Source: a bacterium (GTDB taxonomy: Bacteria > Patescibacteriota > Minisyncoccia > Minisyncoccales > CG1-02-41-26). From it: DNA of 35,187 bases. A model generated the notes under the pieces. That model saw only the letters and a program-made list of their open reading frames with translations. It was not told the origin of the DNA and ran no database searches. The stretch spans positions 1 through 35,187 of the forward strand of contig JAUSHZ010000023.1 in the NCBI GenBank assembly GCA_030648255.1. The letters are read 5' to 3'. Position 1 is the stretch's first letter. The number at the start of each line of letters is the position of its first letter. Of the stretch, positions 1-35,187 are shown piece by piece. The position numbers and the translations under genes are program-made.

Positions 1-2
1 AC

Positions 3-1982
3 CCAGCTCCTCCAAGCTGTACAAATGCATGTTCAGCCAATCAAAAACAATGTTCAACCAATGGACAATACCAACTCTGCGGAAACTATGACACAGACTC
101 TTGTTTGGAATGGTCAACTTCTTACACCTGCCCAACAGGCCAGACCTGTGGAGGAAGTGGAGTGTGCCAAAGTAATTGCACCAACCAGTGTACAACAATG
201 TCCAACTGGTCCTGTCCAACCACCAACACTTACAAGATTTGCGGGGACTTTAACAATGACTCTTGCTTGGAATGGTCAAGCCCATACACCTGCGACACTG
301 GCTACACCTGCGATGCAACTAACAAAACCTGTTCTGCGGTAGGGGACAACCCAACCACTGGCACTCTCACAGCTACCAAAACAACAGCCCAAACAAATGA
401 AAATGTTTCTTTCACAGTCACTGGACATGATACTAATGGTTTAACAAAGGTTTGCTTGTTAGATGGCGCCAGCCAAACACCAACCTGCCAAAATGCTTCC
501 ACCTATACTTGGACTTTAGCCAAACAAACACCTGGCACATATTTCTTTTATGGATATGTCTATGGCAAGAGACCAAATGGAGAACAAGTGGAAAGAACAA
601 CAGACCCTTTCTTCGTGAAGGTTGTTTTTCAGGCGCCCAATCAAGTGTGTAATAATCAATGCCAAACATTAGGCCAATGGAGCTGTCCATCAGAAGGAAC
701 ATACAAGATATGCCAAGATACAAACGGAGACGGATGTTTAGAATGGAGCCAAAACAATAACTGCCAAGCAGGATTTTATTGCAGTGAAACCCAAAAGACA
801 TGTCTACAACCAAACGATAACCCAGCAACCATTGATTTAACAGTTAACAAAACAACAGCCCAGACAGGTGAACATGTTAATTTTACCTTGCAGGCAAATG
901 ACCAAGACGGCGTTGAAAAAGTTTGTTTTATTGACAATAATTTTTCAGCTGCTCCCGAATGTATTGATTGCGCGGGAAGCACCTGCCAAAAGAATTTTAC
1001 TAAAACAAAACAAACACCCGGGTTTTATATTTTTTCTGGCTATGTTGTAGCTAAAAAAGCTCAAGGCGGAACAAATACGGTTTCGTCTAATTCGGTTTCA
1101 GTTTTGTTTTCTACCCCTCCTGCGGTTTGCAGCAACGATTGTTCATCTGTTGGCCAAGTAGAATGTTTTGGAAACGGCGTTAGAACTTGCCAGTCAAAGG
1201 CTAATGGCTGTTTGGCTTGGTCGGACTTGACCAACTGCGGAAACGATACCTACACAGAGGAATACAGATGCTTTAATAACAACAATACAGTTCAAAGAAA
1301 AATTATTAGAAAGGGCTGTTCAGGAACTTCTTGTTATGAAAGGCAAGAATGGGTTGACTATGACAATTGCCAAACAAAGGGCGAGATTTGCAACCCAACC
1401 TTAAATAGATGTAATTCTCAATTTTTAGATATTTCCTGTTTTGCCGCCCCAAGCATTGCCAAAAGAGGGGAATTGTCTTGGGTGGTTGCTCGGGTAGCTG
1501 GAGGAGTTGGGCCATATCAGTTTTCTTGGACAGGTGATTTTTCTGGCACCGAACAAACTGTCTATAAGACATTTTTTACCAAGGGAAGCTACAATGCCTA
1601 TTTAACAGTAAGAGCAGGAGAGCAAACAAAATCAACTACTTGCCAAGCCCAGGTCTCTGATGAAATTGCCGTGTATGCAAACCATCAAGGAACTGGCAAT
1701 ATCTGGGTTTCAAATACCACTGTTTATACAGGCGAAACCTTTACAATTAGCGTTTTTGGAGCAGATGAAGATGGCGTTGATGAAATTCAGGCCTATTATC
1801 AAAATAACTGGCACTCTCAATCAGTGAGCGGAAATTCAGGCACGCGAAATTGGCAAGTAACCGAATACACTCCCAATAGATACCTGTATTGTGGTAAAAT
1901 AGTAGGAAGAAATCTAACAGGAGCTCGCGATATTTCCTACACAAATCCAAGATGTATTGAGGTTTATGTTCGCAACCGTTAA
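3..1982 (+). CDS. Cys-rich repeat surface protein, 5' end cut by window
   Basis: The reading frame is open from the first complete codon at base 3, so the gene starts outside the window and the internal ATG at 105 is not its start. The visible part holds four Cys-rich modules of about 50 residues, of the type C..QC...G.W.CP...YKIC.D.N.D.CLEWS..Y.C, the last one degenerate. They alternate with Ig-like stretches that resemble each other (PTTGTLTATKTTAQTNENVSF and ATIDLTVNKTTAQTGEHVNF). Two further Ig/PKD-like stretches form the C terminus. There is no C-terminal membrane anchor. The first two Cys modules are also similar at DNA level, suggesting recent tandem duplication. I infer an exported, disulphide-rich adhesin or envelope protein; no specific function can be assigned. 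It heads a cluster with a CAP protein and a sortase. Confidence 0.8.
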   Translation, partial: PAPPSCTNACSANQKQCSTNGQYQLCGNYDTDSCLEWSTSYTCPTGQTCGGSGVCQSNCTNQCTTMSNWSCPTTNTYKICGDFNNDSCLEWSSPYTCDTGYTCDATNKTCSAVGDNPTTGTLTATKTTAQTNENVSFTVTGHDTNGLTKVCLLDGASQTPTCQNASTYTWTLAKQTPGTYFFYGYVYGKRPNGEQVERTTDPFFVKVVFQAPNQVCNNQCQTLGQWSCPSEGTYKICQDTNGDGCLEWSQNNNCQAGFYCSETQKTCLQPNDNPATIDLTVNKTTAQTGEHVNFTLQANDQDGVEKVCFIDNNFSAAPECIDCAGSTCQKNFTKTKQTPGFYIFSGYVVAKKAQGGTNTVSSNSVSVLFSTPPAVCSNDCSSVGQVECFGNGVRTCQSKANGCLAWSDLTNCGNDTYTEEYRCFNNNNTVQRKIIRKGCSGTSCYERQEWVDYDNCQTKGEICNPTLNRCNSQFLDISCFAAPSIAKRGELSWVVARVAGGVGPYQFSWTGDFSGTEQTVYKTFFTKGSYNAYLTVRAGEQTKSTTCQAQVSDEIAVYANHQGTGNIWVSNTTVYTGETFTISVFGADEDGVDEIQAYYQNNWHSQSVSGNSGTRNWQVTEYTPNRYLYCGKIVGRNLTGARDISYTNPRCIEVYVRNR

Positions 1983-2928
1983 AAAACTTTTTATACCTTG
2001 CAGGGATAATAACTTTAGGCCTAAAATTTTAGAGGGCAAGTATTTGGTTTATATTTTACTTTTGGCTTGTTTTTTGCGGTTAAGCACTTTTTTATTTTTT
2101 TGGCAACTGCCCAACACCAGCTTTTTTGCTGATATTTCCAGAGTCGTCTTAATAGATTCTCTAAATGACGAGAGAACTGATTTAAAATTAGGAACATTAA
2201 AAGAAAATACTTCACTTAATAAAGCGGCTTTATTGAAAGCCAATGATATGATGCAAAAGGGCTATTTTAGCCACACCAGTCCTGCTGGCATAACTCCTTG
2301 GTATTGGTTTAAAAAAGTAGGGTATGATTATAAGTCTGCTGGGGAAAATTTGGGCATTGGATTTGTTGATTCAAGCGAGCTTCACCAGGCCTGGAACAAT
2401 TCGCCCTCACATAAAGCAAATTTAATAAGCAAAAACTATAAAGATATAGGCATTTCCTTTCTTAAAGGAAGCTTTCAGGGATCGCCAACTACTATAGTTG
2501 TGCAATTATTTGGTGCGCCAAGAATTATTCCTGTGTTGAAGCCAAAGACCCCTGTTATTGTGAAACCAATTGCCACCACCACTATTACTACTAATATTTT
2601 TGGCTCAACAGCTAATAGTAATTTATCAACAACAGCCAGCGGGGTAGTGGCTGGCGACTTTATAAGCGTTGAAGAAGAAAGAACTTTTTTGGAAAAGGTT
2701 TTAGAATTTTTTGCTAAAGATTATAATAGCTTAACTCAAAAAATAGTTTGGGGTTTCTTAATTATTAATATAATAGCTTTAATTTTAAATATTGTTATTA
2801 AAATCTTTGTTCAGCATTATGACTTAATATTAAAAGCCAGCTTAATATCTCTGGCTTTAATTTTATTGCTTGCTGTAGGCCCCAAAGAGATTACTTCGTT
2901 GCTTAATCCATATGTCAGTATTTTTTAA
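1966..2928 (+). CDS. CAP (SCP/PR1-like) domain membrane protein
   Basis: The protein has about 320 residues. An N-terminal hydrophobic segment (about 25-45) is followed by a CAP domain (about 60-185) with recognisable signatures: YFSHTSP, AGENLGIG and WNNSPSHKANLI. A Thr/Ser-rich linker and two C-terminal transmembrane segments (about 255-310) follow. YkwD-type CAP proteins are widespread secreted bacterial proteins of mostly unknown activity; here the domain would face outside, held by membrane anchors at both ends. The frame opens at TTG 1957, but ATG 1966 is chosen because GAGG lies just upstream. It overlaps the Cys-rich gene by 17 nt and the sortase gene by 17 nt, so the three are probably co-transcribed. 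Confidence 0.88.
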   Translation: MFATVKKLFIPCRDNNFRPKILEGKYLVYILLLACFLRLSTFLFFWQLPNTSFFADISRVVLIDSLNDERTDLKLGTLKENTSLNKAALLKANDMMQKGYFSHTSPAGITPWYWFKKVGYDYKSAGENLGIGFVDSSELHQAWNNSPSHKANLISKNYKDIGISFLKGSFQGSPTTIVVQLFGAPRIIPVLKPKTPVIVKPIATTTITTNIFGSTANSNLSTTASGVVAGDFISVEEERTFLEKVLEFFAKDYNSLTQKIVWGFLIINIIALILNIVIKIFVQHYDLILKASLISLALILLLAVGPKEITSLLNPYVSIF

Positions 2929-3589
2929 ATATTTTTTAATTTTATCAGCTATATTTTTAGTTATTTTTAATTGGGGGTATGTTGATTGGTTTTTTAATTA
3001 CAACACAATTGAGGAAAACTTGGGAAATCTTTCTATTAACACGGGCAGCGCTTTTTCAACGCCAGTTATTTCTACACCAATTATTGTTGACGCAACAAAA
3101 CCAGTTGTTGTTGACACAACAAAGCCAAGCCCTGTAGTGAAACCGCAGGTTTCTACTACCGAGACAAGTTATATTTCAATAGCAAAAATCGGGGTTAAGT
3201 CGCCAGTTTCTTTTACCACATCAAATAGCCAAAAAGTTTTTTCCGGCCTTTTAAAGCTTGGGGTTTTGCATTATACTGGCTCGACAATGCCTGGTGAAAT
3301 TGGCACAGCCATAATTTTGGGGCATTCAGCTCCGCCAAATTGGCCAAAAATAAATTATGATTCTGTTTTTAATAATTTAAATGCTTTAAAACCGGGCGAT
3401 GAGATTTTAATAAATTATCAAGGAAACGAGTATAAATATTTAGTGAACAAGACATTTTGGGTGCAAAAAGGCGAAGACCTTACTTTTGCATTGACTTTTA
3501 ACAGAAGTATGTTATTATTAGTGAGCTGTTGGCCTCCTGGAAAAAACCTACAAAGAATTGTCGTGGAAGCCGAACTGAATAACAATTAA
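2912..3589 (+). CDS. Sortase family transpeptidase
   Basis: The product has 225 residues. An N-terminal membrane anchor (about 5-25) and a Thr/Pro/Val-rich stalk precede a sortase domain (about 88-222). The catalytic triad is visible: His138 in LGHSAP, Cys206 in LLVSCWPPG and Arg215 in LQRIVVEAEL. Sortases cleave a C-terminal sorting motif on exported proteins and join them to an envelope amine. The class is unclear; the compact domain and GHSAP motif resemble class D/E-like enzymes. The neighbours are exported proteins. The downstream 447-residue protein has VNTG just before its membrane segment, a possible non-canonical substrate signal. The gene starts 17 nt inside the CAP gene and has no SD. 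Confidence 0.92.
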   Translation: MSVFFKYFLILSAIFLVIFNWGYVDWFFNYNTIEENLGNLSINTGSAFSTPVISTPIIVDATKPVVVDTTKPSPVVKPQVSTTETSYISIAKIGVKSPVSFTTSNSQKVFSGLLKLGVLHYTGSTMPGEIGTAIILGHSAPPNWPKINYDSVFNNLNALKPGDEILINYQGNEYKYLVNKTFWVQKGEDLTFALTFNRSMLLLVSCWPPGKNLQRIVVEAELNNN

Positions 3590-3611
3590 CAATTTACAAT
3601 TAACAATTAAC
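3581..3611 (+). repeat. AACAATTAAC-type short tandem repeats
   Basis: The end of the sortase gene runs into repeated AACAATTAAC/AATTTACAATTAAC units that fill the gap to the next gene. No SD lies within. This looks like replication slippage or intergenic filler; I see no regulatory structure. Confidence 0.6.
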
Positions 3612-3619
3612 TAAAACTT

Positions 3620-4963
3620 ATGAATACAAAAATTTTGTCAGTCGCCGCGTTGGTCTTATCTGTTCTTGGACTAGTGTTTTTTGCATTTCCAGTTAAGGCC
3701 GATTTGGTCTCAATGTACACTCACCCTTCTGCTGACATTACTTCTAATTCCGCCATTGTTAGCGGAGAATTAAGTAATTTAGGCGGTAAAACTTCAGCCA
3801 CTATTTGGTTTGAATACGGCTTGGCTACAAGTTATGGCTCAAAAACAAATAGCCAAACAATGAATAATGCAGGCACTTTTCAAGCCACTTTATCGGGTTT
3901 AAATTCTTGCACTTTATATCACTATAGGGCAGTAGGGGATAATGGCAATGGAATTGTTTATGGTATGGATAGAACTTTTTCCACTCTTTGCTCAACTGAT
4001 GAATTAAGGGTTTCTTTGGAGGCAGTTCCATATTCAGGACCTGCTCCATTAAATAATGTTGACTTAAAAGCTGATATTACTGGCAAGCAAGCAGGGGATG
4101 TCCATTATCTATTTGATTGTAAAAATGATGGCTCTTGGGATAGAGAAGTAACAATTTACGGAGGGCCAAATTCTTCTTACACTGCTGATAGTTTATGCAA
4201 CTACGCAACTGTTGGAACATACACAGCCAAAGTAAGAGTTGAAAGATTAGGCTTATCAGCTGAAGGCACAGCCACTATTACCGTTGGGGGCAACCAGCCA
4301 GTTACTCCAGTTACTCCAGTTGTTCCAGTTACTCCAACCAATAATCAATATACTTTAAATGTGCAAAAAACAGCGCAAAATATAACTAATGGTACGGCTT
4401 TTGGCGATTCAGTTTCAGCTAATTTCGATGATGTTGTGATTTATAAAGTCATAATTACTTCCTCTGGCCAGGTAACAGCTCCAGCCGTTTATATTAAAGA
4501 TGCAATGCCATCTGGAATGGCTTACTTTGGCAGTTTAACTATTGATGGAGTAGCTGATAACAGAAGCATTACAGATGGAATTTTACTTGGCGATATCCCA
4601 ACAGGAACATCAAAAACGATTACCTATAAGGCAAGGGTTAACGCAAAGGATTCTTTTAACTATGGCACAAATAATTTAATTAATGCTGTCTTGGTTTATA
4701 ATACCGGAGTTTCTATTTCAGATACAGCCACAGTTGTGGTAGTAAAAAGCTCGGTTGCCGGAGCGGCCACTGAAGTAAACACGGGGCTTGTTAGCGATTT
4801 ATTTGGGTCTTTGTTGTTGCCTTTGGGATTAGCTGCTTTATTGTTGTTTATTTTTAAATCACAATTGTTTGGATTTGATAAATGGGCAACTATCAGAAAA
4901 GAAGAAACTAATGGATTTAGAGCCCAAAAAAGATTAAACTCTTTAATTAAAAAGAGAAAGTAA
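3620..4963 (+). CDS. Surface protein with Fn3/PKD-like and DUF11-type domains, C-terminal anchor
   Basis: The product has 447 residues. Residues 1-27 form a signal peptide ending near VKADL. A fibronectin-like region (about 30-125) is followed by a PKD-like Cys-containing domain (about 130-220) and a VTPVTPVVPVTP linker. A DUF11-type repeat domain (about 245-375, with VQKTAQN and YIKDAMPSGM) follows. The C terminus has a transmembrane helix (about 393-412) and a Lys/Arg-rich tail ending KKRK. This arrangement (hydrophobic helix then positive tail) is that of a sortase substrate or stop-transfer anchor. No LPXTG exists; VNTG precedes the helix. It follows the sortase gene by 30 nt. I infer a displayed adhesin or S-layer-like protein. 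Confidence 0.82.
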   Translation: MNTKILSVAALVLSVLGLVFFAFPVKADLVSMYTHPSADITSNSAIVSGELSNLGGKTSATIWFEYGLATSYGSKTNSQTMNNAGTFQATLSGLNSCTLYHYRAVGDNGNGIVYGMDRTFSTLCSTDELRVSLEAVPYSGPAPLNNVDLKADITGKQAGDVHYLFDCKNDGSWDREVTIYGGPNSSYTADSLCNYATVGTYTAKVRVERLGLSAEGTATITVGGNQPVTPVTPVVPVTPTNNQYTLNVQKTAQNITNGTAFGDSVSANFDDVVIYKVIITSSGQVTAPAVYIKDAMPSGMAYFGSLTIDGVADNRSITDGILLGDIPTGTSKTITYKARVNAKDSFNYGTNNLINAVLVYNTGVSISDTATVVVVKSSVAGAATEVNTGLVSDLFGSLLLPLGLAALLLFIFKSQLFGFDKWATIRKEETNGFRAQKRLNSLIKKRK

Positions 4964-4964
4964 A

Positions 4965-5156
4965 TAATCCGTTATTGAAAGCGAGCCGAAAGGCGAAGCT
5001 TGAAATTTACGGAGGATTTACCCCGTGGAGTAGAAATTTACAGAGTAAATTTCTGTTTTAAATTTTTTGTTAAAAATTTAAATTTACTCCACAGGGTGTA
5101 AAAACTCGTAAATTCACTCGTGGCTAATCGCCACTCATTCATTAACGAGTTCTAAC
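4965..5156 (+). promoter_or_regulatory. Structured 5' leader element, copy 1
   Basis: This stretch aligns with 27191-27398, and both end TCTAACATG at a start codon. Domain 1 (4969-5012) has helices CCGT/ACGG, AAGC/GCTT and GCC-GAAA-GGC, with a tandem G-A internal loop. Domain 2 is a long hairpin whose base pairs ACCCCGTGGAGTA (5020-5032) with TACTCCACAGGGT (5085-5097), leaving one conserved C-A mismatch. Domain 3 (5103-5151) pairs AACTCGT with ACGAGTT around a GTGGC-TAATC-GCCAC hairpin. No SD lies near the ATG; a GGAGG (5011-5015) sits about 140 nt upstream. I infer a cis-acting RNA or a mobile structured repeat; the family is not one I can name. Confidence 0.7.
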
Positions 5157-7475
5157 ATGAAAAACAAAATAATCTTATCGTTGTTGCTAGTGTGCGCTTT
5201 GGCTATGCCTGTTTTTGCTAAGGCCATAAGTGTTAACGAGCTTCAAGCGCTTATCGCCCAATTGCAAGCTCAAATTCAGGCGTTGCAGATTCAATTGCAA
5301 CAAACTCAAGGTCAACAGCCAGTTCAGTGGTGCCATACTTTTAATACGAATTTAGGAATTGGCTCTAACGGAGAAGAGGTAGCATATTTACAAACTGCTT
5401 TAGAAAAAGAAGGTCTTTATCAATCGCAAGGCAAATTTGGCTATGATGAAAATATTGCTTCAGTTGTAGTTGGTTTTCAACAAAAATACGCCAGTGAAAT
5501 TTTAAGCCCAGTTGGTTTAAAATATGGCACTGGTTATTTAGGTAAATCAACCCGAGCAAAATTAAATAAAATGTATGGCTGTGGTAATAATCCCGTAACT
5601 AATAAATCAATCACCGTGTCTGCACCTGTTGCTGGTCAAATAATTAAAAGTCCGGTTACGATTTCGGGCAAAGCAGTTGCTTTTGAGGGTCAATTTCATA
5701 TAAAAATAAAAGACAATAATGGAGTAGTTTTGTTGGACATTAATACTATGGGTGCAAGCTCTTATGGTGATCCAATTCCATTTAGTGGGCAATTTACCTA
5801 CAATACCCCTACTGCTCAAAACGGCATCATAGAAGTTTTTGAATTTTCAGCCAAAGACGGCTCGGAAGTAAACAAAGTCTCAGTGCTTGTTTCTTTTGGT
5901 GATTATCAGGGTAAAAACACTTGCGCTGATACTGATGGTGGAAAAAGTTATTACAATATTGGCAGTATTTATGATTCAGGAAAAACCTTTTTTACGGATT
6001 ATTGTATGGACAGTTCTAAACTAAAGGAATACTTTTGCTTGCCATATAGTTCCTCTGGTTTGGGTGGCCCAGCTGAAGAAATTTATACCTGCCCAAATGG
6101 CTGCAGTAATGGGGCTTGTATTGCTTTGCCAGTCCAGAATTCTATTGATTTGTATCCTGGCGCTATTAAGACCGATCAGAACGGTTTTACTTTAGAGGTT
6201 TGGAATGTTGGTACTAAAACTCCAAATTCGGTTTATGATCAAGTTAAAATGGCTGGAGTTACAGCTGGTGGCTATATGTCAAGCGATCAGATGCCCAAAC
6301 CAGGCGGCTATGGCATAGTTAGATATGAATATTCAACATTCAACAATCCAACCCCTGGCGCAACTTATTCTTTAATATTTACAGTTGATCCCAAAAACGA
6401 AATTAGCGAAATAAATGAGAATGATAATGTGAAGACATATAATATTGTTATACCTCAAAAATCAATAACCGTTGTTTCACCTAACGGCGGGGAACAAGTG
6501 ATACTGGGTCAAACTTATACGATTAAATGGAATTCAACTGGTGTGGATAAGGTGGGTGTTTTATTGATTGACTACCTCTCTGGTGGCACAAGATCAATGG
6601 ATATCTCTGCAAGTTTGTCCAACCAAGGAGTGCTTTACTGGGGAGTTAGCCAAAACACCGTTGACGCTATTGGCGGTAAAGTAGGCGATAACTACAAAAT
6701 TCGTGTGTACGAACTAAAGTCCGATGGCACAATTGGTGCGCAAGATGACAGTGATAATTATTTTACTTTTGCTAGCTCAACCACTTCGGTGACCTGCACT
6801 GATTCTGATGGAGGCAAAAGCTATTACACTAAAGGCACCACTCTTTGGGGGCCAATTAGCGGTAAGACCTACGATGCTACAGACGGCTGTGATACTGCTG
6901 GAAAAACACTTTCAGAAAGGTATTGCTCAAATGGTTATTCGGCAGTAGAGTACTACACCTGCCCAAATGGTTGCTTTGACGGCGCTTGCAAAAATACTCA
7001 AGCGGTGCCAACGATTACTTCTTCAAAAAATTTAAGCTTATCAAGCCAAGTCACTGTTGAGCCCGGTTTTACTAACAGCAAGATTGCTTCATTTATAATT
7101 ACAGCGGGTAACGCAGAAGGGATGGATGTAAATAGTATTGTCTTACAACTTGCCACTTCTTCTAATCAATACATCCAAAACGTCCGACTTTATAAGGGAG
7201 AATTAGCTGGGGGCACCCAGATTGGTTATACGGTTGGTGGCGGAGGAGTTTTAACTGGTTCAACAAATTATACTGTTTATCCAAATCCAGCTCTTAGATT
7301 TAGCGCTGGTCAGCAAATTGTTTTAAATGTTTACGCTGACATTTTAACAGGCGCGCCAATAGGAAATGCAGGTAAAATTGTTTTAACTAAGCTAACAAGC
7401 GTTAGCAGAATTACGAATCTTGAAGTTGACAACTCTACTAATGTTGCTGGTCAGAGTATTCTTATTAGTCAGTAA
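5157..7475 (+). CDS. Secreted peptidoglycan-binding, multi-Ig-domain protein
   Basis: The product has 772 residues. A signal peptide (about 1-22) precedes a Gln/Leu-rich coiled segment (about 25-55) and a PGB_1-type peptidoglycan-binding domain (about 60-145, with LGIGSNGEEVAYLQTAL and YLGKSTRAKLNKMYGC). A Gmad2-like Ig domain (about 150-252) follows. Two Cys-rich modules start (C..)TDGGKSYY and end YTCPNGC..GAC. They flank a CARDB-like domain (about 335-435) and a SPNGGEQ..TYTIKWNSTG domain of the Ser/Thr-rich Kre9/KNH type (about 440-545). A further beta-rich domain ends the protein, with no anchor. It likely attaches non-covalently to the wall. It is preceded by the structured leader element rather than an SD and followed by a strong terminator. 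Confidence 0.87.
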   Translation: MKNKIILSLLLVCALAMPVFAKAISVNELQALIAQLQAQIQALQIQLQQTQGQQPVQWCHTFNTNLGIGSNGEEVAYLQTALEKEGLYQSQGKFGYDENIASVVVGFQQKYASEILSPVGLKYGTGYLGKSTRAKLNKMYGCGNNPVTNKSITVSAPVAGQIIKSPVTISGKAVAFEGQFHIKIKDNNGVVLLDINTMGASSYGDPIPFSGQFTYNTPTAQNGIIEVFEFSAKDGSEVNKVSVLVSFGDYQGKNTCADTDGGKSYYNIGSIYDSGKTFFTDYCMDSSKLKEYFCLPYSSSGLGGPAEEIYTCPNGCSNGACIALPVQNSIDLYPGAIKTDQNGFTLEVWNVGTKTPNSVYDQVKMAGVTAGGYMSSDQMPKPGGYGIVRYEYSTFNNPTPGATYSLIFTVDPKNEISEINENDNVKTYNIVIPQKSITVVSPNGGEQVILGQTYTIKWNSTGVDKVGVLLIDYLSGGTRSMDISASLSNQGVLYWGVSQNTVDAIGGKVGDNYKIRVYELKSDGTIGAQDDSDNYFTFASSTTSVTCTDSDGGKSYYTKGTTLWGPISGKTYDATDGCDTAGKTLSERYCSNGYSAVEYYTCPNGCFDGACKNTQAVPTITSSKNLSLSSQVTVEPGFTNSKIASFIITAGNAEGMDVNSIVLQLATSSNQYIQNVRLYKGELAGGTQIGYTVGGGGVLTGSTNYTVYPNPALRFSAGQQIVLNVYADILTGAPIGNAGKIVLTKLTSVSRITNLEVDNSTNVAGQSILISQ

Positions 7476-7500
7476 TCTAGTAGAAAATTGGGTTGTGGAT

Positions 7501-7532
7501 AAAACCCTGTCGCCCGAGGCGACAGGGTTTTT
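7501..7532 (+). terminator. Intrinsic terminator after the peptidoglycan-binding protein gene
   Basis: A perfect stem AAACCCTGTCGCC / GGCGACAGGGTTT with a CGA loop is followed by a T-run. The same hairpin and flanks (TGTGGATAA before, GGTTGT.GATAAA after) recur at 11076-11109. Confidence 0.92.
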
Positions 7533-7604
7533 GGTTGTAGATAAAAGAATTGTTTCTATTCTCAAAAAATAAGAGTAGAATTAAATAATAAAAGAAAATA
7601 TTTT

Positions 7605-10600
7605 ATGAGAAAATTTTTTATACTCATTCTTTGCCTGTTTATTATTTTAACCGGGTTTTTTATTGTTCCAAATGTAAAAGCCGTTGATGGCTCATCTCAA
7701 TCAATGATTGAGAAAATACAACTTTTGTTGACTTCACTAAAAGAGCGGTTAAATATCTTGGGCCAGGAAAATTTATTAGCGCAAATAGCAAGCACCACAA
7801 TAACTGCCGTAGCTACTACAACTTGCGATGTTTCTCCGGCTGATTGCGTGAATAAAAATCTTGTTGCTTATTGGGATATGGATCAGGCCACTGGAACTAC
7901 TGCCATAGATAATTCTGGCAATAACAACACCGGTACTTTGATCGGCGGTGTCAAGATTACCAATGGCGTTTATGGCAATGCCTTACAATTTGACGGGGTG
8001 AATGATTATATAAATGTGGCCGATTCTCCAAGCTTAAGCCCCACAAATGCCGTTACTGTTTCTGGCTGGATAAAAACAAGCAGTATTCAGCCAGGCAGGG
8101 GAGTCATTGTAAAGGGCGGACCAGGCAACAACTATGACTATATGCTCTATTTCTCCAGAACAACGCAGGCAAACGTTAACTTTTACATAAGAAATAGCAG
8201 TGGATCTATTGATACCGCTGGTAGCTATACTTTCAAGTATAATGACAATGCGTGGCATTATTATACGGGAGTTTTTGATGGAGATTGGCTCCGTTTATAC
8301 ATTGACGGAAAATTGGTCTCATCTAAAAATACTGTTCTAACAAATATCAAAAATTCTATAAACCCCCTTACAATCGGCAGGGGTTGGAGCACCTATTTTA
8401 AGGGCTCTATTGACGATGTCCGCGTATATAGCCGAGCTTTATCAGCCAACGAGATCCAGTATCAATATACGCACTTTCTCGCAATAAAGAAATTCATTTT
8501 TACTAATAAAGATACTTTTGATTTTTTCGATATCCCCTATGAAGCTGAAGCATATATTGATGTTAGTAAGAATCATGGAGATGTAACGGATTCAAGCGGC
8601 AACGTGATTCTTTATTCTTATTATGATTTTTATTCTTTTGTAGATTATCAAGGAAAGACTCGTTATATCCTATATGCCGTATTTAAGCCCTCCGCTACCG
8701 CTACAGAGAAAGGGCATATTTATTTGATACCAGGAAACAGGGACGACCTTAGTAATTATATTTATTTAGGTTATACTGAGTACAATATAGAATATTTCAA
8801 TCAAGATACGGCTCAGGCTGATTTCTGGAAGGGTATGATTGAATATCTTGAAAACCCGCTTAAAAGTATTACAACCGGAAATTATGCTCGCGTCATATCA
8901 CAAGTATTAAGTGGTTATTCAGAGTTGCCAGCAGGGGATGGTCAAACTATCAGAATCGCTCACCCGGGAACAATAGGCATTACGGTCCCAGTTATGTTCC
9001 AACGTTTATTAAAAGAATTAGAAAAGAATCCAGGATCAGAAGTAGATATTTATCGGGCAGCGGCTGTATTTGTAAACGGTTATCCCACTGTTTCTTTTAC
9101 TCAAAAAGCGGAAATCAGCCGCTTGATCCGGCAGATATGGGATAAGCTATCCCCTGCGAACCAACGTAGTCTTTTACAGTTAGTTCCAACGACTCCTTCT
9201 GTGAATGAGCTTGGCTTATGGTATCGGGATAAGATGGATGCGTTGTTGACATTGGATTATGAAACTACTTTGCGGTATGGCATCTTTAGCTTAAATAAAA
9301 GATTAACTTTGGATCCGGCCACTAGAAAACAAATCATTCAAAAATTTTTGACCTTTTTGAATAGTCGCCCGCAGATTGACTTTAACCCTATTGATCGCCT
9401 TATTGTTAAAAATGATTCTATTTTATTTAATGCCCGCAAAGAATTTAAAACAGAAATTTTGGCATATTTGAGTAAGGCTTTCAGGCCAGAGATAAATTTT
9501 AATCGCGGGACTATTGCGAAACAAGATTTAGAAAAAGAATTTCAAAATGGAGCCGCGATTTTTGATTGGCTGATGCGAAATGATTACTTAACGCGTATTT
9601 CGGATACAGAAGGCCATTTAAAAGACATTACTCAAGAATTGGAAGCAGCTTTAATGGTAGAATATCCAAATGGTCAGGATCTTAAAATTTTACCCTTTTT
9701 GCGGCAGTTCCAGATGGATGGCTCTTTTGTTTATGCAGCGAACTTAGTGAGGCAGGATTTATCGGCCGCGCTAATCGGTCAGATGGAACAATGGTTGCTT
9801 GACCGGTTTTCTGAAATTAATAGTTTATCCAATAATGACAAAGGGGTTTTATATCATATAATTGCTTCAACCTATTCTTTGCCTTTCAGTCAAGGCCTGA
9901 AAGATCAAATGAAACTTCTTTTTAACAACGCGGATTACTCTTCATGGAGCTTTTCCAATCTATCCGTATTTCTTGGGCGGCTGATTGACTCAAAGTTTGA
10001 TTTATCCGACGCGGATAGAAATCAGTTTTATCAGAAGATTAGCAGGGTCTATTCTGATAAATTCAATAGCAGGGATGGTAGAGGAGATCCCTTGAGTTTT
10101 GGTCAGGGCCACTATGACAATGGGGTATCCTATTTGATTCATTTGCTCAAAAAAGATTCTCTGCTTGCCGCCAGGGCTAAGGATTTATATCCATTATTGG
10201 TAAAATTTAACCCCCAGAAATCAGGGGAAACATCTGGGAATTATCAAAATCGGTTGGCCCGAGTGAAGGCATTATGGTTACAACAAAGGGTGTTTCTATC
10301 TGATTTAAGCTCAGGCCTGGTAGATAAGCCCGAATATTTAGATTATATAATCAGCGGCGCTACGGCGATGAAAGATTATTATGATGTAGTGGGCTTATCT
10401 CCCAATACAGAAGGCGACGCAAGCCAAGGAGTTTTTCGAATTGGAATTAAAGTTTACCCCGAGACATTTTTCCAAATCTTATTGCATGAGGGCGCGCACA
10501 CTTATCATCTGTGGCAAACTTCCGATGTTGAACTTATAGAGGTTCTTGCTGAAACATGGTATTACAGTATGGATTTTAGTAAAAAAACAGTTCTTTCCAC

Positions 10601-10973
10601 TTATAGCGGGGTAGATGGTGGTGAATTTTTCGCTGAGTACAATGACCATGTATATCGGAACGGAGAAGAGAGTTTAAAATTAGCCCTGCAAAACTATTTT
10701 GATGGCTATCCTTTGATGCTGAATATGGTTTTATTCGTTCAGAATCATATCAAGGAGATGGGGGGATTAAAGCAACCTGGCTTGGACTTGTATTTATTAA
10801 ATTGCAAGGAAACGCCACCATACGCATGTACTTTCACTAAAAAAACATTAGAGGCCTCTTGGTTGTCCGGTAATTTTAAAGAGGGAACCTATTCATTTAA
10901 ATTAGATTCTTATCTTTATAAAATATATTATAAGAATTATTTAATTACGAATGTAACGAAAATACCAATATAA
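7605..10973 (+). CDS. Secreted LamG-domain protein with HExxH putative metalloprotease
   Basis: The product has 1122 residues. A signal peptide (about 1-27) is followed by a LamG/concanavalin A-like domain (about 82-287), with LVAYWDMD, LQFDGVNDYI, VSGWIKT and GSIDDVRVYSRALS. A beta segment and a long helical region (about 400-900) that I do not recognise come next. Near the C terminus HEGAH (961-965) is followed 18 residues later by Glu983 in LAETWYY; HExxH with a downstream Glu is the gluzincin-type zinc site. I infer a surface-bound or released protease with a carbohydrate-binding module; the helical region could be a propeptide or scaffold. Substrate unknown. No SD is seen, and the gene stands alone between two terminators. 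Confidence 0.82.
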   Translation: MRKFFILILCLFIILTGFFIVPNVKAVDGSSQSMIEKIQLLLTSLKERLNILGQENLLAQIASTTITAVATTTCDVSPADCVNKNLVAYWDMDQATGTTAIDNSGNNNTGTLIGGVKITNGVYGNALQFDGVNDYINVADSPSLSPTNAVTVSGWIKTSSIQPGRGVIVKGGPGNNYDYMLYFSRTTQANVNFYIRNSSGSIDTAGSYTFKYNDNAWHYYTGVFDGDWLRLYIDGKLVSSKNTVLTNIKNSINPLTIGRGWSTYFKGSIDDVRVYSRALSANEIQYQYTHFLAIKKFIFTNKDTFDFFDIPYEAEAYIDVSKNHGDVTDSSGNVILYSYYDFYSFVDYQGKTRYILYAVFKPSATATEKGHIYLIPGNRDDLSNYIYLGYTEYNIEYFNQDTAQADFWKGMIEYLENPLKSITTGNYARVISQVLSGYSELPAGDGQTIRIAHPGTIGITVPVMFQRLLKELEKNPGSEVDIYRAAAVFVNGYPTVSFTQKAEISRLIRQIWDKLSPANQRSLLQLVPTTPSVNELGLWYRDKMDALLTLDYETTLRYGIFSLNKRLTLDPATRKQIIQKFLTFLNSRPQIDFNPIDRLIVKNDSILFNARKEFKTEILAYLSKAFRPEINFNRGTIAKQDLEKEFQNGAAIFDWLMRNDYLTRISDTEGHLKDITQELEAALMVEYPNGQDLKILPFLRQFQMDGSFVYAANLVRQDLSAALIGQMEQWLLDRFSEINSLSNNDKGVLYHIIASTYSLPFSQGLKDQMKLLFNNADYSSWSFSNLSVFLGRLIDSKFDLSDADRNQFYQKISRVYSDKFNSRDGRGDPLSFGQGHYDNGVSYLIHLLKKDSLLAARAKDLYPLLVKFNPQKSGETSGNYQNRLARVKALWLQQRVFLSDLSSGLVDKPEYLDYIISGATAMKDYYDVVGLSPNTEGDASQGVFRIGIKVYPETFFQILLHEGAHTYHLWQTSDVELIEVLAETWYYSMDFSKKTVLSTYSGVDGGEFFAEYNDHVYRNGEESLKLALQNYFDGYPLMLNMVLFVQNHIKEMGGLKQPGLDLYLLNCKETPPYACTFTKKTLEASWLSGNFKEGTYSFKLDSYLYKIYYKNYLITNVTKIPI

Positions 10974-11019
10974 TATAACGAAATGGACAAAAGCCGCCCG
11001 GCAAGGACTATAAAAGAAT

Positions 11020-11058
11020 TGCCCAAATGGCTGTGCTAATGGAGCTTGTAAAAACTAA
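11020..11058 (+). pseudogene. Remnant of a CPNGC..GAC Cys-module gene end
   Basis: These 12 codons plus stop read CPNGCANGACKN, matching the end of the Cys modules in the 772-residue protein encoded at 5157-7475. An in-frame TAA lies just upstream, so only the tail survives. It is followed by the same TGTGGATAA-terminator block as that gene. I infer that a paralogous gene once ended here and its body was lost or replaced, possibly by the LamG/protease gene. Confidence 0.6.
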
Positions 11059-11075
11059 CAAGGTTTGTGGATAAT

Positions 11076-11109
11076 TAAAAACCCTGTCGCCCGAGGCGAC
11101 AGGGTTTTT
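11076..11109 (+). terminator. Intrinsic terminator, duplicate of the 7501 hairpin
   Basis: The same AAACCCTGTCGCC / GGCGACAGGGTTT stem and T-run as at 7501-7532, again flanked by TGTGGATAA sequences. It would end transcription of the LamG/protease gene. Confidence 0.92.
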
Positions 11110-11148
11110 GGTTGTGGATAAATGGGGTTGTAATGAAAAAATTAATAA

Positions 11149-11183
11149 TATACACTGGAAGTAAGATATTTTCTTACTTCCAG
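11149..11183 (+). promoter_or_regulatory. AbiE promoter with perfect 12-bp operator palindrome
   Basis: A possible -10 TATACA (11149-11154; TTGTAA 15 nt upstream) runs directly into a perfect inverted repeat CTGGAAGTAAGA / TCTTACTTCCAG (11155-11166 and 11172-11183) with a 5-nt centre. It ends 7 nt before the antitoxin ATG. AbiEi antitoxins are known to repress their own promoter by binding inverted repeats, so this is the likely autoregulatory operator. The position over the expected transcription start fits repression. Confidence 0.7.
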
Positions 11184-11190
11184 CAATAAT

Positions 11191-11763
11191 ATGGACAATT
11201 TAATTGCAAAAATCTATCAATTACCAAAAACCGTTTTAACAAACAAGGACTTGGCTTTAGTTTGGCAGGAAACAAATCAAAATAATTTAAAATCCAAGAT
11301 AGCTTATTATATAAAGCAAGGGGATTTATTAAAAATAACCAGAGGAGTTTTTGCCAAAGATAAAAACTATAATAAAAGGGAATTAGCCACAAGCTTATAT
11401 TCGCCATCATATATTAGCTTTGAAACTGTTTTACGAGATTCGGGCGTTATTTTTCAGCACTATGAAACAATTTTTGTGGCTGGAAAGTGGACAAAGCAAT
11501 TAAAAATAAACGGACAGAAGTTTTCATTTAGAAAACTAAAAGATGAATTGTTATTTAATTCAACTGATATAATGTTTAAAGATAACTACAACATAGCCAG
11601 CCAAGAGCGATCTTTTTTGGATACTATTTATTTATTTTCAGAATATTATTTTGATAACTTGTCTGGGATTGATTGGGAAAAATGTTTTGAATTAGCTCCA
11701 ATTTATAAAAATAAACAGATGATTGAGCGGCTTAAAAAATACCAAAAAAACTATGTTAAATAA
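11191..11763 (+). CDS. abiEi: AbiEi-family antitoxin / autorepressor
   Basis: The product has 190 residues. An N-terminal winged-helix region (about 10-55, with LTNKDLALVWQ and YYIKQGDLLKITRGVFA) is typical of AbiEi-type antitoxins. The C-terminal part contains YSPSYISFETVLRDSGVIFQ, the conserved core of the family, and SQERSFLDTIYL. In type IV AbiE systems this protein counters the partner nucleotidyltransferase toxin and represses the operon. The toxin gene overlaps its 3' end by 11 nt. There is no SD; a perfect palindrome lies just upstream. The family call is from motif and partner recognition and is fairly secure. Confidence 0.88.
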   Translation: MDNLIAKIYQLPKTVLTNKDLALVWQETNQNNLKSKIAYYIKQGDLLKITRGVFAKDKNYNKRELATSLYSPSYISFETVLRDSGVIFQHYETIFVAGKWTKQLKINGQKFSFRKLKDELLFNSTDIMFKDNYNIASQERSFLDTIYLFSEYYFDNLSGIDWEKCFELAPIYKNKQMIERLKKYQKNYVK

Positions 11764-12466
11764 AGAAAAACATCAGCTTATAATGGGACAGATTTTAAAA
11801 GACATCTACACAGATATTTCAATTGCCCCGCTTTTGGGCTTTAAGGGTGGCACTTGCGCTTATTTTTTCTATGGCCTTCCCAGATTTTCTGTTGATTTGG
11901 ATTTTGATTTATTAAAAAATATTGATGGAAAAAATAAAAAAAATATTTTTGAAAAAATTGTTAACATTATTGGCAAATACGGAAAAGTTAAAGATAGTCA
12001 TATAAAACAATTTACTATTTTCGCGCTTCTTTCTTATGGAGATGAAGACCACAATATTAAAATAGAAATTTCAACTAGGAATTTTATGCCCAATTTGGAA
12101 ACTTTCTATATCTTAAAAGAATATCTTGCTATTTCTATGCTGGTAGCTAAAAAGGAATATCTTTTTGCTGGTAAGTTGGTTGCCTTAACGCAAAGAAGCG
12201 ATATGGCTATGAGAGATGTTTATGATATTTACTATTTTGGAAAAAATAATTGGGATTTTGATAAAAAAATAGTAGAAGTTTTAACTGGGAATAATTTTTC
12301 TGAATGTATCTCAAACGGTATTGATTTAGTGGAATTTATCAAAGATAATCAGCTTTTGGCTGGGTTGGGCGAGTTGGTAAATGAAAAAGAAAAAAGCTGG
12401 ATAAAACAAAATTTAAAAAATGAGGTTTTGTTTATTCTTAAAAACTATCAAAAAGTTATAAAGTAA
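11753..12466 (+). CDS. abiEii: AbiEii-family nucleotidyltransferase toxin
   Basis: From ATG 11753 the product has 237 residues; an upstream in-frame start at 11723 would extend it inside the antitoxin gene and is not needed. The nucleotidyltransferase core is clear: GFKGGTCAYFFYGLPRFSVDLDFDL (about 29-53 of the shorter form) gives the GG..., R and DxD residues. IKIEIS supplies the third strand and FAGKLVALTQRSDMAMRDVYDIYYF the helical motif of this family. AbiEii enzymes arrest growth by GTP-dependent transfer; a related toxin, MenT3, pyrimidylates tRNA. All motifs are intact, unlike the truncated relative at 27.7-28.0 kb. A strong terminator follows. Confidence 0.9.
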   Translation: MLNKEKHQLIMGQILKDIYTDISIAPLLGFKGGTCAYFFYGLPRFSVDLDFDLLKNIDGKNKKNIFEKIVNIIGKYGKVKDSHIKQFTIFALLSYGDEDHNIKIEISTRNFMPNLETFYILKEYLAISMLVAKKEYLFAGKLVALTQRSDMAMRDVYDIYYFGKNNWDFDKKIVEVLTGNNFSECISNGIDLVEFIKDNQLLAGLGELVNEKEKSWIKQNLKNEVLFILKNYQKVIK

Positions 12467-12487
12467 TAAGTAAATATAAAAAAACAC

Positions 12488-12518
12488 AAAACCCTCCGCC
12501 CTGTGGCGGAGGGTTTTT
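12488..12518 (+). terminator. Intrinsic terminator after abiEii
   Basis: AAAACCCTCCGCC / GGCGGAGGGTTTTT with a CTGT loop and T-run. It insulates the toxin-antitoxin pair from the division cluster. Confidence 0.93.
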
Positions 12519-12553
12519 GGTTGGTTGGCGAGTTATCCACAGATATGAAGTGG

Positions 12554-12582
12554 TTGACATTGGAATAGAAAGATAGAATAAT
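12554..12582 (+). promoter_or_regulatory. Division-cluster promoter
   Basis: TTGACA (12554-12559) and AATAAT (12577-12582) are separated by 17 nt, a near-consensus sigma-70 promoter 65 nt upstream of mraZ. Confidence 0.8.
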
Positions 12583-12590
12583 GGTGATAT

Positions 12591-12620
12591 GTGGGAGGCT
12601 GTGGATAGAAGTGGGGATAA
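12591..12620 (+). promoter_or_regulatory. MraZ-box-like direct repeats (GTGGN x3, 10-nt period)
   Basis: Three tandem decamers beginning GTGGG, GTGGA and GTGGG lie right after the -10. MraZ is known to repress its own promoter through such regularly spaced GTGG repeats. The area also holds perfect DnaA-box matches, TTATCCACA at 12533-12541 and its complement at 12632-12640, plus two one-mismatch copies inside the repeats (12600-12608 and 12612-12620). A GGGG-ATAACT-CCCC hairpin lies at 12613-12626. MraZ autoregulation is the simpler reading; DnaA input is possible. Confidence 0.72.
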
Positions 12621-12647
12621 CTCCCCGTTTCTGTGGATAACTAATTT

Positions 12648-13079
12648 ATGTTTTTAGGTGAATATCAATACTCAATAGATGATAAAAAACGATTGGCCTT
12701 GCCTATAAAATTTAGAATTGCCTTGGGTAAAAAAGCAGTTATCACTAGGGGATTAGACAATTGTTTATTTTTATTTCCAATGAAAGATTGGCAAGTGTTA
12801 GCCACAAAATTGAGCCAGTTGCCATTATCACAAGCTGATGCTCGGGGATTTTCCAGAATGATGTTGGCTGGAGCTATGGAGGTTTCCATTGATGCTTTGG
12901 GTAGAATTTTAATGCCCGATTACTTAAAAGAATACGCTGGCCTTTCCAAAAAAACTATCATTGCCGGGCTTTTTAATAGAATTGAAATTTGGGACGAAGC
13001 CAAGTGGAATGTTTATAAAGAAAAAACCGAAAAAGAAGCAGGAGATATGGCGGAACGGCTTAAAGAGCTGGGGGTTTAA
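12648..13079 (+). CDS. mraZ: Transcriptional regulator MraZ
   Basis: The product has 143 residues, the usual size. It carries two AbrB-like SpoVT half-domains: FLGEYQYSIDDKKRLALPIKFR near the N terminus and MEVSIDALGRILMPDYLKEYAGL in the second half, with KTIIAGLFNRIEIWD after it. MraZ is the first gene of the dcw cluster and represses it. The start lacks an SD and sits after GTGGATAACTAATTT. rsmH begins one base after the stop, as in most bacteria. Confidence 0.96.
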   Translation: MFLGEYQYSIDDKKRLALPIKFRIALGKKAVITRGLDNCLFLFPMKDWQVLATKLSQLPLSQADARGFSRMMLAGAMEVSIDALGRILMPDYLKEYAGLSKKTIIAGLFNRIEIWDEAKWNVYKEKTEKEAGDMAERLKELGV

Positions 13080-13080
13080 T

Positions 13081-13977
13081 ATGCATATACCAGTTTTATT
13101 AAAAGAAGTTTTAGAATTTTTAAATCCAAAACCCAATGAAAACTTTGTGGATTGCACTTTTGGCTTCGGAGGGCACAGTGAAGCTATTTTGGAAAAGATA
13201 AAACCACATGGAAAAGTTTTAGGGATAGAGTGGGACAACGAAAAATTAAAAATTAAAAATGAAAAATTAAAAATTGAACAAGGGTTGATATTAGTGAATG
13301 ATTCGTATGCGAATTTAAAAGATATTATCAAAAGAGAAAAGCTTGGCCCAATTAATGGAATTTTGTTGGACTTGGGCTTGTCTTCTTGGGAGATTGAAAA
13401 TTCAGGAAAAGGATTTAGTTTTCAGAAAGATGAACCGTTGGATATGCGGTATGCAGTGCAAAGTTCAAAGTGCAAAGTTAAAAGTTTAACCGCAAGGGAA
13501 ATTATAAATGAGTGGGGCGAGGAGGACTTGGCAAGAATTTTTCAAGAGTATGGCCAAGAGCGTTTTGCTAAAAATATTGCCAGAAACATCGTTGAAGTCC
13601 GACTTCAACAGCCAATAGAGACAACTTTTCAGCTTGTGGACATTATCAGAAAAAGTTTTCCCAGAAGTTATAAATTTGGCAAAGCCCATTTTGCCACTAG
13701 GGTATTTCAGGCCTTAAGAATAGCGGTTAATAGCGAGCTAGATAATTTAAAAGCGGTTTTGCCCCAAGCGCTTGAAGTTTTAGAAAAAAATGGCCGAATA
13801 GCCGTGATAGCATTTCATTCATTGGAAGATGCAATAGTGAAAAAATTTTTCAAAGAACAGGCAAAAAGCAACACGCTTCAGATATTAACTAAAAAACCAA
13901 TCATGGCTTCTAGAGAAGAAATAAAACAAAACCCAAAATCACGATCGGCAAAATTAAGAGTAGCCATAAAATCATGA
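13081..13977 (+). CDS. rsmH: 16S rRNA (cytosine-1402-N4)-methyltransferase RsmH
   Basis: The start is ATG 13081, one base after the mraZ stop (GGGGG lies 9-13 nt upstream), giving 298 residues; the frame is open further upstream but that overlaps mraZ. Family motifs are intact: FVDCTFGFGGHSEAIL for SAM binding, GILLDLGLSSWEIENSGKGF with PLDMRY, VFQALRIAVNSELDNL, and IAFHSLEDAIVKKFF. The enzyme N4-methylates C1402 in the decoding centre. An odd feature is a low-complexity stretch near residue 55-67 (KLKIKNEKLKIEQG) encoded by AAAATTAAAAATT-type direct repeats. It sits in a loop after the SAM-binding strand, and looks like repeat expansion. The gene overlaps the next by 4 nt. Confidence 0.96.
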   Translation: MHIPVLLKEVLEFLNPKPNENFVDCTFGFGGHSEAILEKIKPHGKVLGIEWDNEKLKIKNEKLKIEQGLILVNDSYANLKDIIKREKLGPINGILLDLGLSSWEIENSGKGFSFQKDEPLDMRYAVQSSKCKVKSLTAREIINEWGEEDLARIFQEYGQERFAKNIARNIVEVRLQQPIETTFQLVDIIRKSFPRSYKFGKAHFATRVFQALRIAVNSELDNLKAVLPQALEVLEKNGRIAVIAFHSLEDAIVKKFFKEQAKSNTLQILTKKPIMASREEIKQNPKSRSAKLRVAIKS

Positions 13978-14258
13978 GAAAAATAAAGATATATCTAACA
14001 GTTATTAGTATTTGCGTTGTTTTTCTTTTGGGTTTATATTTTTATCAAATTCAGGAATTGGTTAAAGACAGTTATTTATTAAGCAATGCCCAAAAAGACC
14101 TTTTAAAAACTGAAACAGAGAATTTATCATTTAGCCAGCAAAATATTGAAAATTCATCTCTTGGTAAAATAGAAGAAACTGCCCTGGCTTTAAGTTTTGT
14201 TAAAAACGACAGTATAAAGTATATCCCATTGTCTATCGATTACTTAGTAAGAAAATAA
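13974..14258 (+). CDS. FtsL-like divisome membrane protein
   Basis: The product has 94 residues with one transmembrane helix (about 6-25) and a short polar, probably coiled-coil segment rich in Gln, Leu and Glu (about 27-65). Size, topology and position between rsmH and ftsI match FtsL, a bitopic partner of FtsB/FtsQ. Sequence conservation in FtsL is very low, so the assignment rests on context. It overlaps rsmH by ATGA. Confidence 0.72.
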   Translation: MRKIKIYLTVISICVVFLLGLYFYQIQELVKDSYLLSNAQKDLLKTETENLSFSQQNIENSSLGKIEETALALSFVKNDSIKYIPLSIDYLVRK

Positions 14259-14374
14259 TTCACCCCCACACCATAACAATCTGGGGGTTAATAACTTTAT
14301 AACTAACAGGAAATTTTAATCTTTTAATAGAGTATTAAAGTATTAAAAATAAGCTTGTTTGGTGTGGGGGTGAA
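14259..14374 (+). promoter_or_regulatory. Long-range inverted repeat spanning ftsL-ftsI junction
   Basis: TTCACCCCCACACCA (14259-14273), starting right after the ftsL-like stop, is perfectly complementary to TGGTGTGGGGGTGAA (14360-14374), which contains the likely ftsI GTG start. CCCCCA can alternatively pair with TGGGGG at 14282-14287. The two choices are mutually exclusive, which could gate access to the ftsI start. Confidence 0.6.
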
Positions 14375-16010
14375 ACGAATTCCAGTAAACTTTTATTTTG
14401 TGTGTTTTACAATTTTTTCTGCTGCCATATTAGGCATGCTTTTTTATTTACAAATTTTAAAAGGGGAGTATTACGGAGTTCTGGCTTTGGGCCAGCAAAC
14501 CCCTTTGGAAGAAAACAACTCATCAAGGGGAAGTATTTTTTTTAGCGACGGAGTAACCATATTGGCCCAAACAGTAGCCAAGCCCATAATTTCTATATCA
14601 ATAAGCAAAATCCCAGCCGAAGAAAAAGAAAAAACCATGCAAGAGCTATCGGGTATTTTGGGAGAGATAGAAGATACGGGAACAGGTGAAACAATTAAAA
14701 AAGATTTAACTAACGAGCAATACAAGGTTTTAAAACAAAAAAATTATACAGGAACTTATGTAAACGAAGTTTTTAATAGAGTTTATCCAAATAAAAAGTT
14801 GGCCAGCCATTTGGTTGGCTTTGTAAACGGCGAGGGTGAAGGCCAGTATGGAGTTGAATCTTTTTACAATGAAATCTTAAAGGGCAAAGTATCAACTTTT
14901 TCAGTTTTGTCCGCTGCCTTTAATATGAAAGACTCCAATTTAGATGTGGCTGGAAAAAGCTTGCAGCTAACAATTGACTATAATATTCAGTATTATGCTC
15001 AAAAATTGCTGGAGGAAGCGTTTAATGACTGGCAAATGGACTCCGGGCAGATTATAGTCCAAGAACCTTCAACCGGGAAAATTTTAGCCATGGCTATCTG
15101 GCCTGATTTCGACCCAAATCAATATGGCCAAGAAAAAAATGTTTCTGTTTTTTCTAATCCTTCAATACAGGCTCTGTTTGAGCCTGGCTCTGTTTTTAAA
15201 CCCCTTATAATGGCCTCGGCCCTGGAAGAAAAATTAGTCACACCCGAAACAAAGTTTTTTGATGAAGGCGTAGCCAATATTGGCGGGCCTCCAATTTATA
15301 ACTTTGCTAAAAAGGCTTGGGGTGAACAAACAATGGTAGGCGTTTTAGAAAATTCAATTAACACCGGAATGGTTTTTATAGAGCAAAAATTAGGGAAAGC
15401 CGCTTTTCTAAGGTACGCTCAAAAGTTTGACTTATTTGAAAAAACAGGAATTGATTTGGCTGGTGAAATTTATTCAAATAATGAAACATTAAAAAAGGGT
15501 TATCCAAGAGATTTTGCCGTAGCCAGTTTTGGCCAAGGTATTCAAATAACCTCTATGCAATTACTTAGAGCCATAAGCACTATTGCCAATGAAGGCAATA
15601 TGATGGAGCCATATGTTGTTAAAAAAATTATTTCTCAAAATAACAAAGAAGAAATTGAAAAACCTGTTTTAGAAAAGCAAGTTATTTCACCAGACACAGC
15701 TCAAAAAATTTCAGCTATGATGGTTTCGGTGGTTGAAAATGGGGGAGGTAGGCGAGCCAAAGTGCCAGGCTATCTAGTAGCTGGCAAAACCGGAACAGCT
15801 CAAATTCCAAAGCCAACTGGCGGTTATTATGATGACAGAACCATTCAAAGTTTTGTGGGATTTGCCCCAGCCAATTCTCCCAAATTTTCAATAATAATTC
15901 GGCTGGACAATCCCAAACAATCGGATGCGGCCTCCTCTTGCGCCGCGCCAATTTTTGGCAAATTAGCAAAATACATCATCGACTTAAAGCAAATCCCCCC
16001 AAGTAATTAG
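14370..16010 (+). CDS. ftsI: Peptidoglycan transpeptidase FtsI (PBP2/3, class B PBP)
   Basis: From GTG 14370 the product has 546 residues; TTG 14355 would add five, and neither has a clear SD. An N-terminal transmembrane helix (about 5-27) is followed by a dimerisation domain with the RGSIFFSDG motif and a transpeptidase domain. The active site is complete: Ser274-x-x-Lys277 in EPGSVFKPL, SIN at 329-331, and KTG at 473-475. FtsI makes septal cross-links. The cluster stops here: murE, mraY, ftsW and murG do not follow. The 3' end overlaps the convergent gene by 4 nt with no terminator. Confidence 0.94.
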   Translation: MKRIPVNFYFVCFTIFSAAILGMLFYLQILKGEYYGVLALGQQTPLEENNSSRGSIFFSDGVTILAQTVAKPIISISISKIPAEEKEKTMQELSGILGEIEDTGTGETIKKDLTNEQYKVLKQKNYTGTYVNEVFNRVYPNKKLASHLVGFVNGEGEGQYGVESFYNEILKGKVSTFSVLSAAFNMKDSNLDVAGKSLQLTIDYNIQYYAQKLLEEAFNDWQMDSGQIIVQEPSTGKILAMAIWPDFDPNQYGQEKNVSVFSNPSIQALFEPGSVFKPLIMASALEEKLVTPETKFFDEGVANIGGPPIYNFAKKAWGEQTMVGVLENSINTGMVFIEQKLGKAAFLRYAQKFDLFEKTGIDLAGEIYSNNETLKKGYPRDFAVASFGQGIQITSMQLLRAISTIANEGNMMEPYVVKKIISQNNKEEIEKPVLEKQVISPDTAQKISAMMVSVVENGGGRRAKVPGYLVAGKTGTAQIPKPTGGYYDDRTIQSFVGFAPANSPKFSIIIRLDNPKQSDAASSCAAPIFGKLAKYIIDLKQIPPSN

Positions 16011-19000
16011 TTATTTTTCTTTATTTTTTTGCCTCCCAGATAGTTTTTAAGGGTGTTTGCCATAGCCCCATAGCTTTTATCTGTGAAATTTTCCACATAG
16101 TTATCATGCCGGAATTTTTGGACATTCATTCCCGGGTCGATAATTTTGTAGGCCTCTTTAAATTTTTCTAATGGAATCATCTTACCTCTTTTATCGTAGG
16201 CCTTTTCAATAAATGACTGAAAGGCGTTTAACATGTTGCCATTATTGTTTAAAATCCATGTTTCAACACCTATTCCTCCAATGCCACCTTCTTCTTGTTT
16301 TTTGTAGACTTTGTTTTCTTTAAGAATTTTTTTCGTTAAAACAATATTGGCTATTATTTCTTGCTGGGCTTTTTCTCCTATGTTATCTTTTATCCAGTTA
16401 AGTTTTTCTTGTACTGCGTTGTGGGAGCCAAAATAAACTAACTCAGATTTTTTTACAAAGCCAATATCAATATCCATTAATTTTTCGCTTGATGTTTTTG
16501 ACCCGAAGGTTCTTAGTTGTAAAATGGCCCCTTTTCCTTGTGGCGTATAAGAGTCGCTTTTTTCCGGGTTTAGGCGAGTTATAAGTTCTGTGGCAATTTT
16601 TTGGGCTTTTTCGGTATCATTAGCGTCAAGGCGTAAGGTTAGGTCAAAATCATAATCATTAGGAAGGTTGGTATTTCTGCCAGTTGACCCAGTGTTTAAA
16701 AGTTCAGCGCCCATAATACTTGTGCTGTGATCATCCTTCATCTCTATGTCATTTTGCCCAAGAACCTCTGTTATAAGTTGTTTTATTTCACTTGATAGAA
16801 TTTCTAACTTTTCAGCATCTTCTTTCTTCTGCTCAGAAAGGTTGTTTACTTCAGCATAATTTAGAGCACCTTTAGTAGTTGGAGAAAATTCAAAAGGATT
16901 GCCATCAAATTTCTCTAGGCCGTTAAAGTTTTTTCGCAGTTCTTGGTATTGCTCTGGGGTAAAAATAATTTTACCATTTGTGTCTGTGATAGGTACATAG
17001 TATCCGTTTTGAGCTATCTCAAAACAAACTTTCTCAAAGTCTTTTTTATCGAGTCCTTCTTGGGCAATCATAAAATCAATTTCAGTGATAGGAAAGCCAG
17101 TTCTTATGCCGTAGTGTTTTTCATTAGCAGAATTAGAATTGAAAAGTTCAAGTTTTTTAGGGTTATATTCTTTTATGTTTTCTTTGGTAGTTATTTGATA
17201 TTGGCCTCTATCCTTCATAGCAAACAATAGATTTCCGTATCCTTTTGATAAAGAGTTGTCCACTGCCTCTTTAAAGCTTTTTTCACTATCTTCTTTTGAA
17301 ACTCTACTCACATCTGTATCAAGTGGAGTTGAATCTGAATCAGCTCCAGCACCAAGATATTCTTTAGCCACAGAGCCACCTTGGAGAATACTTGAAATAT
17401 ATGTTGTATCTACACCCTTTAACAAGTCACCTTCCTTAAGTAATAAGTTTTCTTCTTGGGCAATATTTAACCCTCTCTGGTGGGCTTGAGTTTTAGTTTC
17501 TTTCATTTCTTCAAGGACTTCTTCAATATTTTTATAGCCCATTGGCTTTAAAAACATATCAGATATTCTTTGAGTAATTGATTGACCTTCTTTAGCTCCA
17601 ATGTCAATTCTTAGTTTTTGATATGAATCTAAAATATTGTTATCTAAGTTTAAATTTTCAGGGGAAGTATCTCCGCCTAATTGGGAATTTGCAAAAAGTG
17701 TTTGAATTTTTAATAAAAAATGCCTTAATTGCTGTTGTTCGTCTTCATTCAAATTTTCTACTTTTTTTATCTCGGCTTGCTCTAGTATTTTTTGGCCATC
17801 TTGGAGAATAAGTAAATAGTCCCTTAAATTTCTATTAGCTGATTTAATGTGAGTTTGGAGCAGGTCTTTATATATAGTATCCATCCGTCTTCTTGGTGTT
17901 GATTTTTTTAAATAAGGGCTTGCATTTTCTTTATCTCTTAAAGTAGAATCGATTTTTTTTTGCGGATTTAAGGTAGCGAAAATTTTAAAAATTTTTCCAA
18001 CTAAAGGAAGATTATTTTTAATAAAAATGCTTTCTATTTTCTCGTATGAATTTAAGGGATCATCTTCGGTAAGGAGTTGCTTTAAAAGCTGATTTTTTAT
18101 CTTTTGAATTTCTTGGCTTGGGGAGTTATTAATTTTTAAAAGAATATCAATGTATGGTACCCTTTTCTCTTCTGGAACAGCAAGAATTTTTTCAGCGTTG
18201 TTAGCTAAAATTTTATAGATATCTTTGTTGTCTAATAATCCTGTTTTATGTAAATTATAAATATTCTGGAATTTTTCGGGGCTGTTCCAAAGAATCATTG
18301 TTACTTTGGGGTTACAATAAAAATCTTGATACTTATTTATAATTTCAGGGTCAATAATTAGTTTTTTTTCAAGGATGTTTTCTAAGTTGTTGGAAAGAGC
18401 ATAGTAGAGTTGCTTATGTTCTAAAAGCCCGCCAGCTTGTAAATTGTAGATAGCGGAAAATGTTTTTTCATCTTTTCTAAGGGCTTTTTGGGCTTTTTTG
18501 CAGCAATAAAAATCTTGATATTTGTCAAATATTTCAGGGTCAATTATTTCTCTGTTATTGTTTATTGCTTCAAGGAAACTTGGTTCAGTTAAGGCGCCAA
18601 TACTGTTATACCATACTGCTTTTTTTGTAATTACTTGAAGTTCCGGATTATTTTTTAAATAGTTAATTGATTCCTCAAGCTTTTCTTTTCTATCTCTTTG
18701 TAAGCTAACTAAATGCTCTAATTCGTCTCTTTCTCCAGAATAATGGTAGCCATAGTATTCTTCTAAGTTTTTTAAATTTTTTAAAAGATTCGGTTGTTTC
18801 AAAAGCTCTATAAAAATATTGGTTTTTTCAAAATATTGCGGGTTGCCAAAATAATAAAAATTAGTAGAATAATTATTGTTTGCATCAGAGGAAGAAAAAA
18901 TCTTATCTTTTCTTGAATTAGTTAATATTTTAATTATTTCTATTCCCTCAGCGCTTGCCATTCTTTCTTGCACCTCTTTGTTTTTATATAACCTTGCTAA

Positions 19001-20488
19001 TGTTAGGGCAGGGAAGGTTTCTAGTTCTTTGGGCAATTGTTTTTGTAGATTATCGGCCCAACCTTGAAAACCCCCCGTTAAAAGAACTTCTCCGTAAGGA
19101 ATAGAGACATTTAGATTATCAGCTATTCTTTCAATTTCGTCTATGCTCTGTTTTTTTGAACTTTCAAACTTTTTTAAAGTATAGAGTACTGGAATAAAGT
19201 TTTTATTCTCGCTGAGATCTTTTAATAGTTCTTTCTCATATCCGAATTTTTCACCCCTAAGGATGGCAAAATTAGAAGTAAATTCTTTGAATTTTTCGTC
19301 TTTAATTTGTTCAATAAAGGTTTGCATTGCTGGTTGCTCTATTATCTCTTGGTGATGATTAAGATTGGAACGAGCTTGATCTGCCCGGTTTTTTTCAATA
19401 GTTTCTTTTTCTTTTTGATAGTTAAACCCTTTACTAACTTTTCTATCAGCGTGATCTCCTAATAAAAAAGAGGAGAATTCGTTTGGGCTAACACCAGCAT
19501 CAAGTAGTGTAGTTATCTCATCTACCACCCCTTCTTCACAAAGATTTTTTATTTTGTGGGCGATGTCGTAATAATCTTTTGTATAAGTAGGGTTTTTGTC
19601 TCGTTCTCTTACCCAAAGTCCTTCTTTTCCTCCCATTGAGCAAATAAAGTCAAAGGCCTTCTGGTTATTAGCTATAAAAAGATAATCTTTGAAGTTTATT
19701 GGTTCAACTTTTTCGTCAAGGGCTACGCTAATATCGGCAATTTTTTTTTGAATATCTGGAGTGAGTTCTTTTTCAATTGATTCGTCTTTGATAAGCTCTG
19801 TCCAGTCTTCAATATTTTTTATCTCTTGTATATCAGCAGAAGAAAATCCTGCGTTAATATTTGCCAATATTCGGATTTTTTCTTTAGCATTTGGCACAGT
19901 CATAATTTCCTTTAGGTTTTCTAAATCCCGTACATTTCTAATTAGTATTTCAAAGCCTGATTTTTTTAGAGTATCAATTATTTCTACTGGGTTCTGCTCT
20001 AATCCGTTTATTTTTTTTAAGAATTTTAAGTGGTATGGATTAAATTTGTAATGTTCTTGAACGGGTTCCTCCTTGTGATTAAGGATATCATCAACAATGT
20101 TTTCTTCAAGATAATCAACCAACTCAAGCATTTGACGCCTATCTTTTATTCCTGATAAAGCAAAACGGGTTAATCGAAACCCGTCTCTTATTTTTTCCTT
20201 GAAAGATTTTTCTTGTTTTTCTAATTTTTCTGGCTTCATTACTCTTTTTAACACTGCCTGTTTTTCTCTTTCCCTAGAGAAAGAGTTATTTATCTCTTCG
20301 ATTTGTTCTGCTTTTTCTTCAAGTCGTAATTTTAAGGCAAACTCTTGAGCTTTCTCAGTGATTTCTTGTTCTGGGGTTTTCTCAACATCAACAGGAGCAA
20401 TTTCTTGTTCTTGGTTACTTGGCTCTTTTTCAATATCTTCCTCTTGGTTTTCTGGCTCAAAAGAGGGGAATTGTTCTGGGTTTCCCAT
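16007..20488 (-). CDS. Giant 1493-residue protein with two nucleotidyltransferase-like motifs
   Basis: I cannot name this protein. It has no signal peptide and starts with a Glu/Gln-rich tail. A long, mostly helical middle contains an obvious tandem repeat of about 63 residues (about 645-709 and 710-775) sharing IDPEI..KYQDFYC, IYNL...GLL and ILEK/ILA. Near residues 1030-1057 LQGGSVAKEYLGAGAD....DTDV resembles a nucleotidyltransferase GGS...DxD signature. A second, better one lies at about 1268-1285 (GSTGRNTNLPNDYDFDL) with a third acidic strand LMDIDIGF near 1335. A cytoplasmic enzyme or toxin-like nucleotidyltransferase fused to a scaffold is my inference. It is transcribed opposite to its neighbours from a divergent promoter. 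Confidence 0.75.
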   Translation of the reverse strand: MGNPEQFPSFEPENQEEDIEKEPSNQEQEIAPVDVEKTPEQEITEKAQEFALKLRLEEKAEQIEEINNSFSREREKQAVLKRVMKPEKLEKQEKSFKEKIRDGFRLTRFALSGIKDRRQMLELVDYLEENIVDDILNHKEEPVQEHYKFNPYHLKFLKKINGLEQNPVEIIDTLKKSGFEILIRNVRDLENLKEIMTVPNAKEKIRILANINAGFSSADIQEIKNIEDWTELIKDESIEKELTPDIQKKIADISVALDEKVEPINFKDYLFIANNQKAFDFICSMGGKEGLWVRERDKNPTYTKDYYDIAHKIKNLCEEGVVDEITTLLDAGVSPNEFSSFLLGDHADRKVSKGFNYQKEKETIEKNRADQARSNLNHHQEIIEQPAMQTFIEQIKDEKFKEFTSNFAILRGEKFGYEKELLKDLSENKNFIPVLYTLKKFESSKKQSIDEIERIADNLNVSIPYGEVLLTGGFQGWADNLQKQLPKELETFPALTLARLYKNKEVQERMASAEGIEIIKILTNSRKDKIFSSSDANNNYSTNFYYFGNPQYFEKTNIFIELLKQPNLLKNLKNLEEYYGYHYSGERDELEHLVSLQRDRKEKLEESINYLKNNPELQVITKKAVWYNSIGALTEPSFLEAINNNREIIDPEIFDKYQDFYCCKKAQKALRKDEKTFSAIYNLQAGGLLEHKQLYYALSNNLENILEKKLIIDPEIINKYQDFYCNPKVTMILWNSPEKFQNIYNLHKTGLLDNKDIYKILANNAEKILAVPEEKRVPYIDILLKINNSPSQEIQKIKNQLLKQLLTEDDPLNSYEKIESIFIKNNLPLVGKIFKIFATLNPQKKIDSTLRDKENASPYLKKSTPRRRMDTIYKDLLQTHIKSANRNLRDYLLILQDGQKILEQAEIKKVENLNEDEQQQLRHFLLKIQTLFANSQLGGDTSPENLNLDNNILDSYQKLRIDIGAKEGQSITQRISDMFLKPMGYKNIEEVLEEMKETKTQAHQRGLNIAQEENLLLKEGDLLKGVDTTYISSILQGGSVAKEYLGAGADSDSTPLDTDVSRVSKEDSEKSFKEAVDNSLSKGYGNLLFAMKDRGQYQITTKENIKEYNPKKLELFNSNSANEKHYGIRTGFPITEIDFMIAQEGLDKKDFEKVCFEIAQNGYYVPITDTNGKIIFTPEQYQELRKNFNGLEKFDGNPFEFSPTTKGALNYAEVNNLSEQKKEDAEKLEILSSEIKQLITEVLGQNDIEMKDDHSTSIMGAELLNTGSTGRNTNLPNDYDFDLTLRLDANDTEKAQKIATELITRLNPEKSDSYTPQGKGAILQLRTFGSKTSSEKLMDIDIGFVKKSELVYFGSHNAVQEKLNWIKDNIGEKAQQEIIANIVLTKKILKENKVYKKQEEGGIGGIGVETWILNNNGNMLNAFQSFIEKAYDKRGKMIPLEKFKEAYKIIDPGMNVQKFRHDNYVENFTDKSYGAMANTLKNYLGGKKIKKNN

Positions 20489-20507
20489 AAATTCTATTTA
20501 TTTATAA

Positions 20508-20574
20508 AGTATAAGTTGTTTTATATCTGTTGACAAGTTGCTTTGTTCTTGCAAATAAATTAAAATAATATAAT
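20508..20574. promoter_or_regulatory. Divergent promoter region
   Basis: For the minus-strand gene, TTGTCA (complement of 20531-20536), 17 nt and TATACT (complement of 20508-20513) form a good promoter. On the plus strand TTGACA overlaps it (20530-20535) with AAATAA 17 nt later. A perfect TATAAT lies at 20569-20574 with a weak -35. The shared TTGACAA means the two directions may compete. Confidence 0.65.
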
Positions 20575-20595
20575 AAATAACTTAATTTAAATGCT

Positions 20596-20964
20596 ATGGA
20601 TATAGATAAAGAAAAAAACCCACTAGTTGAAAAGTTCGAAGAGGAGGGGAGTGGGAGTATAGAAAAAAGAGAAGATACAGCTGAGGAGCAGGAGTTAAAA
20701 GAGGTCCAGCCAGAAATAAAGGGAGAAGATATTGTCTATACTAAACCAGTTCCAAGTGATGGTGATAACGAGGCAAGTATTCTTAAAGAGACTGATAATT
20801 TAAGAGAAAAAACAGAGGGTAGAAAAATAGAGCATCTTTTAGAGTTAGCTCAAGATAAGGGCAAAGGCATAGATTTTGCTATTGAAGTGGCCAAAAAAAC
20901 TGGGGACCCCTGCTTGATAGATTTATTACATGATACTCTAGTTAAAAAAGGTTTATATCTATGA
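20596..20964 (+). CDS. Small acidic protein paired with VirD4-like ATPase
   Basis: The product has 122 residues. The first 75 are acidic, Glu/Lys-rich and probably disordered. The last 45 (HLLELAQDKGKGIDFAIEVAKK and LIDLLHDTLVKKGLYL) look like a compact helical domain. There is no signal peptide or membrane segment. Its stop overlaps the ATPase start by ATGA, so the two are translationally coupled and may interact. I do not recognise a family; an accessory or regulatory subunit of the ATPase is inferred. Confidence 0.72.
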   Translation: MDIDKEKNPLVEKFEEEGSGSIEKREDTAEEQELKEVQPEIKGEDIVYTKPVPSDGDNEASILKETDNLREKTEGRKIEHLLELAQDKGKGIDFAIEVAKKTGDPCLIDLLHDTLVKKGLYL

Positions 20965-23408
20965 TATTTTTATATTTTTTGCCAATTATAGTTTTAGCAA
21001 TTGGTTTTTTAGTGGTTTGGATTTTATTGGGCAAAGGCAGAAAAATTACTCGGCTTTCTCAAAGCTTGAAAATGTCTTTGTTTTTAGTAAAAATGCCAAG
21101 ATATGAAAAGAAAAAAGATGAAAAAGAGAAACAGGATATAAAATTATTAATTGAGCAAATGGAGCAAATCTATTCTCAGTTTTTATATTTAAAATCGCCA
21201 AATTTTTTTAAAAGAGTTTTTCAAGGGTATAAAACGCCACGAATTGCCCTAGAGCTTGCCTCGGAAGTTGGCGGGCCTGATATTTCTTTTTATATCGCCG
21301 TGCCAAACTATATGGAAACCGGGATAGAAAAAAATATCCAAGGTGTTTTTCCTCAAGCTGTAATAGAAAAAGTGCCCCAAGATTATACTGTGTTTGAGCC
21401 CCAAGCAAAAGTGGCAGGTGCTCGGCTTTTTTTGCAAAAGCCGCTTTATTTTCCTATTCAAACATTTAAAAAATTAGAAAAAGACCCGCTTGCCACTTTA
21501 ACCAATGCTTTAAGTAAAATTAAGCCCGAGGAAGGAGCAGCTATTCAAATTATTGTGCGCTCTACCAAGTTTGAGCTTAAGAAACAGGGCGAGAAAATGC
21601 TTTCAGAAATCACAGAAAAAGGTGCTAATATAAAGTCTGCTATGGCTCAAGCTGGAAAAAGCCAAGTAGCTGATTGGGCTGGAACAGCTTTTAACGCCAT
21701 AGCTGTTTCTAATAAAAAAGAAGATGCGTCATCGCTAACGCCCAAAGGAGGGGGCGTTAGCGAAGCTGTTTTGGAAGCAGTTAAATCAAAAATTCAAAAA
21801 CCGATTTTAGAGGTTAATATCCGCTTATTGGGCGTGGCTCAAGATAAAGAAAGAGCCGAGGAAATTTTAAGCCATTTAGAAGCTGGCTTTTCGCAGTTTT
21901 CTTCTGCTTTAAATGGGTTTGAAATATCAAGAGTAAAAGAGAGAAAAATTAAAAAATTTGTTTACGATTTTAGTTTCCGCGATTTTAATGAAAAAGAAAG
22001 AGTAATTTTAAACTTAGAAGAATTAACTTCGCTTTATCATTTTCCCTTGCCCCATATTGAATCGCCCCAAATTAGATGGGCAAAAACAAAAGAATCAGCC
22101 CCGCCAAGCAATTTGCCAAATCAAGGTTTAAATTTAATTGGCAATGTTCTTTTTCGAAATGAAGAAAAGCCTGTTTATTTTGCCTCCAGAGAGGATAGAA
22201 GAAGGCATTTTTATGTTGTTGGGCAAACAGGCACTGGTAAAAGCTCGCTTTTGCGGGAAATGATAAGGCAAGACATACTTGCTGGGGAGGGCGTGGCTTT
22301 AATTGACCCAAATGGAGATTTAATTGAACACACCTTGGCAAATATCCCCAAAGAAAGAATTGATGACGTGGTTTTATTTGAGCCGTTTGATATGAAGCGG
22401 CCTTGCGGCTTAAATATGCTTGAATGGAAAACGCCAGAACAAAAAGATTTTGCTATTTCAGAAATGATTACTATTTATTCAAAGCTTTTTCCGCCAGAAA
22501 TTATCGGTCCAATGTTTGAGCACTATATGAGAAACGCTATGTTGCTTTTGATGGCAGATAAAGACAACCCCGGCACATTAGTTGATATTCCTCGGCTTTT
22601 TACAGACAAAGAATTTATGGAGGGGTTATTAAAAAAGGTTACCGATCCGTTAGTGCGGTCTTTCTGGCTAAAAGAATGGGGGCAAACAACCGGCCAAACA
22701 AAATCGGATATGTTGGGCTATGTGGTTTCAAAAGTTGGCAGGTTTGTGGAAAATGAAATGATGCGGAATATTATTGGCCAAAGCAAAAGCACTTTTGACT
22801 TGGAGGATATAATGAACAATAAAAAAATATTCTTAGCTAATCTTTCCAAGGGCCAAACAGGGGAAATGAATAGTTCTTTGCTAGGTTTGATTTTGGTTTC
22901 TAAAATGCAACTAACTGCTTTTAGAAGAGCAAGTATGCCCGAAGCAACTCGTCAAGATTTTTATTTGTATATTGATGAGTTTCAAAACTTTACCACCGAC
23001 AGTATTGCCACTATTTTATCAGAAGCCAGAAAGTATCGCTTGGATTTAATTTTAGCCCACCAGTTTATGCCACAATTAACCAGAGAAATAAGAGATGCGG
23101 TTATTGGTAATGTGGGCAGTATGGCTGCTTTTAGGGTGGGGGCAGAAGACGCTGAATTTTTAGAAAAGCAATTTGAGCCAGAATTTTCCCGCTATGATTT
23201 GCTTAATATTGATAATTTTAATTTGATTATTAAGATGATGATTAATAATACTGTATCTTCGCCATTTAAAATGAAGATAGCTAAACCAAAAGAGGGGAGC
23301 GCTTTAACAACCGTGGGGGAGATAAAGAAATTATCAAAGTTAAAATATGCCCGATCAAAAGCCGTTGTTGAGCAAGAAATTATTGCCCGGTCTCGATTGG
23401 GCTTGTAG
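20961..23408 (+). CDS. VirD4/TraG-like membrane-anchored ATPase
   Basis: The product has 815 residues. An N-terminal transmembrane helix (about 3-24) is followed by a large domain of about 370 residues. The motor domain has Walker A GQTGTGKSS (421-429), ALIDPNGDLIEH just after it and Walker B FYLYIDEFQNF (Asp672-Glu673). LAHQFMPQLT and VGSMAAFRVGAEDAEFLEKQF further on are typical of type IV secretion coupling ATPases. These proteins pump DNA or protein across the envelope. No relaxase, VirB4 or pilin lies in the window, so conjugation cannot be claimed; a role in DNA uptake or secretion is possible. The leader promoter of the next cassette overlaps its stop codon. Confidence 0.85.
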   Translation: MIFLYFLPIIVLAIGFLVVWILLGKGRKITRLSQSLKMSLFLVKMPRYEKKKDEKEKQDIKLLIEQMEQIYSQFLYLKSPNFFKRVFQGYKTPRIALELASEVGGPDISFYIAVPNYMETGIEKNIQGVFPQAVIEKVPQDYTVFEPQAKVAGARLFLQKPLYFPIQTFKKLEKDPLATLTNALSKIKPEEGAAIQIIVRSTKFELKKQGEKMLSEITEKGANIKSAMAQAGKSQVADWAGTAFNAIAVSNKKEDASSLTPKGGGVSEAVLEAVKSKIQKPILEVNIRLLGVAQDKERAEEILSHLEAGFSQFSSALNGFEISRVKERKIKKFVYDFSFRDFNEKERVILNLEELTSLYHFPLPHIESPQIRWAKTKESAPPSNLPNQGLNLIGNVLFRNEEKPVYFASREDRRRHFYVVGQTGTGKSSLLREMIRQDILAGEGVALIDPNGDLIEHTLANIPKERIDDVVLFEPFDMKRPCGLNMLEWKTPEQKDFAISEMITIYSKLFPPEIIGPMFEHYMRNAMLLLMADKDNPGTLVDIPRLFTDKEFMEGLLKKVTDPLVRSFWLKEWGQTTGQTKSDMLGYVVSKVGRFVENEMMRNIIGQSKSTFDLEDIMNNKKIFLANLSKGQTGEMNSSLLGLILVSKMQLTAFRRASMPEATRQDFYLYIDEFQNFTTDSIATILSEARKYRLDLILAHQFMPQLTREIRDAVIGNVGSMAAFRVGAEDAEFLEKQFEPEFSRYDLLNIDNFNLIIKMMINNTVSSPFKMKIAKPKEGSALTTVGEIKKLSKLKYARSKAVVEQEIIARSRLGL

Positions 23409-23431
23409 TTTTAAATAAAGTTTGCTATATA
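23403..23431 (+). promoter_or_regulatory. Promoter of Leu-rich leader cassette (TTTGC-type)
   Basis: TTGTAG (23403-23408), 17 nt, then TATATA (23426-23431) preceded by TTTGC. Twelve nt separate the -10 from the leader ATG, as in the two other cassettes at 28044 and 34404. The transcript would begin about 5 nt before the ATG. Confidence 0.75.
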
Positions 23432-23443
23432 TAAAATATAGTT

Positions 23444-23536
23444 ATGAAAAGTATAAATCAAAAACAATCTCTTGGTTTGTTGTTAGGCTTGTTAAGCAAA
23501 CCCCAAGCTGGGAAGGTTTTTGGTGTTATTAAATAG
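23444..23536 (+). CDS. Leu-rich attenuator leader peptide (30 aa)
   Basis: This 30-codon frame starts MKSINQKQS and then reads LGLLLGLL (six Leu codons in eight: CTT, TTG, TTG, TTA, TTG, TTA), ending KPQAGKVFGVIK. The Leu run is placed just before a CCC-AAGCT-GGG hairpin, where a stalled ribosome would disrupt it. The GGGAAGG...TTTTTGG region can then pair with downstream AAAAACTTTAAGCCTCCCC as an antiterminator. This is the layout of classical amino-acid attenuators such as leuL. What is sensed (Leu-tRNA shortage or any slow translation there) is inference. The gene controlled, at 23646, is not a recognised Leu gene. Confidence 0.72.
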   Translation: MKSINQKQSLGLLLGLLSKPQAGKVFGVIK

Positions 23537-23562
23537 AAAGATAAATTACTAAAAACTTTAAG

Positions 23563-23588
23563 CCTCCCCAGCGATGGGGAGGTTTTTT
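23563..23588 (+). terminator. Attenuator terminator of Leu-rich leader
   Basis: CCTCCCC-AGCGAT-GGGGAGG followed by TTTTTT. The 5' arm is also the partner of the antiterminator strand within the leader (GGGAAGGTTTTT), so the two structures exclude each other. Confidence 0.88.
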
Positions 23589-23611
23589 GTTTACTTGAAC
23601 ATTAAAAAATC

Positions 23612-23640
23612 AGCGGTAGTCGGACTACCGCTAAAAGGAG
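23612..23640 (+). promoter_or_regulatory. Perfect hairpin abutting the SD of the cassette gene
   Basis: AGCGGTAGT-CGG-ACTACCGCT (23612-23632) ends directly before AAAAGGAG (23633-23640), which lies 5 nt from ATG 23646. It may stabilise the mRNA or tune initiation. Strong SDs are rare in this window and occur mainly in the three cassettes. Confidence 0.7.
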
Positions 23641-23645
23641 AAGCT

Positions 23646-24527
23646 ATGGAAAGAATAATAAGTTTGGGCGGATGGGAAACAATTGTGTCGGACGAATCTC
23701 TGACAGTAAACCCTAGGGGGATGTCAGAAATCGTGAAGAAGTGGGCTAATCTTTTTTCTTACGAGCCCACTTGGGTCCAGAAAGAGTATGAGGTTCCGTC
23801 GCTAATAGTTCGGCTGGACTGCGTAGTACGCGACGGAGAGTTAGGCGTTTATGAGATTGAGGAAAGGCCAGCTGGAATCGGGTTGGCTACTTTGATAAAT
23901 CCAGAATTCAAAGAGATTTTAGTATCTCTTAGGAAAAAGTGGCCATTGTTTGATGTTCTTGCCTCTGGCAAGAGGCGCCCAAATGACGACTATCTTTGGG
24001 CGACAGTAATCTCGTTTAGCGAGGCTGTTGTCGCAAATAGTTCAAACCCGCTCTTAATTCGGGCAGAGCCCGAAGAAAAGGAGTTTTTGCAATTTGAAAA
24101 GAGATCCGTTAGCTCTTTTTCGCGAAAAGGCGACAAGAGCTATGGCATTCACCTTGGACTATGGCGGGAAGTTCCTTCGGAAGAGGATCTTCCTTGGGAT
24201 AAGCCATTTTGTCTTAAGCCTACACAGGGCAGCAAGGCGCGGGATGTAAAAATTTGGCTTCCAAAACATTCAGAGAAAGAGATTTTCTCTAAGGGGGCTT
24301 CGTCGAGAAGCCAAATTTTAAGGGTTCTTAACGAGAGGGGTAAAATGTATTGTCAGGATTTTATTCCTCCTATGCCGTGGGGGGCTATGTGTAGGATATT
24401 AAGGGTATTTTTTGCTTTTGACACAGAGGCAAAAAAGTGGATACCTATGGGTGGGTTTTGGAATGCCCGACCAAATTTATTGGTTCACGGCGCCTCTGAT
24501 AGCGTCTTTGGGCCAGTAATGTTATAA
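23646..24527 (+). CDS. Hypothetical protein of leader-attenuated cassette (293 aa)
   Basis: ATG 23646 is chosen because AAGGAG lies 5 nt upstream; the frame is open back to 23574 but that part is the terminator and hairpin. The 293-residue protein has no signal or membrane segment. Landmarks are YEIEERPAGIGLATL (about 83-97), FCLKPTQGSKARDVKIWLPK (about 193-212), YCQDFIPPMPWGAM and GGFWNARPNLLVHGASDSVFGPV at the end. The LKP..GS...V and late N/R/HG pattern faintly recalls ATP-grasp enzymes, but I would not assign it. Base composition is visibly less AT-rich than neighbours, with many CGN codons and short perfect hairpins, suggesting transfer or selection on RNA structure. A hairpin follows the stop immediately. 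Confidence 0.8.
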   Translation: MERIISLGGWETIVSDESLTVNPRGMSEIVKKWANLFSYEPTWVQKEYEVPSLIVRLDCVVRDGELGVYEIEERPAGIGLATLINPEFKEILVSLRKKWPLFDVLASGKRRPNDDYLWATVISFSEAVVANSSNPLLIRAEPEEKEFLQFEKRSVSSFSRKGDKSYGIHLGLWREVPSEEDLPWDKPFCLKPTQGSKARDVKIWLPKHSEKEIFSKGASSRSQILRVLNERGKMYCQDFIPPMPWGAMCRILRVFFAFDTEAKKWIPMGGFWNARPNLLVHGASDSVFGPVML

Positions 24528-24569
24528 TTTTTGTGGCGTGTTGATTTCTTCAATCACGCGCCACAAAAA
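24528..24569 (+). other. Post-stop hairpin of the first cassette
   Basis: TTTTTGTGGCG.GTTGATT pairs with AATCA.CGCGCCACAAAAA across a short loop. The T-run is on the 5' side and As follow on the 3' side, so it is not a usual intrinsic terminator. The other two cassettes also have a hairpin within 7 nt of the last stop and no T-tract. Confidence 0.7.
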
Positions 24570-24575
24570 ATAGAT

Positions 24576-25694
24576 ATGATTAGCGAAGCAGAAATTTTAA
24601 AAAAATTAATATCATTTAAAACTATCACTGGTAATAAAAGAGAAACTGCCAGAGCTTTTGGCTGGATTGATTTCCAGCTAAGAGGTTTGCCTGTTTTTAT
24701 TAAAAAATATAATTCTGCTGGTTTTGGCTCGTTAATAATTACCACGCAAAAAACAGACAAACCAATTGTTTGGTTAGCTAGCCATCTTGACGTTGTTTCA
24801 GCGACCGAGAAAGATTTTAAGCCTACAGTAAAAAATAATATATTATATGGTCGAGGAGCTTATGATATGAAGTTTGCCTTAGCTTGCTATTTAAAGCTTT
24901 TAAAAGAGCTGGGGGGAAATTTAAAAAAATATAATTTTGGTGTAATGATTACTTCTGATGAGGAAGTGGGGGGGGGAAATGGCGTAAAGTTTTTGTTGGA
25001 AAGTGGTTTTTCTTCGAAGCTCGCTTTTTTGCCTGATGGGGGTAGTAATTGGCAAATTGAGAAAGGCGCAAAAGGCGTTTTGCATTATTCTGTTGAAAGT
25101 ATAGGAAAGTCTGCTCATGCTTCGCGAGCATGGCAAGGAATCAACGCCATAAACCAGCTAATAGAGTTTTTGCTATTGTTACAGAAAGAGTTTCCGAAAG
25201 AGCCATGCAAAGATAAAGATCATTTTCACACTACTTTAAACATTGGTAAAATCGAGGGGGGCAAGACCCCAAATCAAGTGCCTGATTTTGCTAAGGCGAG
25301 CATTGATATTAGATTTCCCCTACATTTAGATAAAAAAATAATTCATGGTTTTATCAAGTCTAGCCAAGCTAAATTCAAAGGAATCAAAATCAAAGAAGAT
25401 ATTTTTGCAGGACCGTTGAAAGTTGATTTACAAAATAAATATCTTAAAACATTTTGTGAAATTCTAAAAAAAGAAAGAAGTGAAGATGTTTCTTTTATTT
25501 TTTCTCACGGCACTTCAGATGGTCGGTATTTTGCCCAGAGAAAAATACCAGTAATTTTGACTCGACCTAAAGGTGGTGGGCTACATAGCGAGGGGGAGTG
25601 GGTTGACTTACAAGATTTAAAAATATTTTACTTGGTTTTGAAAAAGTTTGTAGAGCAAACAACATCACTTCATCGCTACATAGCAGCAAGGTAA
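24576..25694 (+). CDS. M20-family metallopeptidase / deacylase
   Basis: From ATG 24576 the product has 372 residues; upstream in-frame codons fall in the preceding hairpin and are not used. M20 signatures are present: WLASHLDVV with zinc ligand His70, YGRGAYDMKF with the bridging Asp, TSDEEVGG with the catalytic and ligand Glu pair, FLPDGG, and FSHGTSDGRYFA...GGGLHSEGEWV at the end. The central dimerisation domain is also visible (HYSVESIGKSAHASRAWQG). Members include succinyl-diaminopimelate desuccinylase (DapE), acetylornithine deacetylase and di- or tripeptidases. Substrate cannot be fixed; an amino-acid or peptide salvage role is plausible in a reduced genome. Confidence 0.88.
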   Translation: MISEAEILKKLISFKTITGNKRETARAFGWIDFQLRGLPVFIKKYNSAGFGSLIITTQKTDKPIVWLASHLDVVSATEKDFKPTVKNNILYGRGAYDMKFALACYLKLLKELGGNLKKYNFGVMITSDEEVGGGNGVKFLLESGFSSKLAFLPDGGSNWQIEKGAKGVLHYSVESIGKSAHASRAWQGINAINQLIEFLLLLQKEFPKEPCKDKDHFHTTLNIGKIEGGKTPNQVPDFAKASIDIRFPLHLDKKIIHGFIKSSQAKFKGIKIKEDIFAGPLKVDLQNKYLKTFCEILKKERSEDVSFIFSHGTSDGRYFAQRKIPVILTRPKGGGLHSEGEWVDLQDLKIFYLVLKKFVEQTTSLHRYIAAR

Positions 25695-25742
25695 TGTGAA
25701 CAATGGGTGATGGTTGACCCGTGCGGGAAAATGTGGATAAAT

Positions 25743-25781
25743 CTGAGAGTATTTTCTAATCAACAAATGCGTGTGAAATGA
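25743..25781. repeat. IS left terminal inverted repeat
   Basis: Contains the perfect inner AAATGCGTGTGAAATGA and the outer GAGTATTTTCTAATCAA that recurs at 35048-35064 (with C in place of the first G), next to the second transposase. Confidence 0.75.
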
Positions 25782-27045
25782 AGGAAGTGAATTCCATCAT
25801 TTCTTGGGGAATATGTTTAAAATTTTTAAATAATTCTTGTTTTGTTTTTTGCATTCTTTCCGCAAAATCATTGTCGCTCATCTCGTAAGCAATTTTATCA
25901 AGCTGCTCAAAAGGAATATTATCTTTTAAATACTTTTTCGCATTTTCCAAAGACTTTAATTTCTCGTAAGGTGTTTGGTAATCCTCCTGTCTGTAAATCT
26001 TTTTTTCTTTCCCTTTTTTATCTTTAATTATTGTAGCAAATCCACAAGGTCGGTGGTAGTTTAAATAGACATTAAAATACTGCTTGTAAAACTGGTTAAT
26101 GGCTGGAGCAAAGTTTTTTGGTATGTGGATATACCCCATATGTTTTCTAATCACTGCTCCATTTTTGCATTCAGCTAAAGCATTGTCATTGCAGTGTCTG
26201 GCTCGAGACTTGGTCTGCTGGATTAATAATTTATTCAATAATTTTGCCACCACTTTGTTAATATACTCTGATCCATTATCTGAATGAAAATTAATTATCT
26301 TAAAAGGAAACTGTTCTATTAAATCTGCTAATAATGTTTCAAGGTAATACTCGGATATTCTTTCTACTGCTCCCACTATTTCCCATTGGGTTGTTTCATC
26401 GGTAATATTGATGTGGCAAACGCCCTTTTGCTTGCCATAATCTCCTTGATGAACTGAATCCACTCTTAGAAATCCAGGACTGCCACAGGGCTCTGGTTTT
26501 CTTCTCTCGCCAATTGGAATTTTACTGCTCTGAGTTTTTTTAATCGTTAAACAATGTGATCGGTATTGGTTGGTGGCTCTTAAATTGTAAATGTGGGCAA
26601 TGGATATTTGGCTAATGCTCTGGTACTCTTTTTTGTGAAAAATTTCACATTCTCTTTTTAGTATTGTCTTGGTGGCAGGCCCGGATAATCTTTCTTGAGC
26701 GTTGTCTGTTCTAATGAGCAAAGCAATATCTGTTGGGCTGTACTTTTTCGGGAAACGATGCCTCGCGCTTGAGTTTAAAAATATTCTGCCAAAATCTCTT
26801 TTTCTTTTGATTATTCTATCAGCTTGAGATTGGGACAAGCCCGTCATTTTAACAATGTAATTTCTAACAATGCCCTTATCTTTTTTCTTTAAACTGAAAT
26901 ATTTAAATTTAGTTAAAACATCGTTAATCCATTCATACTTTTCTTTTTTAGAAACTGATTTGAATTTAATGGCTGTGTCAATCTTTAAAAATGCTTGAAT
27001 TTGTGGCACAGTGTAAATGTGTGAGTCGTTCATTGTGATAGTCAT
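25756..27045 (-). CDS. IS transposase with rve (DDE) integrase core
   Basis: About 429 residues from ATG 27045; the frame extends to GTG 27072 and ATG 27033 is another option. The N-terminal part (about 1-110) is helical and Lys-rich, with a helix-turn-helix-like GLSQSQADRIIKRKRDFG. The integrase core has the DDE residues: LRVDSVHQGD, INFHSDNGSEYIN and NALAECKNGAVIRKHMG. FNVYLNYHRPCGFAT follows, typical of IS3/IS481-related enzymes. It appears intact. A diverged relative enters the window at the right edge (NEFAEFMQKEKEELF here against NDFAERMQKTKQELF). Confidence 0.9.
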   Translation of the reverse strand: MTITMNDSHIYTVPQIQAFLKIDTAIKFKSVSKKEKYEWINDVLTKFKYFSLKKKDKGIVRNYIVKMTGLSQSQADRIIKRKRDFGRIFLNSSARHRFPKKYSPTDIALLIRTDNAQERLSGPATKTILKRECEIFHKKEYQSISQISIAHIYNLRATNQYRSHCLTIKKTQSSKIPIGERRKPEPCGSPGFLRVDSVHQGDYGKQKGVCHINITDETTQWEIVGAVERISEYYLETLLADLIEQFPFKIINFHSDNGSEYINKVVAKLLNKLLIQQTKSRARHCNDNALAECKNGAVIRKHMGYIHIPKNFAPAINQFYKQYFNVYLNYHRPCGFATIIKDKKGKEKKIYRQEDYQTPYEKLKSLENAKKYLKDNIPFEQLDKIAYEMSDNDFAERMQKTKQELFKNFKHIPQEMMEFTSFISHAFVD

Positions 27046-27080
27046 ATACCCCAATGATAACGATTCACACACTACCGCAC

Positions 27081-27103
27081 AAATGAGCCTTTCAGGCTCA
27101 TTT
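27081..27103. other. Perfect hairpin inside the IS right end
   Basis: AAATGAGCCT-TTC-AGGCTCATTT, 10-bp stem, about 10 nt upstream of the first possible transposase codon. Such hairpins near IS ends often hide the transposase start in read-through transcripts. Confidence 0.6.
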
Positions 27104-27120
27104 TGCGTTAGAATGAGGAC

Positions 27121-27158
27121 TCATTTCACACGCATTTTGTATTGGATAAGACTCTGAG
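27121..27158. repeat. IS right terminal inverted repeat
   Basis: TCATTTCACACGCATTT is the exact complement of the inner left repeat; GGATAAGACTCTGAG beyond it matches the outer left end imperfectly. Confidence 0.75.
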
Positions 27159-27190
27159 TTGTTTTCACTTTGGTTTTGAGATAAAATAAG

Positions 27191-27398
27191 TAATCCGTTA
27201 ATGAAAGTGAGCCATCAGGCGAAGCTTGAATTTACGGAGGACTTACCCCGTGAAGTAATTTTAAATTTTAATAAATTGCTGAACAATTTATTAAAATTTA
27301 AAATTAAAATTTGTACTCAAATTTTATTTCACAGGGTGTAAAAATTTCTAAATCTCACAGCTCGCTAATCGCTCGCTGTTTAATTAAGAATTTCTAAC
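27191..27398 (+). promoter_or_regulatory. Structured 5' leader element, copy 2
   Basis: Second copy of the element at 4965-5156. Domain 1 (27195-27237) keeps CCGT/ACGG and GCC-ATCA-GGC, and AAGT now pairs with GCTT through a G-U. Domain 2 keeps ACCCC-GTGAAGTAA against TTATTTCAC-AGGGT (27245-27258 and 27324-27337), where GTGGAG/CTCCAC of copy 1 has changed on both sides. The loop sequence is unrelated AT-rich DNA. Domain 3 keeps the TAATC loop with ACAGC/GCTGT outside. The element ends TCTAACATG at the next gene. Together with the IS end it accounts for the gene-free stretch from 27073. Confidence 0.7.
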
Positions 27399-27740
27399 AT
27401 GAGTAAAGTTACTACTACAAAAAAACAAAAATTACCAGAGGATTTTAAAGATGTGATGTGGGGATATAATTTTAAAAAGATAAACCCCGATGAAAACTAC
27501 GAAAGAATTATCGTCAATACTTTAAATTATGGAACATGGAAACAATGGTGTTGGCTTGCTGATTATTACGGAATAAAAAAACTTAAAAATATTATTCAGG
27601 AAATTCCTGAAAGCGAATTTAGGAATTACCGAGCATTACATTTAATTAGCTTAATTTTGGGTATTAAAAAAATGAAATATGAAAATAGAGGTTTTAAAAT
27701 CCAAGCAATCCAGGCAGCAAGAGAAGCTTTCGTATCCTGA
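27399..27740 (+). CDS. DUF6922-like putative antitoxin of an AbiEii-type pair
   Basis: The product has 113 residues. LPEDFKDVMWGYNFKKINPDENYERIIVNTLNYGTWKQWCWLADYYGIKKLKNII is the core of a small protein family (DUF6922-like by my recognition) that usually precedes AbiEii-type nucleotidyltransferases. The last 20 or so residues may be foreign sequence created by a deletion, because the following toxin has lost its front. Role as antitoxin or regulator is inferred from context. It has no SD and starts right at the end of the structured leader element. Confidence 0.7.
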   Translation: MSKVTTTKKQKLPEDFKDVMWGYNFKKINPDENYERIIVNTLNYGTWKQWCWLADYYGIKKLKNIIQEIPESEFRNYRALHLISLILGIKKMKYENRGFKIQAIQAAREAFVS

Positions 27741-28020
27741 AATTGCCGCGATGAAGGCTTATGCTTTAAACTTTCGCGGGGCAACAAAAGATTACTTTGA
27801 TTTATATTTTATCTTAAAAGAAAAATATTCTAGCTTGCAAGAAATTCGAGAAATAGGAGAAAAAAAATATAAAGCCGAATTTAATTTTAGGCTGTTTTTA
27901 GAGCAATTGCTGTATCTTGAGGGACTAAAAAACAACGAAGTGGAGTTCTTAAAACCAGAACCAACAAAAGAGCAAATGAAAAAGTTTTTTGAGCAGGAGA
28001 TTTCTAAAATAAGGCTTTAA
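27679..28020 (+). pseudogene. Truncated AbiEii-family nucleotidyltransferase toxin
   Basis: The open frame gives 113 residues, but only the part from about 27733 on looks like the family: PEIAAMKAYALNFRGATKDYFDLYFILKEKY followed by a helical C-terminal domain. The catalytic N-terminal half with the GG...DxD motif, intact in the toxin at 11753-12466, is absent. The frame also overlaps the end of the upstream gene by 62 nt, consistent with an internal deletion that joined the two genes. It should have no transferase activity. A residual role in binding the partner protein cannot be excluded. Confidence 0.75.
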
Positions 28021-28043
28021 TAATGTAAAATGCGGTGTCGTGG

Positions 28044-28072
28044 TTGACAAAATTTTTTATATTTGCTAAGTT
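28044..28072 (+). promoter_or_regulatory. Promoter of Phe/Tyr leader cassette (TTTGC-type)
   Basis: TTGACA (28044-28049), 17 nt, TAAGTT (28067-28072) with TTTGC just before it, then exactly 12 nt to the leader ATG. Confidence 0.78.
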
Positions 28073-28084
28073 TAAAATAATATT

Positions 28085-28189
28085 ATGAAAGTTGCGAAAA
28101 CACAAACTAATCAAAAAAGAAATTTCTTCTTTTTTTATTTCTTTTATGTCCCAGCGAGGGAGGTTAGTTTGAGTTTTCTAAAGGATTAA
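28085..28189 (+). CDS. Phe/Tyr-rich attenuator leader peptide (34 aa)
   Basis: The 34-codon frame begins MKVAKTQTNQKRN, then reads FFFFYFFY (28124-28147: six Phe and two Tyr codons in a row) and ends VPAREVSLSFLKD. The aromatic run sits just before a TCCC-AGCGA-GGGA hairpin. GAGGGAGGTTAGTTTGAGTT within the 3' part can pair with 28205-28236, whose other partner is the terminator 3' arm. This is the logic of pheL/pheS-type attenuation: starved ribosomes stall on Phe/Tyr codons, the antiterminator forms, and transcription continues. Downstream lies the Phe/Tyr biosynthetic operon, which makes the codon content meaningful. No SD; the mRNA would be nearly leaderless. Confidence 0.82.
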   Translation: MKVAKTQTNQKRNFFFFYFFYVPAREVSLSFLKD

Positions 28190-28221
28190 AAAATAAAAAA
28201 AAGAATTTAGAAACTTCACAC

Positions 28222-28253
28222 CAGCTTCTCTCCTCTTGAGAGGGCTGTTTTTG
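28222..28253 (+). terminator. Attenuator terminator of Phe/Tyr leader
   Basis: CAGCTTCTCTC-CTCTT-GAGAGGGCTG (10 pairs with one bulge) followed by TTTTTG. The 5' arm overlaps the antiterminator partner strand. Confidence 0.82.
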
Positions 28254-28387
28254 TTTCAGCACATTTCTTAGTTCTTTGTTAATTATAACGAGTCGAGCCG
28301 ACTAATTTGTTTCTAAAATAAATTTGGAGCCAAACTGGTTTGCTTGACTTTAGTTTTCTATTTTTTATTTAAAGGGGGTGAATTTAA

Positions 28388-28540
28388 GTGGGTAAGACAA
28401 GTAGCCTATGCGAGTACTACGTGCTACTTTCTGGCGAAAGCTTTGAGAAGAATCAGGCCTTGGAGTATGCTCCAAGGTCTCGAAAAGAAGCGGCTGAACG
28501 CCGCAAAAAGAGAAGGGGGTCCATCCGTAGACGACGATGA
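28388..28540 (+). CDS. Small Arg-rich protein of the Phe/Tyr leader cassette (50 aa)
   Basis: GTG 28388 is preceded at 7 nt by AAAGGGGGTG (28371-28380), an unusually strong SD for this window. The product has 50 residues, neutral at first (MGKTSSLCEYYVLLSGESF) and then very basic, ending RRKKRRGSIRRRR. Another frame here is open to 28565 but has no start near the SD. The coding DNA contains serial perfect hairpins (AGTAGC/GCTACT; CCTTGGAG-TATG-CTCCAAGG; GCGGC-TGAAC-GCCGC), so part of the conservation may be at RNA level and a structured RNA instead of a protein is possible. The third cassette (34659-34990) has the same arrangement. Confidence 0.55.
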   Translation: MGKTSSLCEYYVLLSGESFEKNQALEYAPRSRKEAAERRKKRRGSIRRRR

Positions 28541-28546
28541 CCCTAT

Positions 28547-28586
28547 GTCTAAGAGAGAGAGGTAGCGTATGCCTCCTCTCTTAGAC
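28547..28586 (+). other. Strong hairpin after the small Arg-rich gene
   Basis: GTCTAAGAGAG (28547-28557) pairs perfectly with CTCTCTTAGAC (28576-28586), extended by GAGG/CCTC after a bulge. AAAAATAAG follows, so there is no T-tract. It starts 6 nt after the stop, leaving aroA 26 nt downstream; it may be an mRNA-end or processing signal rather than a terminator. Confidence 0.7.
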
Positions 28587-28612
28587 AAAAATAAGAAAAG
28601 TTGTTGGTGTTT

Positions 28613-29884
28613 ATGGAAAAAATTGAAATTATGACAATTAAAAAGCAAATTGCGAGCGAGGTGACAATGCCAGGCTCTAAAAGTTTTACCAATCGAGCTT
28701 TGGTTATGGCAGCTTTGAGCAGGGGAGAGAGCCGTATCTTAGGCTATTCCCCCAGCGATGACAGCGAGATTTTAATCATGGCTTTAAAAAAAATAGGCAT
28801 TAAAATTACTAAAACAAAAAAACAAATTATTATTCAAGGCAATGGCGGAGTTTTTAAAGAATTTAATGGCAAAATAAATTTGGGCATGGCTGGCACAGCT
28901 GTGCGATTTTTTATAGCTCTAGCTTGTTTGATTCCTGGTAAAATTATTTTAGACGGCCACGCAAGAATGAGGCAAAGGCCCATGGCTGAATTGGTGAATA
29001 GCTTGCGAACATTGGGAGCTGAAATTAAGTATTTGCAAAAGCAGGGTTGCGTGCCCATAGAAATTACCAAGCCAATTAAGAGAGGCGGGGTGGTGGCGAT
29101 GAGCGGGGGAGTGAGTAGCCAGTATTTTACTGCTTTAATGTTAATTGCGCCTGTTTTAGAAAAGGGGCTTGAAATAAAAGTTATTGGCCAGCAGGTTTCC
29201 AAATCATACATTGATATGACCATAGCTGGTCTAAAAGACTTTGGCGTTAAAGTAAAAAACGAAAATTACAAAAAATATATTGTTGGCCCCAAAGAACGCT
29301 ATAAAGCAATAAGATACGAGGTGGAAGGGGATGCTTCTGGGGCTTCGTACTTTTGGGCCATAGCTGCTGTTAGCAAGAGCAAGATAAAAGTAAAAAATAT
29401 CAACCCAGCCTCTTCACAGGGTGATGTTAAATTTGTTGATTTATTACAAAAAATGGGTTGTAAGGTTGTTAAAAATAAAAAAGAAAAATGGATTGAGGTT
29501 GAGGGAACGGAGCAATTAAAAGCTATTAGGGCTAATATGGAAAGTATGCCCGACACAGCTCAAACCTTGGCAGTGGTGGCTATCTTGGCTGTTGGCAAAA
29601 CAAAAATTACGGGTCTGGCCACCCTAAAAGATAAAGAAACCAATCGGCTCTTGGCTTTGCAAAAAGAATTGGCTAGAATAAATATCAAAGCAAAAATTGG
29701 CTCAGATTATATTATTATTGAGGGAGGTAAGCCAATGGGGGCAGAAATTGAAACCTATAACGATCACCGCATGGCCATGGCTTTTGCCGTGGCTGGGGCA
29801 GTAATCCCGGGCATTAAGATATTAAACCCCAGTGTGGTAAATAAATCATTCCCAGAATTTTGGGAAAAACTAAAAAAATTATGA
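28613..29884 (+). CDS. aroA: 3-phosphoshikimate 1-carboxyvinyltransferase (EPSP synthase)
   Basis: From ATG 28613 the product has 423 residues, the usual length; TTG/GTG codons just upstream and ATG 28631 are alternatives. Conserved motifs: TMPGSKSFTNRALVMAAL for binding, NLGMAGTAVRFF, GHARMRQRPM, SSQYFTALMLIAP, EGDASGASYFW, MPDTAQTLA with the catalytic Asp, and YNDHRMAMAFA. It converts shikimate-3-phosphate and PEP to EPSP. LGMAGTA has Met where most enzymes have Asn, next to the Gly-Ala region linked to glyphosate binding. It leads a tight operon to Phe/Tyr and ends with an ATGA overlap into aroK. Confidence 0.95.
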   Translation: MEKIEIMTIKKQIASEVTMPGSKSFTNRALVMAALSRGESRILGYSPSDDSEILIMALKKIGIKITKTKKQIIIQGNGGVFKEFNGKINLGMAGTAVRFFIALACLIPGKIILDGHARMRQRPMAELVNSLRTLGAEIKYLQKQGCVPIEITKPIKRGGVVAMSGGVSSQYFTALMLIAPVLEKGLEIKVIGQQVSKSYIDMTIAGLKDFGVKVKNENYKKYIVGPKERYKAIRYEVEGDASGASYFWAIAAVSKSKIKVKNINPASSQGDVKFVDLLQKMGCKVVKNKKEKWIEVEGTEQLKAIRANMESMPDTAQTLAVVAILAVGKTKITGLATLKDKETNRLLALQKELARINIKAKIGSDYIIIEGGKPMGAEIETYNDHRMAMAFAVAGAVIPGIKILNPSVVNKSFPEFWEKLKKL

Positions 29885-30429
29885 AGATTATTTTTATTGG
29901 TTTTATGGGCGCTGGTAAAAGCTTTTTTAGCAAGCGGTTTGCTGAACACTTGGGCTTGGAAAGAGTTGAAACAGACGAATTAGCTATAAAAAAAAGCGGT
30001 CGAGCTAGTATTAAAGAAATTTTTGAAAAAGATGGGGAGATAAGATTTAGGGAGCTTGAAATTGAAACTGCCAAAGAGCTTCAAGAAAAAGATAATGTGG
30101 TGATTGACACAGGCGGGGGAGTGGTTTTAAATAAAATAATTTTGGATTATTTAAGAAAAGACGGGGTTGTTATTTTTTTAAAAAGCTCTTTGCCAGCAAT
30201 TGAAGAAAGGTTTAAAGATGATGAAGCGCGACCTTTATGGAAGGATAAAGAAAAATTTAGGCAATTTTATGAATTGCGCTTGCCCCTGTATCAGCAATAC
30301 GCTGATGTGGAAGTGGATACTAGTTCGCCGATTCTCTTTAGTCCTGATGGAAAAAGCCAAGAAATGACCAAAGGGGCAGAAAAGATTTTAGAAGAAATTA
30401 TTAAAAAAATAAAAGCGATAAATTTTTAA
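29881..30429 (+). CDS. aroK: Shikimate kinase
   Basis: ATG 29881 overlaps the aroA stop by ATGA and gives 182 residues; an upstream in-frame start inside aroA is unnecessary. Walker A is GFMGAGKS near the N terminus. The shikimate-binding Asp is in ETDELA, FRELE matches the conserved FR.xE, DTGGGVVL is the GGG loop and RPLW carries the lid Arg. It phosphorylates shikimate, the step before AroA. No aroB, aroD or aroE lies in the window, so where shikimate comes from is open. Confidence 0.94.
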   Translation: MKIIFIGFMGAGKSFFSKRFAEHLGLERVETDELAIKKSGRASIKEIFEKDGEIRFRELEIETAKELQEKDNVVIDTGGGVVLNKIILDYLRKDGVVIFLKSSLPAIEERFKDDEARPLWKDKEKFRQFYELRLPLYQQYADVEVDTSSPILFSPDGKSQEMTKGAEKILEEIIKKIKAINF

Positions 30430-30430
30430 T

Positions 30431-31501
30431 ATGCCAGGAAACACTTTTGGACAATTATTTAAAATAACTACTTTTGGCGAGTCGCATGGATTGGCAGTCG
30501 GTTGCGTTATTGATGGCATGCCCTCTAATTTTGAGCTATCAGAAAGCGATATTCAGCCAGATTTAGACAAAAGAAAGCCAGGACAAAGCCATCTCACCAC
30601 AGCTAGACAGGAAAAAGACCAAGTGAAAATTAAGTCTGGCGTTTTTGAGGGCAAAACAACTGGCGCGCCTATTTTACTTTTAGTGAACAACGAGGATAAG
30701 CGGTCTGAAGATTATTTAGATATTAAAGATTTGTTTAGGCCTTCGCACGCTGACTTTACTTATCAAGCAAAATATGGCATTAGGGATTGGCAAGGAGGGG
30801 GCAGGGCCTCGGCTCGCGAAACTGTGGCTCGGGTGGCCGCTGGCGCTGTGGCTAAAAAATTCCTTCAAGAAAAGTTAAGCGTAGAGTTTTTAACATTCAT
30901 TGAAAGTGTTGGCGAGGTTAAAGCCAGCATAAATTATCAAGAAGTAAAAGCAAGCGATATTGAGGCTAGCTTGGTAAGATGCCCTAGCCCAGAAGATAGC
31001 CAAAGAATGATTGAGCTAATTGAAAAAACAAAAGCAGAAGGGGATTCTATTGGCGGGGTTGTGTTTGGCGTAATTAAAAAAATGCCAAAGGGTTTGGGAG
31101 AGCCAGTGTTTGATAAGCTTTCAGCCGACTTAGCCAAAGCCATGCTTTCCATTGGAGCTGTTAAAGGTTTTGAATATGGCCGTGGTTTTTTAGCTAGCAC
31201 GATGAAGGGTAGCGAACACAACGACGAGTTTTATATAAAAGACAGTCAAGTGAGAACAAAAACTAATAACTCGGGTGGCATACAGGGTGGTATTTCCAAT
31301 GGCGAGGATATTTATTTTCGCGTGGCTTTTAAGCCAACGGCCACTATAGCTAAAAATCAAAATACAATTGGCTTAGATGGCCAAGCAGTGGTTGTTAAGG
31401 CTAGCGGTCGGCACGACCCTTGCGTGGCTATTAGGGCTGTGGCTGTGGTTGAGGCCATGGGGGCTATAACAGTTATGGATCATTATTTGCGCAATAAATA
31501 A
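30431..31501 (+). CDS. aroC: Chorismate synthase
   Basis: The product has 356 residues, standard length, starting one base after aroK. Signatures: GNTFGQLFKITTFGESHG, with the catalytic His; KRKPGQSHLTTAR; FRPSHADFTYQAKYG; GGGRASARETVARVAAGA; and GGIQGGISNGEDIYFRVAFKPT. It uses reduced FMN to turn EPSP into chorismate, the branch point. RHDPCVAIRAVAVVEAM near the C terminus is intact. No SD is present. Confidence 0.96.
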   Translation: MPGNTFGQLFKITTFGESHGLAVGCVIDGMPSNFELSESDIQPDLDKRKPGQSHLTTARQEKDQVKIKSGVFEGKTTGAPILLLVNNEDKRSEDYLDIKDLFRPSHADFTYQAKYGIRDWQGGGRASARETVARVAAGAVAKKFLQEKLSVEFLTFIESVGEVKASINYQEVKASDIEASLVRCPSPEDSQRMIELIEKTKAEGDSIGGVVFGVIKKMPKGLGEPVFDKLSADLAKAMLSIGAVKGFEYGRGFLASTMKGSEHNDEFYIKDSQVRTKTNNSGGIQGGISNGEDIYFRVAFKPTATIAKNQNTIGLDGQAVVVKASGRHDPCVAIRAVAVVEAMGAITVMDHYLRNK

Positions 31502-31524
31502 TAGATAATAGATAATAAATATTT

Positions 31525-32427
31525 ATGGAAAAACTAAAAAAGATTTGGCTCAATGGCCATTTAATAGATTGGGAAAACGCTCAAATTCATATCTTAACCC
31601 ATACTTTGCATTATGGCAGCGGTGTTTTTGAGGGTATAAGATGTTATAAAACTGCGAAAGGCCCGGCTGTTTTCCGCTTAAAAGACCACATTGAACGGCT
31701 TTTTTATTCGGCAGTTGTTTTGGAAATGGACATACCATTTTCTCAACAGCAAATTGAAGAAGCGGTTTTGCAAACTATAAAAGCAAATGAGCTTGAAGAA
31801 TGTTATATCAGGCCTATTGTATTTTTTGGAGATAAAATGGGCTTAAATCCTAAAGGCGCGCCATTACATATTGCCATAGCTGTTTGGCCCTGGGGAGCTT
31901 ATTTGGGTGGCAAGGAAACAGTTGATGTAAAAATTTCTAAATATATAAGAATGCACCCAGGCTCAGCTGATATTAAGGCCAAGATGTGTGGCTACTACGC
32001 AAATTCTGTTTTAGCTTCATTGGAAGCTCATAAAGAAAACTTTGACGAAGCATTATTCTTAGATTACGAAGGATTTGTGGCTGAAGGCCCGGGTGAGAAT
32101 ATATTTTTCGTGGAACAGGGTAAACTCTTAACGCCAAAAAGCGATAATATCTTGGCTGGTATTACCAGAAACAGTATTTTAAAAATTGCCAATGATTTGG
32201 GCATTGAAACCAAAGAAGAAAAAATATCCCCTGAAAGGGCTAAACTAGCTAGCGAGGCGTTTTTCACTGGCACGGCTGCTGAAGTGTGCCCTATTGGTAA
32301 GATAGACGATGTTTTAATTGGTCAGGCTAAGGTGGGAGAAATTACCTCACAAATTAAAAAAGTTTTTGAACAAGTTATTACAGGTAATAACGACGCTTAT
32401 TTATCTTGGCTAACTTTTCTTAAATAA
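31525..32427 (+). CDS. ilvE: Branched-chain/aromatic class IV aminotransferase
   Basis: The product has 300 residues of fold-type IV. LHYGSGVFEGIRCY is the conserved front; the PLP lysine is in DIKAKMCGYYANSVLA; EGPGENIFFVEQGKLLTP, GITRNSILKIANDLG and FFTGTAAEVCPIGKID complete the IlvE pattern. By sequence it is IlvE. In this operon its probable job is the last step, transamination of phenylpyruvate and 4-hydroxyphenylpyruvate to Phe and Tyr, since no other aromatic aminotransferase is present. The short gap before it holds TAGATAA tandem repeats and no SD. Confidence 0.9.
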   Translation: MEKLKKIWLNGHLIDWENAQIHILTHTLHYGSGVFEGIRCYKTAKGPAVFRLKDHIERLFYSAVVLEMDIPFSQQQIEEAVLQTIKANELEECYIRPIVFFGDKMGLNPKGAPLHIAIAVWPWGAYLGGKETVDVKISKYIRMHPGSADIKAKMCGYYANSVLASLEAHKENFDEALFLDYEGFVAEGPGENIFFVEQGKLLTPKSDNILAGITRNSILKIANDLGIETKEEKISPERAKLASEAFFTGTAAEVCPIGKIDDVLIGQAKVGEITSQIKKVFEQVITGNNDAYLSWLTFLK

Positions 32428-32428
32428 T

Positions 32429-32701
32429 ATGCCAGAATCATTGCAAAAAATGCGTTCGCAAATAGATAAAATCGACCAAGAATTGATTAAGGTTTTAGCT
32501 AAAAGATTTATTGTTACTAAAAAAGTGGGCCAACATAAAATAGACAATCAATTGTCAGCCCAAGATAAAACAAGAGAGCGAGCAATGTTTTTGCAAAGGA
32601 AAAGCTGGGCCAAAGAAAATGGTTTATCAGAAAATTTAGTTAAAGATATTTTTAGTTTAATTATAAAAAAAGTTGTTAAAGACAATGCCAAAACAGATTG
32701 A
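32429..32701 (+). CDS. Chorismate mutase, AroQ-type
   Basis: The product has 90 residues with the all-helical AroQ fold: MRSQIDKIDQELIKVLAKRF.VTKKVGQHK carries the N-terminal Arg, the Arg/Lys pair and the conserved Asp; KTRERAMFLQR and LVKDIFSLIIKK supply the later helices. It converts chorismate to prephenate. In many bacteria this domain is fused to PheA or TyrA; here it is separate but its last 17 nt overlap the start of the TyrA-PheA gene, so the two are translationally coupled. Confidence 0.93.
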   Translation: MPESLQKMRSQIDKIDQELIKVLAKRFIVTKKVGQHKIDNQLSAQDKTRERAMFLQRKSWAKENGLSENLVKDIFSLIIKKVVKDNAKTD

Positions 32702-34382
32702 AAAACCTTTAATAGGAATTGTTGGGGGAGAAGGTAAAATGGGGGAGTGGTTTAGATCTTTTTTTAATAACTTAGGATTAAAAGTTATTATTTCAGACAT
32801 AAACACCCAACTAACTAATATTGAGCTATCTAAAAAGGCTGATATTGTTTTGGTGTCTGTGCCCATTAGAAAAGCAGTTGAAGTGATTAAGGAAATTAGG
32901 GGGGTTGTCAGAAAAGACGCTCTTTTGTGCGATATTATTTCGCTCAAAACAGAGCCAGTTCAAGCAATGGCCATGGCGCATTCAGGTGTTTTGGGCATGC
33001 ATCCTTTGTTCGGGCCGTTATTTCAAGATATGAAAGGCCAAAAAATTGTTTTTTGCCCCATGCAAGCTAAAAGTAACCAGTGGGTTGATTTTTTAAAAGA
33101 TATTTTTATTAAAAATGGTGCTGAGGTAATTGAAATGAGCCCAAAGCAACACGATTTGCAAATGGCCATAGTGCAAGCGCTTACTCATTTTGTGAACGTA
33201 AACTTAGCGCAAACATTTTTTGCTCAAAAATTCAATCCCAACTCGTCCTTTCTAACGCCTGTGTTTCGTTTGCAAAGCTTGATTATTGGCCGGGTTTTGA
33301 GCACCGACCCCCAGCTTTGCTGTGATATAGAAATGGAAAATCCATATTTCCCTAAAGTTTTAGCTCGCTTTGAGCAACAAATCAAAAGTTCAGCTAAAGA
33401 CGTAATTGGCAAAAACAGAAAATCTTTTGTTAAAAAAATAGAAAAAGTTTCGGCTGTTTTAGATGATTTTATAAAAATTTCCCAAAGTAAATCTACCCAA
33501 GTTTTACAGCTTGTCGATAATCAGCCAATAAAAGCAAAAAAAGCGTCAAGTATCAGCCACTTAAAGCAACAAGGCGCTAAAGTTGGTTTTTTAGGTCCAC
33601 AAGGAACATTTTCTCATCAAGCCGCTACTAATCTTTTTCCAAATACTAATAAGTTGATACCTTTTAACGCAATTAGAGAGATTTTTGAGGCAGTTAATAA
33701 TCAAACAATTGACTTTGGGGTAGTGCCCGCAGAAAATACTTTAGGAGGTATTGTGCCAGAAACAATCAATAGCTTAATTGAGTATCCTTTAAAAGTTAGC
33801 GGTTCTTTTGAGTTGGGCATACATCATTGTCTTTTGTCTAGGCTAAAGGATAAAAAAGATTTACAAATTATTAAAACGCATAAGCAGGCGTTGTTGCAAT
33901 GCGAAAAGTTTCTGCGAGAAAATCTGCCACAAATTAAAACAGAGGTTTCTTTGAGCACCACTTCAGCTATTGAAGAAACAAAAGACAAGTACACAGGCTT
34001 TATTGCTCCATTTTCAGCCGCCAAGGTTTATGGGTTAAATGTTTTAGCAAAAGATATTGAAGACGCCAAAGGAAATGTTACTAAATTTTACATTATTACC
34101 AATGTTTTAAATAAGGCCATACAGCAAAAACTAGGCAACAACAAAACTTTGCTTTTGCTGGCTGTTTATAATAGAGTGGGCGTTTTAAGGGATATTTTAC
34201 AGGTTTTTGCCAATAACGGGCTTAACCTCTCTTCTTTGCATTCCGTGCCCTCTAAGTTGCAGCCCTGGGATTATTTTTTCTTTATGGAGGTTGATAATCA
34301 TTATCAAAGCTTGGCTATTAAAAAAACTCTAAAAGATATTGCCAAATATTGCACGGTAATTCGCGAAATAGGTGCGGGTTAG
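32685..34382 (+). CDS. tyrA-pheA: Bifunctional prephenate dehydrogenase-prephenate dehydratase (TyrA-PheA-ACT)
   Basis: From ATG 32685 the product has 565 residues; TTG 32673 is a less likely start. Residues 1 to about 290 are TyrA: GIVGGEGKMGEW for NAD(P), VSVPI, LGMHPLFGP with the active-site His, QALTHFVN with the second His. From about 298 to 480 is prephenate dehydratase: AKVGFLGPQGTFSHQA, VVPAENTLGGIV, SFELGIHHCLL and NVTKFYII in place of the usual TRF. An ACT domain ends the protein (about 486-565). Its RVGVLRDIL matches the GALV region, but the usual ESRP is HSVP, so Phe feedback may be weak. One chain thus sends prephenate to both Tyr and Phe. Related TyrA/PheA fusions with chorismate mutase are known in some archaea. 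Confidence 0.93.
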   Translation: MPKQIEKPLIGIVGGEGKMGEWFRSFFNNLGLKVIISDINTQLTNIELSKKADIVLVSVPIRKAVEVIKEIRGVVRKDALLCDIISLKTEPVQAMAMAHSGVLGMHPLFGPLFQDMKGQKIVFCPMQAKSNQWVDFLKDIFIKNGAEVIEMSPKQHDLQMAIVQALTHFVNVNLAQTFFAQKFNPNSSFLTPVFRLQSLIIGRVLSTDPQLCCDIEMENPYFPKVLARFEQQIKSSAKDVIGKNRKSFVKKIEKVSAVLDDFIKISQSKSTQVLQLVDNQPIKAKKASSISHLKQQGAKVGFLGPQGTFSHQAATNLFPNTNKLIPFNAIREIFEAVNNQTIDFGVVPAENTLGGIVPETINSLIEYPLKVSGSFELGIHHCLLSRLKDKKDLQIIKTHKQALLQCEKFLRENLPQIKTEVSLSTTSAIEETKDKYTGFIAPFSAAKVYGLNVLAKDIEDAKGNVTKFYIITNVLNKAIQQKLGNNKTLLLLAVYNRVGVLRDILQVFANNGLNLSSLHSVPSKLQPWDYFFFMEVDNHYQSLAIKKTLKDIAKYCTVIREIGAG

Positions 34383-34403
34383 CTTGGCCTCGCTTTAGCG
34401 GAA

Positions 34404-34431
34404 TTGACAACAAATTTTATTTTGCTAATAT
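34404..34431 (+). promoter_or_regulatory. Promoter of third leader cassette (TTTGC-type)
   Basis: TTGACA (34404-34409), 16 nt, TAATAT (34426-34431) preceded by TTTGC, then exactly 12 nt to the ATG, as in the other two cassettes. Confidence 0.78.
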
Positions 34432-34443
34432 AAAAACATAAAT

Positions 34444-34542
34444 ATGAAATCTTTAACTCGAGCTAATTTCCAATACACCAAATGGACTATTTGTTCCCCA
34501 TTATGCGGGAAGGAGATTAGTTTGAGCTTTGAAAATAAATAA
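34444..34542 (+). CDS. Attenuator leader peptide of third cassette (32 aa)
   Basis: The 32-codon frame starts MKSLTRANFQYTKWTICSP and ends LCGKEISLSFENK; the end is like that of the Phe/Tyr leader (REVSLSFLKD). A single Trp codon precedes TTCCC-CATTATGC-GGGAA by a few codons, where stalling would free GGGAAGGAGATTAGTTTGAG to pair with CTTCAAACTAGCCCCCTTCC downstream. No amino acid is strongly enriched; Trp, Cys or Thr are candidates, or general slowing of the ribosome. The antiterminator pairing is the clearest of the three cassettes. Confidence 0.72.
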   Translation: MKSLTRANFQYTKWTICSPLCGKEISLSFENK

Positions 34543-34565
34543 ACAAAACTTTAAAACTTCAAACT

Positions 34566-34607
34566 AGCCCCCTTCCTTTGTACAGAGGAAGGGGGCTTTA
34601 GCTTTTT
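34566..34607 (+). terminator. Attenuator terminator of third cassette
   Basis: Perfect 12-bp stem AGCCCCCTTCCT / AGGAAGGGGGCT with an 8-nt loop, followed by TTAGCTTTTT. Its 5' arm is also complementary to GGGAAGG in the leader. Confidence 0.92.
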
Positions 34608-34658
34608 AGCGTTTGATGTTTAAAAATTAAATTAATTGAATTGAAAGGGGTGATTACC

Positions 34659-34781
34659 TTGGGAAATCCAAGACCTACGTGGCAATGTGCTTCTTGTGGC
34701 AGATCGAACAAGGACAATGTTAGATTTTGTAAGTGTGGACTATCAAAGCATGATTCTCGAAACAAAAGAATAAGGAGATAA
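34659..34781 (+). CDS. Small zinc-ribbon protein (40 aa)
   Basis: TTG 34659 follows AAAGGGGTGA (34645-34653) at good SD distance. The 40-residue product has WQCASCGRSNKDNV and RFCKCGLSKH, i.e. C-x2-C-x10-C-x-C. Trp before the first Cys and the Asn spacer recall RanBP2-type zinc ribbons, though the last pair is CxC rather than CxxC. The C terminus is basic (RNKRIRR). Nucleic-acid or ribosome binding is inferred. It ends 2 nt before the next small gene. Confidence 0.68.
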   Translation: MGNPRPTWQCASCGRSNKDNVRFCKCGLSKHDSRNKRIRR

Positions 34782-34783
34782 AA

Positions 34784-34990
34784 ATGCCAGATAAGAAAAG
34801 TAGTATAAAAAAAAGGAATCAAGAAAAGATTAACCAAGAAAAGAAGGAAAAACAAGAAAAGGGGAGTAAAGATGTTGCTAGCCCTAGGCTTCAGAGTAGA
34901 AAAACAGTAAAAAAACACGGAAAGACGTATGTACGTCTTGGTAGCGGGAAGCTTGCACCCTTTGTTGCGCGAACTACTGCGCAAGGATAA
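34784..34990 (+). CDS. Small Lys-rich protein (68 aa)
   Basis: ATG 34784 has AAGGAG 6 nt upstream, inside the zinc-ribbon gene end. The first 35 residues are extremely Lys/Glu/Gln-rich and probably a charged helix. The rest, ending GKTYVRLGSGKLAPFVARTT, looks ordered. I do not recognise a family. The 3' coding part contains perfect hairpins (AAGACGT-ATGT-ACGTCTT and TTGCGC/GCGCAA), as in the other cassette genes. Likely works with the zinc-ribbon protein. Confidence 0.68.
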   Translation: MPDKKSSIKKRNQEKINQEKKEKQEKGSKDVASPRLQSRKTVKKHGKTYVRLGSGKLAPFVARTTAQG

Positions 34991-34997
34991 GCTATCA

Positions 34998-35029
34998 GAA
35001 AGGCTTCTGGAATATTTCAGAAGCCTTTC
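34998..35029 (+). other. Strong hairpin after the third cassette
   Basis: GAAAGGCTTCTG / CAGAAGCCTTTC, 12 perfect pairs with an 8-nt loop, 7 nt after the stop. No T-tract follows, as at the ends of the other two cassettes. Confidence 0.75.
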
Positions 35030-35055
35030 GACTATACGTTAAGTTTCAGTATTTT

Positions 35056-35187
35056 CTAATCAATAAAGGACCCTGAAATTTCAGCCATTGTTTTACTGGA
35101 AAAAATGGTTGGGAATTGAAGCTTTTTGTTTTTAAAACTATTAAATAATTCTTCTTTTTCTTTCTGCATAAATTCTGCAAATTCGTT
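35056..35187 (-). CDS. Partial transposase of a second, diverged IS copy
   Basis: Read on the minus strand, the last 43 codons before the TAG at 35056-35058 begin NEFAEFMQKEKEELFNSFKN and end FID. They align with the C terminus of the transposase encoded at 25756-27045 (NDFAERMQKTKQELFKNFKH, ending FVD). The bases at the stop, AGTATTTTCTAATCAA, also match the first element's left end. The rest of the gene lies beyond the window, so completeness is unknown. It sits about 12-20 nt past the third cassette's final hairpin. Confidence 0.85.
   Translation of the reverse strand, partial: NEFAEFMQKEKEELFNSFKNKKLQFPTIFSSKTMAEISGSFID

Follow-up and report, generated by a model that had tools for sequence, protein, structure and literature searches.

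The 35,187-nucleotide stretch of DNA analyzed here (the window) contains two copies of one structured sequence, each ending at the start codon of a different gene, which raises the question of whether such a sequence serves the genes that follow it or is an insertion in front of them. The initial annotation preferred a 5' leader RNA with a translational role and named, as the other possibility, a structured repeat able to transpose. It is this second possibility that we favor, given the presence or absence of the element at the same gene junctions, its lack in one congener (zero copies), an element identity between genera that far exceeds that of the flanks, and a nuclease gene. From the leader reading, the structure, the covariation, and the adjacency to start codons stood, while a specific regulatory role did not. 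In our best reading, which we consider probable, the element is mobile, GIY-YIG derived, mostly non-autonomous, and not a riboswitch.

Structure, extent, and copy number of the element

Both copies lie where they had been annotated, with three domains (D1, D2, and D3) and then AAC-ATG in that order (Table 1). The right edges were correct as first drawn; the left edge is fixed as well, copy 1 beginning at the upstream stop codon and copy 2 just after the TAAAAT box. In complete copies, the three domains are adjoining helices with few bases between them. Copies 1 and 2 align over their full length with 73% identity, and the stability of their folds against 200 dinucleotide shuffles corresponds to z = -8.4 and -8.7, respectively. 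In the MFE fold of copy 1, the UAA stop codon of the upstream gene belongs to the outermost pairs of D1.

Table 1. Coordinates of the two window copies, their domains, and the adjoining signals
Feature	Position	Strand	Description
Copy 1, complete	4961..5156	+	Upstream stop codon TAA (4961-4963) through the base preceding ATG 5157
Copy 1 D1	4961..5020	+	Hairpin with tandem purine mismatches; MFE fold, D1 covariation across copies
Copy 1 D2	5021..5096	+	Long hairpin, CCCCGTGGAG...CTCCACAGGG
Copy 1 D3	5101..5153	+	Terminal hairpin, most conserved part; models R1 and R2, covariation
AAC and start codon ATG of the gene after copy 1 (772 aa)	5154..5159	+	
-10-like box TAAAAT	27182..27187	+	Immediately 5' of copy 2
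Copy 2, complete	27188..27398	+	AAG of TAAAATAAG through the base preceding ATG 27399
Copy 2 D1	27188..27244	+	
Copy 2 D2	27245..27337	+	
Copy 2 D3	27341..27395	+	R2 match 27330-27395
AAC and start codon ATG of the DUF6922 gene after copy 2	27396..27401	+	

The compensatory changes first noted between two sequences are genuine and persist when more copies are aligned. For D3, 26 cells carried two-sided changes, versus 8.1 in shuffles, and pairing was 95%, falling to at most 57% once the partner was slid. Pairing in the inner helix of D1 was 84%, versus 48% with the arms swapped between copies and a maximum of 61% in 1000 shuffles; it was counted per sequence, with script-set boundaries that are partly wrong and lower the D1 score. 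Tandem purine mismatches separate the D1 helices. The tandem G-A loop described for this position is borne out in many copies, which have GA/GA, whereas both window copies have AA/GG. The D1 helix cells included 16 G-U and 4 A-C combinations, and this excess, counted over related copies, is a hint that the sense RNA has been under selection.

The D2 hairpin is long and differs in length among copies. A conserved C/A or U/G wobble pair at one of its mismatch positions was considered and rejected, as the tally (C/A, 45; C/G, 24; U/G, 13; U/A, 7) shows no strict rule. We prefer to read D2 as present in both orientations, which would explain the opposite-strand matches in the BLAST search with copy 1. 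The D3 model weakly recognizes D1 when the opposite strand is read; thus, the two ends of the element appear to be inverted relatives. Copies in other genera (G003, G008, G020, and G023) keep the layout with different stem sequences. The initial annotation recognized no riboswitch class in these domains, and Rfam likewise gave no match in the window at gathering scores; in permissive mode, only chance-level matches were obtained for copy 1. With no Rfam match, a riboswitch or other known RNA was rejected.

Instead of the two copies first reported, the source genome (846,593 bases) holds about 71, including both window copies; the copies are mutually related, so this and the following numbers count copies, not independent insertions. 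As a BLAST query against its own genome, copy 1 gave 73 matches spread over many contigs, and a covariance model (R1) built on the 3' domain gave 76. A second covariance model (R2), which ends at the D3 stem and is blind to AAC-ATG, gave 73, of which 71 are D3 copies and 2 are D1 on the other strand. Many copies lie between the genes of a ribosomal-protein operon on contig C24. Forty relatives were searched, those named here being metagenome-assembled genomes (the source genome is G000, G001 and G002 are congeners, and G022 is from another genus). One congener has 65 to 68 copies, another, 95% complete, has none in the model search, 16 occur in a single genome from another genus, and 1 to 3 occur in several other genera. 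At a strict cutoff, any copy was found in 11 of the 247 genomes of the order. A literature search for a published account of a three-hairpin element of this kind found none among open-access papers.

Placement between a stop codon or promoter and ATG

Conservation right up to the ATG had been noted for the two copies, together with the suggestion that covariance-model hits be checked for an abutting start codon. In the source genome all hits have one (71/71), and scattered copies were not seen. With R2, an ATG lies 3 to 11 nt past every D3 stem, at exactly 3 nt in 61/71 copies and at 4 to 11 nt in 10/71, the chance expectation being about 1 position in 64. In 70/71 copies, this ATG begins a reading frame 50 codons or longer. 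No copy away from a start codon was found among the 71 D3 copies of the source genome with R2, a model trained on ATG-abutting copies that strongly divergent copies elsewhere could escape. At the other end, the left edge falls at an in-frame stop codon in at least 51/102 copies and has a -10-like box directly 5' of it in at least 11/102. Orientation relative to the genes and position are constant in the gaps of the ribosomal-protein operon. The D3 stems are free to vary, and AAC-ATG is invariant.

The absence of a Shine-Dalgarno (SD) motif was correctly observed, although it does not serve as an argument for a translational role: a strong SD motif is found in 0/63 other genes here (1.2% of random stretches have one), and SD motifs are hardly used anywhere in the lineage. 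A pattern search for the anti-SD at the 16S 3' end of the draft source genome gave no match and is uninformative either way. GGAGG in D1 (TTTACGGAGGA) was considered as an SD and rejected; it is the 3' arm of D1, more than 100 nt from the AUG, and is absent from ATGACGC-type D1.

Unrelated inverted-repeat spacers, marked by the words TAATAACCAATAACC and GTTTCATGTTTC, also fill stop-to-ATG gaps in the ribosomal operon of G022 and G001 (L111 to L116). Hairpin inserts at such gaps may be a general habit.

Polymorphism between relatives and a GIY-YIG nuclease in D2

The element can be present at a ribosomal junction of one genome and missing from the orthologous junction of a near relative. Between rplR and rpsE, G002 has TAA-ACAT-ATG where G000 has a 194-nt element. 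Among the ribosomal junctions tabulated, the element is present only in G001 at rpsJ, rplB, rpsS, rpmC, and rplN, only in G000 at secY, rplC, and rpsD, and only in G022 at rpoA. An empty junction mostly consists of a stop codon, a few nucleotides, and ATG, and the element replaces the whole gap. The G001 ortholog of the copy 2 gene has the same -10-like box and no element (TTTGAGGTAAAATATAAGTAT followed directly by ATG, versus TTTGAGATAAAATAAGTAATCC...CTAAC followed by ATG here). Its promoter box lies about 8 nt before the ATG, and the gene is therefore probably leaderless. No fixed-length target-site duplication was seen in the empty/occupied pairs (ribosomal junctions and the copy 2 ortholog), and no cleavage site was definable for these copies.

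At a junction common to G000 and G022 (C1/C61; upstream gene thrS-like), D1 and D3 are 98% identical, versus 72 to 73% for the flanking coding DNA. At a kinase/regulator-like junction also shared with G022, the element halves are 96 to 100% identical, versus 60 to 62% for the flanking coding DNA. Because D3 varies freely within one genome, such high identity points to recent horizontal spread, which would be expected to leave element identity above flank identity. Presence or absence at the same site, combined with identity above that of the flanks, is the pattern of a homing element.

The loop of D2 in some copies contains an ORF that matches GIY-YIG (PF01541, E = 1.2e-17). Such ORFs occur on contigs C3 and C15 of G000, with a 5'-truncated one on C30, and elsewhere in G001 (two), G008 (one), and G022 (one, interrupted by another hairpin insert). 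The GIY-YIG protein is 89 aa long; the right arm of D2 encodes its C-terminal SYFTGCK, and the stop codon lies inside D3. The residues Tyr, GYT, Arg27, and Glu63, which we take to be the GIY-YIG catalytic residues, are retained (alignment A2). Most copies have no nuclease gene, and shorter ones carry fragments of the ORF in the D2 loop; many short copies thus derive from a longer coding copy, as in MITE-type families. A separate hairpin repeat starting GAGATGGTTGCAAAACTATT was observed within the GIY-YIG ORF and at other places in G022 (L122, which is G022 C56, L123, and L139).

The same inverted repeat (ACCCYGTKARAT...ATYTMACRGGGT) also encloses relatives of the nuclease in other phyla (Taylorbacteria, Deltaproteobacteria, Bacteroidetes, Schekmanbacteria, and Omnitrophota), with exact 12- to 16-bp arms in about ten. 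Three (L144, L145, and L148) are at the nusG-rplK junction of different CPR lineages, from a reading of their flanks. No close relative was found in phage records. Within Bacteroidetes, in Niabella, a Bacteroidales MAG, and Gelidibacter (L149, L152, and L155), a GIY-YIG hairpin element apparently lies within coding sequences, whose hosts read as DinD-like, ATP-binding/RecG-like, and GxxExxY-like; the Gelidibacter copy has a possible GTTTACC direct repeat. Small GIY-YIG ORFs of CPR genomes often adjoin a tRNA or tmRNA gene, and some of them follow a partial tRNA-like duplication (L165, L166, L167, L169, L170, L171, and L173; L125 at G001 C4:43.6k; L123 at G022 C66:13.2k).

Proposed explanation, rivals, and known counterparts

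The family, its structure, position, and polymorphism, its recent spread, and its association with a nuclease are established above by sequence comparison. In the explanation that we propose, each copy would be an inserted mobile element of about 120 to 300 nt, longer with the nuclease gene. A complete element would comprise D1, D2 with the GIY-YIG endonuclease ORF in its loop, and D3; most copies would no longer have the ORF, and any movement of theirs would be in trans. The nuclease presumably makes or starts a break at gene junctions, and repair may copy the element in via the short TAA...ATG identity at its ends. In the RNA, three adjacent helices would bring the upstream stop codon or the mRNA 5' end near an unpaired AACAUG, and the next gene would still be translated owing to this folding. 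It is this three-helix fold that would let insertions survive in stop/start gaps as well as at 5' ends of leaderless mRNAs. With confidence somewhat below even, we further suggest a mobile class that either targets the exact stop (or promoter)-to-start gap or survives nowhere else, and that carries its own folded leader.

Some considerations run counter to this explanation, among them that neither a target-site duplication nor a cleavage site was definable and that most copies carry no nuclease gene. A purely selfish inserter would leave copies off start codons unless it targeted junctions or such copies were purged. The combination of free D3 stems and a fixed AAC-ATG leaves room for a functional role at initiation, and several genomes of the family, with only 1 to 4 copies, could contain old leaders. 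A translational or RNA-level constraint is likely the reason for the adjacency to ATG.

The foremost competing explanation, which we consider unlikely, is a cis-acting translational leader, in which the three-helix RNA recruits or positions the 30S at AACAUG and was amplified as an aid to expression or coupling. The ATG 3 to 11 nt from every D3 in G000, the strong covariation of D1 and D3, and the UAA stop codon paired in D1 at the opposite end all speak for it, and the 16 G-U versus 4 A-C cells of D1 are as selection on the sense RNA predicts. However, one congener has zero copies, orthologous highly expressed genes manage without the element, and other, unrelated inverted repeats occupy the same junctions in relatives. 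In addition, no shared function is evident among the downstream genes, which, together with the lineage-wide scarcity of SD motifs, leaves a specific regulatory role unsupported.

Removal from the RNA, by intron-like processing or splicing at the element edges that leaves a leaderless mRNA or re-creates the native junction, is in our judgment very unlikely. It would account for edges that fall at a stop codon or promoter at one end and at AUG at the opposite end, for the leaderless appearance of the empty copy 2 ortholog, and for relatives in Niabella, Bacteroidales, and Gelidibacter that lie within coding sequences, but the small hairpin core contains no recognizable catalytic core, and Rfam gave no match to group I/II introns or known ribozymes (intron models unmatched in the window and for copy 1). 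Integron-like gene cassettes with attC-type recombination sites, brought to mind at first look by C24 repeats about 600 bp apart, were rejected as highly improbable, since the C24 array is a ribosomal-protein operon in conserved gene order, the elements come and go between the same neighbors, and attC-like end motifs were not seen at their ends.

As a mobile, GIY-YIG-derived element, the family would work like a homing-nuclease element and a MITE family, with a tolerance that recalls introns. The I-TevI class of GIY-YIG homing endonucleases, free-standing or intron-borne, likewise has a nuclease gene in a mobile unit and spreads into orthologous sites; here, in contrast, what is inserted into stop/start gaps is neither an intron nor a lone gene but a three-hairpin element, most copies are without the ORF, and homing activity is putative. 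The byp elements of yeast mitochondria are mobile translational bypass hairpins, similarly tolerated because translation copes, although they lie within coding sequences and not between genes. MITE-like palindromic repeats (ERIC, Correia, and REP/BIME) are short, folded, multicopy, intergenic, and non-autonomous. The present element has these features in common with them (for REP, see PMC2817692), but it alone is bound to the position immediately ahead of the start codon, its parent enzyme is a GIY-YIG nuclease and not a transposase, and it forms a covarying multi-helix RNA.

The closest case of repeats adjoining start codons is that of the abundant TAACTGA direct repeats of Beggiatoaceae, found within a few nucleotides upstream of start codons (PMC4679880). 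These also occur in ribosomal-protein operons and where canonical ribosome binding sites are rare, but they are heptamer tandem repeats for which neither a three-helix structure nor a nuclease gene is described there. A survey of CPR rRNA insertions reported GIY-YIG genes in insertions matching neither intron group (PMC11270868). They share the CPR hosts, the GIY-YIG ORF, and the non-intron insertion, their stem-loop placement also suggests tolerance at the RNA level, and they may be cousins of the present element; those described in that survey are in rRNA genes, whereas here protein-gene junctions are occupied, at about 70 copies per genome.

A mobile class targeted or restricted to the stop-to-start gap, if it exists, would colonize even ribosomal-protein operons harmlessly, as an RNA-level counterpart of self-splicing without splicing. 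Mobile elements usually shun essential operons or need splicing there, whereas here many ribosomal-operon gaps of a reduced CPR genome are filled. Should the RNA folding explanation hold, it would represent a novel means by which a selfish element avoids doing harm. The sister species also provide a natural experiment on start-codon choice without Shine-Dalgarno motifs, in that about 200 nt of structured RNA may be present at a junction in one species and absent from that junction in another.

Finally, the surroundings of the window copies can be described. The gene after copy 1, annotated initially as a peptidoglycan-binding protein, matches no Pfam peptidoglycan-binding family; its domain matches are to Gmad2 and CARDB. 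In G001 and G002, a different stretch follows the upstream gene, so there is no orthologous copy 1 junction to compare. The DUF11 gene (3620-4963 here) closely precedes an mraZ-like region (12648 here) in these congeners, and the approximately 7.6 kb headed by copy 1 (5157-12466) has thus been gained or lost between species. Toxin genes of the AbiEii type (PF08843) with adjoining antitoxin-like genes are located at 11191-12466 and 27399-28020, the latter pair headed by copy 2. An integrase-core (rve) gene (25756-27072, minus strand) lies about 120 nt upstream of copy 2 in divergent orientation, with no sign of linkage to the element. Further downstream, a run of ORFs (28601-34382) reads by eye like shikimate/aromatic amino acid genes, which is unusual for a reduced CPR genome.

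Follow-up and report, generated by a model that had tools for sequence, protein, structure and literature searches.

The leader in front of the aromatic amino acid genes of genome G000 very probably controls transcription by ribosome-mediated attenuation, with charged tRNA-Phe and tRNA-Tyr as the signals. It is located in the analyzed window, a stretch of 35,187 nt to which all coordinates without a locus name refer (features of the leader and the operon are on the + strand), and the genome of the window, G000, comprises 846,593 bases in 33 contigs. The leader is one member of a leaderless attenuator scaffold that recurs within this order and whose sensor codons vary with the controlled genes. 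Attenuation by phenylalanine and tyrosine had been proposed in the initial annotation of this DNA, and it is now supported by the computed switch, by covariation, by the matching of sensors and genes in relatives, and by the leader of genome G013. We infer that the leader is translated, that ribosomes stall on it, and that read-through leads to co-transcription as far as aroA.

The leader ORF MKVAKTQTNQKRNFFFFYFFYVPAREVSLSFLKD (28085-28189, from the list of open reading frames) is kept in the same-genus genomes G001 and G002. It contains eight aromatic codons in a row, FFFFYFFY, at 28124-28147 (TTC TTC TTT TTT TAT TTC TTT TAT), as the initial annotation had stated; they lie within the predicted anti-termination zone, and they are exclusively Phe and Tyr codons, Trp codons being absent from the leader. 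This is the only run of at least eight F/Y/W codons in the six frames of the window, and such runs occurred in 0 of 100 windows simulated with an order-1 Markov model and in 1 of 100 with an order-2 model. Two promoter-like hexamers precede the ORF, a -35 hexamer TTGACA (28044-28049), found in the sequence and by a consensus scan of 54 leaders, and a weak -10 hexamer TAAGTT (28067-28072), found by the same scan 12 nt upstream of the ATG. No Shine-Dalgarno site was found upstream of the ATG, and the transcript is predicted to be nearly leaderless, with a start a few bases 5' of this codon. The distance between the end of the -10 hexamer and the ATG had a median of 10 nt in the 51 of 54 leaders that had a promoter score of at least 8, the starts being predicted, and a Shine-Dalgarno-like string 5' of the leader ORF was present in 2 of the 54. 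By inspection, an apparently frame-split ORF (27399-28020) lies just 5' of the leader, and an AbiE-like pair (11191-12466) and an integrase-like ORF (25756-27072) were seen elsewhere in the window.

Folding of 28085-28265 (-42.5 kcal/mol, z -2.5) yielded the 1:2 hairpin, with the arms 28103-28111 and 28163-28171 defined by folds and covariation, followed by the terminator. The intrinsic terminator (28222-28256) has the arms 28222-28232 and 28238-28247 and a T-run at 28248-28256; a sequence scan had first detected a terminator-like stem with a T-run at 28226-28244, and the arms were redrawn on the basis of the covariance alignment. The terminator annotated behind the leader was thereby confirmed in stem and T-run, whereas the annotated position of the aromatic run, 5' of a pause hairpin, had to be corrected, as the run actually lies in the loop of the 1:2 hairpin. 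When 28148-28265 was folded without the 5' part, which mimics a stalled ribosome, region 2 (28156-28182) paired with region 3 (28206-28232), which contains the whole 5' arm of the terminator, and the terminator was lost. Antiterminator and intrinsic terminator are mutually exclusive in the computed folds, and the 1:2, inner, and terminator helices covary.

In the ribosome model, the RNA was free to pair from the base 13 nt beyond the beginning of the A-site codon onward, and the folds were calculated at equilibrium and 37°C without kinetics. For the window leader the terminator probability was 0.93 both in the absence of a ribosome and at positions between codon 22 and the stop codon. It fell to 0.05-0.27 when the A-site was placed on any of codons 14-21, which correspond precisely to FFFFYFFY; it was also low at codons 4-6, 5' of the run, and about 0.2-0.5 at codons 11-13. 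With a ribosome front of 10 or 16 nt instead of 13 nt the anti-termination zone moved by one codon. The following mechanism can be envisaged: RNA polymerase would start a few bases 5' of the ATG, and the ribosome would load onto the 5'-terminal AUG, no Shine-Dalgarno site being involved. If Phe and Tyr are ample, it would clear FFFFYFFY and cover region 2, so that region 3 would enter the terminator and transcription would stop near 28256. With a shortage of Phe or Tyr the ribosome would stall on the run, the 5' arm of the 1:2 hairpin would be masked by it, and region 2 would pair with region 3 and sequester the 5' arm of the terminator, and, with the terminator blocked, the polymerase would continue into a small ORF and the operon leading from shikimate to Phe and Tyr.

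A search with the leader peptide recovered the same-genus leaders of G001 (E 4e-12) and G002 (E 1e-13), in which the aromatic run, the frame, the stems, and the promoter are kept and the changes are synonymous or F/Y-preserving. Beyond the genus the peptide search alone was too weak as a family finder, and its weak matches L006, L009, L010, and L020 were unrelated and located on other genes. A DNA pattern scan of named genomes returned nine stretches, two cyanobacterial, one from Verrucomicrobiia, and the rest from Paceibacterota-type MAGs. A first covariance model, built from 5 leaders, yielded more elements in 60 relatives, and a second model (R2) was built from 26 leaders. Of the 247 genomes of the order, 57 contained R2 elements. 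In a class sample, 15 of 383 genomes had one, 6 of the 15 being outside the order, and in a phylum sample of 379 genomes no element was found except in G000 itself (1/379); the class and phylum numbers are minimum values, since scoring was limited to 7 to 12 candidates in each genome. A few weak matches look spurious, e.g., L168, L171, and L186. The window leader matched R2 with 152.2 bits and three helices, a match by construction, since the leader is part of the model. In the alignments, both of which were fitted to the model, 24 of 27 base pairs had changed on both sides among the 26 leaders and 26 of 27 among 82 leaders. No Rfam family reached its gathering cut-off within the window, and a T-box or another known riboswitch was therefore rejected.

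The 82 elements were classed automatically with hand corrections into 52 with aromatic sensors, 8 with Cys, 3 with Leu, 18 others, and 1 without a sensor; L096, L154, L155, L095:4210, L177, L101, and L165 had been missed or left unclassed by the automatic picker and were re-picked by eye, and the 52 aromatic elements consist of 49 automatic and 3 re-picked ones. Folding tests were applied to elements with at least 6 aligned terminator columns (L092 and L057, for example, have fewer), i.e., to 55 of the 82 elements, 46 of them aromatic, for the comparison of stalled and complete translation and to 60 elements for the codon-zone test. In 42 of 46 aromatic leaders, stalling at the first sensor codon gave a computed terminator probability below 0.5, and in all 46 the value was above 0.5 after complete translation. 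When the stretch between ribosome and terminator was shuffled, the median probability in the stalled state was 0.76, compared to 0.00008 for the real sequences, which were lower in 45/46 cases. The last anti-terminating codon was situated a median of one codon before the last aromatic codon (47 aromatic leaders). Without a ribosome the terminator was favored in just 19 of 46 aromatic leaders, and therefore the basal behavior varies among the members. For G000 and G002 the folds predict a functional switch, and for G001 a weaker one (probability 0.76 upon stalling at the first sensor codon, mean 0.60).

The reading frame was analyzed for the 49 leaders automatically classed as aromatic. Their best stretch of nine codons contains on average 6.4 aromatic codons in frame, versus 2.4 and 3.2 in the other two frames, and the leader frame is the highest in 46 of 49, so that the aromatic runs exceed what U-richness gives. 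A Leu sensor class found no support in the folding test, as just 3 of its 18 sensor codons fell within the anti-terminating zone.

An aromatic-pathway gene was recognized behind 22 of the 52 aromatic leaders and none behind the other 30. Type-I DAHP synthase follows L056, L097, L144, L145, L149, L152, L154, L157, L166, and L167, prephenate dehydratase (PDT) follows L139, L150, L153, L162, and L189 and, by eye, L094, a PDH-PDT fusion follows L141, and ADTH synthase, above the curated cut-off, follows L092, L093, and L100. An aro operon follows the leader in the window and also in G013 (74% identity of AroA). Orthologous aro operons with leaders devoid of aromatic codons had been named in the initial annotation as evidence that would speak against attenuation; the leader of the orthologous operon of G013 contains FYFYFFF. 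Behind 7 of the 8 Cys leaders a Cys gene is present: cysteine synthase (CysK) behind L164, L170, L172, and, by eye, L177, CysRS behind L160 and L095:4210 and also behind L164 and L172, and SepRS behind L096, with 338 bits below the cut-off of 381. The eighth Cys leader, L095:536, has a tRNA-Cys gene about 27 nt downstream. Taken together, there are 22 aromatic-aromatic pairs, 7 Cys-Cys pairs, and no crosses (Fisher p 6e-7), of which 27 of 29 genes were identified by search and those behind L094 and L177 by eye, while the sensors of L092 and L057 were set by hand; the statistics are post hoc, because the genes had been recognized by eye before testing. Within the aromatic set the sensor codons follow the pathway branch: all 15 leaders that precede DAHP synthase, ADTH synthase, or whole-operon units have Tyr or Trp codons, versus just 1 of the 6 that precede prephenate dehydratase (p 3e-4; post hoc), a comparison that excludes the PDH-PDT fusion L141, whose sensor has Trp and Tyr.

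The reverse view started from the genes. An element lies no more than 600 nt upstream, in the same orientation, at 10 of the 24 places with type-I DAHP synthase in 243 genomes of the order (in G217, G220, G018, G040, G114, G182, G198, G210, G211, and G178) and at 3 of 37 PDT places (G209, G230, G238), while a further three PDT places are in an operon behind an element (G000, G013, G205). Of the 243 genomes, 204 encode CysRS, and few of these copies are behind an element, which indicates that the switch is an option and not a rule.

The operon of G000 has the gene order from AroA to TyrA-PheA that the initial annotation had given, each gene being above its Pfam cut-off. It encodes the EPSP synthase AroA (28613-29884; PF00275), the shikimate kinase AroK (29860-30429; PF01202), the chorismate synthase AroC (30431-31501; PF01264), an IlvE-type aminotransferase (31525-32427; PF01063, TIGR01122), a chorismate mutase (32429-32701; PF01817), and a TyrA-PheA fusion with an ACT domain (32673-34382; PF02153, PF20463, PF00800, PF01842). 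Matches for type-I DAHP synthase, ADTH synthase, or the N-domain of shikimate dehydrogenase were not found in the G000 genome, and therefore the operon looks like a module from shikimate to Phe and Tyr, together with a transaminase, that has no visible shikimate supply. We infer that G000 takes up shikimate from neighboring cells. The leader is predicted to sense just Phe and Tyr, the two products of the module.

Between the T-run and the ATG of aroA (28613) are 357 nt with one small ORF at 28388-28540, in good agreement with the roughly 360 nt and one small gene given earlier. The ORF encodes 50 aa, has a Shine-Dalgarno site, and did not match any Pfam family. The interval also contains a -10-like TATAAC (28284-28289) directly followed by a long hairpin (28290-28350; z -6.4), which are kept in G013, and a strong hairpin without a T-run between the small ORF and aroA (28546-28587; z -9.5), at the matching position of which G013 has a hairpin of different sequence. 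The small ORF, the two strong hairpins, and the conserved -10-like box leave room for a promoter independent of the attenuator or for a processing site. We consider it likely that aroA is controlled by read-through. An unlikely alternative is that the attenuator is real and has the small ORF as its main target, while a separate promoter near 28284-28296, with a stabilizing 5' hairpin, serves the aro operon, which would simply be a neighbor. It would explain why G000 and G013, a genus-divergent pair with this operon, have the TATAAT/TATAAC block and the long hairpin in common; box and hairpin occur only in these two among 189 loci, and the motif CTAATTTGTTTCT was found at 7 of the 189, all of which are copies of the G000 and G013 places. 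It would also fit the leaders of G001 and G002, which precede small ORFs only, and the fact that the first ORF with a Shine-Dalgarno site encodes fewer than 150 aa behind 39 of the 82 elements. However, the TATAAC has no good -35 hexamer and is absent from the list of the consensus scan, and in many relatives the element is immediately followed by the gene of an aromatic enzyme. The two strong hairpins could also be taken to indicate translational control, with leader translation opening or closing a downstream Shine-Dalgarno site and the hairpin with the T-run as a processed remnant. This is very improbable, as the helix that competes with the terminator occludes the terminator's 5' arm and not a Shine-Dalgarno site, the terminator helices covary over 82 elements, and T-runs end the elements that were inspected.

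The leaders of G001 and G002 indicate that this type of leader is not tied to the aro operon alone. In both genomes searches for DAHP synthase, PDT, ADTH synthase, and shikimate dehydrogenase had no matches; a close aroA was not found in G001, and the single partial match in G002 (25% identity) could be another enzyme of the family. The leader is kept in front of small ORFs, which resemble each other (35% identity, E 2.5e-13). More generally, neither type-I DAHP synthase nor PDT was matched (1e-10) in 24 of the 45 genomes of the order that have an aromatic leader, as judged from family searches covering 243 of 247 genomes; the 24 include misses, because G207 has PDT. These 24 genomes, and the missing upstream markers of the shikimate pathway in G000, could mean that the leader is a vestige in a reduced genome on which selection no longer acts. 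We regard this as most unlikely, since the run, the frame, the stems, and the promoter are kept in G001 and G002 and the switch is predicted to be functional in G000 and G002. That a U-rich stretch encodes F and Y in front of a terminator by chance, as might be suspected in an AT-rich window, has a negligible probability in view of the frame specificity (46/49), the simulated windows (0-1/100), and the homologs in the same position and frame.

The leaders without a pathway, which are often followed by small uncharacterized proteins, may be either remains of lost operons or switches that now report starvation. A lone ferredoxin-like N-domain of DAHP synthase is encoded behind the aromatic leaders L142 and L165 (above the cut-off) and L138 and L146 (below it). 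Cys-rich, zinc-ribbon-like small proteins are encoded behind the leaders of L147, L148, L089, and L092 and at 34659-34781 of the window, and at least two CxxC motifs are present in 6 of the 39 small ORFs behind elements versus 5 of 260 controls (p 0.001; post hoc). Anti-TRAP was rejected as a name for these zinc small ORFs (15.3 bits, cut-off 32).

Several further elements were observed. A second scaffold element of the window is located just 3' of the aro operon (leader MKSLTRANFQYTKWTICSPLCGKEISLSFENK, 34444-34542; model match 34458-34607). Its leader has a mixture of Thr, Lys, Ser, and Cys codons, and two small ORFs follow, one of them zinc-ribbon-like below the cut-off; relatives of this leader (L054, L055, L058, L090, L098) precede a tRNA-Glu(CTC) gene in the same orientation. 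A third, Leu-rich leader with a terminator (MKSINQKQSLGLLLGLLSKPQAGKVFGVIK, 23444-23536) is kept in G001 and G002 and precedes an ORF of 317 aa without a Pfam match. In G017 six element matches, some overlapping, lie within about 2 kb (L090:4408-6541) upstream of an HMGL-like enzyme; aromatic as well as Leu-rich leaders and double terminators occur there. An element with a single His codon in its leader precedes HisG at L159, and one with HHH precedes an unknown ORF at L176.

In G019 poly-Cys leaders are found at three sites. One stands directly before a tRNA-Cys(GCA) gene (L095:423-509, - strand), in which inspection indicated a long variable arm, another before a second tRNA-Cys gene (L095:3791-3864, - strand) and CysRS, and the last before SepRS, followed by a third tRNA-Cys gene (L096:6002-6075, + strand). 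Only the second and the third of the three were found with the Rfam tRNA model. At L095:3870-4190, in the interval that separates leader and tRNA, inspection suggested an interrupted tRNA together with a GIY-YIG-type ORF. It would be unusual for a tRNA gene to be controlled by an attenuator that responds to the tRNA's own amino acid, and no attenuated tRNA gene was described in the titles and abstract openings returned by an open-access literature search.

We tentatively suggest, as a possibility that is somewhat short of probable, that the scaffold is one inherited and re-addressable amino acid starvation switch of the Paceibacterota, in which the sensors were swapped (Phe/Tyr/Trp, Cys, perhaps Leu, mixed polar) and the RNA frame was kept, and which drives enzymes, aminoacyl-tRNA synthetases, tRNA-Cys, and, where the pathway was lost, small starvation-reporting proteins. 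If this is true, reduced and mostly uncultured bacteria retain a control amino acid by amino acid via an RNA switch, and the address of the switch can be read from the leader, which would constitute a sequence-based assay of what the cells sense. The persistence of leaders where pathway markers are missing would mean that attenuation is used beyond biosynthesis, and the application of such a covariance model to all Patescibacteria would suggest functions for anonymous small proteins.

The pheL attenuator of Escherichia coli forms alternative terminator and antiterminator structures. Its Phe-rich leader attenuates pheA, which encodes prephenate dehydratase, as described in a review (PMC11802643). 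The window leader shares with pheL-pheA the Phe-rich leader, the competing structures, and the predicted control of a prephenate dehydratase, and the nearest leader family in Rfam is Phe_leader (RF01859), with 24.9 bits and E 0.08 below the cut-off of 55. In contrast to pheL, it has no Shine-Dalgarno site and contains also Tyr codons, its scaffold occurs also with Cys codons, and its operon extends from shikimate kinase and EPSP synthase to TyrA-PheA. The same review, citing Neshat 2014, describes the aroR leader of Corynebacterium glutamicum, with Phe-Tyr-Phe, upstream of aroF (DAHP synthase), for which Phe alone and not Tyr matters (PMC11802643). Aromatic leaders of the scaffold precede DAHP synthase, too, but they belong to another lineage, have up to eight consecutive aromatic codons, and one scaffold serves several amino acids. 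In mycobacteria leaderless poly-cysteine short ORFs regulate downstream genes (PMC9031893 citing Canestrari 2020), and a study of candidate Cys peptides reports no conserved terminator hairpin for them (PMC1262725). The scaffold likewise has Cys-run leaders, predicted to be leaderless, but with a covarying terminator and antiterminator, and it also carries aromatic sensors. The attenuators leuL, trpL, ilvL, and others of Streptomyces lividans are transcribed leaderless and, in the passages on them, are described separately without mention of a shared scaffold (PMC8079986), whereas one scaffold is found here. For Ca. Parcubacteria, SepRS, SepCysS, and a bacterial tRNA-Cys in two operons have been described, and leaders or attenuation are not mentioned in the passages concerned (PMC5424206). 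Open-access literature on attenuation in Patescibacteria, the Candidate Phyla Radiation, or Parcubacteria was not found. The mechanism is thus of a known kind, while, to our knowledge, the lineage, the shared scaffold with exchangeable sensors, the tRNA-Cys context, and the leaders that are kept without the pathway are new.

Follow-up and report, generated by a model that had tools for sequence, protein, structure and literature searches.

A 40-residue zinc-finger protein and a 68-residue Lys-rich protein are most probably encoded by a single two-gene transcript (cassette 3) under a ribosome-mediated transcription attenuator, whose RNA family is shared with aromatic amino-acid genes. The DNA analysed here (the window, 35,187 nucleotides) is an entire contig (G000:C5) within an 846,593-base genome. 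By FtsI, its named relatives are MAGs of Candidatus Paceibacterota at 69-73% identity; one further Paceibacterota MAG and one of Candidatus Gribaldobacteria follow at about 50%. Two other genomes of the genus, G001 and G002, were used for comparison with the genome of the window (G000). RNA homology, covariation, mutual exclusivity, position dependence and gene starts were all computed here; a starvation response is the role that we would assign to the zinc-finger and Lys-rich proteins.

Attenuator 3 is complete at 34404-34607, with promoter, leader peptide, antiterminator and terminator, and begins about 20 bases downstream of the end of the TyrA/PheA gene (34382). The parts of the cassette are as follows.

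34404-34431, + strand: promoter, TTGACA, 16 bases, TAATAT with a TG extension (10 of 12 matches; among the two best of 29 listed)
34444-34542, + strand: near-leaderless leader peptide of 32 codons, MKSLTRANFQYTKWTICSPLCGKEISLSFENK (related leaders in G001 and G002)
34457-34471, + strand: region 1, pairing with region 2 (CTCGAGCTAATTTCC) (folding; 81.5% of cells paired in 8 sequences)
34468-34494, + strand: control codons F9-C17 (FQYTKWTIC), the furthest ribosome positions at which region 2 stays free (simulation)
34507-34533, + strand: region 2, 5' arm of the antiterminator, holding the family core GTTTGAG (folding, covariation, R2 model)
34550-34577, + strand: region 3, 3' arm of the antiterminator, overlapping the 5' arm of the terminator (folding, covariation, R2 model)
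34566-34607, + strand: intrinsic terminator and T-rich tail (terminator scan, covariation)
34644-34653, + strand: extended Shine-Dalgarno AAAGGGGTGA of the zinc-finger gene (-16.9 kcal/mol)
34659-34781, + strand: 40-aa zinc-finger protein, TTG start, W-x-C-x2-C-x3-N-x6-C-x-C (ORF, alignment with a relative, profile matches)
34784-34990, + strand: 68-aa Lys-rich protein, Shine-Dalgarno AAGGAGAT (-8.7 kcal/mol), ATG two bases past the previous stop
34999-35029, + strand: hairpin after the Lys-rich gene with a weak T tail (sequence only)

The leader ATG sits 12 bases past the -10 hexamer and lacks a Shine-Dalgarno (+1.6 kcal/mol), so the leader mRNA would be almost leaderless. The earlier note mentioned neither this near-leaderless start nor the overlap of the last part of the leader ORF with region 2. 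TTGAC and ATG lie 35-42 bases apart in most of the family's leaders; two order-level leaders and attenuator 1 have no TTGAC, and the spacing is 45 and 50 bases in two f1 leaders. The terminator is formed by AGCCCCCTTCCTTT-GTAC-AGAGGAAGGGGGCT (34566-34597) followed by TTTAGCTTTTT, and the scan gave 14 pairs, of which the 12 bp described in the earlier note are the core. The antiterminator pairs as that note had proposed, GGAAGG with CCTTCC and TAGTTTGA with TCAAACTA, joining 34507-34533 to 34550-34577. As the arms of the two structures overlap, they cannot coexist, in agreement with the claimed mutual exclusivity. The leader RNA folds at -63.3 kcal/mol vs -37.6 +/- 3.9 kcal/mol in shuffles (z -6.6; 0 of 200 as good).

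The switch was then simulated by folding the transcript, ended at the terminator loop, with a ribosome placed on each codon in turn. The ribosome was taken to cover 12 bases upstream and 16 downstream of the first P-site base; this footprint and the transcription start are both assumed. In cassette 3, region 2 held the terminator arm (0.68-0.72) until C17 was in the A site, and the arm was held less (0.12-0.31) with the ribosome at S18 to F29. Attenuator 3 thus combines mutually exclusive structures with a leader ORF, predicted to be translated, in which the control codons are rightly placed. The switch also fell at or near the control run in nine other attenuators folded with a ribosome. It came after I15 in G001c3 and after T14 in G002c3, where the aromatic run ends in G000c2, G047, G091, G217 and G207, inside the Phe run in G011a, and several codons past YFF (S19) in G011b; in attenuator 1 the simulated switch followed the Leu run.

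On this model, RNA polymerase would start at the extended -10 promoter and a ribosome would load on the near-leaderless leader. A ribosome running through codons 18-29 would cover region 2, leaving region 3 to pair with region 4, and transcription would stop at 34597-34607. A stall at or before codon 17 would allow pairing of regions 2 and 3, no terminator would form, and the zinc-finger and Lys-rich genes would be transcribed. Stalls at every codon up to 17 likewise antiterminate in the model, which counts against this explanation. With no ribosome on the RNA, antitermination of attenuator 3 is 0.46 in the model; this and the lack of double changes in the stem of regions 1 and 2 make its basal control uncertain. 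Past the leader stop codon region 2 is free again, so timing would matter.

To place this RNA among its relatives, two models were used. Model R1, made from 16 sequences of family f1 with attenuator 3 included, matched 53 of the 247 genomes of the order (E <= 0.01) and, at class level, nine of 275 (E <= 0.001), these latter matches being weak (E 7e-6 to 6e-4). Among the R1 matches, 23 loci outside the model were inspected individually, and all except G013 contig 28 carry a leader rich in F/Y/W directly before region 2; 20 of these 22 leaders were counted, one shares a counted peptide and one was judged by eye. The first cargo of the 23 loci was a DAHP synthase in four (called by Pfam for one and by N-terminal likeness for the others), a prephenate dehydratase in two, a stand-alone FXD-like protein in five (two above the Pfam cut-off), a small Cys-knuckle protein in three (G047, G107 and G013) and another orphan in nine. 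The family RNA precedes small orphan proteins in the genus of the window and in many relatives.

Model R2 was made from 19 of these 23 loci, none of them from family f1; G179, which is poorly in register, and G205, G208 and G013, which are not yet placed, were left out. RNAalifold predicted the antiterminator de novo from the stretch up to region 3 of these 19 sequences, in which 93.5% of 415 cells were paired. Double changes were found at 12 pairs and in 47 cells, vs 6.8 and 19.6 in shuffles and 5-17 cells in slid controls. When the window was scanned with R2, 34507-34606 ranked first (56.3 bits, E 6.3e-11), followed by attenuator 2 at 28154. Antiterminator and terminator also covary in eight f1 sequences of cassettes 2 and 3, and the stem of regions 1 and 2 has no double changes in this set. 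Folding, covariation in the R2 set, R2 homology and the ribosome-position simulation strongly support the translation-sensing attenuation claimed in the earlier note. What the note did not see is that this RNA is one of a family of attenuators of amino-acid biosynthesis whose cargo has been exchanged. Minus-strand matches of R1 and R2 at the same places were set aside, being in our reading the near-palindromic antiterminator read backwards.

Two further attenuators lie upstream in the window.

23444-23592, + strand: attenuator 1, Leu leader MKSINQKQSLGLLLGLLSKPQAGKVFGVIK (23444-23536) and terminator (folding; weak R2 match, E 6e-4)
28044-28258, + strand: attenuator 2, promoter, Phe/Tyr leader MKVAKTQTNQKRNFFFFYFFYVPAREVSLSFLKD (28085-28189), antiterminator and terminator (R2 E 7.9e-10)
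28388-28540, + strand: 50-aa Arg-rich ORF, GTG start, first of cassette 2 (best Shine-Dalgarno of 283 GTG)

The Arg-rich protein, correctly placed by the earlier note at the head of the second cassette after attenuator 2, has no Pfam match and is followed by an aroA-aroK-aroC-transaminase-CM-TyrA/PheA operon. The leader of attenuator 2 carries FFFFYFFY, and leaders 2 and 3 end alike, E[VI]SLSF, in the part that encodes region 2. Attenuator 1 (cassette 23444-25694) precedes a 317-aa protein without a Pfam match and an M20 peptidase. Further relatives have leuA downstream of the Leu leader, and downstream of the Phe leader they have either DAHP synthase or a 63-aa ORF and aroA. We identified leuA (E <= 1e-60) in eight of 334 class genomes, with a clear Leu or Ile leader and terminator upstream in two, a possible one in one and none seen in five. 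An Ile-rich leader MTLINKQQNIIISIIISRGILSCRSV with a terminator lies upstream of a leuA-like gene in G436 (L066).

In G001 and G002 the interval from ftsI to tRNA-Glu contains all three attenuators in a row. Their cassette 1 carries a protein of 148-158 aa (42% identical in the two genomes), cassette 2 carries two small proteins (35%, E 9e-14, and 44%, E 4e-9), and cassette 3 has a different cargo in each of the three genomes of the genus; in G001 this includes a 60-aa Lys-rich protein and a 59-aa CxC/CxxC protein. Genera g1, g7, g10, g12 and g16 have a variable island of such cassettes between ftsI and tRNA-Glu, with examples at L051 9569-12480, L052 4379-6731, L101, L104 and L110; no attenuator cassettes were seen downstream of ftsI in several other genera of the family. 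In the window, a transposase gene (IS481/IS3-like by NCBIfam) lies at 25756-27072, and a similar copy at 35056-35187 is cut off by the contig end, hiding from view what follows cassette 3.

The signal sensed by cassette 3 was approached through its control codons. The control stretch FQYTKWTIC is mixed, with three F/Y/W in nine residues (binomial p 0.04) and no aromatic run, and the counterparts G001c3, G002c3 and G011b have two or three in nine. At least five F/W/Y in nine residues are present in 25 of the 30 leaders of the RNA family, the five below that count being the four of cassette 3 type and G109. Because of this mixed stretch the signal of cassette 3 is less certain; it would be a shortage of aromatic or of general aminoacyl-tRNA, and we consider aromatic tRNA shortage, by descent, the likeliest, ranking it above a general translation sensor. 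Such a sensor would respond to general slowing of translation, caused by lack of several amino acids or by a ribosome inhibitor, and the small proteins would be translation-stress factors. This reading is a serious alternative though not the one we favour: it is consistent with the mixed control stretch in all four leaders of cassette 3 type and with class-level relatives of the RNA that have mixed non-aromatic leaders, such as NNRKNAQQPQNPRRK and QTTRTCGKHCAKRHERF. However, F, Y and W are all retained in leader 3 of G000 and G001, and F/Y in that of G002, and most of the RNA family is aromatic, the class-level matches being the weak ones given above. Control codons are cognate to the operon product in cassette 2 (Phe/Tyr run, aro operon) and not in cassette 3 (mixed control stretch, non-biosynthetic cargo); cassette 3 therefore works like an amino-acid attenuator and is not filed under a known operon. 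Cognate control codons are a trait of amino-acid operons, not of the attenuation mechanism as such.

Turning to the cargo, TTG 34659 has the strongest Shine-Dalgarno among the 951 TTG triplets of the window, which supports a start at this site. The 40-residue CxxC...CxC protein with a TTG start described in the earlier note, whose ORF is present, looks like a real gene on sequence grounds. The note would have taken a lack of homologues with conserved Cys residues as refuting its reading; we identified a relative that has them, a 63-aa protein in G047, a genome of another family, behind an attenuator of the same RNA family. This relative, which was reached through the RNA and not through a protein search, has the layout W-x-C-x2-C-x3-N-x6-C-x2-C and shares W, four Cys, SNK, CK, CG, K and D with the 40-aa protein. 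Of 5000 shuffles that kept the Cys in place, one (1 of 5000) scored as well as the alignment; when Trp was kept in place too, 25 of 5000 did. In a profile search of 247 genomes, strong matches were confined to G000 and G047, and 27 more were weak (best E 5.6e-4). A sequence look-up with the 40-aa protein alone was discarded: its matches in three of 100 genomes (E <= 0.01) were the window itself and two short matches in long frames.

Profile matches in the PDB were mostly RanBP2-type or similar fingers, with chains of RBM5, Nup153, ArnA and RNF31 among the matches, and profile A6 against structures gave ArnA (E 0.0016), RNF31 (0.006) and RBM5 (0.008). The RanBP2 finger consensus is W-x-C-x(2-4)-C-x3-N-x6-C-x2-C. 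The 40-aa protein has the W-x-C-x2-C-x3-N-x6-C layout in common with RanBP2-type fingers (RBM5, RBM10, Nup153, RNF31), whereas its second knuckle is C-x-C, one residue short of the consensus; the G047 relative, with C-x2-C, fits it. Pfam zf-RanBP matched neither the 40-aa protein (E <= 1) nor the G047 relative (E <= 0.1), and the single-sequence AlphaFold2 model of the 40-aa protein (pLDDT 64.7, pTM 0.26) was too poor for a fold search. The finger probably binds a nucleic acid or a protein partner; some RanBP2-like fingers among the profile matches bind ubiquitin, not RNA. Overall, the observations of the earlier note were borne out and its interpretation in part: attenuation by translation sensing stood, and the putative role of the products as ribosome- or RNA-binding stress factors is compatible with a RanBP2-like finger.

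The ORF of the 68-residue Lys-rich protein is likewise present as described, and its translation is plausible. It has no secure relative; comparison of K68 with K60 gave E 0.26, and 58 of 3000 shuffles were as good. Pfam names obtained for the small proteins (TbpB_A, U3_snoRNA_assoc, FtrD-like and others; E 0.004-0.09) were below cut-off and were rejected, as was the idea that the genus derived its small proteins of cassettes 2 and 3 from DAHP-synthase FXD domains by divergence, which hhalign did not support (probability 0.1 and 0.8%).

The changing cargo raises the question of a relic, that is, an attenuator left behind after loss of an aromatic operon, with the small ORFs as neutral fillers or decaying fragments. 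The cargo differences of cassette 3 among the three genus genomes would fit this, as would the G011 attenuator followed only by a 9-codon ORF, the Leu attenuator that persists in G000 and G001 although leuA was found in neither (E <= 1e-60), and the lone DAHP-synthase FXD domains of G091 and G109, which could be remnants. We nevertheless consider a relic improbable, given that the RNA pairing is kept through compensatory changes, the small ORFs of the window retain extended Shine-Dalgarnos, the small proteins of cassette 2 are conserved between G001 and G002, and the finger retains Cys and other residues across families. It is very improbable that attenuator 3 is merely the terminator of the upstream aro operon with a chance leader-like ORF, as its position directly after the TyrA/PheA gene might suggest, since it has its own promoter, a conserved leader and antiterminator covariation, and the unit is found after other genes in G001, G002 and G011. 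A ligand-binding riboswitch or T-box with an incidental leader ORF, which the strong structure with alternative folds might suggest, is equally hard to credit, as no Rfam family, leader or T-box, was matched at gathering score (best PyrG_leader, 34.2 bits vs a cut-off of 65) and the control residues sit where masking of region 2 begins in the folded attenuators.

Ribosome-mediated attenuators are known from the trp, phe, his and leu leaders of enterobacteria. Their mechanism in amino-acid operons has been described (PMC1183508). Like them, the attenuators studied here have a leader peptide with control codons and an exclusive antiterminator and terminator, and relatives stand ahead of aromatic biosynthetic genes. 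Unlike them, cassette 3 has a near-leaderless start, a stop codon after region 2, mixed control codons, two small proteins as cargo and no Rfam match, and the C-terminus of its leader is conserved because it encodes region 2. According to PMC11255114, anti-TRAP (rtpA/yczA) of Bacillus subtilis is a small zinc protein made through antitermination when charged aromatic tRNA is short, and the reference list also cites a leader peptide for anti-TRAP. The likeness to cassette 3 lies in a small zinc protein under antitermination on shortage of charged aromatic tRNA, whereas the transcription step uses a T-box there and a leader attenuator here. The zinc domain also differs, with no match of the 40-aa protein to the anti-TRAP domain PF15777 (E <= 1); a 59-aa protein of G107 is nearer (E 0.02, below cut-off). 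No paper describing leader-peptide attenuation in Patescibacteria (CPR, Parcubacteria, Paceibacteria) was found in the portions of the literature searched.

Most Patescibacteria have not been cultured, and this strongly covarying RNA family would mark the genes that they switch on as translation stalls. Small proteins that starvation would induce, several of them with zinc knuckles, can thereby be listed for testing in organisms whose physiology is otherwise difficult to study. More speculatively, and with considerable doubt, we propose a modular attenuator chassis of Paceibacterota with the core GGTTnGTTTGAG ... TTCAnACnAGCC, in which exchanged control codons and cargo would couple a chosen amino-acid shortage or slow translation to fast-changing small proteins in uncultured, probably host-dependent bacteria; cassette 3 would then be a general translation-stress sensor inducing a RanBP2-like finger and a Lys-rich protein that act on RNA or the ribosome.

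Several additional loci were recorded. A Phe-leader profile search of the class matched 121 of 383 genomes (E <= 0.05) and was real only in the main matches of G000 and G001; 13 of 18 weak loci inspected were one recurring coding sequence, which we take to be alanyl-tRNA synthetase, and a Phe-leader scan of the genome contigs confirmed nothing. A gene for a lone DAHP-synthase FXD domain (PF18152 above cut-off) stands behind an aromatic attenuator in G091 (L122 1626-1889) and G109 (L142 reverse 1605-1865). The 59-aa CxxCxGxG protein of G107, DnaJ-like, follows a Phe leader (L143 1611-1790), and in G013 contig 28 (L138 reverse 1301-1699) a VWWLL leader and the family RNA core precede a 67-aa ORF with two CxxC knuckles. 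The class-level matches of family f72 (L165, L166, L168, L172) have non-aromatic leaders rich in Q/N/P/R or T/C/H/R, and the kinase behind one of them is presumably ProB-like. In the tandem attenuators of G017 (L110 808-2300), the second leader (MGLVLFWGVGLSFVK, MEMIFQKYFWFYYPYFLCRKESV) follows or overlaps the first terminator. An HMGL-like aldolase, an Asp/Glu racemase and a radical SAM protein are among their cargo. A cyclodipeptide synthase was considered as the identity of a 243-aa protein in this genome and was dropped for want of Pfam support. By eye, a second conserved stretch, GACTAATTTGTTTCT ... GGAGCCA ... TGGT, lies between terminator 2 and the small ORF (28291-28352; L053 12113-12172). 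Also by eye, the first gene downstream of the Leu attenuator has a small hairpin immediately ahead of its Shine-Dalgarno in four genomes, with a sequence that differs between them (window ~23610-23636, L051 ~10064-10090, L053 ~10190-10208, L054 ~9937-9955).
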